Part shown: positions 1 to 64,000 of the stretch, one piece after another
Numbering within the stretch: position 1 is the stretch's first letter
Layout: every line of letters starts with the position of its first letter
DNA from: Herbaspirillum hiltneri N3
GTDB taxonomy: Bacteria > Pseudomonadota > Gammaproteobacteria > Burkholderiales > Burkholderiaceae_D
Assembly (NCBI RefSeq): GCF_001267925.1
Contig: NZ_CP011409.1
Location: forward strand, 4,340,001 to 4,404,000
Length of the DNA stretch: 64,000 nt
Direction: 5' to 3'
Translations under genes and position numbers: made by a program
The notes under the pieces: model-generated
Databases searched by the model: none
What the model was told of the DNA's origin: nothing
The model's input: the letters and a program-made list of their open reading frames with translations, nothing else

Positions 1-49
1 AACGGGAACCCCGCGCAGCGAGGCGACGAATCGCGGTCGCCTTTCTTTG

Positions 50-81
50 CTTACTTTCTTTGGCGAAGCAAAGAAAGTGAG
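50..81. repeat. Intergenic hairpin repeat (TTTCTTTG type)
   Basis: Arms at 50-62 and 69-81 are complementary over 13 bases with one G-T type mismatch, around a 6-base loop. It lies 140 bases upstream of the LysR gene in GC-rich flanking DNA. Similar TTTCTTTG/CAAAGAAA hairpins are common between genes in Burkholderiales, where they may act as terminators or REP-like elements. Apart from it I see nothing definite in 1-222. Confidence 0.6.
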
Positions 82-222
82 CGGCTGCCGGGCCGCCCCC
101 GGCAACCCCGGCCGTCCGAAGAGAGAAACAAATAAGCTACCCAGAACAGCGAAGTCGGAGCAGAACAGCAGATGTAAAATGTATTCACATCCAGACTTCC
201 AAACCCAAAAGAGATAACAACA

Positions 223-1149
223 ATGGAACTCCGCCACCTCCGCTACTTCCTCGTAGTCGCCGAAGAACAACACTTCACGCGCGCCGCCGAACGGCTGGAG
301 ATGCAGCAACCCCCGCTAAGCCACCAGATCAGGATGCTGGAAAAGGAACTCGGCTTCGACCTGTTCCGCCGCCACCCGAAAGGCGCCGAACTGACCGCCG
401 GCGGCGCCGCTTTCCTGCAGGAAGCCAAAGCCATCCTGCGCAGCGTCGAACTGGCGTCAGCCAAGGCGGCGCGCGCGGCGCAAGGCTTCGAAGGCACCAT
501 CGTGATCGGCTTCACCAGCTCGGCCGCAGCGCATCCGCTGATCCCCGGCATCATCCGCGCCTATCGCGATGCCTACCCCGGCGTGCATCTCGACCTGCGC
601 GAAGGCAACGCCGCCGAACTCACCGAAGAGATTGAAGACGGCAAGGTCAACCTCGGCTTCCTGCGCGCGCCGGTCAGCCAGCCGCGCGGCATCGGCTTCC
701 TGCAATTGCTGGATGAAGAAATGCTGTTGATTCTGCCGATGGGACATGCGCTGCTCGGCAAGCAACAGACAGGCGACATGCCGACCGTATCGCTGCGCGC
801 GCTGGCAGACGAACAGTTCATTCTGGTCCGGAGACACGGCGCACCGGGCATGTATTCACGCCTGATCGAAGCGTGCGAAAACGCCGGATTCACGCCGCAC
901 ATTGCCTCCGAAGTCGAACGCATGCTGACCAACATCAGCCTGGTCGCGGCCGGCGGCGGCATCTCGGTGGTGCCGGCATCGATGAAGGATTTCCATCGCG
1001 ACAGCGTGGTGTATTGCCGCATCCGTGACGCCAGGCCGACGCTGGTGGCGCCGATCACGCTGGTGAGCCGTACCGCCAGCATCTCGCCGGCGGAAAAGAA
1101 TTTCCTCGACCTGGCGAAGAAGATCACCCGCCAATACAAGAAAAACTGA
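223..1149 (+). CDS. LysR-family transcriptional regulator
   Basis: A 308-residue protein of normal LysR length. It begins MELRHLRYF, the standard start of the winged helix-turn-helix domain, with the helix region AAERLEMQQPPLSHQIRMLE at about residues 21-40. The periplasmic-binding-protein-like effector domain follows from about residue 90 (GTIVIGFTSSAA). The effector domain resembles the BenM/CatM/CbbR-type regulators of aromatic or small-acid catabolism, but the ligand cannot be read from sequence. Its usual divergent target would lie left of the window. The convergent neighbour ends 3 bases away. Confidence 0.9.
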   Translation: MELRHLRYFLVVAEEQHFTRAAERLEMQQPPLSHQIRMLEKELGFDLFRRHPKGAELTAGGAAFLQEAKAILRSVELASAKAARAAQGFEGTIVIGFTSSAAAHPLIPGIIRAYRDAYPGVHLDLREGNAAELTEEIEDGKVNLGFLRAPVSQPRGIGFLQLLDEEMLLILPMGHALLGKQQTGDMPTVSLRALADEQFILVRRHGAPGMYSRLIEACENAGFTPHIASEVERMLTNISLVAAGGGISVVPASMKDFHRDSVVYCRIRDARPTLVAPITLVSRTASISPAEKNFLDLAKKITRQYKKN

Positions 1150-1151
1150 AA

Positions 1152-2825
1152 TCAGGACGAGGCCGGCAAATCGCTGCTGCTGCAGATGCGATCGCGGCCC
1201 TGCGCCTTGGCGAGATACAGCGCCTTGTCGGCGGCGCGCATGAGTTTGTCGGGCGCGTCGACGTCGCGGATCGGTACGAACGCGCTCACGCCCGCGCTGA
1301 TGGTGACGATGCCTGCTTCGTTGCCTTCATGCAGCAGGCCGAGCTGGCGCACCGCCATGCGGATGCGTTCGGCCACCGCCATCGCGCCGGCCTCGTCGGC
1401 GCCGGGCAGCAGGATGCCCACTTCCTCCCCGCCGTAGCGCGCCATCAGGTCGCCGGGACGCGTCTGCTGCGCCTTGATCACGCGTCCGACCTTGCGCAGG
1501 CACTGGTCGCCGGCGAGGTGGCCGTAAATGTCGTTGTATTGCTTGAAGTGATCGACGTCGATCATCACCAGCGCCAGCGAATTGCCGTTGCGCATGGCGC
1601 GGCTGAATTCTTCCTGCAGGCTGAGATCGAACTGGCGGCGATTGGCGAGGCCCGTGAGATCATCCTCCAGCGCCAGCCGTTCGAGCGCCTTGTTCATGCT
1701 TTCCAGATTGACGCGCGCCTGGTCTAGCTCCATCTCGGCATCCTTGCGCTCGCGCATGAGGGAATTGAACGCGCTGCCGAGGTCGCCGATCTCGTCTTCC
1801 CGATACGATAGCGGCACTTCGTCATAGGTCTTGGCGCTGCGGATTTTCTGGATGTGGCCGTGCAGCCGGTGCAGCGGATCGATCAGGCGCGACATGATCA
1901 GCCAGGCCAGCCAGCCGGCCAGAACGGCCATCACCAGCGACAGCAGCAAGGCCTTGTCCTGCATGTCGCGGATCGGCTGGAAAGCGTCGTTCTGCAGATA
2001 GATCGACCCGATGATCCAATCCACCGTCTGCATGCGCTTGAACGAAAACAGCGCGGGCTGGCCGCTCCGGCTGAGGCCTTCCATGCTGCCTTCGAAACCG
2101 GCCAGCGCCTGCTGGGTGCCGCCGCTCTTGCCGCCGGCGCTGTCGACATGCTGCAGGATGCGCGCCTTGTCGGCGTGGTCGACGATCACGCCCTTGGAGG
2201 TGATGATGTAGATGAAGCCGGTCTTGCCGACCTTGATGTTGGTGAACTGGCCGAGGAAATTGGCTTGTTGCAAATCGATGCTGGCGACGAACACCATCAC
2301 GATGTTGCCGCTGTCGTCGAACACCGGCTCGGTCATCAGCACGATGGCGCGCTTCGATATCTGGCTGCGCAGCGGTTCGGAAATCACGCCGCGCTTTTGT
2401 TCCAGGGTGCGCTGCATGTATTCGCGGTCGGCGACGTTGAAACGGCCGATGGCGTTGGTGTCGATGAAATTGGCGAGCAGCTGGCCGTCGGCGCCGAACA
2501 CCGAGAAATTGAAGAACAGCTCGGTCAGGCTGGTGTGGCTGGCGAGGTAGACCTGCAGCAGGTGCGGGTCATGCCGCGCTGCCGGGGGCAAACCCTGCGA
2601 TAGCGAACGCAGGGTGATGCGGCGCGTCTGGAAGCTCTCGTCGAGGGCGGTGGCGATCATCTTGATCGTCGTGTATTGCTGCGCGCCGATCAGCGCCTTG
2701 ATGTCGCGCTTCATGACGGTCAGCGAAACGGCGACAATCACCGCCGTCGTCACGAGGACGGCAGCGACCACGACCATGATGACCTTGGCCTTGAGCGTCC
2801 ATTTGACTCGCCACAGATTGTTCAA
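1152..2825 (-). CDS. Membrane diguanylate cyclase (Cache-HAMP-GGDEF) with GGEEV motif
   Basis: Predicted c-di-GMP synthase of 557 residues. An N-terminal membrane segment (about 14-35) is followed by a periplasmic Cache sensor region (about 40-290), a second membrane segment (LLSLVMAVLAGWLAWLI), HAMP, a short coiled coil and a C-terminal GGDEF domain with the DDLTGLANRR signature. The active-site loop reads GGEEV where GGEEF or GGDEF is usual. An RxxD inhibitory-site motif (RPGD) lies five residues before it. The final Phe-to-Val change is rare; the metal- and nucleotide-binding GGEE is kept, so activity is likely but not certain. Closest relative here is the protein at 13477-15036. Confidence 0.88.
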   Translation of the reverse strand: MNNLWRVKWTLKAKVIMVVVAAVLVTTAVIVAVSLTVMKRDIKALIGAQQYTTIKMIATALDESFQTRRITLRSLSQGLPPAARHDPHLLQVYLASHTSLTELFFNFSVFGADGQLLANFIDTNAIGRFNVADREYMQRTLEQKRGVISEPLRSQISKRAIVLMTEPVFDDSGNIVMVFVASIDLQQANFLGQFTNIKVGKTGFIYIITSKGVIVDHADKARILQHVDSAGGKSGGTQQALAGFEGSMEGLSRSGQPALFSFKRMQTVDWIIGSIYLQNDAFQPIRDMQDKALLLSLVMAVLAGWLAWLIMSRLIDPLHRLHGHIQKIRSAKTYDEVPLSYREDEIGDLGSAFNSLMRERKDAEMELDQARVNLESMNKALERLALEDDLTGLANRRQFDLSLQEEFSRAMRNGNSLALVMIDVDHFKQYNDIYGHLAGDQCLRKVGRVIKAQQTRPGDLMARYGGEEVGILLPGADEAGAMAVAERIRMAVRQLGLLHEGNEAGIVTISAGVSAFVPIRDVDAPDKLMRAADKALYLAKAQGRDRICSSSDLPASS

Positions 2826-2964
2826 AATATTTTTCTTCTCGGAAATGCCGTTCGATCCAGTCCGGAAACCGGTTCAATGGTACCCGAGTTTGGCTGGCGC
2901 AATTGCCGCAAGACCTTGCAAAGATTCGAGATTTCCCGCATTTCCATCGGGAAATTCCGCTGCA

Positions 2965-4512
2965 TCAGATCACCTGCAAGGCCTGCAGCAAAGGCAGCCG
3001 CTCGACGAAGAAACGCTGCGCCTGCAGGCTCAGCTCATCGAGGTTGTCTTGCTCGTCCTCCAGCCGCACGCCGTCGCGCACGATCTTCTTGCCGCCGGCG
3101 GAGATGTGCCGCCACGCAAAACCGACGATGGCGTCCGGCGTCTCCTGCCCTTCCAGCACCGCCAGCATGAATAATTGCTGGATGCGGTCGGCCGGCACGC
3201 CGCCGCCGGTGACCGGGCTGGACAGATGTTCGATATCGCCGTCGGCATTGCCGTGCACGGCCTGCGCAATCAGATGACGGTTCAGGGCGGCGCTGCCGTC
3301 GCGGCCATGCAGGATGTCGGAATCGGCCTGCACCGGCGCGGCGTGGCCGTTACCGATCAGCATCATCAGCGTGTCGAGCACTTGCTGCAAGCCGAGGTTG
3401 CGGCTGCCGACGATGCCGGCGATCTCGCCCAGCGAGTGAGGCAGGCCGTCGGCCAGCACGGCGATGACCGGGCCGTAGATATGCTGGTTCAGCGTGATCT
3501 CGGAAGACACCGTCTTGAGCGTCATCGGGATCTGGCCGGGTGCGGTCAGCAGCACCACACGCTGTTGCGCCAGCAGCGCCTGGTGGCTGGCGGCATCGAG
3601 CGGCTGCGCGCCGCGCACCCAGTAGTCGCGGCGGAATTGCTGGTTCACCATGAAGTCGCGCACGCTCTGGCGCAGGTGGCGATCGTCGACGGCGTCGCAG
3701 AATTCGCGCTGCGCCGGCGTCAGGTTGGCCATGTCGAGATGGTCGCGGAAGTCCGCCGAGCAGGCGAACTCCAGCCCGGCGCCGGACCAGATCGCCGCCA
3801 TGTCTGCGAACGACTCGGCGTGCCAGTCGCGGTTGAAATATTCATGCGCGAGGTAATGCCGGCTCTGCTTCCGGAGGATCCCGATGCGCTCCTGCATGAA
3901 CGGGTTGGCGCGCGCGTAGACCGGATCGGCGGCGAACATCCGCTCGGCGAAATCGAGCGCCGCATCGATGCGTTCGGCGCTGCCCTTGCCGGCGTTGGAG
4001 GGCATATCGAAGTGGCGCAGCAACAAGTCGCGCAAAGGCATGAACGCGGCCCAGCCGGGCTGGGTGTTGTAGCTGACGTAAAGCACGCCGCCGAGCTTGA
4101 GGCGACGTTCGACGAAGTCGCGGATGAGCGCACGGTTCTCGGCCGATACCCAGCTCCAGATGCCATGCATGGCGATGAAATCGAACTGCGGCAAATCCTC
4201 GCGCGTGCAGAATTCGGCAAAGCTGGCCGGCTCCAGTTGCGCGCCGTTGCGGGACGCCTGCGCCAGCGTTTGCGCATGGCCGGCCTGGACCGGATTGAAG
4301 TCGTTGCCGTACCAGCTCACCGGCGATGCGGCGGCGTGGATGTTGATGCTCAGGCCCTGGCCGAAGCCGAGTTCGCAGGCGGTGCGCACCAGCGGACTGT
4401 CGAGTCCGGCGGCGGCTAACGCCAGTTGCAGCCGCGCCGGATTGAGTTGCGGATAGTAGCCGTGGGTATAGCCGATGTCGGTGACGTAGCCGTCGGTCCA
4501 GTTGCCGTTCAT
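2965..4512 (-). CDS. Class I SAM methyltransferase with methyltransferase regulatory domain
   Basis: I start at the ATG giving MNGNWTDGYVTDIGY, which fits the family's typical beginning; an upstream in-frame ATG would add 22 unlikely residues. The 515-residue protein has a Rossmann methyltransferase domain with the SAM loop ELGFGQGLS at about residue 45-53 and an acidic residue in YGNDFNP. It continues into the regulatory domain (PF10119 type) and a C-terminal winged region. Substrates of this family are mostly unknown. It is transcribed away from the lyase gene's direction of entry and shares no obvious operon with the cyclase downstream. Confidence 0.8.
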   Translation of the reverse strand: MNGNWTDGYVTDIGYTHGYYPQLNPARLQLALAAAGLDSPLVRTACELGFGQGLSINIHAAASPVSWYGNDFNPVQAGHAQTLAQASRNGAQLEPASFAEFCTREDLPQFDFIAMHGIWSWVSAENRALIRDFVERRLKLGGVLYVSYNTQPGWAAFMPLRDLLLRHFDMPSNAGKGSAERIDAALDFAERMFAADPVYARANPFMQERIGILRKQSRHYLAHEYFNRDWHAESFADMAAIWSGAGLEFACSADFRDHLDMANLTPAQREFCDAVDDRHLRQSVRDFMVNQQFRRDYWVRGAQPLDAASHQALLAQQRVVLLTAPGQIPMTLKTVSSEITLNQHIYGPVIAVLADGLPHSLGEIAGIVGSRNLGLQQVLDTLMMLIGNGHAAPVQADSDILHGRDGSAALNRHLIAQAVHGNADGDIEHLSSPVTGGGVPADRIQQLFMLAVLEGQETPDAIVGFAWRHISAGGKKIVRDGVRLEDEQDNLDELSLQAQRFFVERLPLLQALQVI

Positions 4513-4604
4513 GAGGTCGGTTTTCTGATGTGAGGAATCCGCAGTGTCGCAGAATCGCGGCACGGCGTCTCTCCTCACAGATTCTTGCCGGTTCTTACCG
4601 GTTC

Positions 4605-5513
4605 TTACAGGTAACCGTCGATGCCCAGCACTGCTTCATACTCGGCGATCGTCACCGCTCCCGCCGGTGCGCCGAACGCGCTGCCGGTGGCGCGGATGTG
4701 TTGCGCAAAGCTGCGCATCATGTGCGTATACGCCAGCGTCGCCGAGATCGGAAAACTCAACACGCGAAAACCGAGCGCTTCGAACCGGCTCGCCGTCAGC
4801 GGCGGCGTCTTGCCGTCGACGGCGTTGAACATCAGCGGTGCATCGATGGCGGCGATGGCCTTGCGCATCTCGTCTTCGGACTGCAGCATTTCCAGCAACA
4901 CCAGGTCGGCGCCGGCGGCGGCATATGCCTGGCCGCGCGCGATCGCTTCGTCCAGGCCGAGCGGGATGCGTGCATCGGAGCGGCCGATGATCAGGAAGTC
5001 GCGGCTCTTGCGCGTCGCCACGGCGATGCGGATCTTGTCGGCATGCTCTTCTTTGGAAATCAGCGCCAGGCCTTTCATGGCGCCGCATTTCTTGGGCGTG
5101 ACCTGGTCTTCCAGGTGGATCGCCTGGACGCCGGCGGCTTCGTAGTCCTGCACGGTGCGCACGACGTTGTTGAGGTTGCCGTAGCCGGTGTCGGCATCGG
5201 CGATCACCGGCACCTTTACGGCGTTGGCGAAGGCGCGGCCGCGGCCGACCATCTCGTTCATGCCGAGCAGGCCGATGTCGGGCGCGCCCAGCAGGCTGGC
5301 GGAGAGACCGTTGCCGGTCATGTAGACGGCTTCGAAACCGGCCTGCTCATAGATGCGCGCGCCGAGCGCGTCGTGGCAACCGGGCGCCACCACGATGCCC
5401 GGCCGGCGCAGGCGCTGGGCCAGCGTGAGCGCCGGCGCTGCGTCTTGTGCCGCATCTTGTTTCTCCGCTGGTGTCGCCACCTGTATCGCGTTCTGTATCG
5501 CGTTCTGTGTCAT
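4605..5513 (-). CDS. Isocitrate lyase/PEP mutase family enzyme
   Basis: A 302-residue TIM-barrel enzyme of the PEP mutase/isocitrate lyase superfamily (members: 2-methylisocitrate lyase, dimethylmalate lyase, carboxyphosphonoenolpyruvate mutase, oxaloacetate decarboxylase). Visible motifs are DADTGYGN (Mg-binding loop), HLEDQ and the catalytic loop PKKCGAMKG. The loop keeps Lys-Lys-Cys-Gly but has Ala where lyases usually have His. The first 25 residues are Gln/Ala-rich and outside the fold. It follows an MFS carrier gene in the same direction with a hairpin between them, which suggests uptake and cleavage of a dicarboxylic or tricarboxylic acid. The exact substrate is open. Confidence 0.82.
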   Translation of the reverse strand: MTQNAIQNAIQVATPAEKQDAAQDAAPALTLAQRLRRPGIVVAPGCHDALGARIYEQAGFEAVYMTGNGLSASLLGAPDIGLLGMNEMVGRGRAFANAVKVPVIADADTGYGNLNNVVRTVQDYEAAGVQAIHLEDQVTPKKCGAMKGLALISKEEHADKIRIAVATRKSRDFLIIGRSDARIPLGLDEAIARGQAYAAAGADLVLLEMLQSEDEMRKAIAAIDAPLMFNAVDGKTPPLTASRFEALGFRVLSFPISATLAYTHMMRSFAQHIRATGSAFGAPAGAVTIAEYEAVLGIDGYL

Positions 5514-5525
5514 GTCGCTTCCTGC

Positions 5526-5557
5526 AAAAAAGTTGCGCCGCCGGTGACGGCGGCGCA
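5526..5557 (-). terminator. Intrinsic terminator between MFS gene and lyase gene
   Basis: A perfect 9-bp stem (5534-5542 with 5549-5557, loop 5543-5548) is followed on the minus strand by a run of six T (5531 down to 5526). It lies after the MFS stop codon and just 13 bases before the lyase start codon. It would reduce read-through from the carrier gene into the lyase gene. Confidence 0.7.
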
Positions 5558-5579
5558 GTGTGTCCGGACCTGTGCCGCG

Positions 5580-6905
5580 TTATTCAAGCGCGCGATCGTT
5601 CCTGATCTTGAGCGTCGCACACAGCACGAAACCGATCATCGGACTGACCGCCAGCACCAGCAGGGCAGTGGAAAAACTATGCGTGGTTTCGCGGATCCAG
5701 CCCACCAGATACGGACCGATGAAGCCGCCGATCTGTGCAAAGCCGTTGATCATGGCGATGCCGCCGGCAGCCGCAGCGCCGGTCAGGAATTGCGTCGGCA
5801 ATGTCCAGAACACGCCCAGCGTCGCCCACAAACCCATCGCGGCGATGCAGATCAGCACCAGGCCCAGCACCGGCGACGGCACCAGTGCGCTGGCCGCCAG
5901 GAAGACGCCGCCGAACAGGCCGGCGCAGGCGGTGTGCATCTTGCGCTCGCCGGTACGATCGGAACTGCGCGCCACCAGCACCAGGCCGACGGCGGCGCAG
6001 ATGAACGGAATCGCCGACACGATGCCGGTCTGGAAATTGTTCAGGCCGCCCAGGCTCTTGACGATCTGCGGCAGCCACAGCACCACGCCATAAATCGCCA
6101 CGGCGTTGAACATGTAGATCAGCGTCAGGATCCACATGCGCTTGTCGCGGAAGATCTCGCGGAATTCATGCTGCGCATGCACGGCATTTTTTTCCTGCTC
6201 GGCGGCCAGCGTGGTGGTCAGCCAGTGACGCTCTTCCTGGTTGAGCCAGTTGCCTTGTTCAGGACGGTCGACCAGATAGAAGAAGGTGACCACGCCCATG
6301 ATGACGGCCGGCACGCCTTCCAGAATGAACATCCATTGCCAGCCTGCCAGCCCGAACCAGCCGTGCGTGGAACTGAGCAGGTAGCCCGACAGCGGTGCGC
6401 CGACCACCGACGACAGCACGGTCGCCAGCATGAAACCGGCGACGGCTTTGCCGCGTTCCTTCTTCGGGAACCAGTAGGTCAGGTACAGCAGCACGCCCGG
6501 CGCGAAACCGGCTTCGGCCAGACCCAGCAGGAAGCGCAGCGCATAGAAGCTCCATTCGCCCTGGATCGACGCCATGGCGCAGCCGACGATGCCCCAGGTG
6601 ACCATGATGCGGGCAATCCAGATGCGCGGACCGACCTTGTGCAGGATCATGTTGCTGGGGATTTCAAAGGCGATGTAGCCGAGGAAGAAAATTCCCGCCC
6701 CGAGACCGTAGACCTTGGCGCTCAGTCCGAGGTCGGCGTTCATTGTCAGCGCGGCGAAACCGACGTTGACGCGATCGAGGTAGTTGATCATGAACAGGAA
6801 GAAGCAGTACCAGACGATCTTGCGATGCAGCTTGCCGATGACGCGCTTGCCGATCTCGGTGCCGGCGTCCAGCGCGCCGGCCGATGCTACGTTGGCGTGA
6901 GCCAT
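5580..6905 (-). CDS. MFS transporter, anion:cation symporter type
   Basis: A 441-residue inner-membrane carrier with about 12 hydrophobic segments. The region MINYLDRVNVGFAAL in segment 1 and the loop after segment 2 match the ACS family of the major facilitator superfamily (hexuronate, tartrate, phthalate and 4-hydroxyphenylacetate symporters). It imports an organic anion with protons, going by family. The downstream PEP-mutase/isocitrate-lyase type gene suggests a dicarboxylate-like substrate, which is inference. The start gives MAHANVAS and is preceded by a reasonable GGAG-like ribosome site (minus-strand AAAGGAGACAAC). Confidence 0.88.
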   Translation of the reverse strand: MAHANVASAGALDAGTEIGKRVIGKLHRKIVWYCFFLFMINYLDRVNVGFAALTMNADLGLSAKVYGLGAGIFFLGYIAFEIPSNMILHKVGPRIWIARIMVTWGIVGCAMASIQGEWSFYALRFLLGLAEAGFAPGVLLYLTYWFPKKERGKAVAGFMLATVLSSVVGAPLSGYLLSSTHGWFGLAGWQWMFILEGVPAVIMGVVTFFYLVDRPEQGNWLNQEERHWLTTTLAAEQEKNAVHAQHEFREIFRDKRMWILTLIYMFNAVAIYGVVLWLPQIVKSLGGLNNFQTGIVSAIPFICAAVGLVLVARSSDRTGERKMHTACAGLFGGVFLAASALVPSPVLGLVLICIAAMGLWATLGVFWTLPTQFLTGAAAAGGIAMINGFAQIGGFIGPYLVGWIRETTHSFSTALLVLAVSPMIGFVLCATLKIRNDRALE

Positions 6906-7170
6906 GTTGTCTCCTTTGGATGAGGTCTGTTATCAGAACGGCATGTCGAGATGCCGCCTGCCCCCGGCGCTGTGCTTGTTCTTGCCCGCGGGGAAGCCAG
7001 ATTATAGCGAGATAACGATTGGAAGGTAGAAAGGTCTTACCAATCCGAATGAGAGGGGACTGGGGAATGCCGGACCGGCACAAATTTAAACAGTTAGCCC
7101 ACAGATAGATATACCTGCGCCGCCTTTGCCGGCCTAGAATGCCGGGCACCACAACAAGAAAACCCTCGCG

Positions 7171-7257
7171 ATGCCGAGCAACAAGATTCTGTTTGCCGCC
7201 ACGATCGCCATGCTGATCTGGCTGGCCGCCTACCTCCGTCCGGAATTCGGTTTCTGA
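7171..7257 (+). CDS. Possible 28-residue membrane peptide
   Basis: A short reading frame ATG to TGA in the 370-base gap between the MFS and rstB-like genes. It encodes 28 residues with one hydrophobic stretch (about residues 7-21, ILFAATIAMLIWLAAYL core) and a few charged ends. No strong ribosome site precedes it. GC-rich third positions match the host. It could be a small membrane protein or chance; the rest of 6906-7275 shows only AT-rich promoter-like sequence. Confidence 0.3.
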   Translation: MPSNKILFAATIAMLIWLAAYLRPEFGF

Positions 7258-7275
7258 TTCCGTGCAGTTCTGTTT

Positions 7276-8574
7276 TCAGGGCGGCAATTGCCGCAACGGG
7301 AAACGCATGACGAACATGGCCCCGCCCAGTTCGCTGCTGCCGACGCGGATGCTGCCGCCGTGGCGCGCGACGATTTTTTTCACGATCGACAAACCGAGGC
7401 CGTAGCCGCCGGTAGCGCGATCGCGGCTCTGGTCGAGCCGGTAAAAGGATTCGAATACGCGCTCGCGCTCGGCTTCCGGAATGCCGGCGCCGTCATCTTC
7501 CACCACCAGCGTCCACGCATCCGGCGCCGCCGGCTCGGCACGCACGCGGATGACAGAATTCGCATGCTGCGCGGCGTTGCGCACCAGGTTGGAATAGGCG
7601 CGCGCCAGGGTGCGCGCCTCGGTGACCACGGTCGCAAGTTGCGCGTCGACGCTGCAGCGCAACTCCAGCTTGCCCACAGCCAGGGCTTCGGCCGTAAGCC
7701 CGCAGGTATCGCGCAGGAATTCCGGCAAAGCCACGGTCTCGGTGAAGACGCCTTGACGGTCATGTTCCAGCATGCCCAGCGTGAGCAATTCGGCGACCAG
7801 CGCCTCAAGTTCCTCGACGTCCTTGCGCAGGCCGAGGATGCGATTTTCGGTAGCGGAATCCTGCGCATGGTGTTGCAGGATATCGAGCCCGAATTCGAGC
7901 CGCGACAACGGCGTGCGCAATTCGTGCGAGACCGCGTTGACCATGTCGCGCTGCGCATGGATCAGCTTGCCGATACGATCGGCCATGCGGTCGAAGTGAC
8001 TGCTCAACTGGCGGATCGACGAGCGCCCCGACAAACCGACGCGGGCGTCCAGCCTGCCGCCGCCGAAACGCGCGGCCGCCAGGCGCAACTTTTCCAGGTC
8101 GCGCCAATGCGGAATCAGCCAGATGCACACCGCCGCCAGAATGGTGGCGAAGACCAGCGCGTAGGCCACCACCTCCACCATCGGCAATTCCTCCAGCGAC
8201 TGCACCCGCACCAGCCCGCCGTCGTCGAGCCTGACGTAGACCACGCAGCATTTGCTGCCGGTGATTTCCCAGCCGACACGATACTGCGCCAGTTGTTCGC
8301 GCACGGCTTGCGGCAGTTGCTCCGTCGTCTGCACGGGCCGGCTGTAGCGTTCCGGCGCCGCCGCGCGCAATTGCGCCAGCAACGCTTCCTGCTCGGCCGG
8401 ACTGCGGCCGGACAACAGGCGATTGAGCATGAAGCTCTCGCCGTTGAAGCCGGCGCGCACGGCCTTGGTGAACTGGCCGGCGAACAGGTGCGGGAAACCG
8501 TAGTTGACGACGAGGATGGAGGCCACCACCAGCGCCGCAATCACCAGATACAGGCGCACCAGATTACGGAGCAT
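7276..8574 (-). CDS. rstB: Sensor histidine kinase, RstB-like
   Basis: A 432-residue kinase, close to the 433 residues of Escherichia coli RstB. It has an N-terminal membrane segment (about 8-28), a periplasmic part, a second segment (VVAYALVFATILAAVCIWLI), HAMP, and a HisKA box MVNAVSHELRTPLSRLEFGL with the phospho-accepting His. The HATPase domain shows the N box (NLVRNAAQH) and G boxes (DDGAGIP, GYGLGLSI). It would phosphorylate the regulator at 8842-9540. The two genes are separated by a repeat element, so translational coupling has been lost. Confidence 0.85.
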   Translation of the reverse strand: MLRNLVRLYLVIAALVVASILVVNYGFPHLFAGQFTKAVRAGFNGESFMLNRLLSGRSPAEQEALLAQLRAAAPERYSRPVQTTEQLPQAVREQLAQYRVGWEITGSKCCVVYVRLDDGGLVRVQSLEELPMVEVVAYALVFATILAAVCIWLIPHWRDLEKLRLAAARFGGGRLDARVGLSGRSSIRQLSSHFDRMADRIGKLIHAQRDMVNAVSHELRTPLSRLEFGLDILQHHAQDSATENRILGLRKDVEELEALVAELLTLGMLEHDRQGVFTETVALPEFLRDTCGLTAEALAVGKLELRCSVDAQLATVVTEARTLARAYSNLVRNAAQHANSVIRVRAEPAAPDAWTLVVEDDGAGIPEAERERVFESFYRLDQSRDRATGGYGLGLSIVKKIVARHGGSIRVGSSELGGAMFVMRFPLRQLPP

Positions 8575-8575
8575 A

Positions 8576-8844
8576 TAGAACTCATTTCACTAATAATCGT
8601 GAGTGCGAACGATCCTGTTTGGGAGGTAGTGCAAGGCGCGTCGCGCAGCCAAGGGTGGGCCCTTGGCAAGCGGCGCAACGCAGCAATACACCCAAACAGG
8701 ACGTTCCCGAAGGGTTTGACTCAGAAAGGGCGTTGGCTGCGTTGCGCTCCTTGCGCGTGGCACCGCCACGCGACGCGTCGCACGCCTTGCCAGCGCCCTT
8801 TCTGAGTCAAACGCATCTCACGATTATTAGTGAAATGAGTTCTA
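8576..8844. mobile_element. MITE-like element of nested inverted repeats between rstA and rstB
   Basis: The ends 8576-8603 and 8817-8844 are perfect 28-base inverted repeats. Inside are two further inverted pairs: 8614-8623 with 8691-8700 (10 bases) and 8715-8732 with 8794-8811 (18 bases), each enclosing a smaller GC-rich hairpin. It encodes no protein of its own. The outermost bases are TA on both sides, compatible with a TA target duplication as made by IS630/Tc1-type transposases, which is inference. The left edge of the element supplies the TAG stop codon of rstA, and the right edge ends two bases before the rstB start region. Confidence 0.75.
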
Positions 8845-9540
8845 GTCCTCCCAGGCGATCGGGCTGAACAGATAGCCGCGGCCCCATACCGTCTTGATCT
8901 TGCGCGGCTCCTGCGCGTCGTCGTTGAAGCGTTTGCGCAGGCGCGAAATGCTGACGTCGACGGTGCGGTCCATGCCGTCGAAGTCGATGCCGCGCCAGCG
9001 CCGCAGCAACTCGTCGCGGCTGAGCACCTTGCCGGCGGCCTGCACCAGGATCACGAACAGGTTGTAGTCGGACGTCTTGAGATCGATTTCTTCGCCCTTC
9101 CAGCATACCTGGCGCGCGGCGAGGTCGATCTGCAATTCGCCGAATTGCAGCTGGCGCACCTCGGCCGCTTCGGGCTGACCTTCGTGGCGGCGCAGGATGG
9201 CGCGCAGATGCGCCAGCAGCAGGCGTGGCTGCACCGGCTTGAGCATGTAATCGTCCGCGCCGATTTCAAGGCCGGTGACCTGGTCGAAGATGTCGGCGCG
9301 CGCCGTCAGCATCATCACCGGCAGGGAAGAGTCCTTGCGCAGCTGGCGGCAAATGTCCATGCCGTCCATGCCGGGCAGCATCAGGTCGAGGATCACCACG
9401 TCGGGTTTTTCGCGCGCAACCGCAGCCAATGCCTGATCGCCGCGCAGCACCACCGCTACTTCGAAATCGTAGCGGCACAGATATTCCGATATCAATTCGG
9501 CAAGACGTACGTCGTCTTCGATCAACAGTATTTTTTTCAT
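8842..9540 (-). CDS. rstA: OmpR-type response regulator, RstA-like
   Basis: Start chosen at MKKILLIEDDVRLAE, the normal beginning of a receiver domain; an earlier ATG adds 12 unrelated residues. The 232-residue protein has a receiver domain with the acidic pair (EDD), the phospho-acceptor Asp in VILDLMLPG, the Thr/Ala switch in MLTARAD and the conserved Lys in MLKPVQP. The DNA-binding winged helix is C-terminal (RTVDVSISRLRKR). The phrase GADDYMLKPVQPRLLLAHLRA is characteristic of RstA. The stop codon is contributed by the adjacent repeat element. The porin-like gene at 9720 is divergent and may be a target. Confidence 0.87.
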   Translation of the reverse strand: MKKILLIEDDVRLAELISEYLCRYDFEVAVVLRGDQALAAVAREKPDVVILDLMLPGMDGMDICRQLRKDSSLPVMMLTARADIFDQVTGLEIGADDYMLKPVQPRLLLAHLRAILRRHEGQPEAAEVRQLQFGELQIDLAARQVCWKGEEIDLKTSDYNLFVILVQAAGKVLSRDELLRRWRGIDFDGMDRTVDVSISRLRKRFNDDAQEPRKIKTVWGRGYLFSPIAWED

Positions 9541-9719
9541 CCCTGACGGCTTTTCCAATGAGCTTCCCGTGCGCATGATAGCCGCGTCCCAAGGCCGTGG
9601 ACCGGCGCATTACAAACAAACACATGTTGACACATGGACGCACAGTTTCCTTACCAAACTCCAACAGACCTCACCGCAGCAGATGCCGACAATGGCGCTC
9701 ATTCATCACAGGAGAAACC

Positions 9720-10541
9720 ATGACGCATCCTCACCGCCGCATTGGCATCGTTGCCAATGCAGCCGTAGCTGCCACCCTCACCGCGATCGCTGCCATTCCG
9801 CTTCCGGCGTCGGCGCAGCAGGCCGCCGCCGACAGCGAAACCAAGATCACGCTGGGCCTGGGCGCCGCCTACATGCCGCGCTACGCCGGCAGCGACGAAT
9901 ACAAGGCCGTCGCGCTGCCCGTCATCAGCGTGGTCACCCCCTGGGGCGGCTTCATCGACGCCGGCGAAGGCATCGGTTATCGCCACAGCTTCGGCGACCA
10001 GTTCATCGCCTCGGCGGCGCTCGGCTACGACCCCGGCCGCAAGGATTCCAACCAGAGCTTCAAACCCGGCTCCGACAAGCTGAGGGGCATGGGCGAAGTC
10101 AAGGGCGCGGCGCTGCTCAACCTGAGCCTGGGCTATCGCCTCACGCAAAGCCTCACGCTCAGCGTCGGCGCCTCACAGCCGCTCAGCAACCGCGACCGCG
10201 GCCGCACCTACTACGCCAAGGCCGACGCCACGGTGATGACCATGCCCAGGGACAAGCTGGCCGTGGCCGGCAGTGCACACTTCGGCAGCAACGATTACAA
10301 CCAGAGCTATTTCGGCGTCACCGCCAACCAGAGCGCGACCAGCGGCTACACAAAATATACGCCGGGTTCCGGGCTGTACGCCGTCAAGGCCGCGATCACC
10401 TGGACCCATCGTTTCGACGACAACTGGTCGCTGCTGGCCGCTACCGAAGCGACCCGCTACATGAAGAAAGCCGGCGACAGCCCGATCGTGAAAGCGCGCA
10501 CCAACTACGGCACCATGGCTGCCGTCAACTATACCTTCTGA
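9720..10541 (+). CDS. MipA/OmpV family outer-membrane protein
   Basis: Start chosen at the ATG preceded by ACAGGAGAAACC; it gives MTHPHRRIGIV and a signal peptide ending near ASAQQ (about residue 38). The mature part is a beta-barrel of the MipA/OmpV family: alternating amphipathic strands, the early motif LGLGAAYMPRYAGSDEY, and a terminal aromatic residue (NYTF) for barrel assembly. Total 273 residues, usual for the family. MipA scaffolds murein synthesis in E. coli; many relatives are only outer-membrane markers. Divergent from the rstA-like gene, so possibly under its control. Confidence 0.88.
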   Translation: MTHPHRRIGIVANAAVAATLTAIAAIPLPASAQQAAADSETKITLGLGAAYMPRYAGSDEYKAVALPVISVVTPWGGFIDAGEGIGYRHSFGDQFIASAALGYDPGRKDSNQSFKPGSDKLRGMGEVKGAALLNLSLGYRLTQSLTLSVGASQPLSNRDRGRTYYAKADATVMTMPRDKLAVAGSAHFGSNDYNQSYFGVTANQSATSGYTKYTPGSGLYAVKAAITWTHRFDDNWSLLAATEATRYMKKAGDSPIVKARTNYGTMAAVNYTF

Positions 10542-10658
10542 CGCGCAAGCATCCTCGGCAGAGGCGTCCGGCGACTGGTTCGGCGGACGCCTGCGGCACC
10601 GCTCGCGGCAATCGGCGCTATAGTCTGGTCCTTGTTCTTCCTCCACACCGGACCGACC

Positions 10659-11018
10659 ATGACCATGCCCTCCTCCGACCTCATCGCCCTGCGCGACATC
10701 GTGCGCCAGTTCGCCGAAGAACGCGACTGGCAGCAATTCCACACCCCCAAGAACCTTGCCATGGCCTTGTCGGTCGAAGTGGCCGAACTGGTCGAACACT
10801 TCCAGTGGCTCAAGACTGGCGAACAAGAGGAACTCGACGATGTGCGCCGCACCGGCGTGCGCCACGAGCTGGCCGACTCGCTGGTCTATCTGATCCGCCT
10901 GGCCGACCGCCTCGATGTCGATCTCTACGACGCCGTGATCGAGAAGATGCAACTCAACCGCGAGAAATACCCGGCCGACAAGGTCAGGGGACAATCGCGC
11001 AAGTACGATCAGTATTGA
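10659..11018 (+). CDS. MazG-like nucleotide pyrophosphohydrolase
   Basis: A 119-residue all-helical protein of the MazG/RS21-C6 (dCTPase) superfamily, which hydrolyses non-canonical or excess nucleoside triphosphates. The metal-binding acidic motif is visible as EVAELVEHFQWL and HELADSLVYLIRLAD (ExxE and ExxD). The start gives MTMPSSDLIALRD; an upstream GTP/TTG alternative is less likely. It stands alone between the MipA gene and the Sel1-type gene. Confidence 0.85.
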   Translation: MTMPSSDLIALRDIVRQFAEERDWQQFHTPKNLAMALSVEVAELVEHFQWLKTGEQEELDDVRRTGVRHELADSLVYLIRLADRLDVDLYDAVIEKMQLNREKYPADKVRGQSRKYDQY

Positions 11019-11072
11019 AACCCGACGAGTCAGGCGGATTAGAATAGACGGCTTCGCACTTCGGAAATCACC

Positions 11073-12104
11073 ATGAAGCAGTCCCTCATCCGCACCGCCT
11101 TGCTTTGCTTGTTCCCCGGCTTGTTGTCCGCTATTGCCTTGCCGGCGCATGCCGACATCAACAGCGCGCTCAACGCCTACGGCGAGCAAAAATACGACGC
11201 CGCCTACCGCGAGTTTTCGCAACTCGCCGCGCAGGGCGACAACCGCGCCAAGTCCTTCCTCGCATTGATGACCTTGCGCGGCCTCGGCACCGCGCGCGAC
11301 ATCAAACAAGGCGCCAAGCTCGCGCGCGAATGCGCGGAAGGCGGCGAGCCGACCTGTGCCGCAATCTACGGCGATCTCAACCTGCCGGGCAAGGGCTTGC
11401 CCGTCAACTTCCCCGAAGCGCGCGCCTGGACGCGCAAGGCCATCGCCGGCGGCGACCAGCGTGCCGGCTATGGCTTGTGGCAAGCCTATACACTTGATCC
11501 GGCCAACCAGTTCATGGTCAACGGCAAGGCCGACGACCACCAGTACGCCGCCATCGCGCGCCGCAGCATCGCCGAGCGCGGCGACCAGATCGAAGCCATC
11601 GACGGTTTGGCCGGCGCCGCTGCCGCCGGCTATCTGCCGGCCCGGCTGATGCTGGCGACCTTGCTGCTGGAGCAAAGCGGCGCAGGCACCACCAAACAGA
11701 TCCGCACGCTGCTCGACGGCATCCCCGACCTGTCGCCGAATTATCAAAAATACCTGGCGCTGGCGCAGCAGGTGGACACGCTGGGGCCTTCGCGCGCCGC
11801 GCCCAAACTGATCGCCGACGCCATCCCGACCGTCATGACGGCCGCAGCCCTGGCATCGGAACGCAGCGGCACGCCCAACTCGACGCTATGCAAGGATTTC
11901 CGCCTGATGTCGATCAAGGACGTGAGCGCCGTCAACAACGCCGTCTGGCTGCCGCTGAAGCAACCGCTGGTGGCCGGCACCTATCCTATCCAGGGCGCGT
12001 GGACTGAAAGCTGGCATGTCTACTTCTGTGGCGCCGAACGCGTCTTGCGCATGCAATTTACCGTCGACGGCATGGGCGGTGCCTACTACGAGGCTAAATC
12101 CTGA
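11073..12104 (+). CDS. Secreted Sel1-repeat-like protein
   Basis: A 343-residue protein with a clear signal peptide (about 1-27, cleaved near AHA-DIN). Helical hairpin repeats of Sel1/TPR type follow: AYREFSQLAAQGDNRAKSFL, then GLGTARDIKQGAKLARECAEGG and later units. Such repeats mediate protein interaction. The C-terminal third (about 260-343) carries two Cys residues and no recognised domain. Function unknown; periplasmic by its signal. Confidence 0.72.
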   Translation: MKQSLIRTALLCLFPGLLSAIALPAHADINSALNAYGEQKYDAAYREFSQLAAQGDNRAKSFLALMTLRGLGTARDIKQGAKLARECAEGGEPTCAAIYGDLNLPGKGLPVNFPEARAWTRKAIAGGDQRAGYGLWQAYTLDPANQFMVNGKADDHQYAAIARRSIAERGDQIEAIDGLAGAAAAGYLPARLMLATLLLEQSGAGTTKQIRTLLDGIPDLSPNYQKYLALAQQVDTLGPSRAAPKLIADAIPTVMTAAALASERSGTPNSTLCKDFRLMSIKDVSAVNNAVWLPLKQPLVAGTYPIQGAWTESWHVYFCGAERVLRMQFTVDGMGGAYYEAKS

Positions 12105-12304
12105 TCCTGTTGCGGCAAATAATTTCCTTTTAAAAATATTTCCACAAAAACATGCCGATGCTACAAGTGTAAATTTCATCGGCCTCGCTTCAGAAAACGG
12201 CAGGCCTGTCGTTACCGGGAATACCTTCTGCCGAGAATGTTGCCAAACATGCTGTGCAAAAGACCAGTTTGATTAGCCCGTTTGCCCTGAATCGAGTACA
12301 GCCC

Positions 12305-13288
12305 ATGAAGATGCCTGACATGTCGCCGCATGATTTCTATCAAGTGAACGCATCGCATGCATTCGGCTTGCTCGCTTCGTCGGCGGAGATGCGCTTCGAA
12401 CGCCTGACGCGTCTGGCCAAACGGCTGTTCAATGTGCCGGTGGCGTTCGTCAGCCTGGTGGAGGCGCATCGTCCGTGGCCCCTGCAAAAACACGACGACG
12501 GCCGCCATGCCTTCGCCGCCGCCGATCTGCTGGTGGTGCAGGACACCGTGCTGGACCAGCGCTTCGAGGGTAATCCGCTGCGCATGGGCGAATCCCGCGT
12601 GCGCTTTTATGCCGGTTGTCCGATCCGCGTCGGCAACGGCGACCAGCTCGGCACGCTGTGCCTGATCGACGACCAGCCGCGCGCGTTCGACGATGACGAC
12701 CAGGCCTTGTTGCGCGATCTCGCAAAAATGGCCGAGCAGGAATTGTTCGCCCTGGAACTGGCGACCATCGATGAACTGACCCGCATTCCCAACCGGCGCG
12801 GCTTCGAAGCCATGTCGGAACAGGCACTGAGTCTCTGCAAACGGCTCGGCAAGCCGGTCTCGCTGTTCTATTTCGATCTTGACCTGTTTAAACAGATCAA
12901 CGACCGTTTCGGTCACGCCGAAGGCGACCGTGCGCTGCAGGATTTCAGCGCGATCCTGTCGCGCAGCTTCCGCCAGTCCGACATCGTCGGACGCCTCGGC
13001 GGCGATGAATTCGCGGTGCTGTTGCCGAACACCGGCAAGCCGCAGGCTGAGGTCGCCCTGCGTTTCCTGGAAAAAGCGGTAAAGCTGCACAACCGCACCG
13101 TCAAACGCGCCTACAAACTGTGCTACAGCGTCGGCCACGTCAACAGCGACGCCGCGACATCGATCGCGGAGTTGATGCGATGCGCCGATGCACGCATGTA
13201 CGAAGACAAGAAACAGCATGGCCACCATGACGATGGCGCCTTCGCCGCGCTGCTCGACCTGCTTCTGCCGCGCAAATACCGCCACTGA
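12305..13288 (+). CDS. GAF-GGDEF diguanylate cyclase
   Basis: Cytosolic protein of 327 residues. Start taken at MKMPDMSPHDFYQ; an upstream frame extension lacks conserved sequence. A GAF domain occupies about 25-155 and includes the CPIRVGNGDQLGTLCLIDDQPR signature core typical of GAF domains in such enzymes. The GGDEF domain follows from about 160, with DELTRIPNRRGFE and the canonical GGDEF loop (GRLGGDEFAVLLP). An RxxD-like site lies just upstream (RQSD). It should make c-di-GMP in response to a soluble ligand or redox cue. It is one of three cyclase genes within 15 kb. Confidence 0.88.
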   Translation: MKMPDMSPHDFYQVNASHAFGLLASSAEMRFERLTRLAKRLFNVPVAFVSLVEAHRPWPLQKHDDGRHAFAAADLLVVQDTVLDQRFEGNPLRMGESRVRFYAGCPIRVGNGDQLGTLCLIDDQPRAFDDDDQALLRDLAKMAEQELFALELATIDELTRIPNRRGFEAMSEQALSLCKRLGKPVSLFYFDLDLFKQINDRFGHAEGDRALQDFSAILSRSFRQSDIVGRLGGDEFAVLLPNTGKPQAEVALRFLEKAVKLHNRTVKRAYKLCYSVGHVNSDAATSIAELMRCADARMYEDKKQHGHHDDGAFAALLDLLLPRKYRH

Positions 13289-13476
13289 GAAAGTCCCCGG
13301 AGTCCCTGGAATTCCCCGTGGACCCGGTTGCGGTTGCGCTGCGCGCGGCCCGGCAACCATGACGGCTTCTCGCCACAGATCGTGCCCGGGGTCCGAGCAG
13401 CACCCCGCTCCGTTTTTCCAATGCGGCTGCACCCGTTCTTGTATCATGGGCCGTCTTCACTACCGGGGAGAGCAGC

Positions 13477-15036
13477 ATGAATTTGGGCGTCACTGAGCCG
13501 CCGCCGGAACCCGGCTCGCGCAAACCCGCCGCCGTCGCCAACCTCGCGATCGCTTTCGTTCTGCTGGTGTGTGCGCTTTTCATCATCGTCGACCTGGTCC
13601 AGCTCGGCGTCGCGCGCCGCGAGCAGCTGTCCGACAGCACTGTTGCGCTGACCAATGTGGCGCGCGCCGTGCAGCGTCATGCCGACGACACCATCAAATC
13701 GGCTGACGTATCGCTGATCGGCATGGTGAAACTGGTGGAGAACGAGGGCTACACTCCGTCCGGCCGCGAACAGCTGGCCTCGCTGATGGGCCAGAGCGCC
13801 ACTGCACTCGGTCAGGTCCACGCCTATTTCGCGTTTGACGAGTACGGCCGTTCGGTAATCGATTCGACGCCGCTGTATGCACAACTGGACGTTTCCGGAC
13901 GTGAATATTTCCAATTCCATCGCGACCACGCCACCCGAGACGCGTATGTCGGACCGCTCATCAAGAGCAACACCACCAACACCTGGGTCATCACCGTCTC
14001 GCGCCGCGTCAATCACGAGGACGGCAGCTTCGCAGGCGTCGTCCTGGCGGCGCTGGACCTGGAATATTTCCGCAAGTTCTACGACACCTTCGACGTCGGC
14101 AAGAAGGGCGTCATCTTCCTCGGCACCAATGCGGGTACGACGCTGGTACGGCGACCGCTGTACGAAAAATACGTCGGCCGCAGCATGGCCGACCTGCCGA
14201 TGTATCGCGACCATATCGCCCAAAACGCCGCCGGCCTGATGACCATGAAATCGGTGGTGGACGGCGAAGTGCGCCTGACCGCCTACGAACACCTGCAATA
14301 TTACCCACTGTTCATTTTCGTGGCGCTGTCGCATGATGAAGTGCTGGCCGGCTGGGTCAGCGACACCATCATGCACGCCTGCGGCATCGGCATCCTGGTG
14401 CTGACGCTGGCCTTTATCGGCTGGCGCCTGGTGCGCCAGATCAAGCTGCGCGCACAGACTGAAATCTCTCTGCGCGAAACGCGCGATTCGCTCAACGAAC
14501 TCAACGCCACCTTGCAACGGCTGGCGCTGGAAGACGGCCTCACCGGCCTGGCCAATCGCCGTCATTTCGATCTGGCCTTGCAGGAAGAATTAAGCCGCGC
14601 CACGCGCAACGCCAGTTCGCTGGCGCTGATCCTGATCGACGTCGATCGCTTCAAGCAGTACAACGATCTGTACGGCCACGCGGCCGGCGATGAATGCCTG
14701 CGCCAGATCGGCCGGGCGGTGAAAGCGGTGCCGCGCCGCAGCGGCGACCTGGCTGCGCGCTACGGTGGTGAAGAACTGGCGGTGCTGCTGCCCGGCACCG
14801 ATGTCGCGACGGCATTGCAGATCGCCGAAGAACTGCGCGGCAAGATCGCAGCGCTCAACATCCCGCACGCCGGCAATCCGATCGGCAACGTCACCGTCAG
14901 CGCCGGCATCGATGCGCTCACGCCGGTGCGCGCCGGCGATATGCCGGAAACGCTGATCCGGCAAGCCGACCTGGCCTTGTACCAGGCCAAGAACCAGGGC
15001 CGCAACCGCGTCTGCGCTGCGACCGAGCCAGCCTGA
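13477..15036 (+). CDS. Membrane diguanylate cyclase (Cache-GGDEF) with GGEEL motif
   Basis: A 519-residue protein with membrane segments near residues 22-45 and about 295-318 bracketing a periplasmic Cache domain. A cytosolic coiled coil leads to a GGDEF domain with DGLTGLANRRHFDLALQEE core and active loop GGEEL. The inhibitory RxxD (RSGD) is present five residues before the loop. The start follows a GGGAGAGCAGC ribosome site. Sequence near the GGDEF domain is very close to the cyclase at 1152-2825, suggesting duplication followed by sensor divergence. Confidence 0.87.
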   Translation: MNLGVTEPPPEPGSRKPAAVANLAIAFVLLVCALFIIVDLVQLGVARREQLSDSTVALTNVARAVQRHADDTIKSADVSLIGMVKLVENEGYTPSGREQLASLMGQSATALGQVHAYFAFDEYGRSVIDSTPLYAQLDVSGREYFQFHRDHATRDAYVGPLIKSNTTNTWVITVSRRVNHEDGSFAGVVLAALDLEYFRKFYDTFDVGKKGVIFLGTNAGTTLVRRPLYEKYVGRSMADLPMYRDHIAQNAAGLMTMKSVVDGEVRLTAYEHLQYYPLFIFVALSHDEVLAGWVSDTIMHACGIGILVLTLAFIGWRLVRQIKLRAQTEISLRETRDSLNELNATLQRLALEDGLTGLANRRHFDLALQEELSRATRNASSLALILIDVDRFKQYNDLYGHAAGDECLRQIGRAVKAVPRRSGDLAARYGGEELAVLLPGTDVATALQIAEELRGKIAALNIPHAGNPIGNVTVSAGIDALTPVRAGDMPETLIRQADLALYQAKNQGRNRVCAATEPA

Positions 15037-15142
15037 AAACAAGAAAAACAAGAAAAACAAGAAGTGGGATTGACTTGCACTGCCCGCATCCGCGCCGTGA
15101 ACCAGGGCTGGATGCGGGTCAGTTGATGAAGAAACTACCGGA

Positions 15143-17005
15143 TCAGCGCTTGAGCTGCGACAAGTCGCGCACCGCGCCGCGATCGGCGGAGGTGGTCAGC
15201 GCGGCATAGGCTTGCAGCGCCTGCGAGACGACGCGCTCGCGGTTGACCGGCTGCCAGGCGTCGCGGCCGCGTGCTTCCATCGCTGCACGGCGTTGCGCCA
15301 GCTGATCGTCCGCAACACGCAGGTTGATGGTGCGTGCCGGGATGTCGATGTCGATCATGTCGCCCTCTTCCACCAGGCCGATGGCGCCGCCTTCGGCCGC
15401 TTCCGGCGAAGCGTGACCAATCACCAGGCCGGACGAACCGCCCGAGAAGCGACCGTCGGTGAACAGTGCGCATGCCTTGCCGAGACCCTTGGACTTGATG
15501 TACGAGGTCGGGTACAGCATCTCCTGCATGCCTGGGCCGCCCTTGGGACCTTCGTAGCGGATGATGACGACGTCGCCGGCATGCACGGTGTCGCCGAGGA
15601 TGCCTTCGACTGCGGCGTCCTGGCTCTCGAACACGCGCGCCTTGCCGGAGAACTTGAGGATGCTTTCATCCACGCCGGCGGTCTTCACGATACAACCCTT
15701 TTCGGCGATGTTGCCGTACAGGACCGCCAGGCCGCCGTCCTTCGAATATGCGTGCTCGATATCGCGGATGCAACCGGCGCTGCGGTCGAGGTCGCCGTGC
15801 TCGTAGCGCTCGGCTTGCGAGAACGCGGTCTGCGACGGCACGCCGCCCGGTGCCGCGCGGAACAGCTTGTGAACGGCTGCATCGCTGCTGACGCGGATGT
15901 CGTATTTTTCGATCGCTTCGCCCATGGTCTTGCTGTGCACGGTCGGCAGCGAGGTATCGAGCAGGCCGGCGCGCGCCAGTTCGCCCAGGATCGCGACGAT
16001 GCCGCCGGCGCGATGTACGTCTTCGATGTGGTACTTGTCGGTCATCGGCGCGACCTTGCACAGGCACGGCACCTTGCGCGAGATGCGGTCGATGTCGGCC
16101 ATGGTGAATTCGACCTGCGCCTCATGCGCGGCGGCCAGCAAGTGCAGCACGGTGTTGGTGGAGCCGCCCATCGAGACGTCCAGCGCCATGGCGTTTTCGA
16201 ACGCGGCCTTGCTGGCGATGCTGCGCGGCAGGACCGAGTAGTCGTCCTGCTCGTAATGGCGCTTGGCCAGTTCGACGATCAGGCGGCCGGCGCCCAGGAA
16301 CAATTCCTTGCGGTCGGCGTGGGTGGCGACGATGGTGCCGTTGCCCGGCAGCGCCAGACCCAGCGCTTCGGCCAGGCAGTTCATCGAGTTGGCGGTAAAC
16401 ATGCCCGAGCACGAACCGCAGGTAGGACAGGCGGAACGCTCGATTTCAGCGACATCGGCGTCGGATACGGTGTTGTCGCCGGCCTTGATCATGGCGTCAA
16501 TCAGGTCCAGCTTGATGACCTTGCGATCGTTGTTGACGACCTTGACCACCTTGCCGGCTTCCATCGGACCGCCGGAGACGAACACCACCGGGATGTTCAG
16601 ACGCATTGCCGCCATCAGCATGCCGGGGGTGATCTTGTCGCAGTTGGAGATGCACACCATGGCGTCGGCGCAGTGGGCGTTGACCATGTATTCGACCGAG
16701 TCGGCGATCAGGTCCCGCGACGGCAGCGAGTACAGCATGCCGCCGTGGCCCATGGCGATGCCGTCATCGACGGCGATGGTATTGAATTCCTTGGCGACGC
16801 CGCCGGATGCTTCGATTTCGCGCGCCACCAGCTGACCCAGGTCCTTCAGATGCACGTGGCCCGGCACGAATTGCGTGAACGAATTAACCACCGCGACGAT
16901 AGGCTTGTCGAAGTCGCCGTCCTTCATGCCGGTGGCGCGCCACAATGCGCGGGCGCCGGCCATGTTGCGGCCTTGGGTGGTGGTGCGGGAACGATAGACT
17001 GGCAT
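15143..17005 (-). CDS. ilvD: Dihydroxy-acid dehydratase
   Basis: Catalyses dehydration of 2,3-dihydroxy-isovalerate and -methylvalerate, the third common step of valine and isoleucine synthesis. At 620 residues it matches the long IlvD form (E. coli 616). Iron-sulphur ligands are seen in SNCDKITPG and in [17 protein letters not shown]. Further family motifs are GHVHLKDLG near the start and [10 protein letters not shown] near the end. It is a single gene flanked by unrelated genes, as is common for ilvD in betaproteobacteria. Confidence 0.96.
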
Positions 17006-17274
17006 GGTGGGTGTCTCCTCAGAAGGCGGATTTACGATTCAAGTGCGCAAGAGTGCCGTGTGCGCAGCAAGTTGTCCAATATATGATTTGGTGGCCTGTA
17101 ATTCGTATTGCATATAAGAGGAGCCATCGCTTCTGAAAACGGCCGCACGGAAAAACGTGTTTATTTCCAGCAATAAAAATCCCGAATGTTGAGTATGCTT
17201 GAGTGGGAGCCTGCATTTCGCCTGGATTCAGGCTGTGGCCACAGGAAAATGAAGAAAATCGAGAAGGGGAAATC

Positions 17275-17868
17275 ATGAAGAACAACATCATCCGCCGCAG
17301 TGCGGCGGCATTGCTGACAGCGCTGCTGCCGCTGGCCTTGCTGGGTGCCTGTGACCGCTCGGTCGACGAGAAGCTGCACGCGCAGGCCAGTACCGAAAAA
17401 TCGCTGGCGATTTCGCCGACGCTGTTCGCCACCAAATTCAACCGCAGCGTGCGTGACGTACTGGAAGACCGCAAGGACGACAACGCCGCACGCATGGCGC
17501 CGCTGTATGCGATCGACGTCACGCAACTGCACAAGGGCGGCGAGAAGCACACCTTCCAGACCCAGGTGGGGCCGGCGCAAACCTCGCTGATGGGCAGCCT
17601 GGCCAAGGATGGCGACCTCAAGACCATCGGCGTCTTGCTGGCCAGCCGCACCGAGGGCGCCCGCGATGAATTTTTCCTGTGCGCGGAAACGGTTGCGCGC
17701 ATCGTCACCGACGGCGACAAGGCCAAGCTGCCGGATCAGATCAAGCGCCTGGTCAACAACGCCATCAACAATCCCGGCCAGCGCATGACGATCGCCATCG
17801 GCGAGCGCTTGTTGTCGGCGGAGATCATCCAGCAGGGATTGATGTTCCAGGTGGAACAGAGCCAATAA
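17275..17868 (+). CDS. Hypothetical lipoprotein
   Basis: The ATG is preceded by a GAGAAGGGGAAATC ribosome site. The 197-residue product has a lipoprotein signal with lipobox LLGAC at about residue 23-27, so Cys27 would be lipidated. The mature part has no recognised domain; it is mixed helix and strand, with one further Cys in FFLCAETVAR. It is convergent with the PhzF gene, 5 bases apart. Function unknown. Confidence 0.7.
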   Translation: MKNNIIRRSAAALLTALLPLALLGACDRSVDEKLHAQASTEKSLAISPTLFATKFNRSVRDVLEDRKDDNAARMAPLYAIDVTQLHKGGEKHTFQTQVGPAQTSLMGSLAKDGDLKTIGVLLASRTEGARDEFFLCAETVARIVTDGDKAKLPDQIKRLVNNAINNPGQRMTIAIGERLLSAEIIQQGLMFQVEQSQ

Positions 17869-17873
17869 GGCTC

Positions 17874-18755
17874 CTATACGTCCAGCTTGATCAGGCGTGT
17901 CGCTTTTGCAGTGCCGCCTGCCATCAGCTGCGTGATGCGGCCGTCGTCCACGGTCAGCTTGACCTTGATCACGCTCGGCGAAGGCGGTTGCATCAGGTAG
18001 CCTTGCTCGATGATGATTTCGTGGTCCTTCACCCCGCCGTGGTCGTGCAGGTAGCATGCCAACGGTCCGGCTGCGGTACCGGTAGCCGATTCCTCCGGGA
18101 TGCCGAAGCGCGGCGAAAACATGCGCACGCCGGCATGGCGGCCGCTCACCGTGGTCATGTCCGAGTACACGTAGTAACCGATCACGTCGAGTTCATTGCT
18201 GATCTCTTCAATCAGCGCTGCATCCGGTCGCGCAACCGAGACCGTCTGCTCATCCGGCAAGGGCACGATCAGGAAGGCGTTGCCGGTGTTCACCACGGTC
18301 GGTGCAAGACCGGCGTGCAACTGCCCTGGCGCCAGGCCGAGCGAGGCGGCAATGCGCGCGGCCAAGCCGGAGCCGGCGGCATCGAGCGCACGGTACTGTG
18401 GCGCGCGCTGCTCCATGAACACCATCTCGCCGGCAATCAGGATATCGAGGTTGCCGTCGATGGACTCTTTGGAAAAATTGCCTTCGCCGATGATGCCGAG
18501 CTTGTGCAGCAAGGAGAACGTGGCGATGGTGGCGTGACCGCAATGCGGGATCTGCCGCGTCGGTGTGAAGAATTCGAGCTTGACCGTAGCGCTTTGCGAG
18601 GAAGACACGAAAGCGGTCTCGGACAAGCCGAGCTGGCGGGCGATGTGGAGTTTCTGTTCGGTGGTCAGTGCATCGGCGTCGAGGACAACGCCGGCAGGAT
18701 TGCCGCCGGCCGTGCCGTCAATGAAGGCGTTAACGATCTGTGCGTCGACCTGCAA
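17874..18755 (-). CDS. PhzF family isomerase
   Basis: A 293-residue protein with the two-fold diaminopimelate-epimerase-like fold of the PhzF family. Typical signatures are NAFIDGTAGGNPAGVV at the N terminus, the catalytic-Glu region LSETAFV and FTPTRQIPHCGHATIA. Family members are phenazine-pathway isomerases or, more often, uncharacterised epimerases. No phenazine genes are nearby, so the substrate is unknown. Confidence 0.88.
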   Translation of the reverse strand: MQVDAQIVNAFIDGTAGGNPAGVVLDADALTTEQKLHIARQLGLSETAFVSSSQSATVKLEFFTPTRQIPHCGHATIATFSLLHKLGIIGEGNFSKESIDGNLDILIAGEMVFMEQRAPQYRALDAAGSGLAARIAASLGLAPGQLHAGLAPTVVNTGNAFLIVPLPDEQTVSVARPDAALIEEISNELDVIGYYVYSDMTTVSGRHAGVRMFSPRFGIPEESATGTAAGPLACYLHDHGGVKDHEIIIEQGYLMQPPSPSVIKVKLTVDDGRITQLMAGGTAKATRLIKLDV

Positions 18756-18871
18756 AATGAATCCCCCGAAGTATTTGAGCTTCAGGGGATTCTAGCGCAA
18801 CCACACAATACTGCACGGAGACCGTCACTTTGTTTCGCGATGTGTGGGTAAAGCGCAAGTTTTACGCCGGG

Positions 18872-20434
18872 TTATTTTGCCGGGAACGGTTCGGTGAGGA
18901 TGCCGGTCAGGCTTTGCACGCCGTCGATGTAGTTGCCAAGACGCATGTTTTCGTTGGCGCTGTGCTGGTTGTTGTCGGCGTTCACCAGCGGCACGATCAC
19001 GAACGGAATCTTCAGCGCGCCCACCATGGCGCCGGTCGGTACGGTGCCGCCCATCATACGGATCTGCACCGGCTCCTTGCCGTAAGTCTTGACGAAGGCG
19101 CTGCGCAGCCATTTGCCGATCGGCGACGCGAGGTCGGTGCGCACCGCCATGCTGGAGGCCGATACGCGGGCGTAGTCGAGCGCCGCCAGTTTCGGATAAC
19201 GCGCGCGCTCTTCGTCGGTGGGCTTGCCGTTGACAAGGTGGAAGCCCTGCTTCTCGATGTGCGCCTTGAGCAAACCGAGCAGCACTTGCGGATCGGTCTC
19301 GGGCACGGTGCGCAGGTCGAGCTCGGCGATGGCTTCGCCCGGCACGATGGTGCGCGCTTTGGGGCCGACGTCTGCGGCCTGCATGCCGCGCACGTTCAGC
19401 GACGGATATTGCATCGCTTCCTGATAGTTCTGGCCGACCTTCTCGGCCTGAGCGATGCCGAGGCGCTTGCGCAGCGCGGCTTCATCGTCGGGCACCGCGC
19501 GCATGACGCGGCGCGATTCGTCGTCGAGCTTCACTGCGTCGTAGTAACCGGCGACCGTCACGCGGCCGTCGTCATCCTTCATCGACGCCAGCAGGCGCGC
19601 CATGGTCTGCGCCGGATTGGCGGCGTAGTTGCCGTAGTGGCCGCTGTGGCTGTCCTGACGCGGGCCGAACACTTTCAGCGTAGCCTGGGCCACGCCGCGA
19701 TTGCCGAACACCAGAGTCGGCAGATTGCTGGCGTGCATCGGGCCGTCCAGCACGACCAGCAGATCGGCCTTGAGCAGCGCCTGGTTCTGGTCGATCACCT
19801 TGCCCAGCGACGGCGAGCCTTTTTCTTCTTCCGCGTCGAGGATGATCTTGACGTTGACCGACGGCGTCGCGCCGCTGGCTTTCAAGGCGTCGAACGCGGC
19901 CAGCATCATCATGATCGGCGCCTTGTCATCCGCTGCTGCACGGCCGAACAAGCGCCATTCGGGATTCGGATTGGCGCCATAGAGCTGCTCGATCGGCAGC
20001 GCTTCCCATTGGCCGGCGGCGTTGCGCTGCTTGAGCGTCGGCTTCCACGGGCTTTCCTGCTGCCATTCGGACGGCGTCACTGCTTGTCCGTCGAGATGGG
20101 CATAGAACAATACGGTGGTGGCGCCGGCCTTGTTGCCCGGCAGTTCGGCGAACAGCATCGGCTTGCCATCGTTGGCCAGTTGGCGCGTGCGGAAACCGCG
20201 GCGCTGGAAGGCCTGCTCGAACCAGGCGGTATTGCGCTGGATGTCGGCGGCGACGATGGAGTCGTTGGGGATGGCGAGCACTTCGGTCCATTCCCGGAAA
20301 GTGCCTTTGGCGGCCGCGGACGTTTGCGCGACGCTGACTTCAGCGGCCTGCAGCGATGCGGAGCACAGCATCACGGCGGCGGCACAGGCTGCAGTCAGCG
20401 AGAAGGACAGCGAGCGGCGGGAGAGATTCTTCAT
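18872..20434 (-). CDS. Secreted M20 family metallopeptidase
   Basis: Start chosen at MKNLSRRSLSFSLT, which gives a signal peptide cleaved near LQA-AEV; a longer frame lacks this. The 520-residue enzyme has M20 zinc-site motifs: the HxD of FYAHLDGQ, the catalytic Asp two residues on, and the Glu pair in ILDAEEEKGS. The insertion dimerisation domain follows. M20 dipeptidases hydrolyse short peptides or acylated amino acids; here in the periplasm or outside. It stands alone. Confidence 0.85.
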   Translation of the reverse strand: MKNLSRRSLSFSLTAACAAAVMLCSASLQAAEVSVAQTSAAAKGTFREWTEVLAIPNDSIVAADIQRNTAWFEQAFQRRGFRTRQLANDGKPMLFAELPGNKAGATTVLFYAHLDGQAVTPSEWQQESPWKPTLKQRNAAGQWEALPIEQLYGANPNPEWRLFGRAAADDKAPIMMMLAAFDALKASGATPSVNVKIILDAEEEKGSPSLGKVIDQNQALLKADLLVVLDGPMHASNLPTLVFGNRGVAQATLKVFGPRQDSHSGHYGNYAANPAQTMARLLASMKDDDGRVTVAGYYDAVKLDDESRRVMRAVPDDEAALRKRLGIAQAEKVGQNYQEAMQYPSLNVRGMQAADVGPKARTIVPGEAIAELDLRTVPETDPQVLLGLLKAHIEKQGFHLVNGKPTDEERARYPKLAALDYARVSASSMAVRTDLASPIGKWLRSAFVKTYGKEPVQIRMMGGTVPTGAMVGALKIPFVIVPLVNADNNQHSANENMRLGNYIDGVQSLTGILTEPFPAK

Positions 20435-20546
20435 GTGATTTCCTGTTGGCAATGGATGCCACATGATACAGAAATCACTGCTCCCGCCGCCTTGAAAATA
20501 ATTCACGGATGCGCGCCGGTGCACGCGCATGGTCCAGGCAATATCT

Positions 20547-20759
20547 TCAAGCCGAGGTATCGATGATGCTGCCGATCGCCTTGAAACCGTCCGACACTTC
20601 GTCGGCCACGGTGTGGGCCGCGGACTTGACGGCATCGACAGCGGTGTCGACGGTGTCGCTGATTTCATTACCGACTTTGGCGGCGGCGTTTTTGACGGGC
20701 GCGACCACGTTGTCGTAGATCGCGTTGCTGTAGGACGAGGTGACGGATGAAATGCTCAT
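20547..20759 (-). CDS. Small amphipathic-helix protein
   Basis: A 70-residue protein starting MSISSVTSSYS, preceded on the minus strand by the ribosome site CAGGGAGCCAGCC. After a Ser-rich start the rest is a regular Ala/Val/Asp helix (VAPVKNAAAKVGNEISDTVD, then AVDAVKSAAHTVADEVSDGF), like LEA or apolipoprotein-type repeats. No membrane segment. Function unknown; possibly a stress or granule-surface protein, which is speculation. Confidence 0.65.
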   Translation of the reverse strand: MSISSVTSSYSNAIYDNVVAPVKNAAAKVGNEISDTVDTAVDAVKSAAHTVADEVSDGFKAIGSIIDTSA

Positions 20760-20884
20760 GGCTGGCTCCCTGCAGGTTGTAGGTAATTCTCCTGCTCTCA
20801 GCATAGCCATTCGCCGCGCGGACCGAAACCCGCGCAGGCGTCATTCCAGGTAAAACGATTTAAAGATTTGTAAACCCGGCGCCA

Positions 20885-22159
20885 TCAGGGCGTATTGATG
20901 AAGCGTTCGATCATGCCGGCCGCCTTGTCGATATTGAGCACGCCTTCCAGATGGCCGCCCGGTCCCTGCAGCAGATACAGCGTGCCGCGGCCACCCAGTT
21001 TCTTGAACCGTTGCAATGCCTCCGACGACAGCTTGAGCGGGAACACCAGGTCGGTCGAACTCGGGATGAACAGGATCTTGGCCTTGATGCCTTTGACCTC
21101 GTCGTCGCTGAGGTGGTACAGCTGGTTGGCTTTGGACATGTAGATGATGCTGTTGCCATCGGCCACCTTGGCGCGTGCGCGGGCGCCGGCTTCCAGCGCC
21201 GCCTCGATCTTGAACTGGTTGCCCATGGCTGCGCCGGGCGGCTTGGCAGGATCCGCAGGTGCATAGCCGAAGGCGGCTTGCGCCCAGTCCCAGTGGCGCG
21301 TCTGCACGGTCACGACCTTGAGCGCGGCGGCCACCCCGTCATCCGGCTCGCCGCTGCCGTAGTAATCGCCCTGCCGCCATTTCGGATCGAGCCGGACCGG
21401 CAGCGACCAGACGTCGAGCAGGCTGATCACGTAAGGACTGATGTCGAATCCGGGACCGATGACGTGCACCACGCGCTTGACGAAATCGGGATACAGCGCG
21501 GCCCACTCCATCGCCTGGATCGAACCGCCCGATGCGCCTACCGCCGCCACCAGCTGGCGCACGCCGAGCTTGTCGAGCAATTGCTTGTGCACGCGCACCG
21601 AATCGCGCATCGCCACCACCGGGAAGCTCATGCCGTAAGGCTTGCCGGTGGCGGCGTTGATCGAGGCCGGACCGGTGGTGGTCACCATCGGATCCTTGGT
21701 ATTGATGTTGACCAGCGTATCGGCGCTGATGACGAAATACTTGTCGGTGTCGATCGCCTTGCCCGGGCCGATGATGCTGTCCCAGTAACCGGGTGCGGCG
21801 TCGCTGTCCTTGTATTTTCCGGCGGCGTGCGAGGTGCCGGAATAGAAGTGCGCGACGAAAATGGCGTTGTCGCCGACGTCGTTGAGCTTGCCGTAGGTCT
21901 CATAGCCGACGCGTACGTTGCGGATTTCCTGGCCGCCGACGGTGGTATAGGACGGCAGCGTGAAAACCTGCTTGGTCACCAGCGGCAATGGCGCCGTGCT
22001 GTGCTGCGCCGCTTGCATTTGTGGCTGCGACTGTAGCTGCGCCTGCGGCTGCAACTGCCGCGCCTGCAATTGCGGCTGCGCGGAGAAGGCGGCGCCGGAC
22101 AAGGCTGACAGCGCACCAAAAAACGTCAATGAGAAAAACACGCGGCGAACAAGGATCAT
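20885..22159 (-). CDS. Exported MetX-like alpha/beta hydrolase
   Basis: A 424-residue protein with a signal peptide (MILVRRVFFSLTFFGALSAL core) followed by a Gln-rich linker at about 27-55 in which short Gln-Leu/Pro-Gln units recur. The remainder is an alpha/beta hydrolase of the homoserine acetyltransferase (MetX) type, with nucleophile Ser in VGASGGSIQAMEW and the late His in GPGGHLEG. True MetX is cytosolic and makes O-acetylhomoserine, so an exported copy is more likely an esterase or acyltransferase with another substrate. Confidence 0.75.
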   Translation of the reverse strand: MILVRRVFFSLTFFGALSALSGAAFSAQPQLQARQLQPQAQLQSQPQMQAAQHSTAPLPLVTKQVFTLPSYTTVGGQEIRNVRVGYETYGKLNDVGDNAIFVAHFYSGTSHAAGKYKDSDAAPGYWDSIIGPGKAIDTDKYFVISADTLVNINTKDPMVTTTGPASINAATGKPYGMSFPVVAMRDSVRVHKQLLDKLGVRQLVAAVGASGGSIQAMEWAALYPDFVKRVVHVIGPGFDISPYVISLLDVWSLPVRLDPKWRQGDYYGSGEPDDGVAAALKVVTVQTRHWDWAQAAFGYAPADPAKPPGAAMGNQFKIEAALEAGARARAKVADGNSIIYMSKANQLYHLSDDEVKGIKAKILFIPSSTDLVFPLKLSSEALQRFKKLGGRGTLYLLQGPGGHLEGVLNIDKAAGMIERFINTP

Positions 22160-22287
22160 GAAGTCGTCTCCGGATCGTTTGATTGTGCAGTGCCCTGCAT
22201 GCGGAGCAGCCACTTTACGACAAGCCTCGGCGCGTCACAACCACCCTGTGTAAAAATACGGGCTTGCATTCATTACGGAGACTTCCC

Positions 22288-23142
22288 TTGCCTACTGCCA
22301 AACTGCCCGACGTCGCCGGTCTCTTGCAACTGCACAACGCCCACGGCGACAGCGCCGTCATCAGCCTGTACGGCGCCCAATTGCTGTCGTGGCAAACCGC
22401 CGACGGCCGCGAACACCTGTATTGCACACCGGAGCCTTCGCTCAAGCCTGGCGCCTCCATCCGCGGCGGCGTGCCGGTGTGCTTTCCGCAATTTTCCGGA
22501 CGCGGCGCCCTGCCCAAGCACGGCCTGGTGCGCAACCTGGTCTGGCAGATCGACGGCGACGTATTGAGCGGCGCCGGCCAGGACGTCGCGTATGCGCGCC
22601 TGTCGTTGTCGGACTCGGACGCCACGCGCGCGCTGTGGCCGCACAGCTTCGCCTTGCAGCTGCAGGTCGAGCTCGGCGCCGGCTGGGTCAGCGTCGCGCT
22701 CAACGTCACCAACACCGGCGACAGCGCGTTCGATTTCACCACTGCGCTGCACACCTACCTGGCCACGCCTGACGTGCGCAACGCCGGCGTCGCACAACTC
22801 GGCAAGGTGCGCTTCACCGACACCACCGTCGGCAACGACGAGGCGATCCACGACGGCAGCGTGCTGCGTATCGCCGATGAAACCGACAACATCTATTGGG
22901 AGCCGCCGGCCGCTCTGGTTCTGCAGCAAGACGGCAAGCAGTTCCTGCAAATCGAGCAGCAAGGTTTCGCCGACAGCGTGATCTGGAATCCGGGCCCGAT
23001 CAAGGCCGCGCAACTCGGCGACATGCCGGCGCAGGACTGGACCCGCATGCTGTGCATCGAGGCGGCGCAGATCGGACATCCGGTGCGCTTGTCGCCGCAA
23101 GCGACCTGGCGCGGTTTGCAGCGTCTTGGACGGGCGGTCTGA
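22288..23142 (+). CDS. D-hexose-6-phosphate mutarotase
   Basis: Start taken as TTG at 22288, 8 bases after an ACGGAG ribosome site; the reading frame is open further upstream but without conserved sequence. The 284-residue product is an aldose-1-epimerase fold enzyme of the YeaD type, equilibrating glucose-6-phosphate anomers. Motifs are SLYGAQLLSW, RGGVPVCFPQF and the catalytic His in LHTYLATPD, with Glu in the C-terminal part (LCIEAAQI). Confidence 0.86.
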   Translation: MPTAKLPDVAGLLQLHNAHGDSAVISLYGAQLLSWQTADGREHLYCTPEPSLKPGASIRGGVPVCFPQFSGRGALPKHGLVRNLVWQIDGDVLSGAGQDVAYARLSLSDSDATRALWPHSFALQLQVELGAGWVSVALNVTNTGDSAFDFTTALHTYLATPDVRNAGVAQLGKVRFTDTTVGNDEAIHDGSVLRIADETDNIYWEPPAALVLQQDGKQFLQIEQQGFADSVIWNPGPIKAAQLGDMPAQDWTRMLCIEAAQIGHPVRLSPQATWRGLQRLGRAV

Positions 23143-23153
23143 ACTTCATTGCT

Positions 23154-24287
23154 TCATTGTTTTTCAAGCAGCACTTTTTCCACCGACCATTTGCTCTGTT
23201 CCAGGTGATAGATCGTGTAAGCCGGGTTGATCACCGCACCGTTCGCATCGAAGGAAACGATGCCGGTCAAGCCGGGGTAGCGGATCTCGTGCAAGGCGGT
23301 GGTGACGGCTTTCGGGTCGACCGAGCCGGCCTTCTGGATGGCGGCGACGAGGACGTTCGCGGCATCGTAGGCGAACAGGGCATAGTGCGTGATCTCGCCC
23401 TTGAAGCGGACGCGCATCTTGTCGTTGAACTCGCGCCAGCCCGGCAGGCGATCGCGCGGCACGCCGGTTTCCAGCGCCCACACGTTGCCCTGCACTCCTT
23501 CCGCGAGCTGCACGAACAGGCCGGTCGCAGTGCCTCCGGTGGCTACCAGCCTGACGTTCATGTCCCGTCGCATCATGCTGCGCGCAAGCAAGGCGCTTTG
23601 CGTCACGACGCCGCCGAACACGATGACATCGGCGTTGATCTTCTGCGCGTTGTTCAGCGCAGGATTGAAATCCGAGGTCTTGCTGCTGATGGCCTCGCGG
23701 CTGACGATGAGGCCGCCGGCGCGCCGCACCCCGGAAACAAAGGAATCGGCGAAGTCGGTGCCATACGCAGTCCCGTCCTCAATCACGGCTATGCGCGCAG
23801 CCTGCAAATTGCGGACGACGAATTCCGCCAGGCGCACGGCGCCGACGCCGTCGTGTCCCTGCACCTGGAAGATGGTGCGCAAACCCTCTCGAGGGAATCG
23901 GCTACTGGTGGTCGCGATCGGAATCTGCGGAATGCCGGCGGCGCTGTAGAGCCCTGCCACGGCAATGCTGGGGCCGCTGTTCCAGTGACCGATCACGCCG
24001 ACCACTTTGGAGCGGATGAAATATTGCGCAATGGGCGTAGCGAACAGGGCGTCGCCCTTGTCGTCTTCCACCAGCAGGCGGAACACCAGCTGCTTGCCGC
24101 CGATGCGGATGGCGCGACGGTTGGCCTCATCGAAGGCCAGCCGGACCGCGGCGATGCCGCTCTCCGTGCGCGGTGAGGTCAGCGGTGCGGCGACGCCGAC
24201 CAGCACCAGCTGCTCGGTCGCGTCGACGGATTGGGCGTGCGCCGCAACGGACAGGAAGAGCGCCGGCAACAAGATGCACAGTTTCAT
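23154..24287 (-). CDS. ABC transporter substrate-binding protein, LivK type
   Basis: A 377-residue periplasmic protein with a signal peptide cleaved near AHAQS. Two-lobed type I binding protein of the branched-chain amino acid/amide family: VLVGVAAPLTSPRTESG early, VVGVIGHWNSGPSIAVAGLY in the ligand-contact region and GIVSFDANGAVINPAYTIY near the end. No permease or ATPase genes are adjacent, so it is an orphan receptor. Confidence 0.85.
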   Translation of the reverse strand: MKLCILLPALFLSVAAHAQSVDATEQLVLVGVAAPLTSPRTESGIAAVRLAFDEANRRAIRIGGKQLVFRLLVEDDKGDALFATPIAQYFIRSKVVGVIGHWNSGPSIAVAGLYSAAGIPQIPIATTSSRFPREGLRTIFQVQGHDGVGAVRLAEFVVRNLQAARIAVIEDGTAYGTDFADSFVSGVRRAGGLIVSREAISSKTSDFNPALNNAQKINADVIVFGGVVTQSALLARSMMRRDMNVRLVATGGTATGLFVQLAEGVQGNVWALETGVPRDRLPGWREFNDKMRVRFKGEITHYALFAYDAANVLVAAIQKAGSVDPKAVTTALHEIRYPGLTGIVSFDANGAVINPAYTIYHLEQSKWSVEKVLLEKQ

Positions 24288-24455
24288 CGAATCTCCCGCT
24301 TCCGCGCCTTGACGGCTGCGGCGTGATTGGTAGTGGGTGGTCGATTCATTGTGCGCGCGCCAGTAAATTGTCTTTTCGACAAGAAGCGCGGCATTGCTCC
24401 TCCTGTTCCGCAGCTAGGGCGTGGCGCACGAGCCACAGCTGCGCGGTCGTATCTT

Positions 24456-25451
24456 CTACTGCCGGTCCATCTCAAGCAACAAAGCGCCCTGCGCCGCGCC
24501 GGCTTCCAGCAAGCGGTGCGCCTCGGCGGCGTGCGCGAGCGGCAGACGCCCGGCAACGTCGATGACCAGCCCTGCTTGCAGCCGCGTCATGGCGGCTGCG
24601 GTGGCGAGACGATATTGCGCCAGGTCCTTGCTGAAGGACAGGATGCTCGGACGCTCCATCAACACGCCGCGCAACTGCGCAGCCGCCAGCGCTTCGGCCG
24701 GCGCACCTTCGCCTGAAATCGAACCGATCGTGACGGCCATGCCGCCGCTGCGCGATGCCTCGATGCTGCGCAGGAAGTGTGCGCCGCCTATGCCGTCCAC
24801 CACGATGTCGGCGCCGAGACCGCCGGTATGTTCGCGCACTGCGGCGACAAAATCCTGTTCACGATAATTGATCGCATGGTCCAGTCCGCGCGACTGCGCC
24901 AGCGCCGCCTTCTCGTCGCTGCTGACGGTGCCGATCACGCGCGCGCCCATCGCCTTGGCCCATTGTGTGAGCACCAGCCCGAGTCCGCCGGCGGCGGCGT
25001 GCACCAGGACAGTCTGGCCCGGCTGCAGGCGGCCGTAGTGATTCAGCAGCAGGTAAGCGGTCATGCTGCGCAACAGGCCGGCGCCGCCTTGCTCGAACGA
25101 GACATTGTCGGGCAAGGCAATGGCGCGTTCGGCGGCGATGTCGACCAGCCTGGCATACCCGCCGCTGCTCGCCGACCACGCCACACGCTGCCCCACGCGT
25201 GCGCCGTCCACGCCGGCGCCGACTGCCGTGATCACGCCGCTGCCTTCCACGCCGAGCACCGCCGGCAAGGGCAAGGGATAGCGGCCGACGCGCTGGTACA
25301 CGTCGACATAATTGACGCCCGCGATGTGCTGGCGCACCCGTACCGCACCCGGCGCCAATGGTGGCAAGGTGCGTGTGACGAGCTCGAAGTTGGCGGTGTC
25401 GCCGTAGGCGGACAACTCGATAAGCTGGGGCTGGGAAGTGGTTGCGGTCAT
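24456..25451 (-). CDS. NADPH:quinone oxidoreductase, zinc-less MDR family
   Basis: A 331-residue medium-chain reductase. The GroES-like half has GVNYVDVYQRVGRYPLPLP, and the Rossmann half shows the nucleotide motif HAAAGGLGLVLTQWAKAMGA. Catalytic and structural zinc ligands of alcohol dehydrogenases are absent, as in QorA. It reduces quinones with NADPH, going by family. The truncated LysR gene diverges 90 bases upstream and was probably its regulator, so this gene may now be unregulated. Confidence 0.87.
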   Translation of the reverse strand: MTATTSQPQLIELSAYGDTANFELVTRTLPPLAPGAVRVRQHIAGVNYVDVYQRVGRYPLPLPAVLGVEGSGVITAVGAGVDGARVGQRVAWSASSGGYARLVDIAAERAIALPDNVSFEQGGAGLLRSMTAYLLLNHYGRLQPGQTVLVHAAAGGLGLVLTQWAKAMGARVIGTVSSDEKAALAQSRGLDHAINYREQDFVAAVREHTGGLGADIVVDGIGGAHFLRSIEASRSGGMAVTIGSISGEGAPAEALAAAQLRGVLMERPSILSFSKDLAQYRLATAAAMTRLQAGLVIDVAGRLPLAHAAEAHRLLEAGAAQGALLLEMDRQ

Positions 25452-25541
25452 GTCTGTGCTCCGGTAACAAATGAGGAAAGTGGACGCTCAGAATAACTTC
25501 GTGCAAAATCAAACGGAATTCTCTATTTAGGCGCAAGTCCT

Positions 25542-25820
25542 GTGCAAAAATCATCCAAACCCGCGATTTCTCTGGAACAGCTCTCTTGGGACGACGTGCG
25601 CTACTTCCTCAGTCTTGCGCGCGGCGGCAGCCTGTCGGCGGCGGCGCGCGAGCTTGCGGTGGAACACTCGACCGTGTCGCGTCGCATCGGCGCGCTGGAA
25701 GGCACGATCCGCTTGCGCCTGTTCGATCGCCTGCCGCGCGGCCGTCTGCATCGACTGGCACAAGCCTGCAGAACGGGGGCGGGCCGTCCGGGCTCGACAC
25801 CAGCGCAGTGCCACCGCTGA
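25542..25820 (+). pseudogene. LysR regulator fragment, cut at the island border
   Basis: A GTG start gives an N-terminal LysR helix-turn-helix domain (SWDDVRYFLSLARGGSLSAA core, then STVSRRIGALE and RLRLFDRLPRG). LysR homology stops at about 25741, roughly 67 residues in; the next 25 codons are unrelated, and the effector domain of about 220 residues is missing. No remainder of it is seen at the right end of the island. The gene has been truncated and its 3' part deleted. Confidence 0.8.
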
Positions 25821-25923
25821 CCCTAAGGGCAGCGTTGGTGAATGCTGAGAAGTACAGCGGGAACTGCTTCGTCTTGCAGAATTGGAGGAAGTGCTGCCGC
25901 TGTGTGTCCTGTGCGTCGCTCAT
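25740..25923 (-). pseudogene. 5' fragment of an unknown gene abutting the cut LysR
   Basis: Read on the minus strand from ATG at 25923, about 60 codons show strong G/C third positions and good coding character (MSDAQDTQRQHFLQFCKTKQ at the start). The frame runs on into the antisense of the LysR fragment after about 25745, so the original 3' part is gone. I do not recognise the protein. The tail-to-tail junction of two broken genes marks a deletion or recombination point at the left island border. Confidence 0.45.
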
Positions 25924-26694
25924 GGTAAAGACCCATCCATTTTAATTGGTCGAATTTCGAGGGGTACTTTGCAGCAGATCAATACGGGCGAGCCAACCGT
26001 TGGACTTGAACTGATCCGCAGCGGTGGAAATGAATTCTGCTCTGATTCCGCGCGTCAATTGTCACCAAAATTCACATTGGCAAAAATACAGCGAAGCGTA
26101 ACAGAAAATCACGCCAGTTGTGTATTTCGTTCAAAGGATATGCGGGTACTGTACTACGGGTTGCGTGAAAGCTCGCGGACGTTCACGGGTGATAAGAATG
26201 CCTATCTGCAAAGGGGAAAGCGGCGTGCGATGCAGCTCACCTTGGGCCGTCGAGCTGCCCCCGCATGGCTCCGCTGCGTAATGGATTTCTGCGGTGCTGA
26301 TTTGGAAGACGGCGTGGAGGGAATTTGTTTTGACAGGGTATTGCCGAGACGCTTATGGAAGGATTAAGGTCCCGAGGACTGATATCTACTGGGAACTTGC
26401 CGACATAGAGACAAAGATCGCCACGTTTTGCGTAGTACTGATCCAAAGTCAGCTTTGCCGTATCGTCGTATGGTTTCCAGTCTTTTTTGCATGCGGTGAT
26501 CCCACCATTGCTGATGCAGTGCTGAACCGAGTTGTTCATCAGGCATACAAGATCCAACTGAAAGGTGAGTCGATGCGAAAAACTCGAGGTAAAAATTCAC
26601 TCGCGGAAGAGTAACGGCGCCCATACTGCCAAATCTCTGCATCAGGCGTCGTAACACTGTTTGCGATGCCGACGTTAGTTTCTTGCTGGATTAG
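25924..26694. other. Stretch without a confident gene; degenerate reading frames
   Basis: About 770 bases at the left edge of the island. Two modest frames overlap it: a plus-strand frame of 161 codons from 25882 to 26367, with weak coding character, and a minus-strand frame 26237-26557. Neither resembles a known family. The stretch is probably decayed gene remnants near the border. Confidence 0.4.
26237..26557 (-). CDS. Weak hypothetical reading frame
   Basis: Up to 106 codons. The first 70 residues look protein-like, with Cys residues at several positions and the run KPYDDTAKLTLDQYYAKRGD. The last 35 are Arg/Pro-rich and look like read-through of non-coding sequence. It could be the 5' part of a broken gene. 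No family recognised. Confidence 0.25.
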   Translation of the reverse strand: MDLVCLMNNSVQHCISNGGITACKKDWKPYDDTAKLTLDQYYAKRGDLCLYVGKFPVDISPRDLNPSISVSAIPCQNKFPPRRLPNQHRRNPLRSGAMRGQLDGPR

Positions 26695-27312
26695 GTGACC
26701 AACTTGAACCGGTTTAAGTGTCTAGCTCAGACCGGATTCCGTGTCCAAGATTTACTGTCGCCTGCAATTTACAAATCCAATTGCCAAGGACTTCCCGATT
26801 CAACTCGTAAAACGTTTCAAAATATCAAGGAGGGAAAGCTGGTTGGGCTTCCTGAAACAATTGAGGAAACGTTTAAGCGGGCCGATTGGTACTGGGAATT
26901 ACTGTATCTCCGCGACGCCTTGACACATAGTAATGTAGGTATGTGCAGAGCATCATCTGATTCTGGTTTGATCAGCTATTCACATAGTGGAATTTTGCAA
27001 CAAGGAGAAGAATTTCAGGTTGCAGACATTTTCGAGCGAATGGATTTTTTTGACGAAAAAGTAAATAACTTCTTAGAAGAAATATTTCACTATCTTTATT
27101 CGCAGCTTAAGCAAAATCCTGTAATGCAAGTATGTGGAATTTTTGGAGGGAGGATCTACCACCGACAGGTAGCGCCGGAACCAAATTTAGATTTTCACAG
27201 TGGTGTGTGTGGAACCGTTGAATACGAAAATTCTGTCGGGGGGCGAAGATGCCCCTTTGCGGACGAGTGTGGTGCGTTCACGCGCGCACAATCGGACACC
27301 GTGACACCATGA
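26695..27312 (+). CDS. HEPN-like protein (Rx4H motif)
   Basis: A frame of 205 codons from a GTG. A mostly helical region includes WYWELLYLRDALTHSNVGMC, in which Arg-x4-His is the ribonuclease signature of HEPN domains (compare the Cthe_2314-like HEPN group). A second helix-rich part follows (IFERMDFFDEKVNNFLEEIF). The last 45 residues have several Cys. HEPN proteins often act as RNases in toxin-antitoxin or abortive-infection systems. The start is uncertain and the N terminus may be truncated. It lies 43 bases before the acetyltransferase-like gene, so the two may be co-transcribed. Confidence 0.45.
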   Translation: MTNLNRFKCLAQTGFRVQDLLSPAIYKSNCQGLPDSTRKTFQNIKEGKLVGLPETIEETFKRADWYWELLYLRDALTHSNVGMCRASSDSGLISYSHSGILQQGEEFQVADIFERMDFFDEKVNNFLEEIFHYLYSQLKQNPVMQVCGIFGGRIYHRQVAPEPNLDFHSGVCGTVEYENSVGGRRCPFADECGAFTRAQSDTVTP

Positions 27313-27355
27313 CGATAGTGTTATCGCATTAGATCATCAGTATTGGAAAACATAT

Positions 27356-28552
27356 ATGTCAGGTTTGCGTCTACCAGCCATTGTCCTTGAGTTCGTCGCA
27401 CAACAGTTGATAAAACCTGTTCCTCTACAACGGACTGGTTGGCGCGATATTTGGCAATCAATCAAAGCAAAGGGATGGGCTGACATTCCAATGATGGAAG
27501 CGCTCTTCGAGGCATTCGATGATCGACTCTACAAAATGAATTTGATCGAGTTGGCAAAGGCACTGGAGTTGCCTCTAGAATATGTGTTCTACCGGCCGCG
27601 TTACAAACGTTCAGAACCCAGCGGCACGATACATATGAGTGCCGTCAATGTCGCTGGCTTAGCAATCTATTTGGAGCACTTCGGCTTCAACATGTTGGTT
27701 CAGCCTCTAGTGAATGATCTACTCCCAGCTATTCGGAGATTGCAGCAATTAACGGTTGCCGAACTTTGTATATACCAATATGCATCTGATCGTCAAAGAA
27801 CGAGGTTTCTTCTACGAAGTGCCCAGCAGAGTACTCCGCCAAGTCATCCGGATGAAGAAAAACGATTGCACACTCCAAATGGCTACTGCGTCCAAATAAC
27901 GACCAATGATTCTAGGACGCAAAAAATTGAAATCTCCGGGCCTAAATGGAAGCTGCCGAAGCCCAAAGTGGAAGTTAACTGCGATATATGTGGCACGAGT
28001 TATTTTTCAGGTGATCCGGACGAAGAAGGAGGTCATCGCCGTTATCACAAACAAATATTATCGGTGTTGCAGCCAAAACCTGAGCGCCGGCTACTTGCCG
28101 ATAATGCTGGACCTTCGATCATTCGCATTACGGCCAACTCTCCGCTATGGATGCACCAAGCCATTTATGATCGTGCCCGAGCATTCAAAAGGGAAATGGG
28201 TTTTGATTTTGTACAGTGGACACTGACGAAGAATCTGCGTGATCGCGATGCCAATGCAGACGGATATCTATTCATTTCTCCCGAAGGTACCATTGAAGGT
28301 GCCTGCTCTTTTCGCTCGGAAGCGAAAGAAAATACCATCTGCTGGTCACTTGACTGGGTATGGATTCGGCCAGAAAAACGGCGTCAAGGGATCGTGGAGT
28401 CTCATTGGCCCAGATTTTTGGCGACTTACGGCGATTTTTGGGTTGAGCATCCAATTTCAGACGCAATGATGTCTTTTCTCTTGGAACATGCATCACATCA
28501 GCAGCGCATTGCAATGGAGATCCACGCTTCGGAGGGGATCGATGGACGATAG
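27356..28552 (+). CDS. Bacterial Eco1/ESCO-like protein: C2H2 zinc finger plus GNAT acetyltransferase
   Basis: A 398-residue protein in three parts. The first 195 residues are mostly helical and unrecognised. A C2H2 finger follows, CDICGTSYFSGDPDEEGG then HRRYH, with the Cys-x2-Cys and spaced His residues and the acidic Asp-Pro-Asp-Glu of the eukaryotic cohesin acetyltransferases Eco1/ESCO1/ESCO2. The C-terminal GNAT domain has WIRPEKRRQGIVESHW (acetyl-CoA loop RRQGI), and FWVEHPISDAMMSFLLEH, which parallels the ESCO segment around its conserved Ser-Asp-Pro. The order finger-linker-GNAT equals that of Eco1. It overlaps the next gene by 11 bases. Target unknown; an SMC-type or DNA-bound protein is a guess. 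Confidence 0.7.
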   Translation: MSGLRLPAIVLEFVAQQLIKPVPLQRTGWRDIWQSIKAKGWADIPMMEALFEAFDDRLYKMNLIELAKALELPLEYVFYRPRYKRSEPSGTIHMSAVNVAGLAIYLEHFGFNMLVQPLVNDLLPAIRRLQQLTVAELCIYQYASDRQRTRFLLRSAQQSTPPSHPDEEKRLHTPNGYCVQITTNDSRTQKIEISGPKWKLPKPKVEVNCDICGTSYFSGDPDEEGGHRRYHKQILSVLQPKPERRLLADNAGPSIIRITANSPLWMHQAIYDRARAFKREMGFDFVQWTLTKNLRDRDANADGYLFISPEGTIEGACSFRSEAKENTICWSLDWVWIRPEKRRQGIVESHWPRFLATYGDFWVEHPISDAMMSFLLEHASHQQRIAMEIHASEGIDGR

Positions 28553-29546
28553 ATACGTTTTCTTTTACAGAGTCGAAAATACGATCAAGGAACTTGTAGC
28601 TAAAAAGAACAGAAATCCACAAAAGCCAGTTAACCAGCACTTCGTGCCAGTAACTTATCAAGAGCGATTTCGCGGAAAAGATGGCGCTCTGTGGGCTTAT
28701 ATCTTTAAGCTCGGCCGTATTGTTAATGATGCCCAGCCTCGCAAAATGGGATGGATTTCGGACCTTTACACTTTGCCGAATGAACAAGGCGCCCCTGACT
28801 ATCAGGTGGAGCACTTCTTCACTGTTGTGGAGGAAATGTCTACACCTGCGATAAAACGGGTACTGAATGGAGATGAGATAACTGAGGAGGATCGGTTCTG
28901 GCTGTGCTTCTTTTGGGGCGCGGCATTCTGTCGCTCTTATGACATGATCCGCTCTTATCAGGCTCTTTTTGCGGATCTCCATAAACAGGAACTTCGAAGC
29001 CAGGTTTCATCGCTCGAAGCGGCAAAGCGTCTGCTCGAGGATGGTCCTAATGACGATGGGCTTACAGCGGAAGAGCTATTTACATACGTGCATTCCGACG
29101 AATACGAAATTGAGTACGGATCACACTCTGTACTGCCAGCTGTTTTAAGGCTGATGCCGATGATTTGTCATTTTTTATGGCAGTCCCGTATCACCATTCT
29201 GCTGGCGCCGGAAGGTGAGCCATTCGTAACAGGTGACAGCCCAGTGGTACTTTTTCCGACACATAAACGTGGCCAAACTGGCTTCAAACTATCCACTCGA
29301 GCCATGCCTCTTAGCTCCGACGTGTGTCTTATTTCTACCCCCAGAATGTCCGGAGTGGAAAAGCACATGGCTCCTGAGGAACAAGTCCGTGCCATAAACC
29401 TACTGATTGCTTCTTCAGCTCACCAATTCATCCTGGGCAGTAGCAAGGATTTAATCTCAAGCCTTGCTACTGCGACAAATGCAGGTCAGAGAGTTTGGAA
29501 ATCTTTGTTTCAGGTCTCTGAAGATATGGGCATTCGGCCTCGTTGA
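28542..29546 (+). CDS. DUF4238 family protein
   Basis: Start chosen at the ATG at 28542, five bases after GGAGGGG and within the end of the preceding gene; this gives 334 residues beginning MDDRYVFFYR. The family signature is visible: KPVNQHFVPVTYQERFRG near the N terminus (the conserved QHxVPxxYLRxF region) and EPFVTGDSPVVLFP in the middle. DUF4238 proteins are often found in defence islands and are suspected nucleases or effectors, but no activity is established. Translational overlap ties it to the ESCO-like gene. Confidence 0.75.
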   Translation: MDDRYVFFYRVENTIKELVAKKNRNPQKPVNQHFVPVTYQERFRGKDGALWAYIFKLGRIVNDAQPRKMGWISDLYTLPNEQGAPDYQVEHFFTVVEEMSTPAIKRVLNGDEITEEDRFWLCFFWGAAFCRSYDMIRSYQALFADLHKQELRSQVSSLEAAKRLLEDGPNDDGLTAEELFTYVHSDEYEIEYGSHSVLPAVLRLMPMICHFLWQSRITILLAPEGEPFVTGDSPVVLFPTHKRGQTGFKLSTRAMPLSSDVCLISTPRMSGVEKHMAPEEQVRAINLLIASSAHQFILGSSKDLISSLATATNAGQRVWKSLFQVSEDMGIRPR

Positions 29547-29650
29547 GGGAAATGCGTATGGCTATGCCTCTATACTATCGGCAATCTCCACTGCATCGTG
29601 GCAAAGTCTTGCTGCTATTGTCTTTCTAGGATTTTTTGCGACAATCTTAG

Positions 29651-29821
29651 CTATCGTCCCGAGACAACCCACGCTGCAAATATTACTGGCGGGACTAACC
29701 ATCCAATCACGCGCGCCGCGAACTCGCCGACATTCAATTTTTCGCTTAAAACAATATAAAAAAACAGGCCGGCGAAAAACCATATTGGAATTGCCGACAA
29801 CCAAATCAGTATCTTCAGCAC
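29651..29821 (-). CDS. Small two-segment membrane protein
   Basis: I choose the GTG at 29821, 8 bases after a strong GGAGGAGG ribosome site; an upstream TTG would add 8 residues. The 56-residue product has two hydrophobic stretches (about 2-24 and 36-54) separated by a short charged loop (LSEKLNVGEF). It is the last gene of a three-gene operon headed by an ADP-ribosyltransferase-like gene. It may be an immunity or membrane-targeting partner, which is inference. Confidence 0.55.
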   Translation of the reverse strand: MLKILIWLSAIPIWFFAGLFFYIVLSEKLNVGEFAARVIGWLVPPVIFAAWVVSGR

Positions 29822-29841
29822 AGAGAGTTCCTCCTCCGTAT

Positions 29842-30027
29842 TCAATTGGCTTTACCATTGCATTCTGCTTCAGTGTGCCAGCCCGTCCGGTCAGCAACTT
29901 CGCACTCTAACTCGGTTTTCCCTGTCCACCTGTCGCTTCGAATTGCCCCATTCCCGGAGAACTCGTACCGAAACAGGACCGCAATGATAACAGTTGCAAA
30001 TACGATGGCACCCGCCAATAGTTTCAC
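29842..30027 (-). CDS. Small single-pass membrane protein
   Basis: GTG start at 30027, six bases after GAGGGGG. The 61-residue product has one membrane segment (VKLLAGAIVFATVIIAVLF) and a hydrophilic tail with two Cys (LECEVADRTGWHTEAEC) that could form a disulphide outside the membrane. It lies between the ADP-ribosyltransferase-like gene and a second tiny membrane protein, with 29- and 20-base gaps. Unknown function. Confidence 0.5.
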   Translation of the reverse strand: MKLLAGAIVFATVIIAVLFRYEFSGNGAIRSDRWTGKTELECEVADRTGWHTEAECNGKAN

Positions 30028-30056
30028 GGAATTCCCCCTCATCTACCCAACGTCAT

Positions 30057-30521
30057 TCAAGGATGCTGCAAGAGCCTCTTTGCGACAACGCTCCCGTCAC
30101 TTGTAACCTCGTACTTGTCCACCAAGACTGAATCCGGAAGCGCTTGACCATCAAGCGGGATCAGAGTTACCTCTTGTTCCTGTGGCTCGGCGGCGTCTTT
30201 GAATTCCCACGCAGCTATATTAGCGTCAGCGAGTTTTTCTTCGTCAATTACGTACACAAATCCATCTTCGACGCCATCGCCCGTTGCGAACCGGATAGCA
30301 ACTTTCTCAGAGCGCGACGTGGAAACTCCACATCCCCCGTAAAGACCTGTATTCAACTGGTGCGCGCGAGCAGTATTGGACTGCGCCGGCCCAGCAACTA
30401 TGGTTCCATCCATCTTCCACCGCCCGTCGTACTGCGCCATAACTTCGACGAGTGTACCCTTCGGAAGTAACTTCCCGTCGTTCGCAGCGTCAGTCTTTTT
30501 GTCCACTCCACGGTAAAGCAT
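30057..30521 (-). CDS. Mono-ADP-ribosyltransferase-like protein
   Basis: A 154-residue protein with the three marks of R-S-E class ADP-ribosyltransferases. There is an N-terminal Arg in MLYRGVD, a Ser-Thr-Ser strand in GCGVSTSRSEKVAIRFA, and a late Glu-x-Glu in PQEQEVTLIP. The segment FVYVIDEEKLADANIAAWEF also fits the cholera/pertussis toxin fold. It lacks a signal peptide and is about the size of the bare catalytic domain. It may modify a host or phage protein or RNA. Ribosome site AAGGAAGAG directly precedes ATG. It heads the operon with two small membrane proteins. Confidence 0.65.
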   Translation of the reverse strand: MLYRGVDKKTDAANDGKLLPKGTLVEVMAQYDGRWKMDGTIVAGPAQSNTARAHQLNTGLYGGCGVSTSRSEKVAIRFATGDGVEDGFVYVIDEEKLADANIAAWEFKDAAEPQEQEVTLIPLDGQALPDSVLVDKYEVTSDGSVVAKRLLQHP

Positions 30522-30585
30522 CTCTTCCTTTATTTGTTGAGTTGTTACTGGTGAATTGTATCGAGTTTAAGGTCATATTATTGAA

Positions 30586-30779
30586 TGCAGTTGGATAGCA
30601 AAATAGGCGAGGCTGAGGGGGCGCGTCTGATTTGCAATTCGCTGGCGATGTTAGCTGCAAATCAGTGGCGCATTAGAAATGCAATTGGATGAAGCATTTG
30701 GCATGTAAAAAGATGGTGCGATTGAAGTGCTACTTAGTGGCGCGGTTATAACGCAATTGACTGGCGCGGCAGCTGCACA
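30586..30779. repeat. Array of eight 23-24 bp direct repeats
   Basis: Units start at 30586, 30610, 30633, 30656, 30680, 30704, 30728 and 30752, almost exactly 24 bases apart. The shared core is TGCAAnTnnnTGGCGC; units 30633, 30656, 30728 and 30752 fit best, 30610 only in its TGGCGCG-like half. The array ends GCACA at 30779, so on the minus strand it opens with TGTGCAG, like the TGT ends of Tn7-like, Mu-like and IS21-type elements whose transposases bind spaced sites. No matching transposase lies next to it. It is an orphan end or a regulator-binding array. Confidence 0.7.
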
Positions 30780-31365
30780 TATTCACAATAACGGACTTCT
30801 GACGCTTCGTTCTGTCCAGTTAGCCGTCGCGCTGCCCAGCTCGTTCCGGTTTGAGTGTCCTACTCAAACTGAACTGAGTGTCCACGAGCCGCTGAAATAT
30901 GCAGACTCATGCCTTTACACCTCAACGGCTCTTTACGAATGGCTCAAGAGAGTTCGTGTTTGGCGGGTTATTTTTATCGTTGTGCCGATCATTGCCGGGA
31001 CATTCGCCAGCGCTCGTATCTTGGTCCGGGACCCCGCATACGACTGGTTAATCGCAATTAGCGCCATGGTGGCCGGACTGTTTCCTGCGATATTTAAGGC
31101 ATTGGAACTCGACATTAGTTTGAAAACGATTGCCGATAGTGCCCACCGTTTTAAAGTACTTCAAGATAGGTTTCGGCAGGCCGCAAAGATTAAAGCTAAC
31201 GATTCGTTCGATACTCTGGAAGAGGAGTTTCATGCCCTCATGGATCGAATGGATGACGCGCGCACTTCCAGTCCTCCTGTTCCAGATGGATATTTCAAGA
31301 AAGCTCAGAAGAAGATTAAGTCAGGAGCTTATGATTTCGACCTAGATGGAAACGTGCCCAAATAA
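30727..31365 (+). CDS. SLATT-like two-membrane-segment effector
   Basis: The frame opens with GTG inside the repeat array, but the recognisable domain begins only near codon 58 (KYADSCLYTSTALYEWLKRV), so the start is uncertain and the gene may be 5'-truncated. Two membrane helices (VWRVIFIVVPIIAGTFASA and YDWLIAISAMVAGLFPAIF) are followed by a cytosolic helix DSAHRFKVLQDRFRQAAKI. This is the layout of SLATT domains, predicted pore-forming effectors of nucleotide-signalling defence systems. No cyclase or SLOG sensor gene is adjacent. Confidence 0.55.
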   Translation: MLLSGAVITQLTGAAAAHIHNNGLLTLRSVQLAVALPSSFRFECPTQTELSVHEPLKYADSCLYTSTALYEWLKRVRVWRVIFIVVPIIAGTFASARILVRDPAYDWLIAISAMVAGLFPAIFKALELDISLKTIADSAHRFKVLQDRFRQAAKIKANDSFDTLEEEFHALMDRMDDARTSSPPVPDGYFKKAQKKIKSGAYDFDLDGNVPK

Positions 31366-31380
31366 AGCGCGGGTGTTCAT

Positions 31381-31632
31381 TCAGGGTGAAAAGCGCTTAA
31401 GCAGATAGCGTTCGGAACCGACGGGTGGATCAAAGCGTGAACTTAGTACAGGTTTAGTTTTGCGACTACGCATCCGCCTGACTTGCTCTTCCGCTGCAAG
31501 CGCTCGCTCGCGATGCTGATGGGCATCGCGCAACAACATTGCTACCTTATGCCAGTAGACGGCTCCAAGGTCACCGTCTTCTAATTCCATCTGACGTAAC
31601 TTCTCAAAAGCGATATTCAAGTCAATATCCAT
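31381..31632 (-). CDS. Hypothetical protein, 83 residues
   Basis: A short helical, charged protein (MDIDLNIAFEKLRQMELEDG start; Arg-rich second half with a likely coiled segment HQHRERALAAEEQVRRMRSR). It lies 64 bases downstream of another unknown gene in the same direction and ends 15 bases from the SLATT-like gene's stop. No family recognised. Confidence 0.45.
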   Translation of the reverse strand: MDIDLNIAFEKLRQMELEDGDLGAVYWHKVAMLLRDAHQHRERALAAEEQVRRMRSRKTKPVLSSRFDPPVGSERYLLKRFSP

Positions 31633-31696
31633 AGTGACCCCGATTAGCTTGATGGCAGCTATCTTCGAGCTGGAAGTACCTCATGCGGCCTCTTTT

Positions 31697-32146
31697 CTAT
31701 AAATAGACGTCTAAGCTCTCAACCACGGAAAGTAGGCGTTTTATGCGCTCTTGGCTCGTTTGCACCATGTACCTTCTTTGGCATTCATCGACAAACTCCC
31801 GTGTTTCATACGGCATGCCGGCGAGAACCTCCGCCGGCGACAATTCGTTGAGTTCATCGCATGCAACGGTCCAAAATACATGTATCTCGGCTCCCGGCTT
31901 TTCAGAAAAATAGGGCAAGATTTTTCTGATCAAGTAAGGCACTGGCCAAATAAATTGCCAAACAGGGAAGTCGGAGATGACATCCGCGCCGTGTTTTTGT
32001 ATCCCATATAAGCAATGAGCTTCGAGCGCGCCTAGGACGTCAGCATTGCTTCCCTGATTCTGCATACGCAAAATTAACTCACTAACAGCCCATCTTGAAA
32101 CAGGAAGTGTAGTGCGCACCTCTGGCGCTACGTATGGAATGCTCAT
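31697..32146 (-). CDS. Hypothetical protein, 149 residues
   Basis: An ATG-started frame giving MSIPYVAPEVRTTLPVSRWA, then a mixed helical body rich in aromatic residues (FPVWQFIWPVPYLIRKILPYF) and a C-terminal helix (SQERIKRLLSVVESLDVYL). It contains LNELSPAEVLAGM, which faintly recalls antitoxin-type helices, but I cannot assign a family. It is probably co-transcribed with the 83-residue gene downstream. Confidence 0.45.
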   Translation of the reverse strand: MSIPYVAPEVRTTLPVSRWAVSELILRMQNQGSNADVLGALEAHCLYGIQKHGADVISDFPVWQFIWPVPYLIRKILPYFSEKPGAEIHVFWTVACDELNELSPAEVLAGMPYETREFVDECQRRYMVQTSQERIKRLLSVVESLDVYL

Positions 32147-32283
32147 AGGAAGACCACGCTAGTAAACGCCTATTTCAGGTGCGGCCCCGATTACCCGCTG
32201 AAGGCATTCTGAATGCAAACTAGCCCAAAAGCCGACGCTGCAGGAAGGGCCATCGCCTCAAGCCAGAAACCGAAGCTGGCATT

Positions 32284-32660
32284 CTATTTCCAGAAGCGCT
32301 TATACAGTTTATAGGCGATGAAACCCCAAAATACAACGGAGCCGATTCCCGTAAGAACCTCCGTTATATCTTTGCTTTTAAATAGCTGCGCGACGAGCCC
32401 TACCGCAAAGATACTGCCGACGATCAACGTCACCAACCAGCCAAAGAAGCTCAGTTGGCCTCCCGTTTGATACATCACCCCACCACAGAAGGGACATAGA
32501 TGTTGCGTCGCCATGTACCGCAAAGCGCCAAGACCGGACGATAGTGCCATAGTTTTGGCGTGCATTGCCGACGGCAATGGGGGCATTCAATCTTATCCAA
32601 TGGAAATTCCCTTGTGATGGCGCCCTGAGATGGGTCGACAGACAATGCGCCCCTGCGCAT
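32284..32660 (-). pseudogene. Zinc-ribbon membrane protein gene with a frameshift
   Basis: Two frames together make one plausible protein. The first gives LDKIECPHCRRQCTPKLWHY and the second, after about 32520, gives RYMATQHLCPFCGG and two membrane segments ending KLYKRFWK. The two CxxC pairs would make a zinc ribbon. Loss of one G (TGGCGG read as TGCGG) explains the shift and would restore ALWRYMATQ. A shorter product could still start at ATG 32514 (76 residues). A sequencing error is an alternative. Confidence 0.5.
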
Positions 32661-32733
32661 GCTGGCAATTTCAAAGCAAAATGGGTCGTAAATACCGTGG
32701 TCGTTATTGCATTATAGAACGACGATATACGGC

Positions 32734-32979
32734 ATGCCAAGAGCCTCTTCTAAAGTCGATATCAATGGAGATCTCGTCGCCCTCGGAGCGGCGGTACGAC
32801 TTCATCGGAAGAATATTGGCCTCTCCCAGGAAGCACTCGCAGATCTCGCAAAGATTGATCGAAGTCACATGGGTAAAATTGAACGAGGTGAGCGCAATGT
32901 CAGCGTATTGAATGTCCTTCGCATTGCGCATGCACTGAACACCACATTGGCACAGCTGAGTCAGAGCGCCGACCTCTGA
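32734..32979 (+). CDS. XRE-family DNA-binding regulator
   Basis: Start taken at the ATG giving MPRASSKVDINGDL; an upstream TTG is possible. The 81-residue protein is essentially one helix-turn-helix domain: GAAVRLHRKNIGLSQEALAD, then KIDRSHMGKIERGERNVSV. It is the size of a phage- or plasmid-type repressor. The long untranslated stretch after it holds two inverted repeats that could be its operators. It might control the downstream 64-residue protein and peptidase genes. Confidence 0.8.
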   Translation: MPRASSKVDINGDLVALGAAVRLHRKNIGLSQEALADLAKIDRSHMGKIERGERNVSVLNVLRIAHALNTTLAQLSQSADL

Positions 32980-33335
32980 CAAGAATTCCTCGCCACCTAT
33001 AGCCAAAAAGTCCTCGATAGATAATATCTATTAAATTCTTCCGCGCTCAATTTGCGCTCGAACTCGTCGCTGTTTAAAAGCCACTTATGCGCAGACAACG
33101 TAGAAACAGAGTACAAAAAAGAGCATAAATTTATTTGTCATCTCGAGAACTATTAAGCTATATTGAATTTACGCAACGTAAAAAGCGTTGTGTAACAAGG
33201 GGATAGCCGTTGTAGCTGACGTTATCGTATATAATTTTCAGCTTAATTTTTGAACTCGATCCAATAAGGGTCAGTCGAAATTACTGTCGATACGCTATCG
33301 ACGACGACTAAAATGGTATGTCAGGAGAAAGAGTC
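32980..33335. other. AT-rich intergenic stretch with inverted repeats and a -10 element
   Basis: 356 bases without a gene. It contains an imperfect 10-base inverted repeat (33169-33178 with 33186-33195), a perfect TATAAT at 33230-33235 and the perfect inverted repeat at 33286-33302. It has the look of a regulated promoter region for the gene at 33336. Confidence 0.5.
33286..33302. promoter_or_regulatory. Perfect inverted repeat, candidate operator
   Basis: GTCGATA-CGC-TATCGAC, seven matched bases on each side of a three-base centre. It lies 51 bases downstream of a TATAAT and 34 bases upstream of the 64-residue gene's start. Its size suits a dimeric regulator such as the nearby XRE protein. 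Confidence 0.45.
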
Positions 33336-33530
33336 ATGAGATCAGATACCGCACTCGGCTTATTCGTGTTGGAAGCAGCGCGTGGTAATGAAAAGAAACA
33401 TGTATTCACCGCTGACCAAGCACAAACAGTACGCGAACAACTGTCCGAAACGATGAATAAAAAAGTAGAAGAAATTCGCTCGAAACAGCGTCGCGCGCTC
33501 GAAGAGAGCGCGACTGTGACGATATTCTAA
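33336..33530 (+). CDS. Small charged protein ahead of the cysteine peptidase
   Basis: A 64-residue protein starting MRSDTALGLFVLEAARGNEK, with an AGGAG ribosome site ten bases upstream; an ATG 18 bases earlier overlaps that site. The second half is a long charged helix (AQTVREQLSETMNKKVEEIR). Its stop codon is 16 bases from the terminator hairpin preceding the peptidase gene. The pairing suggests a substrate, inhibitor or antitoxin of the peptidase, but there is no homology to show it. Confidence 0.6.
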   Translation: MRSDTALGLFVLEAARGNEKKHVFTADQAQTVREQLSETMNKKVEEIRSKQRRALEESATVTIF

Positions 33531-33546
33531 AATCGTTTTAATATGG

Positions 33547-33572
33547 AAGCCGCCTCATCAGGCGGCTTTTTT
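33547..33572 (+). terminator. Intrinsic terminator directly before the peptidase start
   Basis: An 8-base perfect stem (33547-33554 with 33561-33568), loop TCATCA, and six T ending at 33572. The ATG of the peptidase gene begins at the next base. Transcripts of the 64-residue gene should mostly end here, with read-through supplying the peptidase. Confidence 0.85.
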
Positions 33573-35159
33573 ATGGCTGATAGATTACAACTAAAAACAT
33601 TCGCCAACGCTGGGGACCTGGAACAACTCATCCGAGAACAACTGAAAGAGCTAACGAAACTTGGCGCTTTTAGGAGCGGGATGAATCATCTTCCAATGTT
33701 GAACTGCATCCAAACCTTGGTCGAAGCCAAAGCGACCACGATGCTTGTTCAGATGCGTGTTCCCGATCCTGATTTTCTAGCGGAGTTCGGCGCGTATTAC
33801 AGTCGTCAGTTTGCCGACGTCCCTCGTTTTTGCACGCGACTCCATTTTTTTGCGCAAAATGCAGCTGCTGACGAAGAAGTGCTCGTCTATCTGGACCGCG
33901 TATCCAAAGCTAGCTATTTGGGATTCCTGACGTTACGGCCAATCATTAAAAGTCCGATTGGTGCTTCTATTTTGGCTGCGAATACAGCGAACGGATTCAT
34001 TCGTTGTTTAGACGCCTTTCCAGTGCATATCGCCGGCGTGGAGTTCTCCGTCAGTGGTACACCATTCATGCAACAAGACAACGCTGTGGGCGCATGCGCA
34101 CAAGCGTCTATTTGGATGGCATTGCGAACACTGCGCAAGAGAGAAGGCGATCGCGCGTACGACCCAGCTCAAATTACGGATGCTGCGACGAAGTACTTCG
34201 TTCACGGGCGAATTAGACCAAATCGCAACGGTCTGACTCAACTGCAAATGATCGAAGCGATTCGCGCTGCAGGCTATTCACCTCATACGATCCAGCTGTC
34301 GCACGGTGCCAACGATCAAGAACCAATGGACCAGTTGGCCATCGATACCGCGTCAAAAATCGTCCATGCCTATATCGAATCTGAAATACCGGTTGTGCTA
34401 ATTTTGTTTCCTCCTTCAGGAGGGCACGCTGTTGTCGCAATCGGCCACAAATGGGATGAGGCGAGGGCAGCTAACGTTAGAACGACCATCACCCTTCCGA
34501 GCGGACTAGCTTTGTCCTGCGCTCATGCCGCGAGTTGGGTGCCTGCGTTGCTGATCCACAATGACAATACCGGCCCGTACCGCGACTTTGAAGCTTCCGC
34601 CGGTGCCGTCGCAGAATATTCTTTCAAGTACGCTGCGTACGCGATTCCACTTCTGCCTGTTGATGTCTTTATGACAGGCGAAGAGGCTATTACAATCGCC
34701 ACCAGTTTTTTTGGCGAGATTCTACAAGGATTTAAGAGCGAGAATTTACTCGATGATGCTGGACTTACTGCATTGACGGCAAGTCTCGCGGTACGACTGC
34801 TATTGGTGGAAAAAAGGAAATTGCGTCGGTGGGCAGCCACGGAACACATGGTTCCAGAACTGCGCGACAAGATTCGCTTGATGGAAATGCCTAAACGCGT
34901 CTGGATGCTAGAGATACATCAGGTTGCGCAATACGGTGCTCAAACGAAAGCGAATACGCCAGAAAGCCTGGTCGGGATTGTTCTCATTGACCCCACTGCA
35001 GACATTCCGGTGTCGTCCTGCCTGCTAATTCATTTAAATTTGCCGGCGCTCGTTGGACTTCCTCACGGCATTGTCCTAACTTGGAATCGCGAGGAGGGAG
35101 CCCCTTTTCAAGCGCTACAAACAGCCGATCAGGGCCCCACTCGGCCAATAAGAACATAG
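33573..35159 (+). CDS. Papain/C39-like cysteine peptidase
   Basis: I take ATG 33573, giving MADRLQLKTF and 528 residues; an ATG at 33543 would place the terminator stem inside the gene. A central papain-like domain has Gln-Gln-Asp then Cys175 in FMQQDNAVGACAQASIWMAL, His285 in SGGHAVVAIGH and Asp331 in LLIHNDNTGPY. These fit a Cys-His-Asp triad of C39-like peptidases. The N-terminal 160 residues and C-terminal 190 are unrecognised. No leader-peptide transporter is adjacent, so it is more likely a cytosolic protease in a defence or toxin pair with the 64-residue protein. It ends 98 bases from the convergent tniQ. Confidence 0.6.
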   Translation: MADRLQLKTFANAGDLEQLIREQLKELTKLGAFRSGMNHLPMLNCIQTLVEAKATTMLVQMRVPDPDFLAEFGAYYSRQFADVPRFCTRLHFFAQNAAADEEVLVYLDRVSKASYLGFLTLRPIIKSPIGASILAANTANGFIRCLDAFPVHIAGVEFSVSGTPFMQQDNAVGACAQASIWMALRTLRKREGDRAYDPAQITDAATKYFVHGRIRPNRNGLTQLQMIEAIRAAGYSPHTIQLSHGANDQEPMDQLAIDTASKIVHAYIESEIPVVLILFPPSGGHAVVAIGHKWDEARAANVRTTITLPSGLALSCAHAASWVPALLIHNDNTGPYRDFEASAGAVAEYSFKYAAYAIPLLPVDVFMTGEEAITIATSFFGEILQGFKSENLLDDAGLTALTASLAVRLLLVEKRKLRRWAATEHMVPELRDKIRLMEMPKRVWMLEIHQVAQYGAQTKANTPESLVGIVLIDPTADIPVSSCLLIHLNLPALVGLPHGIVLTWNREEGAPFQALQTADQGPTRPIRT

Positions 35160-35257
35160 ATCGACACCACCCAATTATCCTTGGCGACACATACGAAGGA
35201 TTCTGACCTTTATTCTAGCGCCGCTATACATCTGCCTACGCATTCGCGAGAAAACGT

Positions 35258-36607
35258 TCAAGTAGGCTCCACAAATCCATGCACCACCAGATATTGGTAG
35301 TACACCTTGGCTAGCTCAGGGCGTGCTAGTGCCAAGCCATGTTGCTTCAGAAATTTGTCCACGACGCGACGAAATGGAGGCACACGATGCACCGCTAAGC
35401 TACCGAGAACAGACTCCAGGACGCCGCGCCGATAATCGATGGCGATAGAAGCCGTCATCTTCTTCTGCTTCCGATAGCGTTCGCTTATTTGTCCGCACAC
35501 TTCTGGAAACCAATATTTCAACGCGCTGCGCCGCAATCGTACGCGCCGACCTAGTTCGTTAACCGTTTTCGCGGAATTGTGATGCAGCTCTGTCGTGAGA
35601 AGGTCAAATACCTCATCCCAGTTTGTATGCCTCAAAAAAGGCCTAGGCGCCCGGCAAACACGCGAACGCATCCGCGCTCCACACTGCGTCGCCGGCCGGT
35701 AGAAAAAATCGAGATTCTGAGAACATAAATCGAAGACATCGACCCCGCATGCGATCGCTAACGCAAGCAAACTGGGGAGCGACGGCTTATGTCCTTTTGA
35801 AAGCCATGCATTAGCCGTCCAATTGTCCCATCCCATCTGGCGGCAAAATAACGCTTTGTTATCTTGCGCATGTACCGCGATGGCAGTACGAACATTGCTG
35901 CAAAAATACTCAAGTGAGACCTTGGCCGGAGACTGAGAGTTTCGCGCCATGGATTCTAGGGCCAACTCTACGTCGACATTGACAGGAAGAGTGTCTGCAC
36001 AGACGACGTCAGATAGTGAGCGTCCACAATAGCCACAACGACCAATATTTGGAAAAGAGGAGATAAACGGTTGGTGCCTACTGCAACCTGGGCAGCGCTC
36101 TAACAACTGAACGAAGTGTTTGGTGCAAGTTTGATACAGCCGGAGTGACCAAGACAGAGGTGCAAATGTCGAGACACCCTTTATCCTCTGTTCCAAATAA
36201 CAAATAGGGCACCATCGAGGATAACGAGCCAAGATGCCTTCACCATTTTTAGGCAAAACTGGCATCCACTTCAAGAGTGTCAAATCCTGCAGGTCGTCTC
36301 TTGAAGTCAGCTGATTGATGGTCTCGGAAAATATCCTGGCATATTTTCCGAGACCATCGATCGGCCCGGCATCTTTCACAAAAAAACGATTAGATAAGAT
36401 CGACGCCAATTCGGGTACTTCATCGGCAAGGACTTTTTTCATCAGCCGACGAGGACTCACCATGTGCTCACGAGAGAGCCGTAGAAAATAGGATCGGAGC
36501 CCCTCGGGAACGCCATCCTCAGTTCTCATGAATTCGAGCCTAAAGAGCCTGCTCCGACTCTCCCGAAATGATCGTATATCATCATCCCATGGTAGTTCCT
36601 CATACAT
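35258..36607 (-). CDS. tniQ: TniQ/TnsD-like target-selection protein
   Basis: A 449-residue TniQ-family protein. The N-terminal TniQ domain includes GLRSYFLRLSREHMVSPRRL. A zinc-binding region follows: RYPRWCPICYLEQR, then LERCPGCSRHQ and GRCGYCGRSL, i.e. three Cys-x2-Cys pairs with His. The C-terminal half holds helix-turn-helix-like segments (GWDNWTANAWLSKGHKPSLP; VNELGRRVRLRRSALKYWF). It is longer than the minimal TniQ of CRISPR-associated transposons and nearer to TnsD, so it may bind DNA itself. It overlaps tnsC by 8 bases and should bridge target and TnsC. Confidence 0.88.
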   Translation of the reverse strand: MYEELPWDDDIRSFRESRSRLFRLEFMRTEDGVPEGLRSYFLRLSREHMVSPRRLMKKVLADEVPELASILSNRFFVKDAGPIDGLGKYARIFSETINQLTSRDDLQDLTLLKWMPVLPKNGEGILARYPRWCPICYLEQRIKGVSTFAPLSWSLRLYQTCTKHFVQLLERCPGCSRHQPFISSFPNIGRCGYCGRSLSDVVCADTLPVNVDVELALESMARNSQSPAKVSLEYFCSNVRTAIAVHAQDNKALFCRQMGWDNWTANAWLSKGHKPSLPSLLALAIACGVDVFDLCSQNLDFFYRPATQCGARMRSRVCRAPRPFLRHTNWDEVFDLLTTELHHNSAKTVNELGRRVRLRRSALKYWFPEVCGQISERYRKQKKMTASIAIDYRRGVLESVLGSLAVHRVPPFRRVVDKFLKQHGLALARPELAKVYYQYLVVHGFVEPT

Positions 36608-37760
36608 GGTTCTGCGCTCCTACTGGATCGCGGTGCGGCTTACGAATCCCGATTCTTCCTTTCGTTTTCTTAGGTGAAACAGCTTTGGGAGACTGCGACG
36701 CAGGCATCTTTTCAGCGGTGCCGAGCAATTCAGCGATATCTTCAATGGGAATGTCCGACAACGCGGCTTCTCCATTCGTTGCTTCGATAATCAACCGTCT
36801 CAGAGCCTTATTGGGCAGCGCCCAAGCCTTCAAACGATCCAAATCGAAGATGGGCGCCTCACTTCGAGATCGGTCGACCTCACTGAGTTCTTCGTACTCG
36901 CTCAAATCTTGAAAATATGCTTTTAAGGCCTTATCCAGCCAGGGCTTAAGAATTCCCACGCAGCCGAGCGAGCGGTTGTAGATATCTAACAATGTGGTCA
37001 GGTCATCGACACAAATGGTGCAGGGAACTGGGAGTTTCGTCAAAAGTTGTCGTAAGGTGTCTTGAAACCAGCCCAGTTGCTCAGCATTTCGCGCGTCGTA
37101 ACGGGGGAAGTGAATGATATTGCTTCGACGGACCAACTGACCGCTCATGTCCCGAATATGAAGCAGTTCGTATGTACCAACAAGGACGACAGTAGTGTTA
37201 GTCAACGTAGCAAAAGATTTGATGGTGTCGAACATGTGTGTACGTTGCAATTCATCCTTGAGCATGTGATGCGCCTCATCAATGAATACAACTCTGGCGT
37301 TTCTATGCTTCAAGCAATTTTCCAGAGATTTGCGCAAAACGCTGACATTTTGACTGCCACGATATTCTTGCTTGGGAAGCTTGCTGAATAATTCACCCTG
37401 CGTAAAAGCAGCAATTTTCTCGTCAACCAAAGGCTCGCCGGTCGCTATCATGAGTCTGACTAGGAAATCATGCCAGTCAAATACCTTTTTAGGGTTGGCC
37501 ACCGCCTCTACAAGCACAGCAGGAATGATGTCACGGCGGCCTTCGAGGTCCGACATATTCTGAAGAATGAATTCCGAATACAGCTTCTGCGCCATTGTTG
37601 ACTTTCCTGCCCCAGATGGCCCAGTGACGATGACAATGCCGGAGCCGCTCTCACACTCTAGCGCGGCAAGGACATCGCTGTGAGCACGATACAAAAATGG
37701 ATGATCAGTACGGTAATGGTAGTAGGCCGTATAGATCTCTTGATATTTTTTATTGATCAT
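36600..37760 (-). CDS. tnsC: TnsC-like AAA+ transposition ATPase
   Basis: A 386-residue regulator of transposase. Walker A is GPSGAGKST (Gly47-Thr55), Walker B is RVVFIDEAHHM, and sensor 1 is VVLVGTYELL. It belongs to the TniB/TnsC group (AAA_22-like) which senses ATP, assembles on target DNA and activates TnsB. The C-terminal 60 residues are Lys/Arg/Pro-rich (SPKKTKGRIGIRKPHRDPVG), possibly the TnsAB-contact tail. Start ATG overlaps the tnsAB stop by 4 bases (ATGA), indicating coupled translation. Confidence 0.92.
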   Translation of the reverse strand: MINKKYQEIYTAYYHYRTDHPFLYRAHSDVLAALECESGSGIVIVTGPSGAGKSTMAQKLYSEFILQNMSDLEGRRDIIPAVLVEAVANPKKVFDWHDFLVRLMIATGEPLVDEKIAAFTQGELFSKLPKQEYRGSQNVSVLRKSLENCLKHRNARVVFIDEAHHMLKDELQRTHMFDTIKSFATLTNTTVVLVGTYELLHIRDMSGQLVRRSNIIHFPRYDARNAEQLGWFQDTLRQLLTKLPVPCTICVDDLTTLLDIYNRSLGCVGILKPWLDKALKAYFQDLSEYEELSEVDRSRSEAPIFDLDRLKAWALPNKALRRLIIEATNGEAALSDIPIEDIAELLGTAEKMPASQSPKAVSPKKTKGRIGIRKPHRDPVGAQNHV

Positions 37761-40456
37761 TTGTATTCCCGAAATTGAAATTTACTCAGTTTTTTAGGCG
37801 AAACGGTTGTACCTCCAAGGAGCGCTGGAATTATCTGCACCTGTTGTGACGGGATTTGATTCTCCGGCTCACCAGCGACAGGTTCAGTATCGTTATGCTC
37901 TTCGAGGTCGATAGACTTATTCAGCTCCGCGTCGCGTTTTTGCTGTTTGAGAATGTTTTCCTTCTCAAACGTCTGCTGCAAATAGCGGCCATAGTCAGGT
38001 AACGTTTCTTTGAGCTTCTTCCCTTTCTGGCGATACTTTGCGTTGTACTCATCGGTGATGAGGGCAATTTCCTTCTCCGTGCGACCCTTCAAATGACCGG
38101 CCATCGGAGTCTCGCATCGGCGCCAACGCCGGTTTACATAGGCATAGACATAGGAAAGATCAAACGGGTCGTACCGCACTAAGAAACGTTTTCCTTCTAA
38201 TTCCGGCGCCTGAAGCTCGTTGGAAAAGTAATGAAACGGGCCGACCTTCAGTCCGCGTCCGGGTATCAGAGTGATCTGCGAATTGCCATAGCTAGGGAGA
38301 AACAGCACGCGAGATTCTTCATACGAAACATACTTCCATGCACGGGAGCCTCCCATTTTCTTACTATGCTCCATTGCCTGTTGGGGAGTGGTGCCCAGAG
38401 CGGAATGGTTCAAAGTTGGATAAACCTCGTAGATGTATTTATCGAGCTCTTCCGTCAGTACGGGGAGGTTCCATATCGCGTGTTTTCGAGGGTCATGAGA
38501 ACGAGACACGCCACGAGGCTTCTTGAGGCGCTTGCTTGTTCCAGTAAGTTGGTGCGTAAAGTCCTTATCCACGACACCGAAAGCTGCTTCAATGACAGAT
38601 CCATTACGGCTTTGGCCCGCCGGGCGCTCGCGCTTAGTGATTTCGAGTCGGGCGAGAAGCTGCTCCCAGTAAGCGCTTAAGAATTCGCTACCCGCATCCG
38701 ATACGATGGTCCGAGGGACCCGGTGATGACGCCGAACACACTCTCTCATCAACAGCATCAATGTCCGATAGCTGGGCGCATCGTAGGTCAGCACAAACGC
38801 TAAGATAACTCTCGTATAGGCATCAATGAGGAGCGACAACCATGGTCGGCCAAGATTGCCGCCATGGAGACTGTCAATTAGATGCACGTCCATCTTCGTG
38901 TGATCTATATGTGCAACTTCAAGAAAACGCTCTCCATGTGGCGGAGAGGTTCTATCAAGGAACCACACAAACTCTTTCTGTATGTATGCCGCTTTCTCAC
39001 CTTGACTTCCAAGCGTCTGGTCATACGCCTTAACGCGATTTTTTAGTTCTCGCCGCAATGCCTTCACGCTAGGTATCAATAGTCCCTTTTCCGTGCAAAC
39101 AGCGGCGAGCATTGCGTGAATAGCATTAACAGATATATCTTCTGTCTTCCAGACCTCGGCCATCTTCCCAATTTCGTCCAATACCGCCGGCACTAGCCTG
39201 CGCGTACGATTCCCTCGTGACTTTGCGCGGTCGATGAGTAAGATATATTCGCAGCCATATAACTCTTTCGATTTGCGTGCACGAGCTTCCCAAGTACGTC
39301 GAATACGGGGACAAGGTTTTTTTCCAGTGACGGAAAAAATTCTTTCAGGCTCCTTCAGGCACTGAAGGCGCTCCAAGGCATCTTCGATTTCTTTCGGATG
39401 TGCGCCATTGCAAATTGTAGCCGCCTCAGCTCGTGCCGTCTCTTCCGGCTCACCGGATTTGATATCACCTATTGCGATGAGTCTTTCAAGATCATCGATG
39501 GGCAAGAAGATAGCTCTGTCGTCTGGTCCTTTGAGGCAGCGATTATCATCGCCTGCCTCGACTATTTCATAGATTTTGTTTTTCCATTTCAGTCGGCTCC
39601 CCACTGCGAGGGTGATCACTGGCGACTGATATATTTCCGCATCTTGTGTAAGCGCTATCTTTTTCCGAAAGGAATATGCCTTAGCTTCCGCAATTTCCAG
39701 GAATATTTTCGTACTACTGTGCTCTGATAAATGCTCCTCCTCCGCCAAGAAATGCAGCTGTTCATCCGCCAGCATTTTGTAGATGATGTCGGCGGTGCCA
39801 TCTCCACCCCGACCAATTAGATTTCCCAGGGTAAGGAAAGGCGCGCCTTCAAATAACTTCCGGATCTCTTTTTGTTCGACCAGTCCGATAGCGGCGCAAC
39901 CCACCCTCCAATAGTCTTCAAGAAACACGGTATTGTTAAGTTGAGCCGATGAAAAAGAGCATTCTGTAAATACTTCAAATTGGAGTCCAAGGCTCTTTGC
40001 ATATTGCGAGCCGGGTACGTGCAGCCATTGATTTTTCTCAAAGATAAATGTGGTCTTTCCGTTCGCCACCTCTCCCTCTAGGAATTCGGTCTTTTTGCAT
40101 TCAACCCAACCAATAAAATCCTTTGCCAATACAAAGAAGTCCGGGGTGTAGCCGTAACCAGTCACCTGTCCAAGCGTCGTTTTAGTATTCAATCTCAATT
40201 GAGGTGGTTGATCATAGTATTCGTAGACATCGTCATCGTGCTCCCATAAAGTCACCGCAGTTAGCTCCAACGAGCGACTCTCAGCTTGGATGACTTGTCC
40301 CATTTTTCTGCTGGCATAGCGACTATTGACGCTCTTTGGCGAACTCTGAGTTCGCCGCGATGGGTCACTGCCGCGTATGTTCGCCACCACTGCCCTGGCT
40401 TCTGGTGTAAGCCCCAGGTCATTCATCAATTTTTCTAGTTGTTCGTTGGTGAGCAT
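37757..40456 (-). CDS. tnsAB: TnsA-TnsB fusion transposase
   Basis: Start set at the ATG preceded by TGGAGAATACAT, giving MLTNEQLEKLMNDL and 899 residues; the frame is open 44 codons further. Residues 50-150 are a TnsA-type restriction-like nuclease with Glu59/Glu64, Asp106 in YGYTPDFFV and Glu119-x-Lys121 in WVECKKTE. A helix-turn-helix region follows. The DDE integrase core has Asp518 (HIDHTKMD), Asp587 (IVSDAGSEF) and Glu623 (NGSVIEAAFG), a 35-residue spacing. One protein thus carries both 5'-end and 3'-end cleavage activities, implying cut-and-paste transposition. All catalytic residues are intact. Confidence 0.93.
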   Translation of the reverse strand: MLTNEQLEKLMNDLGLTPEARAVVANIRGSDPSRRTQSSPKSVNSRYASRKMGQVIQAESRSLELTAVTLWEHDDDVYEYYDQPPQLRLNTKTTLGQVTGYGYTPDFFVLAKDFIGWVECKKTEFLEGEVANGKTTFIFEKNQWLHVPGSQYAKSLGLQFEVFTECSFSSAQLNNTVFLEDYWRVGCAAIGLVEQKEIRKLFEGAPFLTLGNLIGRGGDGTADIIYKMLADEQLHFLAEEEHLSEHSSTKIFLEIAEAKAYSFRKKIALTQDAEIYQSPVITLAVGSRLKWKNKIYEIVEAGDDNRCLKGPDDRAIFLPIDDLERLIAIGDIKSGEPEETARAEAATICNGAHPKEIEDALERLQCLKEPERIFSVTGKKPCPRIRRTWEARARKSKELYGCEYILLIDRAKSRGNRTRRLVPAVLDEIGKMAEVWKTEDISVNAIHAMLAAVCTEKGLLIPSVKALRRELKNRVKAYDQTLGSQGEKAAYIQKEFVWFLDRTSPPHGERFLEVAHIDHTKMDVHLIDSLHGGNLGRPWLSLLIDAYTRVILAFVLTYDAPSYRTLMLLMRECVRRHHRVPRTIVSDAGSEFLSAYWEQLLARLEITKRERPAGQSRNGSVIEAAFGVVDKDFTHQLTGTSKRLKKPRGVSRSHDPRKHAIWNLPVLTEELDKYIYEVYPTLNHSALGTTPQQAMEHSKKMGGSRAWKYVSYEESRVLFLPSYGNSQITLIPGRGLKVGPFHYFSNELQAPELEGKRFLVRYDPFDLSYVYAYVNRRWRRCETPMAGHLKGRTEKEIALITDEYNAKYRQKGKKLKETLPDYGRYLQQTFEKENILKQQKRDAELNKSIDLEEHNDTEPVAGEPENQIPSQQVQIIPALLGGTTVSPKKLSKFQFREYK

Positions 40457-40888
40457 ATGTATTCTCCAGCGAGATAGCAGCCGAAATACTTTCTTTGAAT
40501 GCCCCATTTCGGAATGGTAGATTTCTCGAACAAACATCTCCCCGGCTGCTCTTGACTGACAAGAGCAGGTAAGCAATGATGAAACCATTCGTCGATTTGA
40601 ATTGCTTCACATTGACTCACGACGGGGACGTCGGGAGTTACTTCCTTATTGGGCGTTCATTTAAGTGTTACGCGCTAATCCCTCTCAAATCTTTCACTGT
40701 CATTCCGCTTTACAAGGTCGAGCACCTGGGTGCCGGCTTGCCTTCAAATTGCGAGCAGCTCATTTGCGTCTGCTGTTACTGCAACTCTTGAGTACACGTT
40801 ACCCGAGAGCTTTCAGATTTCAAGAGCATGTCTTAGCAAGACCCAGAATCTTAGTTTTATGCGCAAATACCTGTTTTGAAAGGTTTTT
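40457..40888. other. Divergent intergenic region of the transposition genes
   Basis: 432 bases between the divergent starts of tnsAB and the 293-residue gene. It must hold both promoters. I see AT-rich patches near 40830-40880 and a 7-base inverted pair CTCTTGA/TCAAGAG about 30 bases apart around 40786-40830, but no clear paired -35/-10. No convincing gene. Confidence 0.45.
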
Positions 40889-41770
40889 ATGACAACAGGG
40901 AGACCTTTGCGTAATCGATTTGAAAAAACAAGAACAAAATTTTGGACTGCGGTCGTCTATAAAGAGATTGCAGAAAGAGGGCTAGGGATAGACGAGGTGT
41001 TAGGTACCGATGGGAAGTGGAACAACATTTGGTCGCGATATCACCGTGGCCTAGTGGCACCATCCAAAGCCCGCCTTATGCGTATTGACAAGGCATTGCC
41101 TGGTACGAAGAGCTATTATTCAGCCCCCCTTTGGAGCCTGTGGACACGAGACCAATGGTCTTGGGCGAACTTGCTACGGAGCAGATACGATCTACCGCCT
41201 ATATTCCAACAGGCATTTGATTTAGAAGATGAGTTGCGCGAGGCCGACCGTATCAGGCTCAAAAAAAAGCCAGGTCCAACATCAGTCAATGACATCTGGT
41301 ATTCAAATTTCTTTGCTGGCAACCTGTTGACAAAGTCGTTTGCTATGATCCAAGACCGGCGGATCGGCATTGGCGCTCTGTCAGCCATACTGATGATGCT
41401 TTATGAAAGCAAGCTGCGAGGAGATGTAGTCGCTTACTTCTGCCTATCGGCTGCATGGGCCCAAGCCGAGAGAGAACGGCACAAGCATCCGTTTTTACAT
41501 CTGTTGCCCTTGACCGTCTTCAATGCCCCCCTAACTGAATTTCATTCCGTTGAATGGCCGGATGTTTTGGCACCTCTTGATATTTCAAAAAATCTTGCTA
41601 GGCAACAGCAAGAAACGAGCACCAGCTCCAAGGATTTTGATGTGCTTCGTTTTCTTCAACAGATCTACGCGCCGAATTTTGTAGCGATTTGTGCCGACTT
41701 CTTGACCAAACAAGAGGAGGTAGACGTGCTCAATCCAAAAGTTGGATATTGGCCGCCCGACATATTGTGA
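40889..41770 (+). CDS. Unknown protein of the transposition module, 293 residues
   Basis: Starts ATGACAACAGGG with a weak ribosome site AAGG. The N-terminal 80 residues are basic and may form a helix-turn-helix (KWNNIWSRYHRGLVAPSKAR, compare XRE-like binding to a free-standing site); the rest is helical with one hydrophobic stretch (IGALSAILMMLYESKL). It opens the divergent operon that ends with the inactive recombinase, so it is probably part of target choice or regulation. I recognise no family. An analogue of TnsE or another accessory targeting factor is conceivable but unproven. Confidence 0.6.
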   Translation: MTTGRPLRNRFEKTRTKFWTAVVYKEIAERGLGIDEVLGTDGKWNNIWSRYHRGLVAPSKARLMRIDKALPGTKSYYSAPLWSLWTRDQWSWANLLRSRYDLPPIFQQAFDLEDELREADRIRLKKKPGPTSVNDIWYSNFFAGNLLTKSFAMIQDRRIGIGALSAILMMLYESKLRGDVVAYFCLSAAWAQAERERHKHPFLHLLPLTVFNAPLTEFHSVEWPDVLAPLDISKNLARQQQETSTSSKDFDVLRFLQQIYAPNFVAICADFLTKQEEVDVLNPKVGYWPPDIL

Positions 41771-41844
41771 AGCGGACTGCACGCAGACCTCTTGATTTCC
41801 AAAGTTCACATGTAAAACTGTCCTTATCTACCAAGGAGAGTGAC

Positions 41845-42228
41845 ATGACATCAATCAACTCTAACCAGCTTGCGGCCATCAAATTAATCGATGTGGAAGC
41901 CTTCGATATCTCCACCGCAACATCATTGAAAGTAACAAGAACATGCCTGCGGACTCGATTGAAAGAGATATGCGAAATAAAGCGGAGTAGCAACGCCACA
42001 ATCAAAATAACTTTCACGGATTACGCCAAGATGAAGTTCTGGTGCGAGTTAGATTTGAAGACCAAGGAGATGATCTTGGTGGAGTGGGATAGTGGCGACG
42101 AACAATTGAATTTCTTACTTCTGGAAGGGATCACCAATAGCTGCCTCAATCTGTTGAATGCGACCGTGGCAACCAAAGGAACTTCAATCCATCGGACGCT
42201 CACAAAAAAATTACCTTCGTGCATTTAA
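41845..42228 (+). CDS. Unknown protein of the transposition module, 127 residues
   Basis: The ATG follows AAGGAGAG by four bases; the frame is open upstream over the end of the preceding gene but without a good site. The product begins MTSINSNQLAAIKLIDVEAF and has mixed helix and strand with several Thr/Lys-rich strands (SNATIKITFTDYAKMKFWCE). No family recognised. It lies between the 293-residue gene and the inactive recombinase, all in one direction with gaps of 74 and 46 bases. Confidence 0.55.
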   Translation: MTSINSNQLAAIKLIDVEAFDISTATSLKVTRTCLRTRLKEICEIKRSSNATIKITFTDYAKMKFWCELDLKTKEMILVEWDSGDEQLNFLLLEGITNSCLNLLNATVATKGTSIHRTLTKKLPSCI

Positions 42229-42274
42229 AAATCTACGATATTATTAATATGGTAGATATTTATACGAATGCATC

Positions 42275-43279
42275 ATGCAAATCTCAGCCACTGATGGAAA
42301 GGCAATCACGGCCATTAATGAATGGCTTACCGCCTATCGTTCTGAGAATACGCGTAACACATACCATCGCGAATTCAAGCGTCTGTCGTCCTGGCTTTGG
42401 GCTGTAAAAACGAGTTTTACAGAGATCGACAGCGATGATCTTTCTCGTTATTTGACCGACTTCGCCCTGGGCAAATTGGATCTTGATCTAAACAGGCAGC
42501 AACAAAAAAAACGAAGCACTGTCACTCAGGCAAGAAATGTATTATGCCGTCTCTTTGAAAATCTCCGCAGGGAAGGCATCAGGGCTGACAACCCCATGGA
42601 TGCAGTACCGGATGTTCTAGTCGACGAGGGAACTCCTTCCACGGCCATCGCCTCGGCCCAAGAACGGGCAAATTGGCACCAGTCTTACAACACTTGGCTA
42701 AACTCACCGGCACCTGAATTTGGAATGCGAGCGAACAGTGAGCGCAGCAACGCTTTAGCGGTATTCGTCTATTGGACTTCGCTACAACGATCTGAGCTCG
42801 CGAAAGCAAAGATGGTTGACATAAGGTCAGATGGGGGGAATCAATGGTTTATTTGGGTAGAAAACACTCAGAAATCGAAACGGACGAAGGTATTGATTCC
42901 AACTTCAGCAATGAAGGCTATACAACGCTATCGCATCTCACGCGGATTACCTGAAATACCTGGGGATCACGAAACAGATGTCCCGCTCTTTGCTCGAAAA
43001 AATACGGAACGCGCCTTAGACCCGTGGACAATTGCTCACATTCTAAAAAGTGATGCTCCGGAAATGCTCGAGGGTGTTCGATATATGCAAACTTCGATAT
43101 CAAAATTGCGAAAAGCTTTTGTCGCGGACGGAGTATTACATGGCGTACCGCAATTTGAAATTGGACAACATATTCGGTCACACCATGTTGTCCGGCATGT
43201 TGCTGCACAGGTCAGCACGGACAGCTTCGGAGAAAGCATTGGTAAAATGCAAACAGCTCTGACCGGAGCGTTACCGTAG
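42275..43279 (+). CDS. Inactivated tyrosine recombinase, TnsF-like target selector
   Basis: A 334-residue protein with the two-domain layout of XerC/D recombinases: an N-terminal SAM-like core-binding part (ENTRNTYHREFKRLSSWLWA) and a C-terminal catalytic fold. Arg172 (SLQRSEL) and the beta-hairpin Lys (KSKRTK, 200-205) are kept. The HxxR box reads SKLR (Ser276, Arg279) and the LGH region reads IGQHIRSHH. After Tyr270 there is no tyrosine at all, so the nucleophile is missing. Catalytic loss with retained fold matches TnsF of Tn6022-like transposons, which binds the target for TniQ/TnsC. It ends 71 bases from the transposon terminus, facing tRNA-Arg. Confidence 0.85.
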   Translation: MQISATDGKAITAINEWLTAYRSENTRNTYHREFKRLSSWLWAVKTSFTEIDSDDLSRYLTDFALGKLDLDLNRQQQKKRSTVTQARNVLCRLFENLRREGIRADNPMDAVPDVLVDEGTPSTAIASAQERANWHQSYNTWLNSPAPEFGMRANSERSNALAVFVYWTSLQRSELAKAKMVDIRSDGGNQWFIWVENTQKSKRTKVLIPTSAMKAIQRYRISRGLPEIPGDHETDVPLFARKNTERALDPWTIAHILKSDAPEMLEGVRYMQTSISKLRKAFVADGVLHGVPQFEIGQHIRSHHVVRHVAAQVSTDSFGESIGKMQTALTGALP

Positions 43280-43302
43280 ATGAGAGACACATCCAATTGA
43301 TT

Positions 43303-43350
43303 GGGATGCATATGCATGCCAAACGGCATAATTATGATTCCCAAACCACA
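43303..43350. repeat. Candidate right terminus with two 22-bp spaced TnsB-type sites
   Basis: Reading inward on the minus strand from 43350, the end is TGTGGTTTGGGAATC. A unit TTTGGnAnnnATAnnnATnCC occurs at offset 6 and again at offset 28, a 22-base period; both units are nearly palindromic in their centre. Tn7-like ends start TGT and carry 22-base TnsB sites in this way. The five bases outside, GAGGG (43351-43355), would be the target duplication. Confidence 0.65.
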
Positions 43351-43376
43351 GAGGGGGAAACGGGGGACTGCAAATC

Positions 43377-43452
43377 TGGTGCGGCTGGCGGGGATCGAAC
43401 CCACGACCCTTGGCTTCGGAGGCCAATACTCTATCCACTGAGCTACAGCCGC
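43377..43452 (-). tRNA. tRNA-Arg (anticodon CCG)
   Basis: On the minus strand the 7-base acceptor stem GCGGCTG pairs with CAGCCGC. The anticodon arm is TTGGC-CTCCGAA-GCCAA with anticodon CCG, and the T arm is GTGGG-TTCGATC-CCCGC. The discriminator is A and CCA is encoded (43377-43379). It is 76 bases with CCA. Its 3' end faces the island 26 bases away, so it is intact and is the likely landmark for insertion. Confidence 0.97.
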
Positions 43453-43656
43453 TTTGGGACGAACGTCGAAGAGGGATGAAGGATACAGTTTTTCCATCCG
43501 CTCGTCCACGGCGGGCAACTATTTTCCGTTCCCAAGGAATTACATTGTGTCTATAATCTAAGGTTGGGCGAGACAGCGCTTCTCTAAACAGTAATAAACA
43601 CCGATTTTCCATAAATTCGGGTCAACGCTTTCGAAGAATATTGCACTGAGGGAACT

Positions 43657-44238
43657 ATGAGCGACGCACATAACGAGCACGAATCCGCAATCAAAACGCC
43701 AAAGCAGTTGATCGCTGCCGTATCGGCAGGTTTTCTGATCCCCATCGTCTGTATCGTCCTGTTGGTTGAGTACGTCACCAACGGCCAGACGACCGGCGCC
43801 GGTTCCGCCGGCCAAACCCCTGAAATGATCGCCGCGCGCATCAAGCCCGTGGCCTCCGAAGGCTTCACCTTCCGTGATTCCAGCGCGCCGAAGCAATTGC
43901 TGAGCGGCGAAGAAGTCTTCAAGTCGACCTGCGCAGCCTGCCACGGTGCCGGTATCGCAGGCGCGCCGAAGGTCGGCGATCCGGCCGCCTGGAAAGCGCG
44001 CATCGGCGAAGGCTACGACAAGCTGCTGGCGCATGCCATCAACGGCTTGAACGCAATGCCACCGAAAGGTGGCAATCCTGATCTGGACGACGTGGAAATC
44101 GCCCGCACCGTGGTCTACATGGCCAACCAGTCCGGCGCCAAGTTCAAGGACCCGGAAGTGAAGGCTCCTGCCGCCGCGGCAGCGGCACCAGCCGACGCTG
44201 CTGCTGCTCCGGCTGCCGCACCCGCAGAAAAGAAATAA
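43657..44238 (+). CDS. Membrane-anchored cytochrome c5-type protein
   Basis: A 193-residue protein with one N-terminal membrane segment (LIPIVCIVLLVEYV, about residues 23-42) anchoring it to the periplasmic face. The haem site is CAACH in KSTCAACHGAGIAGAP with the distal Met in LNAMPPKGG. A C-terminal tail of about 30 residues is nearly pure Ala/Pro. Such cytochromes pass electrons to terminal oxidases. It sits beside tRNA-Arg, 204 bases away, and has its own terminator. Confidence 0.9.
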   Translation: MSDAHNEHESAIKTPKQLIAAVSAGFLIPIVCIVLLVEYVTNGQTTGAGSAGQTPEMIAARIKPVASEGFTFRDSSAPKQLLSGEEVFKSTCAACHGAGIAGAPKVGDPAAWKARIGEGYDKLLAHAINGLNAMPPKGGNPDLDDVEIARTVVYMANQSGAKFKDPEVKAPAAAAAAPADAAAAPAAAPAEKK

Positions 44239-44293
44239 TCAATATTGACTGAACAGGCATTGCCGGTATCTCGACTATTCCGCAACGCGTTGT

Positions 44294-44323
44294 AAAAAAG
44301 CCCCGCACTGCGGGGCTTTTTTA
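44294..44323. terminator. Intrinsic terminator after the cytochrome gene
   Basis: AAGCCCCGCA-loop-TGCGGGGCTT stem with a run of A before and six T after, so it can work on both strands. It separates the cytochrome gene from the convergent OmpA-type gene. Confidence 0.9.
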
Positions 44324-44342
44324 TTGCCTGAACAAACCAAGA

Positions 44343-44999
44343 TCAGCGCTGCTGGGGCTCCGCCACGAAGATTTCAACGCGGCGATTCTTTGCCCGATTG
44401 GCTTCCGTATCGTTGGCCACCAGCGGCTCATGCGAACCACGGCCGTCGATGTGGAAACGTCCCGGCGAGACGCCGCGCGCGGTCAGGTAATCACGCGTAC
44501 GGGCGGCGCGCTCCATCGACAGGGGATTGTTGACGGCGTCGCTGCCGGTGCTGTCAGTGTGGCCGATGATGTTCACCGTGGTGGCCTGATTTTCGTTCAG
44601 CGTGGCGGCGAATTTATCCAGCACTGCGCGGAAGTTCGGCTGAATGTCGGCGCGACCGGTATTGAAGGAAATGTCGCTCGGGATTTCCAGCTTCAGGCGA
44701 TTGTCCGGAGTCTGCGTCACCTGCACGCCGGTGCCCTGGGTAGCCTGCTCCATGGCGCGCTTCTGGTTCTCCATGCGGTTCGACCAGACGTTGCCGATCA
44801 CGGCGCCCAGGCCTGCACCGATGGCGGCGCCCGCTGCCGTACGGCCTCCACCGCCGCCGCCCGTTGCAGCGCCGAGAATGCCGCCCACGCCGGCGCCGAT
44901 ACCGGCGCCCGTAGCCGTACCGCGCTGGGTCGCAGTCATGTCCGCACAACCGGTTGCAGCCAGAGTCAGCGCCAGCGCGCCGAGGGTTAATTTACGCAT
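44343..44999 (-). CDS. OmpA-family lipoprotein with glycine zipper
   Basis: Start at MRKLTLGALALTL gives a lipoprotein signal with lipobox ATGC (Cys18). A glycine-zipper region (GAGIGAGVGGILGAATGGGG) at about 32-60 precedes a C-terminal OmpA domain with peptidoglycan-binding signatures NIIGHTDSTGSDAVN and NRRVEIFV. Total 218 residues, as for the YiaD/Pal-like group. It links outer membrane and peptidoglycan. Confidence 0.9.
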   Translation of the reverse strand: MRKLTLGALALTLAATGCADMTATQRGTATGAGIGAGVGGILGAATGGGGGGRTAAGAAIGAGLGAVIGNVWSNRMENQKRAMEQATQGTGVQVTQTPDNRLKLEIPSDISFNTGRADIQPNFRAVLDKFAATLNENQATTVNIIGHTDSTGSDAVNNPLSMERAARTRDYLTARGVSPGRFHIDGRGSHEPLVANDTEANRAKNRRVEIFVAEPQQR

Positions 45000-45065
45000 G
45001 ATGATTTCCTTTGTTCGTGTGGTTCCCATGCGCCGCCGAACGGCGGGCATCGATATCAATTTGAT

Positions 45066-45467
45066 TTATTCGCCATCAGGCGTGGAAGCTTCCTCGGCGG
45101 CGACGCCCTGCTGGCGATCCTTGCGGCGCGTCAGGTAATACGCGAAAGCGCCGCCGGCGCTGATCACCGCGCCATACAGCAACGGCTTGCGCAGATAGCG
45201 TTTGGACAACAGCGAGATGCCGCCGATCAGCAGCGGCGATAGCGACTGCAGGTTGCCGCCCTTGCCCGACAAGGCGCCGCTGAAGGTGGCGGAGACCGCG
45301 CCGACGATGCGGTTGAGGGCCCCCTTGGCCAGCGATTCGGCATTCAGATTGGCGCGCACGGTGCCGCGCGCCTGCATGATGCCGATGCGGAACAAGGCGC
45401 CTTCGGCCAGCAGCTTGCGCTTGCGTTCCTCCAGCGGGACGTCCGGTTTCCAGTCAGTTTGAGGCAT
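45066..45467 (-). CDS. YqjK-like membrane-associated protein
   Basis: A 133-residue protein with a basic N-terminal helix (LEERKRKLLAEGALFRIGIM) and hydrophobic stretches near 75-120 (LLYGAVISAGGAFAYYL). It is the third gene after yqjD- and yqjE-type genes and so occupies the position of yqjK. Sequence support for YqjK itself is weak; position is the main argument. Role unknown. Confidence 0.6.
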   Translation of the reverse strand: MPQTDWKPDVPLEERKRKLLAEGALFRIGIMQARGTVRANLNAESLAKGALNRIVGAVSATFSGALSGKGGNLQSLSPLLIGGISLLSKRYLRKPLLYGAVISAGGAFAYYLTRRKDRQQGVAAEEASTPDGE

Positions 45468-45488
45468 GATTTTCCCGTTTCCCTGAGG

Positions 45489-45881
45489 TCAGAGCAGCGC
45501 GTCGCGGTCTTTGCGAAGCTCCGCCATCGTGGCGGGCAAGGCCAGCTTGCCGTTGCGCAGCAGCGCGAAGGCATACCAACCGATCGCCGCCGCAGCGGCG
45601 GTGAAGAACGCACCGAGCACGATCAGGATCTTCCAGCCCCAGGAATCCCAGGCCAGGAACACCAGCAACACGGTCCAGAACGCAATTGCAAACCAGATCG
45701 CAATCGCCGCCAGCGTGAACAGCACCAGGAACTTCACCAGGTTGCCGCCGATTTCCGACAGCTCCAGCGAAGCCAGCTCGATGCGGTTGATGATCAGCCC
45801 GAGCAGGTTCCTGGCGATGCCCAGCAATCCGGCGGTAAGACCGGGATTGGCCGGCTCCGCCTGCGCGTTTTTATGCTCCAT
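45489..45881 (-). CDS. YqjE-type protein (phage holin superfamily III fold)
   Basis: Start at MEHKNAQAEPANPG; 130 residues. An amphipathic region is followed by two membrane segments (FLVLFTLAAIAIWFAIAFW and ILIVLGAFFTAAAAAIGWYA), the layout of the YqjE/Phage_holin_3_6 family. Found with DUF883 proteins in many proteobacteria; stress-linked but without a settled role. Spacing to neighbours is 17 and 21 bases, so an operon is clear. Confidence 0.82.
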   Translation of the reverse strand: MEHKNAQAEPANPGLTAGLLGIARNLLGLIINRIELASLELSEIGGNLVKFLVLFTLAAIAIWFAIAFWTVLLVFLAWDSWGWKILIVLGAFFTAAAAAIGWYAFALLRNGKLALPATMAELRKDRDALL

Positions 45882-45898
45882 TGTGTCGGCGCGTCCGA

Positions 45899-46204
45899 TT
45901 ACTTGCTGCGACCGATGACCAGGCCGACCAGCAAGCCGACGCCGGCCGAAATCGCCACGGCGCGCCATGGGTTTTCATGTACGTAGTCGTCGGTGGCGGC
46001 AGCGACTTCCTTGCCTTTTTCGATGGCCACGGCTTGCGCGTTTTGCGCCGCCTCGACCGCCGCTTCCAGCATTGTCAGGCCCTTGCTGCGCAGTTCGTCG
46101 GCTTTGTCGCCGGTCGCTGCAGCTGCTTCACGGAACAATTCTTGCGCATCTTTGACGAGGGTTTTCATATCGTTTCTCACTGTTTTAAGGGCGGACTGTG
46201 TCAT
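45899..46204 (-). CDS. YqjD/ElaB-type DUF883 protein
   Basis: A 101-residue protein with a long charged helix (VRNDMKTLVKDAQELFREAA) and a C-terminal membrane segment VAISAGVGLLVGLVIGRS, preceded by the family motif HENPWRAV. E. coli YqjD and ElaB are inner-membrane proteins that bind ribosomes in stationary phase. First gene of the yqjD-yqjE-yqjK-like operon. Confidence 0.9.
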   Translation of the reverse strand: MTQSALKTVRNDMKTLVKDAQELFREAAAATGDKADELRSKGLTMLEAAVEAAQNAQAVAIEKGKEVAAATDDYVHENPWRAVAISAGVGLLVGLVIGRSK

Positions 46205-46434
46205 GGAGATTCTCCTATTGATTAAATGCTCAAGCGAACGAAATCGATTGAATGGGCGGGAGCCTGAGCATTGGCGCCGGTGTCAGCGCGCCGCTGCATA
46301 CCTGCAGTTTCTGCAGTATCTGCCTGCCTGTCGTTCCGGGCTATTGCCAATCTCCGCAACGTCCGAAAAGACCTGCAATGCAGGCTCATTTTGATAGCTT
46401 TCCTCTATATAAGTTTCAGCAACGGCGAAAACGT

Positions 46435-47478
46435 TCAAAAACGCGTTTCACGCGCCGTTCGCAGGAAACTGTCCAAGATAGGCATGCAATCAAGCAACTC
46501 GGGACCGCCGGCGCGGTGGAACTCCGGATGCCACTGCAAGCCCATCACAAACGGCGCCTTGCGATAACGGATCGCTTCGACGATGTTGTCGGTGCCCGAC
46601 ACCGCCTCAATCGACAGGTCGCGCCCCAGATCCTTCACGGCCTGGTGGTGGATGGAATTCACCACCGCGCTGCCGGTGTTGACCAGCGAGGCCAGGGTCG
46701 ATCCCGGCGGGAACTTGAGTTCGTGATAATTGCTGTCGTACAGATCGTTGACGTGAGCGATCGCCGTCGGCACGTCGGTGGCGATATCCTGGTAGAGCGA
46801 GCCGCCGAATGCGACATTGATCAGTTGGCAACCTCGGCAGATGCCCAGCACCGGCTTGCCTGCTTCGATGAATTCGTGCAGCAGCTCCAGCTCGTACATG
46901 TCGCGCACGCGGTCGCCGTTCCATTCGGGACGCGTAGCGGCCTCCGCGTAGCTCTGCGGCGAGACGTCGGCGCCGCCCTGCAGCACCAGGCCGTCGAGAT
47001 GCTTGGCGTAGTCGCGCAGGCGGATATTGCTGGGATGGACCAGCCCGTTGGTGTTGACGGTGGGGATCATGAACACCAGCACGTCGCGCGACATGACCCA
47101 TTGGGCGATGGATTCTTCGAGATATTGCAGCGTCTTGCCGCGCAGCCCCTTGGCGCCGCTTTCGGGATGGAAGATGCGTGCGGAGATGCCGATCTTGAGG
47201 GTGCGCTGCATGATGCGGCGGCCGGCCTTGTCGGACATGGCCTTGAAGCGCGCGCCCAGCAGCCGCCAGGTCTGCGCCCAAGGCGTGTCGGGAGGCGGCG
47301 GCGAGTAGGCCGGATGCGGAGCATGCGGCGGCTGGCCCTGCTGGGGCGCCTGTTGCGGAGCAGCTTGCTGCGGCTGTTGTCCCTGCGTCGGCGCCGTTGC
47401 ATCGGCGGCAGGCGCATCAGGGCGGGGCGGTCGGGGAGAACTCGGTTGATTGGCTTCGGAATCGCTAATATCGGACAT
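46435..47478 (-). CDS. Class I glutamine amidotransferase, gamma-glutamyl hydrolase type
   Basis: A 347-residue protein. The first 75 residues are a Pro/Gln-rich low-complexity tail; the rest is a class I amidotransferase of the PuuD/YcdN (peptidase C26) type. The nucleophile is the Cys in GICRGCQLINVAFGGS and the His-x-Glu pair is in GLQWHPEF. PuuD cleaves gamma-glutamyl-GABA in putrescine breakdown, but no other puu genes are nearby, so the substrate is uncertain. Confidence 0.83.
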   Translation of the reverse strand: MSDISDSEANQPSSPRPPRPDAPAADATAPTQGQQPQQAAPQQAPQQGQPPHAPHPAYSPPPPDTPWAQTWRLLGARFKAMSDKAGRRIMQRTLKIGISARIFHPESGAKGLRGKTLQYLEESIAQWVMSRDVLVFMIPTVNTNGLVHPSNIRLRDYAKHLDGLVLQGGADVSPQSYAEAATRPEWNGDRVRDMYELELLHEFIEAGKPVLGICRGCQLINVAFGGSLYQDIATDVPTAIAHVNDLYDSNYHELKFPPGSTLASLVNTGSAVVNSIHHQAVKDLGRDLSIEAVSGTDNIVEAIRYRKAPFVMGLQWHPEFHRAGGPELLDCMPILDSFLRTARETRF

Positions 47479-47757
47479 GGCGGCTATGTTGGGTTGTTAT
47501 CAATGGCTGTGACCAGGTGCTGCGTCCGCGAACAGGATTGCCAAAGTATAAGCGCATTGAATTGCTTTGGGCAGTTGCTTGCGGACCGGGCAGTCGCAGA
47601 ATGACGATGAATGAATCGCGGCATCCGTAGAAATTTATTCAGTGATGACTGGCGCTTTCCCATCCTTATTCAATAATCCAGACAACAGACCAGCGATATA
47701 TGTTCCAATCCTTTCTGACTTCTTTCCGGCTTATTTCTTGCTCAGGCATGCTCCTAC

Positions 47758-48321
47758 ATGACCACTTCACGCATTCTTATCCTCTACGCGCATCCGGCCC
47801 ACGAACGCTCGCGCGCCAACCGCGCCATGATCGATGCTGCCCGCACGCTGCCCAACGTGCGCATCCATGACCTGTACGAGTGCTATCCCGATTTCCACAT
47901 CGACGTCGACTACGAACAGACCCAGTTGCACGAAGCCGACCTGATCGTGTTTCACCACCCCATCCACTGGTACAGCATGCCGGCGCTGCAAAAGGAATGG
48001 ACCGACCTGGTGCTGGAACGCGGCTGGGCCTTTGGCCCGGGCGGCGACGCCCTGCGCGGCAAGGATTTCTGGCTGGTCGCGACCACCGGCGGCGATGAGA
48101 CCTCGTATCAGCCGGGCGGGCGCCACGGCCATTCCTTCGACGACTTCCTGCCGCCTTACCAGCAGACCGCGCGACTGTGCGGCATGCACTGGAAGACGCC
48201 CTACCTGCTGCACGGCGCCCACCAGATCGGCAACGATGCCATGACCATGCACGCGGCCAATTACCGCGCCCTGCTCGACAGCTATCCGGCCTGGCCGGAT
48301 GCCGCCGCTTCTTCACCTTAA
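47758..48321 (+). CDS. kefF: KefF-like NAD(P)H oxidoreductase
   Basis: A 187-residue flavodoxin-like quinone reductase. Motifs are ILYAHPAHERSRANRAM at the FMN site and VFHHPIHWYSMPALQKEW. It is 21 bases before the antiporter gene and so matches KefF, the ancillary activator of KefC. It probably also detoxifies quinones. Confidence 0.88.
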   Translation: MTTSRILILYAHPAHERSRANRAMIDAARTLPNVRIHDLYECYPDFHIDVDYEQTQLHEADLIVFHHPIHWYSMPALQKEWTDLVLERGWAFGPGGDALRGKDFWLVATTGGDETSYQPGGRHGHSFDDFLPPYQQTARLCGMHWKTPYLLHGAHQIGNDAMTMHAANYRALLDSYPAWPDAAASSP

Positions 48322-48342
48322 CGCCGGGACGACAAGAACACC

Positions 48343-50142
48343 ATGGAACAAACTCTGCTGCATCCGCTGATTTACCTGCTGGCCGCCGTCGTCGCCGTGC
48401 CCATCGCCAAGAAGCTCGGCCTGGGCGCCGTACTCGGCTATCTGCTGGCCGGCATCGCCATCGGTCCCTGGGGCCTGGGACTGATCAGCGAAGTCGAGGA
48501 CATCCTGCACTTCTCCGAATTCGGCGTCGTGCTGCTGCTGTTCCTGATCGGTCTCGAGCTCGATCCGAAACGGCTGTGGTCGCTGCGCCGGCACATCTTC
48601 GGCTGGGGCAGCGCGCAGGTCGGATTGGTCAGCCTCGGCCTGTTCGGAGCGGCGCTGGCGGTCGGCATCGACTGGCGCGTGGCGCTGATCGGCGCGCTCG
48701 GCATGTCGCTCTCGTCCACCGCGATCGCACTGGCGACGCTGGGCGAACGCAAACTGACAGCCACGCCGGCCGGTTCCGCCGGCTTCGCCATCCTGCTGTT
48801 CCAGGACATCGCCGCGATCCCGATGATGGCGGCGGTCCCGCTGCTAGGCGTGGCGGTGGCGCAAGGCAGCGGCCAGGGCTGGCTGCACACGCTGCAGGTG
48901 GTCGCCGTGATCGCGCTGCTGATCTTCGGCGGCCGCTACCTGATCCGCCCGATTCTGCGCATCATCGCCAAGACCGACATGCGCGAAATCTTCACCGCGT
49001 TCTCGCTGCTGCTGGTGATTGCGACCTGCCTGCTGATGCAATCGGTGGGCATGTCGATGGCGCTTGGCACCTTCCTCGCCGGCGTGCTGCTGGCCGATTC
49101 GGAATACCGCCACGCGCTCGAGAGCGACCTCGAGCCGTTCAAGGGATTGTTGCTCGGCCTGTTTTTCATCGCCGTCGGCATGTCGGTCGACTTCGGCATT
49201 TTCCTGGAGCAGCCGTGGCTGATCCTCGGCATGGTGCTGGGCTTCCTGGTGATCAAGACCGTAGTGCTGTACGGGCTGGCGAAATGCTTCCGCATTCCGC
49301 GCGACCAGCAGATATTCTTTGCGTTCCTGCTGTCGCAGGGCGGCGAATTCGCCTTCGTGGTGTTCGGCGCGGCCGCGACCGCGCAGGTGCTGACGCCGCG
49401 CATCTCGTCGATCCTGGTGGTGGTGGTGGCGCTGTCGATGGTGATCACGCCGCTGCTTCTGCTGCTGCACGATCGCGTGCTGTTGCCGCGCCTGCAGGCG
49501 CGCGGCAGGCAACCCGAGGATGACATCGAGCCGCAGGAGAATCCGGTGATCATCGCCGGCTTCGGCCGCTTCGGCCAGATCGTCGGTCGCCTGCTGCATG
49601 CCAACGGCATCGGTCTGACCATCCTCGACCACGATCCGGACCAGGTCGAATCATTGCGCAAGTTCGGCTTCAAGGTGTTCTACGGCGACGCCACGCGCAT
49701 CGACCTGCTGCGCACCGCGGGCGCGGCCAAGGCACGCCTGATCGTGATCGCCATCGACGATGCGCCGGCCAGCCTGAAGCTGGTGGAAGCCGTGCAGCGC
49801 GCCTTCCCGCACCTGAAGATCGCGGCCCGCGCGCGCAACGTCACGCACCTGTACGACCTGATGGACCGCGGCGTCACCGTGCTTGAACGCGAGACCTTCG
49901 AGAGCGCGCTGCAGATGGGCCGCCAGGTATTGCGCCAGCTGGATTTCGGTGCGTATCGCGCGCACCGCGCGGCAATGAAATTCCGCGCCCACAACATCGA
50001 AACGCTGCACAAGCTGTATCCGCATTACAAGGATCAGCAGCAAATGGTGTCGATGGCGGTGCAGGCGCGTGAAGAACTGGAGGCGATGTTCGCCAGCGAC
50101 AACGACGCCATCAGCGACGGCGACAAGCATCGCTGGGATTGA
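48343..50142 (+). CDS. kefC: Glutathione-regulated potassium-efflux antiporter, KefC/KefB type
   Basis: A 599-residue CPA2 antiporter: about 12 membrane segments in the first 380 residues, with FLIGLELDPKRLW and LGMSLSSTAIAL as family landmarks, then a cytosolic RCK/TrkA-N domain starting VIIAGFGRFGQIVGRLLHA (NAD-type Rossmann loop). It exports K+ in exchange for H+ during electrophile stress, gated by glutathione adducts. Partner KefF-like gene is immediately upstream. Confidence 0.92.
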   Translation: MEQTLLHPLIYLLAAVVAVPIAKKLGLGAVLGYLLAGIAIGPWGLGLISEVEDILHFSEFGVVLLLFLIGLELDPKRLWSLRRHIFGWGSAQVGLVSLGLFGAALAVGIDWRVALIGALGMSLSSTAIALATLGERKLTATPAGSAGFAILLFQDIAAIPMMAAVPLLGVAVAQGSGQGWLHTLQVVAVIALLIFGGRYLIRPILRIIAKTDMREIFTAFSLLLVIATCLLMQSVGMSMALGTFLAGVLLADSEYRHALESDLEPFKGLLLGLFFIAVGMSVDFGIFLEQPWLILGMVLGFLVIKTVVLYGLAKCFRIPRDQQIFFAFLLSQGGEFAFVVFGAAATAQVLTPRISSILVVVVALSMVITPLLLLLHDRVLLPRLQARGRQPEDDIEPQENPVIIAGFGRFGQIVGRLLHANGIGLTILDHDPDQVESLRKFGFKVFYGDATRIDLLRTAGAAKARLIVIAIDDAPASLKLVEAVQRAFPHLKIAARARNVTHLYDLMDRGVTVLERETFESALQMGRQVLRQLDFGAYRAHRAAMKFRAHNIETLHKLYPHYKDQQQMVSMAVQAREELEAMFASDNDAISDGDKHRWD

Positions 50143-50160
50143 TCGTCCCGCGCAGCATGA

Positions 50161-50193
50161 AAAAGGCCGGACGCTGTCGCGGTCCGGCCTTTT
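50161..50193. terminator. Intrinsic terminator after kefC
   Basis: A 12-base perfect stem (50161-50172 with 50182-50193) with A-run and T-run flanks, usable for both the kefC transcript and the convergent protease transcript. Confidence 0.9.
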
Positions 50194-50220
50194 CTTGTTG
50201 CACGCTTCAGATCAACCGAC

Positions 50221-51708
50221 TCAGTTCAGATACACCGGCACGAAGATCTTGTCGTCGCCGCGCTCCACCAGCAGCGCCACGCTCTTGCCGGCCTTGCCCA
50301 CCAGACTGCGCAGCTGCTCCACGCTGGTCACCGCATTGCCGTTGAGCGACAGAATCACGTCGCCGCTCTGAATGCCCGCCACCGCTGCAGGACCGTTGAC
50401 GTCTTCCACCAGCAAGCCGCCGTGCACGCCGATCTGCTGCTGTTCACTCTTGTCCAGCGGGCGCACCGCCAGCCCCAGCCGTCCCTGCGGCTCGTTACGG
50501 CTGGCCGCCGCCTCCTTGGCCGGCTTCAGCTCGCCGATGGTGATGTTGAGCGACTTGAGCGTGCCGTTGCGCATCACGTCGATCTTTTGCGTGGTGCCCG
50601 GCACGGCGTCCGCCACCAGCGTCGGCAGATCCACCGAGTGATCGATGGCCTGGCCGTTGAAACGCAGGATCACGTCACCCGGCTGCACGCCCGCCTTTTC
50701 GGCCGGACTGCCCTTCTCCACCGAACTGACCAGTGCGCCTTCCGATTTCTTCAGCCCGAAGGATTCCGCCAGCGCCTGGTTGATTTCCTGCACCGACACG
50801 CCGAGGCGGCCGCGCGTCACCTTGCCGTGCTGAACCAGCTGCTGCTCGACCTTCATGGCGACGTCGATCGGAATCGAGAACGACAAGCCCTGATAGCCGC
50901 CGGTCTGGCTGTAGATCTGCGAATTGATGCCGACCACCTGGCCCTTCAGGTTGAACAGCGGGCCGCCCGAATTGCCGGGATTGACGGCGACGTCGGTCTG
51001 GATGAACGGCACGTAGTTGTCGTCCGGCAGGCTGCGCGACTTGGCGCTGACGATGCCGGCCGTCGCGGTGTTGTCGAAGCCGTAGGGCGAGCCGATCGCC
51101 AGCACCGGTTCGCCGACTTTGACCAGCGCCGGGTTGCCGATCTGCACCGTCGGCAAATCCTTGGCCGGAATGCGGATCACGGCGATGTCGCTTTGCTTGT
51201 CGGCACCCAGCACCTTGGCCTTGAATTCGCGGCGGTCGGTCAGCTTGACGGTGACTTCCTGCGCGCCGTCGACCACATGGGCATTGGTCAGGATCAGGCC
51301 GTCCGGGCTGATGATGAAGCCCGAGCCGAGGCCGCGCATGATCTGCGGCGTGCGCGGCTGTTGCTGGAATTGCGGACCGAAGCGTTTGAAGAATTCGGAA
51401 AACGGATCGTTGGGATCGACATCATCGGAAGCCTCGTCGGACACGCGCTTCGCCTTGCCGGTCACGCTGATGTTGACCACTGCGGGGCCGGCGCGCTCGA
51501 CGATGCCGGAGAAATCGGTCGGCGCCGCCAATGCGGATCCCGGAGCGCCGCCAGCAGTGGCAGTTGCTGCGACAGTCACCGGCGCCGGCAGGATCGCGGC
51601 CTGCACTGCCGGCAGTTCGGCGCCGCGGAAATACACGTAGCTGCCGCCGACAACGGCGGCCAGCGCGATGGCGAGCGTATTGCGAACGAAAACGGTACGG
51701 CGATTCAT
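50221..51708 (-). CDS. HtrA/DegP-family periplasmic serine protease
   Basis: A 495-residue protease with an N-terminal signal/anchor (NTLAIALAAVVGGSYVYF). The catalytic triad is seen as His in TNAHVVDGA, Asp in KQSDIAVIRI and Ser in NPGNSGGPLFN. Two PDZ domains follow. It degrades or refolds misfolded envelope proteins. The QseBC-like kinase and regulator genes lie 90 bases upstream in the same direction, suggesting envelope-stress co-regulation. Confidence 0.93.
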   Translation of the reverse strand: MNRRTVFVRNTLAIALAAVVGGSYVYFRGAELPAVQAAILPAPVTVAATATAGGAPGSALAAPTDFSGIVERAGPAVVNISVTGKAKRVSDEASDDVDPNDPFSEFFKRFGPQFQQQPRTPQIMRGLGSGFIISPDGLILTNAHVVDGAQEVTVKLTDRREFKAKVLGADKQSDIAVIRIPAKDLPTVQIGNPALVKVGEPVLAIGSPYGFDNTATAGIVSAKSRSLPDDNYVPFIQTDVAVNPGNSGGPLFNLKGQVVGINSQIYSQTGGYQGLSFSIPIDVAMKVEQQLVQHGKVTRGRLGVSVQEINQALAESFGLKKSEGALVSSVEKGSPAEKAGVQPGDVILRFNGQAIDHSVDLPTLVADAVPGTTQKIDVMRNGTLKSLNITIGELKPAKEAAASRNEPQGRLGLAVRPLDKSEQQQIGVHGGLLVEDVNGPAAVAGIQSGDVILSLNGNAVTSVEQLRSLVGKAGKSVALLVERGDDKIFVPVYLN

Positions 51709-51798
51709 GGTGCACTCCTTGCGAAACGGATGGCCTCTCCACCCGATGGAATGCAGCGTAAATCGCGAAAATTAAGACAGACTTAAGGAAACAAACTG

Positions 51799-53103
51799 TT
51801 ACACCTTGGCTGGGGAAAAGACGACCTCCGCCCGCAAGCCGGCGCCGGTGTTTTCCAGCCGCACGCGCGCGCCGTGCAGATCGGCGATCTGGCGCACGAT
51901 GGCCAGGCCGAGGCCGCTGCCCGGCTGCGACGGCAGCACGTTGGCGGCGCGGTGGAAGCGGTCGAACACGCGCTCCAGATCCTGCTCGGGAATGCCGGGG
52001 CCGTGATCTTGCACGGTGACGATCAATGTATCGCCCTGCGCGCGCATCGCGACATCAACGGCAGTACCGGCCGGACTGTACTGCAGCGCGTTCGACAACA
52101 GGTTGCCGAACAGGATGCGCAAAGCGTCGGCATTGGCGTTGACGAAGCCCGCCACTTGCGCCGTCATGCCGAGGTCGATGCCCTTGTGTTCCGCCAGGGG
52201 CGCGTAATCCTGCACCACGCTGCGCAACAGCGGCGCCAGTTCCAGCGGTGCCAGTTCCTGCACGCCGGGTTCCTGGCGCGCCAGCGTCAGCAGCTGATGC
52301 ACCAGATGCGTGGCGCGCTCAAGGCCGTGACGCAGATCGGCGAAAGCAGCACGGCGCTCCTCGTCGCCGGTGGCACGCTCGGCCAGTTGCGCCTGCAGGC
52401 GCAACGCCGTCAGCGGCGTGCGCAACTCATGCGCGGCGTCGGCCACGAAGGCACGTTGCGTCTGCATGGCCTGGCGCAGGCGCTCAAGCAAGTCGTTGAA
52501 AGCATGCGTCAGCGGCCGGATCTCTTGCGGCAAGCCATGATCGGCCACCGGCGCCAGCGTGTGCATGTCGCGCGACTGCACGTCGGCGGCGGCGCGCCGC
52601 ACCGGCGCCAGCGCGTGGCCGACCGCGATCCATATCAGCGCACCGAGGAAGGGAAACAGCAGCAACAGCGGCATCACCGTCTTCACCGCCGCCTGCGCCG
52701 CCACCTGCTTGCGCGCGCTCTGCGGTTGCGAGACCTGCGCCACGGTATTGCCGATCTGTGCGCTGTAGACGCGCCACATGCCGCCCGGTCCGGGGACATC
52801 GGCGAAACCCAGCTCGGCCTGCTGCGGCATCACGCTGCGCGAGTGCGAGTGGTAGATCACGGTGCCGGTGCTGTCCCAGATCTGCATCATGATTTCGTCG
52901 TCGAGGCCGGGGATGTCCTGACCCGGCGCGATCGGCGCAAACGCCTGGCGCGGCAGCGACGCCGCGATCTGGCGCATCTGGTAATCGAAGATTTCGTTAG
53001 CCTCGCCGCGCGCCTGGAAATACAGCGCGACGCCGGCCAGCAGGATGCCGGCGCTCAGGCCGAGCGCCAGCCACAGCAGCAATTGTCGTCGGATGGAATT
53101 CAT
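51799..53103 (-). CDS. Sensor histidine kinase, QseC-like
   Basis: A 434-residue kinase with membrane segments near 10-28 and 150-168 (LLLLFPFLGALIWIAVGHAL), a periplasmic loop, HAMP, the H box FVADAAHELRTPLTALRLQ and HATPase boxes (NLLSNALQYSP, DHGPGIP, GSGLGLAI). Architecture and length fit QseC/PmrB-type kinases. It overlaps the regulator gene by 4 bases. Confidence 0.88.
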   Translation of the reverse strand: MNSIRRQLLLWLALGLSAGILLAGVALYFQARGEANEIFDYQMRQIAASLPRQAFAPIAPGQDIPGLDDEIMMQIWDSTGTVIYHSHSRSVMPQQAELGFADVPGPGGMWRVYSAQIGNTVAQVSQPQSARKQVAAQAAVKTVMPLLLLFPFLGALIWIAVGHALAPVRRAAADVQSRDMHTLAPVADHGLPQEIRPLTHAFNDLLERLRQAMQTQRAFVADAAHELRTPLTALRLQAQLAERATGDEERRAAFADLRHGLERATHLVHQLLTLARQEPGVQELAPLELAPLLRSVVQDYAPLAEHKGIDLGMTAQVAGFVNANADALRILFGNLLSNALQYSPAGTAVDVAMRAQGDTLIVTVQDHGPGIPEQDLERVFDRFHRAANVLPSQPGSGLGLAIVRQIADLHGARVRLENTGAGLRAEVVFSPAKV

Positions 53104-53756
53104 TTGGGCACCAGATAGCCGATCCCGCGCACGTTCTTGATGAAGTCGCTGCCGAGCTTCTTGCGCAGGGCGTGAATATGGACTTCGACCGCATTGCTGT
53201 CGACGCTATCATCCCAGCCGTAAAGCTTTTCTTCCAGCTGGGCGCGCGACAGCACCACGCCCGGACGATCCAGGAAGGCCTGCAGCAAGGTGAATTCGCG
53301 CGCCGACAGCGTTACCGGCAGCCCTTGCAGCAAGACTTCACGCGTGGCCGGATTCAGGCTGACGCCGCGCACTTCGATGAGGCTGTCGGCACGGCCCGAC
53401 TGGCGGCGCAGCAAGGCGCGCATGCGTGCCGAGAGCTCTTCTAGGTCGTAAGGCTTGATCAGGTAATCGTCAGCGCCGGCGTCGAGCCCCGCGACACGGT
53501 CGGCGACGGCGTCGCGCGCGGTGGCGATCAGCACCGGCACCTTGCTGCCGGACGCGCGCAACTCCTGCAACACGTCCAGGCCGTTCTTTTGCGGCAAGCC
53601 GAGGTCGAGCAGGACCAGCGCGTAATCCTCCTGGCGCAGCGCAAGTTGCGCCGCAACGCCGTCCTGCACCCAGTCGACGGCGAAACCGTCCTGGCGCAGC
53701 CCCTTGCGCACCGCTTCACCCACCATCAGATCGTCTTCGACCAGCAGAATGCGCAT
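53100..53756 (-). CDS. OmpR-type response regulator, QseB-like
   Basis: A 218-residue regulator: acidic pocket VEDD, phospho-acceptor Asp in VLLDLGLPQKNG, Lys in YLIKPYDLEE, and a C-terminal winged helix with SNAVEVHIHALRKKLG. It pairs with the overlapping kinase gene. The QseB/PmrA/TctD group includes regulators of cell-surface and flagellar genes; the signal is not evident. Confidence 0.9.
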   Translation of the reverse strand: MRILLVEDDLMVGEAVRKGLRQDGFAVDWVQDGVAAQLALRQEDYALVLLDLGLPQKNGLDVLQELRASGSKVPVLIATARDAVADRVAGLDAGADDYLIKPYDLEELSARMRALLRRQSGRADSLIEVRGVSLNPATREVLLQGLPVTLSAREFTLLQAFLDRPGVVLSRAQLEEKLYGWDDSVDSNAVEVHIHALRKKLGSDFIKNVRGIGYLVPK

Positions 53757-53765
53757 GGCAGTCTC

Positions 53766-53960
53766 CTACAGGAAGCGCGCCAGCAAGAACACCACCGCCG
53801 AAATCAGGATGGTCGACGCAAACGGCAGCGAAAACACGCGACCGAACAGCTTGAAGCGCAAGTCGCCCGGCAGGCGGCCGATGCCGAGCTTTTCCAGCCA
53901 CGGCAGCAGGCTGGAAAACACGATCACGGCGATGAAAATGACGACGACCCAACGAATCAT
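53766..53960 (-). CDS. DUF2905 small membrane protein
   Basis: Start at MIRWVVVIFIAVIVFSSLLP; 64 residues with two membrane helices separated by the family motif GRLPGDLRFK. DUF2905 proteins are conserved, short and of unknown role. It lies nine bases before the response regulator gene in the same direction. Confidence 0.88.
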   Translation of the reverse strand: MIRWVVVIFIAVIVFSSLLPWLEKLGIGRLPGDLRFKLFGRVFSLPFASTILISAVVFLLARFL

Positions 53961-53973
53961 ATGAACTCTCTGG

Positions 53974-55119
53974 TTACAGGCGGTAGGTACGGTCATGCGC
54001 CAACAGGCGCTCTGGCCAGTCGACGTTCTTGCCCACGGCGAGCACTTTGAACAGCTCGCCCATTTCAGCGGGCGAAATCAGCTTTTGCACGGCGTTGGAT
54101 TGCGGCAGGTATTGTGCGCTTTGTTCCGGCGATGTGCGCAACAGCAGCTCGCCGATGCCCGCGCTGAGCAGGAATCCCGCCTGGCTGGAATAGCCCAGCA
54201 CGTCCAGGCCGCCCTCGACCGCTGCACGCGCCATGGCGGTGAAATCAACGTGCGCGGTGACGTCCTGCAAACCCGGGAGGTAGAACGGATCGGCGTGCGC
54301 GTGGTGGCGGTAGTGGCACATCAGCGTGCCCTGCACGCGTCCCGGGAAATAATATTCCGCCGCAGGGAATCCGTAGTCGATCAGCAGCACCGCAGAATTT
54401 CCCTGTTGCAACATCGTCGCCAGCGATTGCATGAACGCGGCGCCGATGGGGTGGACTTCAGTCAGGTAACCAACCGGCAGCGCGTCGCCGTCGGGGATCT
54501 GCGCGGCGAGAGCGGCATCGCCGACGCGGTCGGCGAACGTCAAGGCGCCCGCGGCATCGAGCGCCACGCCGCGCTCCAGCCAGCCCTGTTGGCCGCGCAC
54601 CACCAATTGCACCGGCATCGCGTCGAGCACTTCATTGCCGATCACCACGCCGGAAAACGTCGCCGGCAGGCTGTCGAGCCATTGCACCTGCGGGAAGTCG
54701 CGCAGCTTTTCCTGTTGCCGCGCGCGCAACTGCGCCGAGATCTCGACGATGTAATAGTGTTGCGGCAATTGACCGGCTGCGCGCAGCTCGCTCAGGATAT
54801 CGAAGGCCAGTTTGCCGGTGCCGGCGCCGAACTCCATGATGGCTGCGCCGGTCTGGGGAAACAATTCTGTCGCCAAATGGGCCAAAGTGGCGCCGAAAAG
54901 AGGCGAAATTTCCGGTGCGGTTGTAAAATCACCGTCTTTGCCCAATTTGGCCGCGCCGCCGCTGTAATAGCCCAGTGCGGGCGCGTACAGCACCAGCTCC
55001 ATGTAGCGGGCAAACGAAATCCAGCCGCCGTTGCGCCGGATATCGCCGGCGATCAGAAGCTGGAGAGAGCGGGAAGCGGCAAGCGCGTCGGCGGAGGGTT
55101 CGGGTAGTTGCAATTGCAT
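53974..55119 (-). CDS. SAM-dependent methyltransferase, MidA/NDUFAF7 type
   Basis: A 381-residue protein starting MQLQLPEPSADALAAS. The NDUFAF7/MidA family (PF02636) is shown by ISFARYMELVLYAPALGYYSGG near the start, the SAM loop MEFGAGTGKLAFDIL and VVIGNEVLDAMPVQLV. The mitochondrial homologue methylates an Arg of complex I; the bacterial role is not settled. Confidence 0.88.
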   Translation of the reverse strand: MQLQLPEPSADALAASRSLQLLIAGDIRRNGGWISFARYMELVLYAPALGYYSGGAAKLGKDGDFTTAPEISPLFGATLAHLATELFPQTGAAIMEFGAGTGKLAFDILSELRAAGQLPQHYYIVEISAQLRARQQEKLRDFPQVQWLDSLPATFSGVVIGNEVLDAMPVQLVVRGQQGWLERGVALDAAGALTFADRVGDAALAAQIPDGDALPVGYLTEVHPIGAAFMQSLATMLQQGNSAVLLIDYGFPAAEYYFPGRVQGTLMCHYRHHAHADPFYLPGLQDVTAHVDFTAMARAAVEGGLDVLGYSSQAGFLLSAGIGELLLRTSPEQSAQYLPQSNAVQKLISPAEMGELFKVLAVGKNVDWPERLLAHDRTYRL

Positions 55120-55207
55120 GATGGGGCGTATTGTATTTGAATCCGTCACGGCCTTCGCGATTGACCCATGCCGTCATTCGGCGCTCCGCCCCGGCATCCA
55201 CCACGAA

Positions 55208-55981
55208 ATGAACATCATGATTCCGTCTCGACAACAAGTTGCCCTCGTCACCGGCGCCGCCAAACGCATCGGCCGCACGATCGCGCTCGCACTGGCGCGC
55301 GACGGCTGGGACATCGCCGTGCATTACGGCAAATCGGCGGCCGAAGCGCAAACGCTGGTCGCCGAGATCGCTGCGCTGGGCCGGCGCGCCATCGCGCTGC
55401 CCTGCGAGCTGGCCGACGAAGCCGGGGTACGCGCGCTGGTGCGCCAGGCAGGCCGGCTCGGGCCGGTGGCGTGCGTGGTGAACAACGCCTCGCTGTTCCG
55501 CGAAGACCGGGCCGAGAGCTTCTCGATGGCTGCGCTGGACGCCCACATGCGCGCCAATGTCGGCGCGCCCGTGCTGCTGGCGCAGGCCCTGTACGACGCC
55601 ACGCCGGAAGGCCGCCAGGCCGTGGTGATCAACCTGCTCGACCAGAAGCTGTACAATCCGAATCCCGATTTCCTGTCTTACACGCTGTCCAAGGCCGCGC
55701 TGCAAAGCGCCACCACCTTGCTGGCGCAGGCGCTGGCGCCGCGCGTGCGGGTGGTCGGCGTGGCGCCCGGCATCACCATGGTCTCGGGCGACCAGAGCGA
55801 GGCGGCGTTCCGGAAAGCCCATCGCGTGACGCCGCTGGGCAAGAGCAGTACGCCCGACGACGTCGCCGCCGCGGTCTGCTTCGTCGCCACCGCGCAGGCG
55901 ATCACCGGCACCACCATCCTGGTCGACGGCGGCCAGCACCTGGTGCCGCTGCAACGCGACGTGATGTTCCTGGCCAGGTAG
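55208..55981 (+). CDS. Short-chain dehydrogenase, pteridine-reductase-like
   Basis: A 257-residue SDR from the ATG at 55208. NAD(P) loop is TGAAKRIGRTIALAL, and the catalytic Tyr-x3-Lys is in LSYTLSKAALQSA with Asn in VVNNASLF. Similar to FolM/pteridine reductase; the folB-type gene 43 bases downstream supports a dihydropterin substrate. It is divergent from the methyltransferase gene. Confidence 0.85.
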   Translation: MNIMIPSRQQVALVTGAAKRIGRTIALALARDGWDIAVHYGKSAAEAQTLVAEIAALGRRAIALPCELADEAGVRALVRQAGRLGPVACVVNNASLFREDRAESFSMAALDAHMRANVGAPVLLAQALYDATPEGRQAVVINLLDQKLYNPNPDFLSYTLSKAALQSATTLLAQALAPRVRVVGVAPGITMVSGDQSEAAFRKAHRVTPLGKSSTPDDVAAAVCFVATAQAITGTTILVDGGQHLVPLQRDVMFLAR

Positions 55982-56024
55982 GCGCTCCTGGTTTTTTATC
56001 TTTTATCTCTTTTGTCTGGATTCC

Positions 56025-56420
56025 ATGTTTTCTCTTTCCCATCCCGAACTGAACGATTGCCGCCGCCTGTTCCTGCGCAACTATGAAGTGCTGATCAACA
56101 TCGGCGTGCACGAATTCGAGAAGAAGGGCGAGCAGCGTATCCTGATCAATGTCGACCTGTTCATCCCGCTGGCCATGTCGACGCCGGAACACGACCAGTT
56201 GCAGGAAGTGGTCGATTACGACTTCATCCGCAGCACCATCGCCAAGCGCATGGCGCAGGGCCACATTCATTTGCAGGAAACCTTGTGCGACGACGTCGTC
56301 AAGGCCATGCTGGCGCATCCGAAGGTGCGCGCCGTCCGCGTTTCCACCGAGAAGCCGGACGTCTATCCCGATTGCGATTCGGTCGGCGTGGAAGTCTTCC
56401 GCGTCAAAGAAGCGCTCTAA
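56025..56420 (+). CDS. folB: Dihydroneopterin aldolase
   Basis: A 131-residue protein of the FolB tunnelling fold. It cleaves dihydroneopterin to 6-hydroxymethyl-dihydropterin in folate synthesis. Visible family features are [20 protein letters not shown], the catalytic-Glu region and [10 protein letters not shown], and [15 protein letters not shown] with the active Lys. It is between the pteridine-reductase-like gene and ttcA. Confidence 0.88.
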
Positions 56421-56443
56421 TACCTCTATTTGCAGGACCCAAG

Positions 56444-57394
<951 letters not shown>

Positions 57395-57744
57395 CCTGCA
57401 AAGTGAATATCGGTTACGCATAACGGCGCAGTTTGGAGGACGTTATGTGTAAAAAATTATTTACAAAGGCCATATTTGCACGGATTGGATGCCAAATACC
57501 CTCCTGATCATCGCTTGAAGCCGTTGCGCCCCATGATTTAATTTGACCGTCATCTGCGTAATTTCCGGTACTCCCGGGCAATACGCAGAAGAACCACAAT
57601 ATCAATCAAATCAAGAAAGTCGCGACAGCCGCAGGGGGCCTCAGAAAGGAAGTTGGTGATCAACCCTTCCGCCACCGTGATGGAACCACCATCCGCACCT
57701 CTGCCCATGCCGACCACTGCTTATTTCGTGCATGAGGAAGTTTG
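57395..57744. other. Intergenic region before the sugar-nucleotide cluster
   Basis: 350 bases with patches of lower GC around 57440-57620. A 63-codon minus-strand frame (57414-57605) is present but has no ribosome site and no recognisable sequence. It probably holds the promoter of the rfb operon; I see no clear hexamers. Confidence 0.5.
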
Positions 57745-58824
57745 ATGGCAGCACAATTCTGGCGCGACAAGCGCGTATTCATCACCGGCCATACCGGCTT
57801 CAAGGGTAGCTGGCTGACCTTGTGGTTGCACCGTTGGGGCGCCGAGGTCTACGGCTATTCGTTGCCGGCGCCGACCAATCCGAGCCTGTTCCATCTGGCG
57901 CGTCTCCAGAATTGCGTCCAGACCACCACCGGCGACGTGCGCGACCTCAAACACCTGAGCGACACCATGGCGGCGGTACAGCCGGATGTGGTGTTCCACC
58001 TGGCGGCGCAGCCGCTGGTGCGGGACTCCTACAACACGCCGATCGATACCTTCGCCATCAACGTGATGGGCACCGCGCACGTGCTGGAAGCCGTTCGCCA
58101 TACGCCGAACGTGCGCTCGGTGATCGTGGTGACCAGCGACAAATGCTATGAAAACCGCGAATGGCTGTGGGGCTACCGCGAAGACGACCCGATGGGCGGC
58201 CACGATCCGTACAGCAGCAGCAAGGGTGCTGCAGAACTGGTGACCTCGGCGTATCGCCGTTCGTACTTCCAGCAAGGCGGCGATACCAAGGCTGCGATCG
58301 CCACCGTACGCGCCGGCAACGTCATCGGCGGCGGCGACTTCGCCAACGACCGACTGATTCCGGATTTCATCCGCGCACTGGAAAAAGAAGAAGCCGTCAG
58401 CATCCGTAACCCGCACGCGATCCGCCCCTGGCAATTCGTGCTGGAGCCCTTGTCGGGCTACCTGCAAGTGGCGCAAAAACTGTATGAATCAGGCCAGCAA
58501 TTCGCCGAAGGCTGGAACTTCGGTCCGGCCGACACCGACCTGCAAACGGTCAGCCAGCTATGCGCGACCTTCAACCATTCGCTGCAAAAGAACGAAGTGC
58601 AGCCGGTAGAAGTTCGCCTGGAGAGCCAGGCCGGTGCGCCGCACGAAGCCGCGTTCCTGCGCCTCGACATTTCCAAGGCGCGCCAGCGGCTGGACTGGAT
58701 CCCGAAGATGGAACTGTATACCGCGCTGGAATTGACCGCGCAGTGGTATGGAGGCTATATCAACAATGAAGACTTGCGCGCGCTGAGCGAAAGCCAGATT
58801 GAGTTCTACCAGAATCTGACATAA
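57745..58824 (+). CDS. rfbG: CDP-glucose 4,6-dehydratase
   Basis: A 360-residue extended SDR. Start ATG at 57745 after GAGGAAG. NAD loop is ITGHTGFKGSWLTLWL; the catalytic Ser-Asp-Lys and Tyr-x3-Lys are in VTSDKCYENREW and DPYSSSKGAAELV. The sequence GHTGFKGSW and GYREDDPMGGHDPYS are typical of RfbG, which makes CDP-4-keto-6-deoxyglucose for dideoxy or branched sugars. The usual partner rfbF (CDP-glucose synthesis) is not in the window. Confidence 0.9.
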   Translation: MAAQFWRDKRVFITGHTGFKGSWLTLWLHRWGAEVYGYSLPAPTNPSLFHLARLQNCVQTTTGDVRDLKHLSDTMAAVQPDVVFHLAAQPLVRDSYNTPIDTFAINVMGTAHVLEAVRHTPNVRSVIVVTSDKCYENREWLWGYREDDPMGGHDPYSSSKGAAELVTSAYRRSYFQQGGDTKAAIATVRAGNVIGGGDFANDRLIPDFIRALEKEEAVSIRNPHAIRPWQFVLEPLSGYLQVAQKLYESGQQFAEGWNFGPADTDLQTVSQLCATFNHSLQKNEVQPVEVRLESQAGAPHEAAFLRLDISKARQRLDWIPKMELYTALELTAQWYGGYINNEDLRALSESQIEFYQNLT

Positions 58825-58857
58825 TTCCCGGCTATATCAATCGAGGTCGGAATTCAG

Positions 58858-59868
58858 ATGAACATTCTCGTTACAGGCGGTGCAGGTTATATCGGTTCTC
58901 ACACGTGCGTGGAACTGCTCAAGGCCGGGCATCAGGTCGTTGTTTTCGACAACTTCTGCAACAGCTTTCCCGAAGCGCCACGCCGTGTCGAAAAAATTAC
59001 CGGTAAAACGCTGACACTGGTGAAGGGCGACATTCGCGACCGCGCAGCGATCGAGCAGGCATTGCGCGAACACGCATGCGACGCCGTCATTCACTTTGCA
59101 GGTTTGAAAGCCGTCGGCGAATCGGTCGTCAAGCCGCTGGAGTACTACGACAACAATGTCGTCGGCACTGTCCGTCTGCTGGAAGCGATGCAGGCGGCAA
59201 ATGTCAAAACCCTGGTGTTCAGCTCTTCGGCCACGGTCTACGGCAATCCGCAATACCTTCCGCTGACCGAATCGCATCCGCTTTCAGCCAGCAATCCCTA
59301 TGGTCGCAGCAAGATCGTGATCGAGGACATGCTTCGCGATTTTCATATCGCGCATCCCGACTGGTGCATTGCCTTGTTACGCTACTTCAATCCGGTCGGC
59401 GCACACGAAAGCGGTCTGATCGGCGAGGACCCCCAAGGCATTCCCAACAACCTGATGCCGTTCGTCGCCCAGGTCGCCATTGGGAAACGCGACAAACTGA
59501 ATATCTGGGGCGGCGACTATGACACGCCGGACGGCACCGGGGTACGCGACTTCATCCATGTCGTCGATCTGGCCGTCGGCCATCTCAACGCGCTGGAGTA
59601 CCTTAAGAAGCCGCAATGCTTTGCCGTCAATCTCGGCACGGGCATCGGTTACAGCGTCCTGGACGTCGTCAAGGCTTTCGAAAAGGCCTGCGGCAAAACG
59701 CTCCCGTTTGAAATCGCAGCCCGCAGGCCCGGTGATATTGCGGCGTGTTATGCCGACACGGCGCTGGCCAAATCCACTCTCGGCTGGGAAGCAACCCGCT
59801 CGCTGGAAACCATGTGCGCCGACAGCTGGCGCTGGCAACAGGGAAACCCGAACGGCTTTCGCATCTAA
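58858..59868 (+). CDS. galE: UDP-glucose 4-epimerase
   Basis: A 336-residue SDR epimerase interconverting UDP-glucose and UDP-galactose. NAD loop is VTGGAGYIGSHTCVELLKAG; active Tyr and Lys are in NPYGRSKIVIEDML with Ser in FSSSATVYGNPQYLP. GTGVRDFIHVVDLAVGH is diagnostic. Lies 33 bases after rfbG. Confidence 0.95.
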   Translation: MNILVTGGAGYIGSHTCVELLKAGHQVVVFDNFCNSFPEAPRRVEKITGKTLTLVKGDIRDRAAIEQALREHACDAVIHFAGLKAVGESVVKPLEYYDNNVVGTVRLLEAMQAANVKTLVFSSSATVYGNPQYLPLTESHPLSASNPYGRSKIVIEDMLRDFHIAHPDWCIALLRYFNPVGAHESGLIGEDPQGIPNNLMPFVAQVAIGKRDKLNIWGGDYDTPDGTGVRDFIHVVDLAVGHLNALEYLKKPQCFAVNLGTGIGYSVLDVVKAFEKACGKTLPFEIAARRPGDIAACYADTALAKSTLGWEATRSLETMCADSWRWQQGNPNGFRI

Positions 59869-59898
59869 CTGCAGCACAACTGGAAACTGGAACAGATC

Positions 59899-60966
59899 AT
59901 GATTTTCGTGACCGGCGGCGCCGGCTTCATCGGCAGCAATTTCATCCTCGACTATCTCGCGCGCAGCGATGAGCACGTGCTCAACATCGACAAACTGACC
60001 TATGCCGGCAATCCGTACAACCTGAGCAGCCTCGACGGCGACGCACGCTATCACTTCGTGCAGGCCGACATCGCCGACCGCGCGACGATCGACGCCTTGT
60101 TCGAACAGCACCAGCCGCGCGCGATCCTGCATTTTGCCGCGGAAAGCCACGTCGACCGCTCCATTCACAGCCCCGGCGAGTTCATCCAGACCAACGTCAA
60201 CGGCACGTTCACCTTGCTGGAAGCGACGCGGGTTTACTGGTCCGGACTCCCTGCCGGCGCCAAGGAAGAATTCCGCTTCCTGCACGTTTCGACCGATGAA
60301 GTGTACGGCACGCTGGGACCCGGCGACGCGCCCTTCAGCGAGACTACGCCGTATGCGCCCAACAGCCCCTACTCGGCGTCCAAGGCCGCCTCCGACCATC
60401 TGGTGCGGGCCTACCATCACACCTATGGCCTGCCGACGCTGACCACCAATTGCTCCAACAATTACGGTCCCTATCATTTCCCCGAGAAGCTGATTCCGCT
60501 GGTGATCCTCAACGCGCTCGACGGCAAGCTGCTGCCGATCTATGGCGACGGCCAGCAGGTCCGCGACTGGCTGTTCGTCAGCGACCATTGCACCGCGATC
60601 CGCGAAGTGCTGGCGCGCGGCATCCCAGGCGAAACCTACAACGTCGGCGGCTGGAACGAAAAAACGAATCTCGACGTGGTGCAGACGCTGTGCGACATCC
60701 TCGACGAACTCCAACCCAAGGCCGCCGGCAGCTACCGCGACCAGATCACTTTCGTGCAAGACCGCCCCGGCCACGACCGCCGCTACGCCATCGACGCCCG
60801 CAAGCTGGAGCGCGAACTGAGCTGGAAACCCGGCGAGACCTTTGAAACCGGCATCGCCAAAACCGTGCGCTGGTATCTCGACAATCCGCAATGGGTCGCC
60901 AACGTGCGCTCGGGCGGCTATCTGAAATGGCTGGAACTCCAATACGGCGGCAAGGAAAAATCATGA
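59899..60966 (+). CDS. rfbB: dTDP-glucose 4,6-dehydratase
   Basis: A 355-residue enzyme, second step of dTDP-rhamnose synthesis. NAD loop is [16 protein letters not shown]; catalytic Asp-Glu are in [11 protein letters not shown] and Tyr-x3-Lys in [28 protein letters not shown] is a family signature. Its stop overlaps the rfbA start (ATGA). Confidence 0.96.
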
Positions 60967-61868
60967 CGACAGCAGCACGCATCCTGCCCGAACGCAAAGG
61001 CATCATCCTTGCCGGCGGCTCGGGTACGCGCCTGTATCCGGCGACCACGGTGATCTCCAAGCAGCTGATGCCGATCTACGACAAGCCGATGGTGTACTAC
61101 CCGCTGACCAGCCTGATGCTGGCGGGCATCCGCGATATCCTGATCATTTCCACACCGCAGGACACGCCCCGCTTTACCGAACTGCTGGGCGACGGCCACC
61201 AATGGGGCCTGAACCTGAGCTACGCGGTGCAACCCTCACCGGACGGTCTCGCACAGGCGTTCATCATCGGCCGCCGCTTCATCGATGGCGCACCGTCGGC
61301 GCTGATCCTCGGCGACAATATTTTCTACGGCCGCGAGTTCGAAACGCAATTGCGCGCGGCTTCTGCGGCGCCCGATGGGGCCACGATTTTCGCCTATCAT
61401 GTCAACGATCCGGAACGCTACGGCGTAGTTGAATTCGACCAGAGCCGCCGCGCGGTCAGCATCGTCGAAAAACCGCAGCAGCCGAAATCGAACTACGCCG
61501 TCACCGGTCTGTACTTCTATGACAACCAGGTCTGCGATATCGCCGACAGCATCAAGCCGTCGGCGCGCGGCGAACTCGAAATCACCGACGTCAACAGCAC
61601 CTACCTGAGCCGCAACCAGTTGCAGGTGGAACTGATGGGACGCGGCATCGCCTGGCTCGATACCGGCACCCATGAGTCGCTGCTGGAAGCGGGACAGTTC
61701 ATTGCCACCATCGAGAAACGCCAGGGCCTGAAAGTCGCCTGTCCCGAAGAAATCGCCTATCGGCGCGGGTACATCGATGCTGCGCAACTTGAGCAGCTGG
61801 CCGCACCACTAAAGAAAAACGCGTACGGCCAATACCTCTTGCGCCTGCTGACCGACCTGAGCTATTGA
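60963..61868 (+). CDS. rfbA: Glucose-1-phosphate thymidylyltransferase
   Basis: A 301-residue enzyme joining dTTP and glucose-1-phosphate, first step of the dTDP-rhamnose route. Signature [32 protein letters not shown] at the metal site, and [19 protein letters not shown]. The start gives [13 protein letters not shown], overlapping rfbB by four bases. Confidence 0.96.
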
Positions 61869-61880
61869 GAATTGCTTATC

Positions 61881-62426
61881 ATGCAAATCATTCCCGCCGC
61901 CATTCCTGACATCCTGATCATTGAACCAAAGGTATTTGGCGACGATCGCGGCTTCTTCTACGAGAGCTTCAACGCGCGACGGTTTCAAGAGCTGACAGGC
62001 ATTGCCGCCGAGTTCGTACAGGACAACCATTCCCGCTCCGCCCGTAACGTGTTGCGCGGCCTGCACTACCAGATCCGCCATGCACAAGGCAAACTCGTGC
62101 GCGTAACGGCTGGCGAAGTGCTGGACGTCGCCGTCGACATCCGCAGGGCGTCACCCACATTCGGCCGCTGGGTCGCCACGGTGCTATCGGCCGAGAATAA
62201 ACGCCAGCTTTGGGTCCCGCCCGGCTTTGCCCACGGCTTCGTGGTGCGCAGCGACTACGCTGAGTTCCTTTACAAGACCACTGACTATTGGATGCCGGAG
62301 CATGAGCGCAGCATCCTCTGGAATGACCCCGCCATCGGCATCGACTGGCAAATCGCAGGTGAGCCCGTGCTGTCGGCCAAGGATGTGCAAGGCAAGCTGT
62401 TGGCCGACGCCGAGGTGTTCGCATGA
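61881..62426 (+). CDS. rfbC: dTDP-4-dehydrorhamnose 3,5-epimerase
   Basis: A 181-residue cupin epimerase. Motifs are DDRGFFYESFNARRF, the catalytic His in VLRGLHYQIRHAQGKLVRV, and VPPGFAHGFVV. Start ATG at 61881 gives MQIIPAAIPDIL. It ends in a 4-base overlap with rfbD. Confidence 0.95.
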   Translation: MQIIPAAIPDILIIEPKVFGDDRGFFYESFNARRFQELTGIAAEFVQDNHSRSARNVLRGLHYQIRHAQGKLVRVTAGEVLDVAVDIRRASPTFGRWVATVLSAENKRQLWVPPGFAHGFVVRSDYAEFLYKTTDYWMPEHERSILWNDPAIGIDWQIAGEPVLSAKDVQGKLLADAEVFA

Positions 62427-63358
62427 AGATCTTGTTGACCGGCGAAAGCGGCCAGATCGGCAACGAGCTGGCGCTGAGCCTGCGAGGCAAGGCGGAAATC
62501 ATTTCGCTCTCGCGCGCCCGGATGAACCTGGCCGACCTGGATCAGGTGCGCGATGCGATCCGCGCCGCCCGCCCCGACCTGATCATCAACCCGGCCGCCT
62601 ATACCGCCGTGGTCAAGGCTGAAAGCGAGCCCGAGCTGGCCACGCGCATCAACGGCGAAGCGCCCGGCATCATCGCCGAAGAGGCGCAACGGCTCGGCGC
62701 CCCGCTAGTGCATTACTCGACCGACTACGTCTTCGATGGCACGAAAGATACACCCTACGACGAGGATGACAAGACCCATCCGATCAACGTCTACGGCCAG
62801 AGCAAATGCGCCGGCGAAGAAGCCATCGCGCGCAATTGCGAGGCCTACTGGATCTTGCGCACCAGCTGGGTCTACAGCGTCGGCGGCGGCAACTTCCTCA
62901 AAACCGTGATCCGTCTTGCGCAGGAACAGGAGAAATTCACCATCGTCGGCGATCAGTTCGGTGCGCCGACCTGGTCCAAGACCATCAGCGACGTGACCGT
63001 CCGCCTGGTGCTCAATGGCGGCGCAGAGATTTCTCGCGATCGCGTGCGCGACACCAGCGGCATCTATCATCTGACCGCCGCCGGCGAAACCTCATGGCAC
63101 GGCTACGCCTCGTTCATCGTCGATCAGTTGCAGGCGTTGAACGTACCGGTCAAGGTCGGCGGCAGCGCCGTCATTACACCGGTGCCGTCCAGCACTTATC
63201 CGGTGCCGCCGCATCGTCCCAAGAGCTCGCGTCTGTCTGGTGCAAAGCTGACGTCTGCTTTCGGCGTGACGATGCCATCATGGCAGACTGACGTCGCCGC
63301 GTGCCTGAAGGATATCGTGCGTGAATACGGCCTGGCCGAGGGACGCAAGCTGGCGTGA
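62423..63358 (+). CDS. rfbD: dTDP-4-dehydrorhamnose reductase
   Basis: A 311-residue SDR making dTDP-L-rhamnose. NADPH loop GESGQIGNELALSL; active region YSTDYVFDGTKDTPYDEDD and INVYGQSKCAGEE with Tyr-x3-Lys. The usual TAVDKAE reads TAVVKAE here, a change at a normally conserved Asp that is not part of the catalytic triad. Last gene of the cluster. Confidence 0.93.
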   Translation: MKILLTGESGQIGNELALSLRGKAEIISLSRARMNLADLDQVRDAIRAARPDLIINPAAYTAVVKAESEPELATRINGEAPGIIAEEAQRLGAPLVHYSTDYVFDGTKDTPYDEDDKTHPINVYGQSKCAGEEAIARNCEAYWILRTSWVYSVGGGNFLKTVIRLAQEQEKFTIVGDQFGAPTWSKTISDVTVRLVLNGGAEISRDRVRDTSGIYHLTAAGETSWHGYASFIVDQLQALNVPVKVGGSAVITPVPSSTYPVPPHRPKSSRLSGAKLTSAFGVTMPSWQTDVAACLKDIVREYGLAEGRKLA

Positions 63359-63369
63359 GAATGCAGGAA

Positions 63370-63401
63370 TTTTCTTCTGGTGCGATCGCACCGGAAGAAA
63401 A
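63370..63401. terminator. Bidirectional terminator after rfbD
   Basis: A 32-base near-perfect palindrome: TTTTCTTC..., GGTGCGATCGCACC at its centre, and ...GAAGAAAA, with one wobble-type mismatch. It lies between convergent rfbD and the hypothetical gene and provides a T-run on each strand. Confidence 0.8.
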
Positions 63402-63409
63402 GAAGTGCC

Positions 63410-63997
63410 TCAGTTGCTCGGCACGTACAGCGTCTGGTCGCCGCGGGTGATCAGGTTCAACTGGCCCATGTATTGTTCGAAATTGTCACCGCCGCAAATC
63501 GAGCGCAAGTAGCGCAGCAGCAGGTAGCTGCCGAGCCGCTCGGCACAGAATGCCCAGGCGCGCGACTGATAACCTTCGCGTTTGACGTCATAGCGTTGTA
63601 CGCAAGTCCACGCCACCGCCTCGATGTCGGCGATGCTCTTGAGCCAGAAGCCGGCCGGGAACACGCCCAGCTCGACGCCGCCCATGAAGAACACCTGCTC
63701 GTCGAAAAACAATTCCACTTCGTTGCTGTGCAAAACACCCAGTTCCACTGCCGCCGCGGCAAAGCGCAGCAGGTCTTCGACGTGATGCGCACGCGCGTAA
63801 TGCTTTAGGTAGCCGGCGCTTTGGCCATCAGCGAGGAATCCGCAGGTCTTGCCCACCAGCAGATCGCCGGCGCCAGGGTCGAGCATGCTGTCGAAGGTCT
63901 GTCGTTCCAGCTCCTTGTCCGACACCACATCCATCATCCAGTTGTCTTCCGCCGGCACACCGCTGATACGCTCGCGCGAAATGAATTTGCGGTACAT
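63410..63997 (-). CDS. Hypothetical protein at the window edge
   Basis: The frame runs from an ATG at 63997, three bases from the end of the window, so it may extend further. The 195 visible residues are cytosolic and helical, with AAVELGVLHSNEVELFFDEQ and SLYLLLRYL-like stretches (SYLLLRYLRSICGGDNFEQY). No family recognised. Good host-like codon use supports it as real. Confidence 0.65.
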   Translation of the reverse strand: MYRKFISRERISGVPAEDNWMMDVVSDKELERQTFDSMLDPGAGDLLVGKTCGFLADGQSAGYLKHYARAHHVEDLLRFAAAAVELGVLHSNEVELFFDEQVFFMGGVELGVFPAGFWLKSIADIEAVAWTCVQRYDVKREGYQSRAWAFCAERLGSYLLLRYLRSICGGDNFEQYMGQLNLITRGDQTLYVPSN

Positions 63998-64000
63998 GCA

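Follow-up and report, generated by a model that had tools for sequence, protein, structure and literature searches.

A Tn7-like transposon with fused TnsAB at a tRNA-Arg gene in Herbaspirillum: TniQ as the most likely target selector and a dead tyrosine recombinase as a probable regulator

The 64-kb stretch of DNA analyzed here (the window, from genome G000; coordinates are window positions unless C1 is given) carries a Tn7-like transposition operon and, divergent from it, p293, p128 and a gene for a tyrosine-recombinase-like protein (YR), followed by a tRNA-Arg(CCG) gene. This arrangement raises the question of which protein directs the transposon to the tRNA gene: the TniQ protein of the operon or, as the original prediction proposed, the inactivated recombinase at the transposon end, in the manner of TnsF.

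TniQ, TnsC and a TnsA-TnsB fusion are encoded by a single overlapping operon on the minus strand (Table 1), and both the gene positions and the Pfam domains agree with the TnsAB fusion, TnsC and long TniQ originally described. In TnsAB, the TnsA-like N-terminal and Mu-transpos_C matches were over the Pfam cut-off, and rve was slightly under it. The true start of the protein is probably M45 (40456), since the conserved alignment begins there. Numbered from this residue, the claimed nuclease (D106, E119, K121) and transposase (D518, D587, E623) residues were confirmed, and all six were invariant in an alignment of four TnsAB proteins. Nuclease and transposase are therefore joined in one protein with their catalytic residues present, and TnsC and TniQ/TnsD lie within the same operon, as in the fused-TnsAB subfamily. 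The Walker A motif expected in TnsC from Gly47 was also found. The best matches among solved structures were PDB 9bw1_M for TnsAB (E 1.7e-156), 8fcu_Q for TnsC (E 2.4e-46) and, for a TniQ profile of nine relatives, the TnsD of 8v32_J/9bw1 (E 2.7e-70; profile positions 14-422 of 449). We take entries 9bw1, 8fcu and 8v32 to be PmcCAST, in agreement with a published abstract. No CRISPR genes, Cascade or second TniQ were seen in the tns operon, and no cas genes were detected among the window cargo ORFs scanned (10 by Pfam, 8 by PADLOC).

Table 1. Features of the transposon and its target region in the window
Feature	Position	Strand	Basis or remark
Chromosomal rearrangement junction, left boundary of the window's transposon piece	25742		Inside a gene judged LysR-type by eye
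TniQ/TnsD-like target selector (putative), 449 aa	35258-36607	(-)	Pfam TniQ, E 2.2e-12
TnsC AAA+ ATPase, 386 aa, Walker A from Gly47	36600-37760	(-)	Pfam AAA_22 and TniB
TnsAB fusion, 899 aa from M45	37757-40456 (longest ORF to 40588)	(-)	Pfam and catalytic residues
p293, divergent accessory gene	40889-41770	(+)	tblastn, 31-39% identity to relatives' copies
p128, small ORF, 127 aa	41845-42228	(+)	Coding status uncertain
Inverted repeat ATCTACGATAT-N5-ATATGGTAGAT, probable YR operator	42231-42257		Like repeats upstream of ietA
YR, catalytically dead tyrosine-recombinase-fold protein, 334 aa	42275-43279	(+)	Pfam, alignment, profile match
Inverted pair of TnsB-type sites at the right end	43304-43320 and 43325-43341		Motif common to relatives' ends
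Last base of the transposon (CCAAACCA)	43348		28 nt from tRNA 3' end
Target site duplication CAGAG	43349-43353		Repeated at G000 C1:812447-812451
tRNA-Arg(CCG), target gene, intact	43377-43452	(-)	ARAGORN; Rfam tRNA, 69.8 bits

A 17-bp site resembling GGCAAAGTTATGGTTCC recurs at the ends of relatives and is present as an inverted pair at the tRNA side; the right-end pair of the window (43304-43341) is where TnsB would be expected to bind. The element ends in CA, 7 nt past the last of these sites, and is followed by a duplication that reads CTCTG on the other strand. A transposon end had been proposed at 43350; there is indeed an end there, and the 5-bp duplication moves its exact base to 43348. 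Neither a repeat search nor a motif scan detected a left end inside the window, because the rearrangement at 25742 cut the element. The path to the left end led through G152, which the locus search gave as the closest genome and where the site is empty and the sequence contiguous across the insertion point. The G152 DNA beyond the tRNA resumes in the window's genome at C1:816248, far from the window, and the remaining part of that G152 region has a single 51-bp match in this genome. Two similar left ends precede C1:816248, one closing at 812446 and followed by CTCTG, the other closing at 816247. Since the left ends are similar and the first carries the CTCTG of the tRNA side, the tRNA apparently once carried two elements in tandem, of which the younger, that of the window, was split afterwards. 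Its left end, C1:812446, is now about 1.4 Mb away if the chromosome is circular. The duplications of the older element (ATCTC and CCCTC) no longer match. The window copy has both TnsB-type sites and the duplication at its right end, and its left-end sites score weakly. Split by the rearrangement, the window transposon may be immobile.

To place the insertion site in a wider context, 392 genomes of the family were scanned for TnsAB, yielding eight full-length loci beyond the window in seven genomes (G240, G269, G379, G151, G099, G127 and, with two loci, G100); one G100 locus has a stop within the TnsAB match, yet an 895-aa frame is open. All eight end 26-30 nt from the 3' end of a tRNA gene, a fixed distance that is 28 nt in the window, supporting the view that a tRNA gene is the target. 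On the question whether relatives always lie within about 30 bp of tRNA-Arg(CCG), these eight agree in the distance but not in the tRNA: G269, G240 and G379 are at tRNA-Arg, and the other five loci are at tRNA-Ala or tRNA-Ser. A tRNA-cytochrome query matched all 34 genomes of the genus, weakly in G327. Twenty intact tRNA-Arg 3' flanks were read, 19 of them in the genus and family and one in G379 (locus L092, whose stretch ended short of the tRNA, was left out); a transposon end was present at 8 and none at 12. In total 15 ends were found, 8 at intact tRNA-Arg, 2 at duplicated tRNA-Arg fragments (G026, G216), 3 at tRNA-Ser and 2 at tRNA-Ala, and all 15 right ends lie 21-30 nt from the 3' end of the tRNA or tRNA fragment. 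Where no second end is known, the end was positioned by its distance from the last site. Two-sided 5-bp duplications were observed in six elements: that of the window and 812 kb (CTCTG), G240 (CTATT; element length 77 kb), G379 (AGTTT), G173 (CGGTT), G099 (CGTGC) and G127 (TGCTT). For the other nine ends the position is given from one end only; a second end or duplication was looked for in three of the five tRNA-Ala/-Ser elements (both of G100 and that of G151) and not found. When 369 genomes of the class were scanned as well, one further TnsAB of nearly full length turned up (G657, 27% identity), and no tRNA was found within the 19.9 kb read around this more distant copy. As judged from these comparisons, a Tn7-like element homing to a tRNA gene is well supported.

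The relation between TniQ and the tRNA used was compared in nine elements. Identity in the C-terminal half of TniQ, expressed relative to TnsAB identity, averaged 0.89 (0.74-1.05) in the 10 pairs at the same tRNA and 0.62 (0.54-0.74) in the 26 pairs at different tRNAs; the corresponding values for the N-terminal half were 1.02 and 0.93. The C-terminal half thus appears to vary with the tRNA used, with phylogeny as a partial confounder. TniQ size alone cannot separate a DNA-binding TnsD from a partner-dependent TniQ, according to PMC10293859. The selector is most likely TniQ/TnsD, and we infer that this protein reads the tRNA gene. Its C-terminal half would bind the tRNA-Arg(CCG) gene within its 3' part, and the bound TniQ would recruit TnsC; TnsAB would join the right end about 28 nt past the tRNA 3' end in a single orientation, and insertion would yield the 5-bp duplication and leave the tRNA intact. 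Ends, duplication, spacing, orientation and homology are all seen in the sequence itself.

The original prediction also placed a dead tyrosine recombinase at the transposon end nearest the intact tRNA-Arg(CCG), and YR is indeed the last gene before that end. The Pfam matches, two to SAM-like N-terminal domains and one to phage integrase, were all under the cut-off, with the SAM-like domain beginning at residue 21-22. The YR profile aligned with active integrases (probability 99.7). The AlphaFold model had a mean pLDDT of 62, with low quality everywhere except in the N-terminal domain, and was set aside. As described earlier, the protein has no Tyr beyond residue 270 and carries Ser276 where the HxxR His would stand, while Arg279 is retained. 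On the other hand, Arg172 had been taken for a conserved catalytic Arg, but alignment with intact integrases puts Gln171 at the Arg I position, indicating that this residue too is lost. YR therefore has an inactive tyrosine recombinase fold, as TnsF does.

YR matches at E<=1e-5 were found in 10 of the 392 family genomes, five of which belong to the YR clade by strength (G000, G219, G144, G252 and G173, the last a truncated copy sitting in the G173 element); the other five were weak. The clade has only four intact members, which grouped together (100/100) on long branches against 16 chosen outside homologues. Integrases of about 390 aa from the class and order were considered as members of the dead clade and rejected, and were used only as an outgroup, because 57 of the 58 outside loci fetched keep the catalytic signature R..E / HxxR / H...Y; the exception, L185, keeps HxxR and has no Tyr at that place. 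A genome search with the YR alignment (two short patterns) returned two loci, both already-known copies. In a plasmid search YR gave 2 weak matches and its L033 relative 24, all below 60% identity, and no ietAS match was found in the two plasmid matches read (H3, H4).

Relatives located at the same tRNA-Arg without a YR gene leave a TnsF-like role for this protein unsupported. No YR match was found for G269, G240 and G379 or for the five tRNA-Ala/-Ser loci, that is, in any of the seven genomes holding the eight tRNA-sited relatives. It is thus improbable that the dead YR binds the tRNA-Arg gene and passes it to TniQ, as the original prediction implied, although its fold resembles that of TnsF, it is the final gene before the target-side end (69 bp away) and TnsF of Tn6022 offers a precedent (PMC10293859). 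The window TniQ is itself long and TnsD-like, the 334-aa YR is encoded on the opposite strand to this 449-aa protein, and the likely YR motif occurs once in the window, directly before the YR gene. Since relatives target tRNA genes without YR, it is probably not needed for tRNA targeting in the window element either. We give almost no weight to the view that a site-specific integrase placed the island at the tRNA with the tns genes as passengers. G026, G216 and G275 do have a tRNA fragment of 48-54 nt 8-9 kb away, like integrase islands, but the window tRNA is intact and the end is of the TnsB-site type, closes in CA and is flanked by a 5-bp duplication with a counterpart at the opposite end; integrase-type placement was ruled out by the 5-bp duplications and the intact tRNA.

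A different role for YR is suggested by its relatives. In the other three intact cases (G219, G144 and G252; loci L033, L034 and L035) the recombinase is the third gene after an AAA ATPase and a subtilase. PADLOC assigned the pair to IetA and IetS in G219 (E 3.5e-71 and 2.6e-39) and in G252 (E 2.2e-69 and 3.6e-39), and the G144 pair was judged by eye. Unlike these three, the window YR is not the third gene behind ietA-ietS, and neither ietA nor ietS had a match in the window. An inverted repeat is present upstream of ietA in L033 and L034 and, in weaker form, in L035, with arms of 11-12 bp and a spacer of 5-6 bp, the arrangement seen in recombinase core sites. Repeats of such size are not rare, 24 being present in the 64-kb window. 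In a leave-one-out scan, however, the repeat before YR scored 25.75 against 10.62 for the next best place in the window, and the repeat ranked first by far in L033 and L034 as well; in L035 it was second (10.56 against 10.81). The core pattern, chosen after the sites had been viewed, occurs once in 64 kb against 0.02 expected, and none of the four best-scoring places for the repeat motif in the window lies beside the tRNA.

The window YR thus shares both its clade and a similar upstream repeat with the IetAS-associated recombinases. Because YR is the gene common to all four loci, it is the candidate for binding the repeat: as a dimer, it would occupy the repeat that precedes the YR gene and regulate transcription. 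We lean somewhat towards this binding and regulation, a role that YR would share with the IetAS-type operons of its relatives, and the window protein is probably an orphaned operator-binding regulator. The wider scenario has about an even chance of being right: the clade would have lost Arg I, His and Tyr, kept core-site binding and become a regulator of IetAS operons in Tn7-like elements, with one copy now isolated at the end of a transposon homing to a tRNA gene, an element that it could still help to tune. A reading frame intact over 334 aa and an upstream repeat resembling those of IetAS-type operons make it rather doubtful that the YR gene is functionless cargo left over from an IetAS-YR cassette, an explanation that would fit the truncation of the YR relative in G173, the lack of ietA and ietS matches in the window and the finding of no IetS match in the window's genome, in a search run without a positive control. 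Overall, we consider it quite likely that the locus is a cut-and-paste Tn7-like transposon with fused TnsAB, related to the homing machinery of PmcCAST, in which TniQ reads the tRNA gene; that the dead YR is a regulator is held with less confidence.

The two remaining divergent genes gave less information. p293 was present in the four elements at tRNA-Arg for which TnsAB was seen (window, G269, G240 and G379), had no tblastn match in the five tRNA-Ala/-Ser loci and had no Pfam match. p128 showed an unusual codon-position G+C, no Pfam match and no match at related loci. The G+C content of the tns genes and YR is 48-50%, and that of two compared chromosomal genes is 62 and 68%.

The original prediction regarded a TnsAB fusion with a TnsF-like selector at a tRNA as a combination not described as standard. 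TnsAB with a tRNA-targeting TnsD has already been reported for the I-B2/I-D subfamily (PMC11406308 and PMC10293859) and is not new. The transposon is of a known kind, and the link between YR and IetAS is the newer part. Among the literature matches listed, no paper tied IetAS to a dead tyrosine recombinase, which does not imply absence from print, and none paired any two of Tn7-like, tRNA-Arg and Herbaspirillum. With this locus the PmcCAST core gains relatives that home to tRNA genes, in Herbaspirillum-type bacteria and the family to which they belong; no CRISPR genes were seen in them. As the ends are exact and three tRNA identities (Arg, Ala and Ser) are represented, the specificity of TniQ/TnsD becomes amenable to domain swaps. 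An inactive recombinase located at the end of a transposon is not necessarily a TnsF; tracing to a defence-operon clade and having a candidate operator, YR offers a testable case of a recombinase turned regulator.

Among known systems, the IetAS defence operons (IetA/IetS in PADLOC) are followed by the relatives of YR, whereas YR itself stands without them in the window. In the comparison with Tn6022 TnsF/Tsy, TnsF is, like YR, an inactive tyrosine-recombinase-fold protein in a Tn7-like element; according to PMC10293859 it has 498 aa with a zinc-finger N-terminal region of about 199 aa, targets comM and shares its operon with a short TniQ of 369 aa. YR differs in being shorter, in having no such zinc-finger region, in grouping with IetAS-type operons and in standing apart from a TniQ that is neither short nor on the same strand. 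The type I-D CyCAST has TnsAB, TnsC and TnsD and inserts 30-33 nt downstream of tRNA-Leu (same source), compared with 28 nt and tRNA-Arg for the window element, which has no visible CRISPR module. According to PMC11406308, the ancestors of I-B2 and I-D CASTs were Tn7-like elements in which TnsAB is fused and TnsD uses different tRNA genes, and other non-CRISPR targeting systems in that group are unstudied. A further close comparison is with PmcCAST (type I-B2 CAST, Tn7744): the window operon has no visible Cascade or second TniQ and its target is tRNA-Arg, but the fused TnsAB, TnsC and long TnsD of PmcCAST are homologous to the window proteins, and its attachment site is likewise a tRNA gene (PMC11406308).

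The block of core genes (TnsAB, TnsC and TniQ) showed opposite orientations in loci L043/L044, L045 and L047-L050 compared with the window transposon and its relatives in genomes G240 and G269. TniQ adjoins the tRNA-side end in G379 and in the elements at tRNA-Ala and tRNA-Ser; in the window, G240 and G269 it is found on the side away from the tRNA.

The cargo of the window transposon is listed below. The transposon was cut by a chromosomal rearrangement with its junction at window position 25742, and the stretch from 812.45 to 816.25 kb of the same chromosome (G000 C1:812447-816248) seems to hold a second, older element in a tandem arrangement. A second TnsA-like gene was observed 49 kb past the window transposon (L002, G000 C1:4432365), perhaps marking another Tn7-like element.

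Cargo features of the window transposon
Feature	Window position	Source	Cargo stretch
DUF4238	28488-29546		26695-33000
NarE match	30057-30521	Pfam	26695-33000
2TM/SLATT effector match	30727-31365		26695-33000
XRE-type regulator	32707-32979		26695-33000
C39-like peptidase, weak match	33543-35159

The tRNA-Arg site of the window is also occupied in genome G173 by a 12-kb element (L036:4626-16595) with both ends present and a CGGTT duplication. The gene for the recombinase-fold protein (YR) is truncated in this element, and TnsAB, TnsC and TniQ, looked for within L036:4626-16595, gave no match. Duplicated 3' fragments of tRNA-Arg (48-54 nt), located 8-9 kb away from the intact gene in loci L098, L099 and L100, were probably left by integrase-type islands. 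Next to the duplicated fragment, genomes G026 and G216 each have a Tn7-like right end.

Integrase-like ORFs adjoin ORFs judged by eye to be TniQ-like on large Paraburkholderia and Cupriavidus replicons (L144, L145), a possible further recombinase-TniQ pairing. Among the YR relatives of IetAS-type loci, the YR gene of G144 is followed immediately by three copies of TTGTGTCAAAC (L034:5288-5420), resembling a transposon end. The ietA-ietS-YR operon of G219 (L033:9727-14800) lies immediately downstream of a gene reading as glmS and is flanked by heptamer repeats (TGAGACA at 9793; TGTCTCA at 14666 and 14735), with further copies at 9021 and 19070; the exact ends of a putative element at L033:9727-14800 were looked for and not found. 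The glmS-adjacent position is the classic Tn7 site, and the G219 segment is possibly a small element at this site that lacks tns genes.
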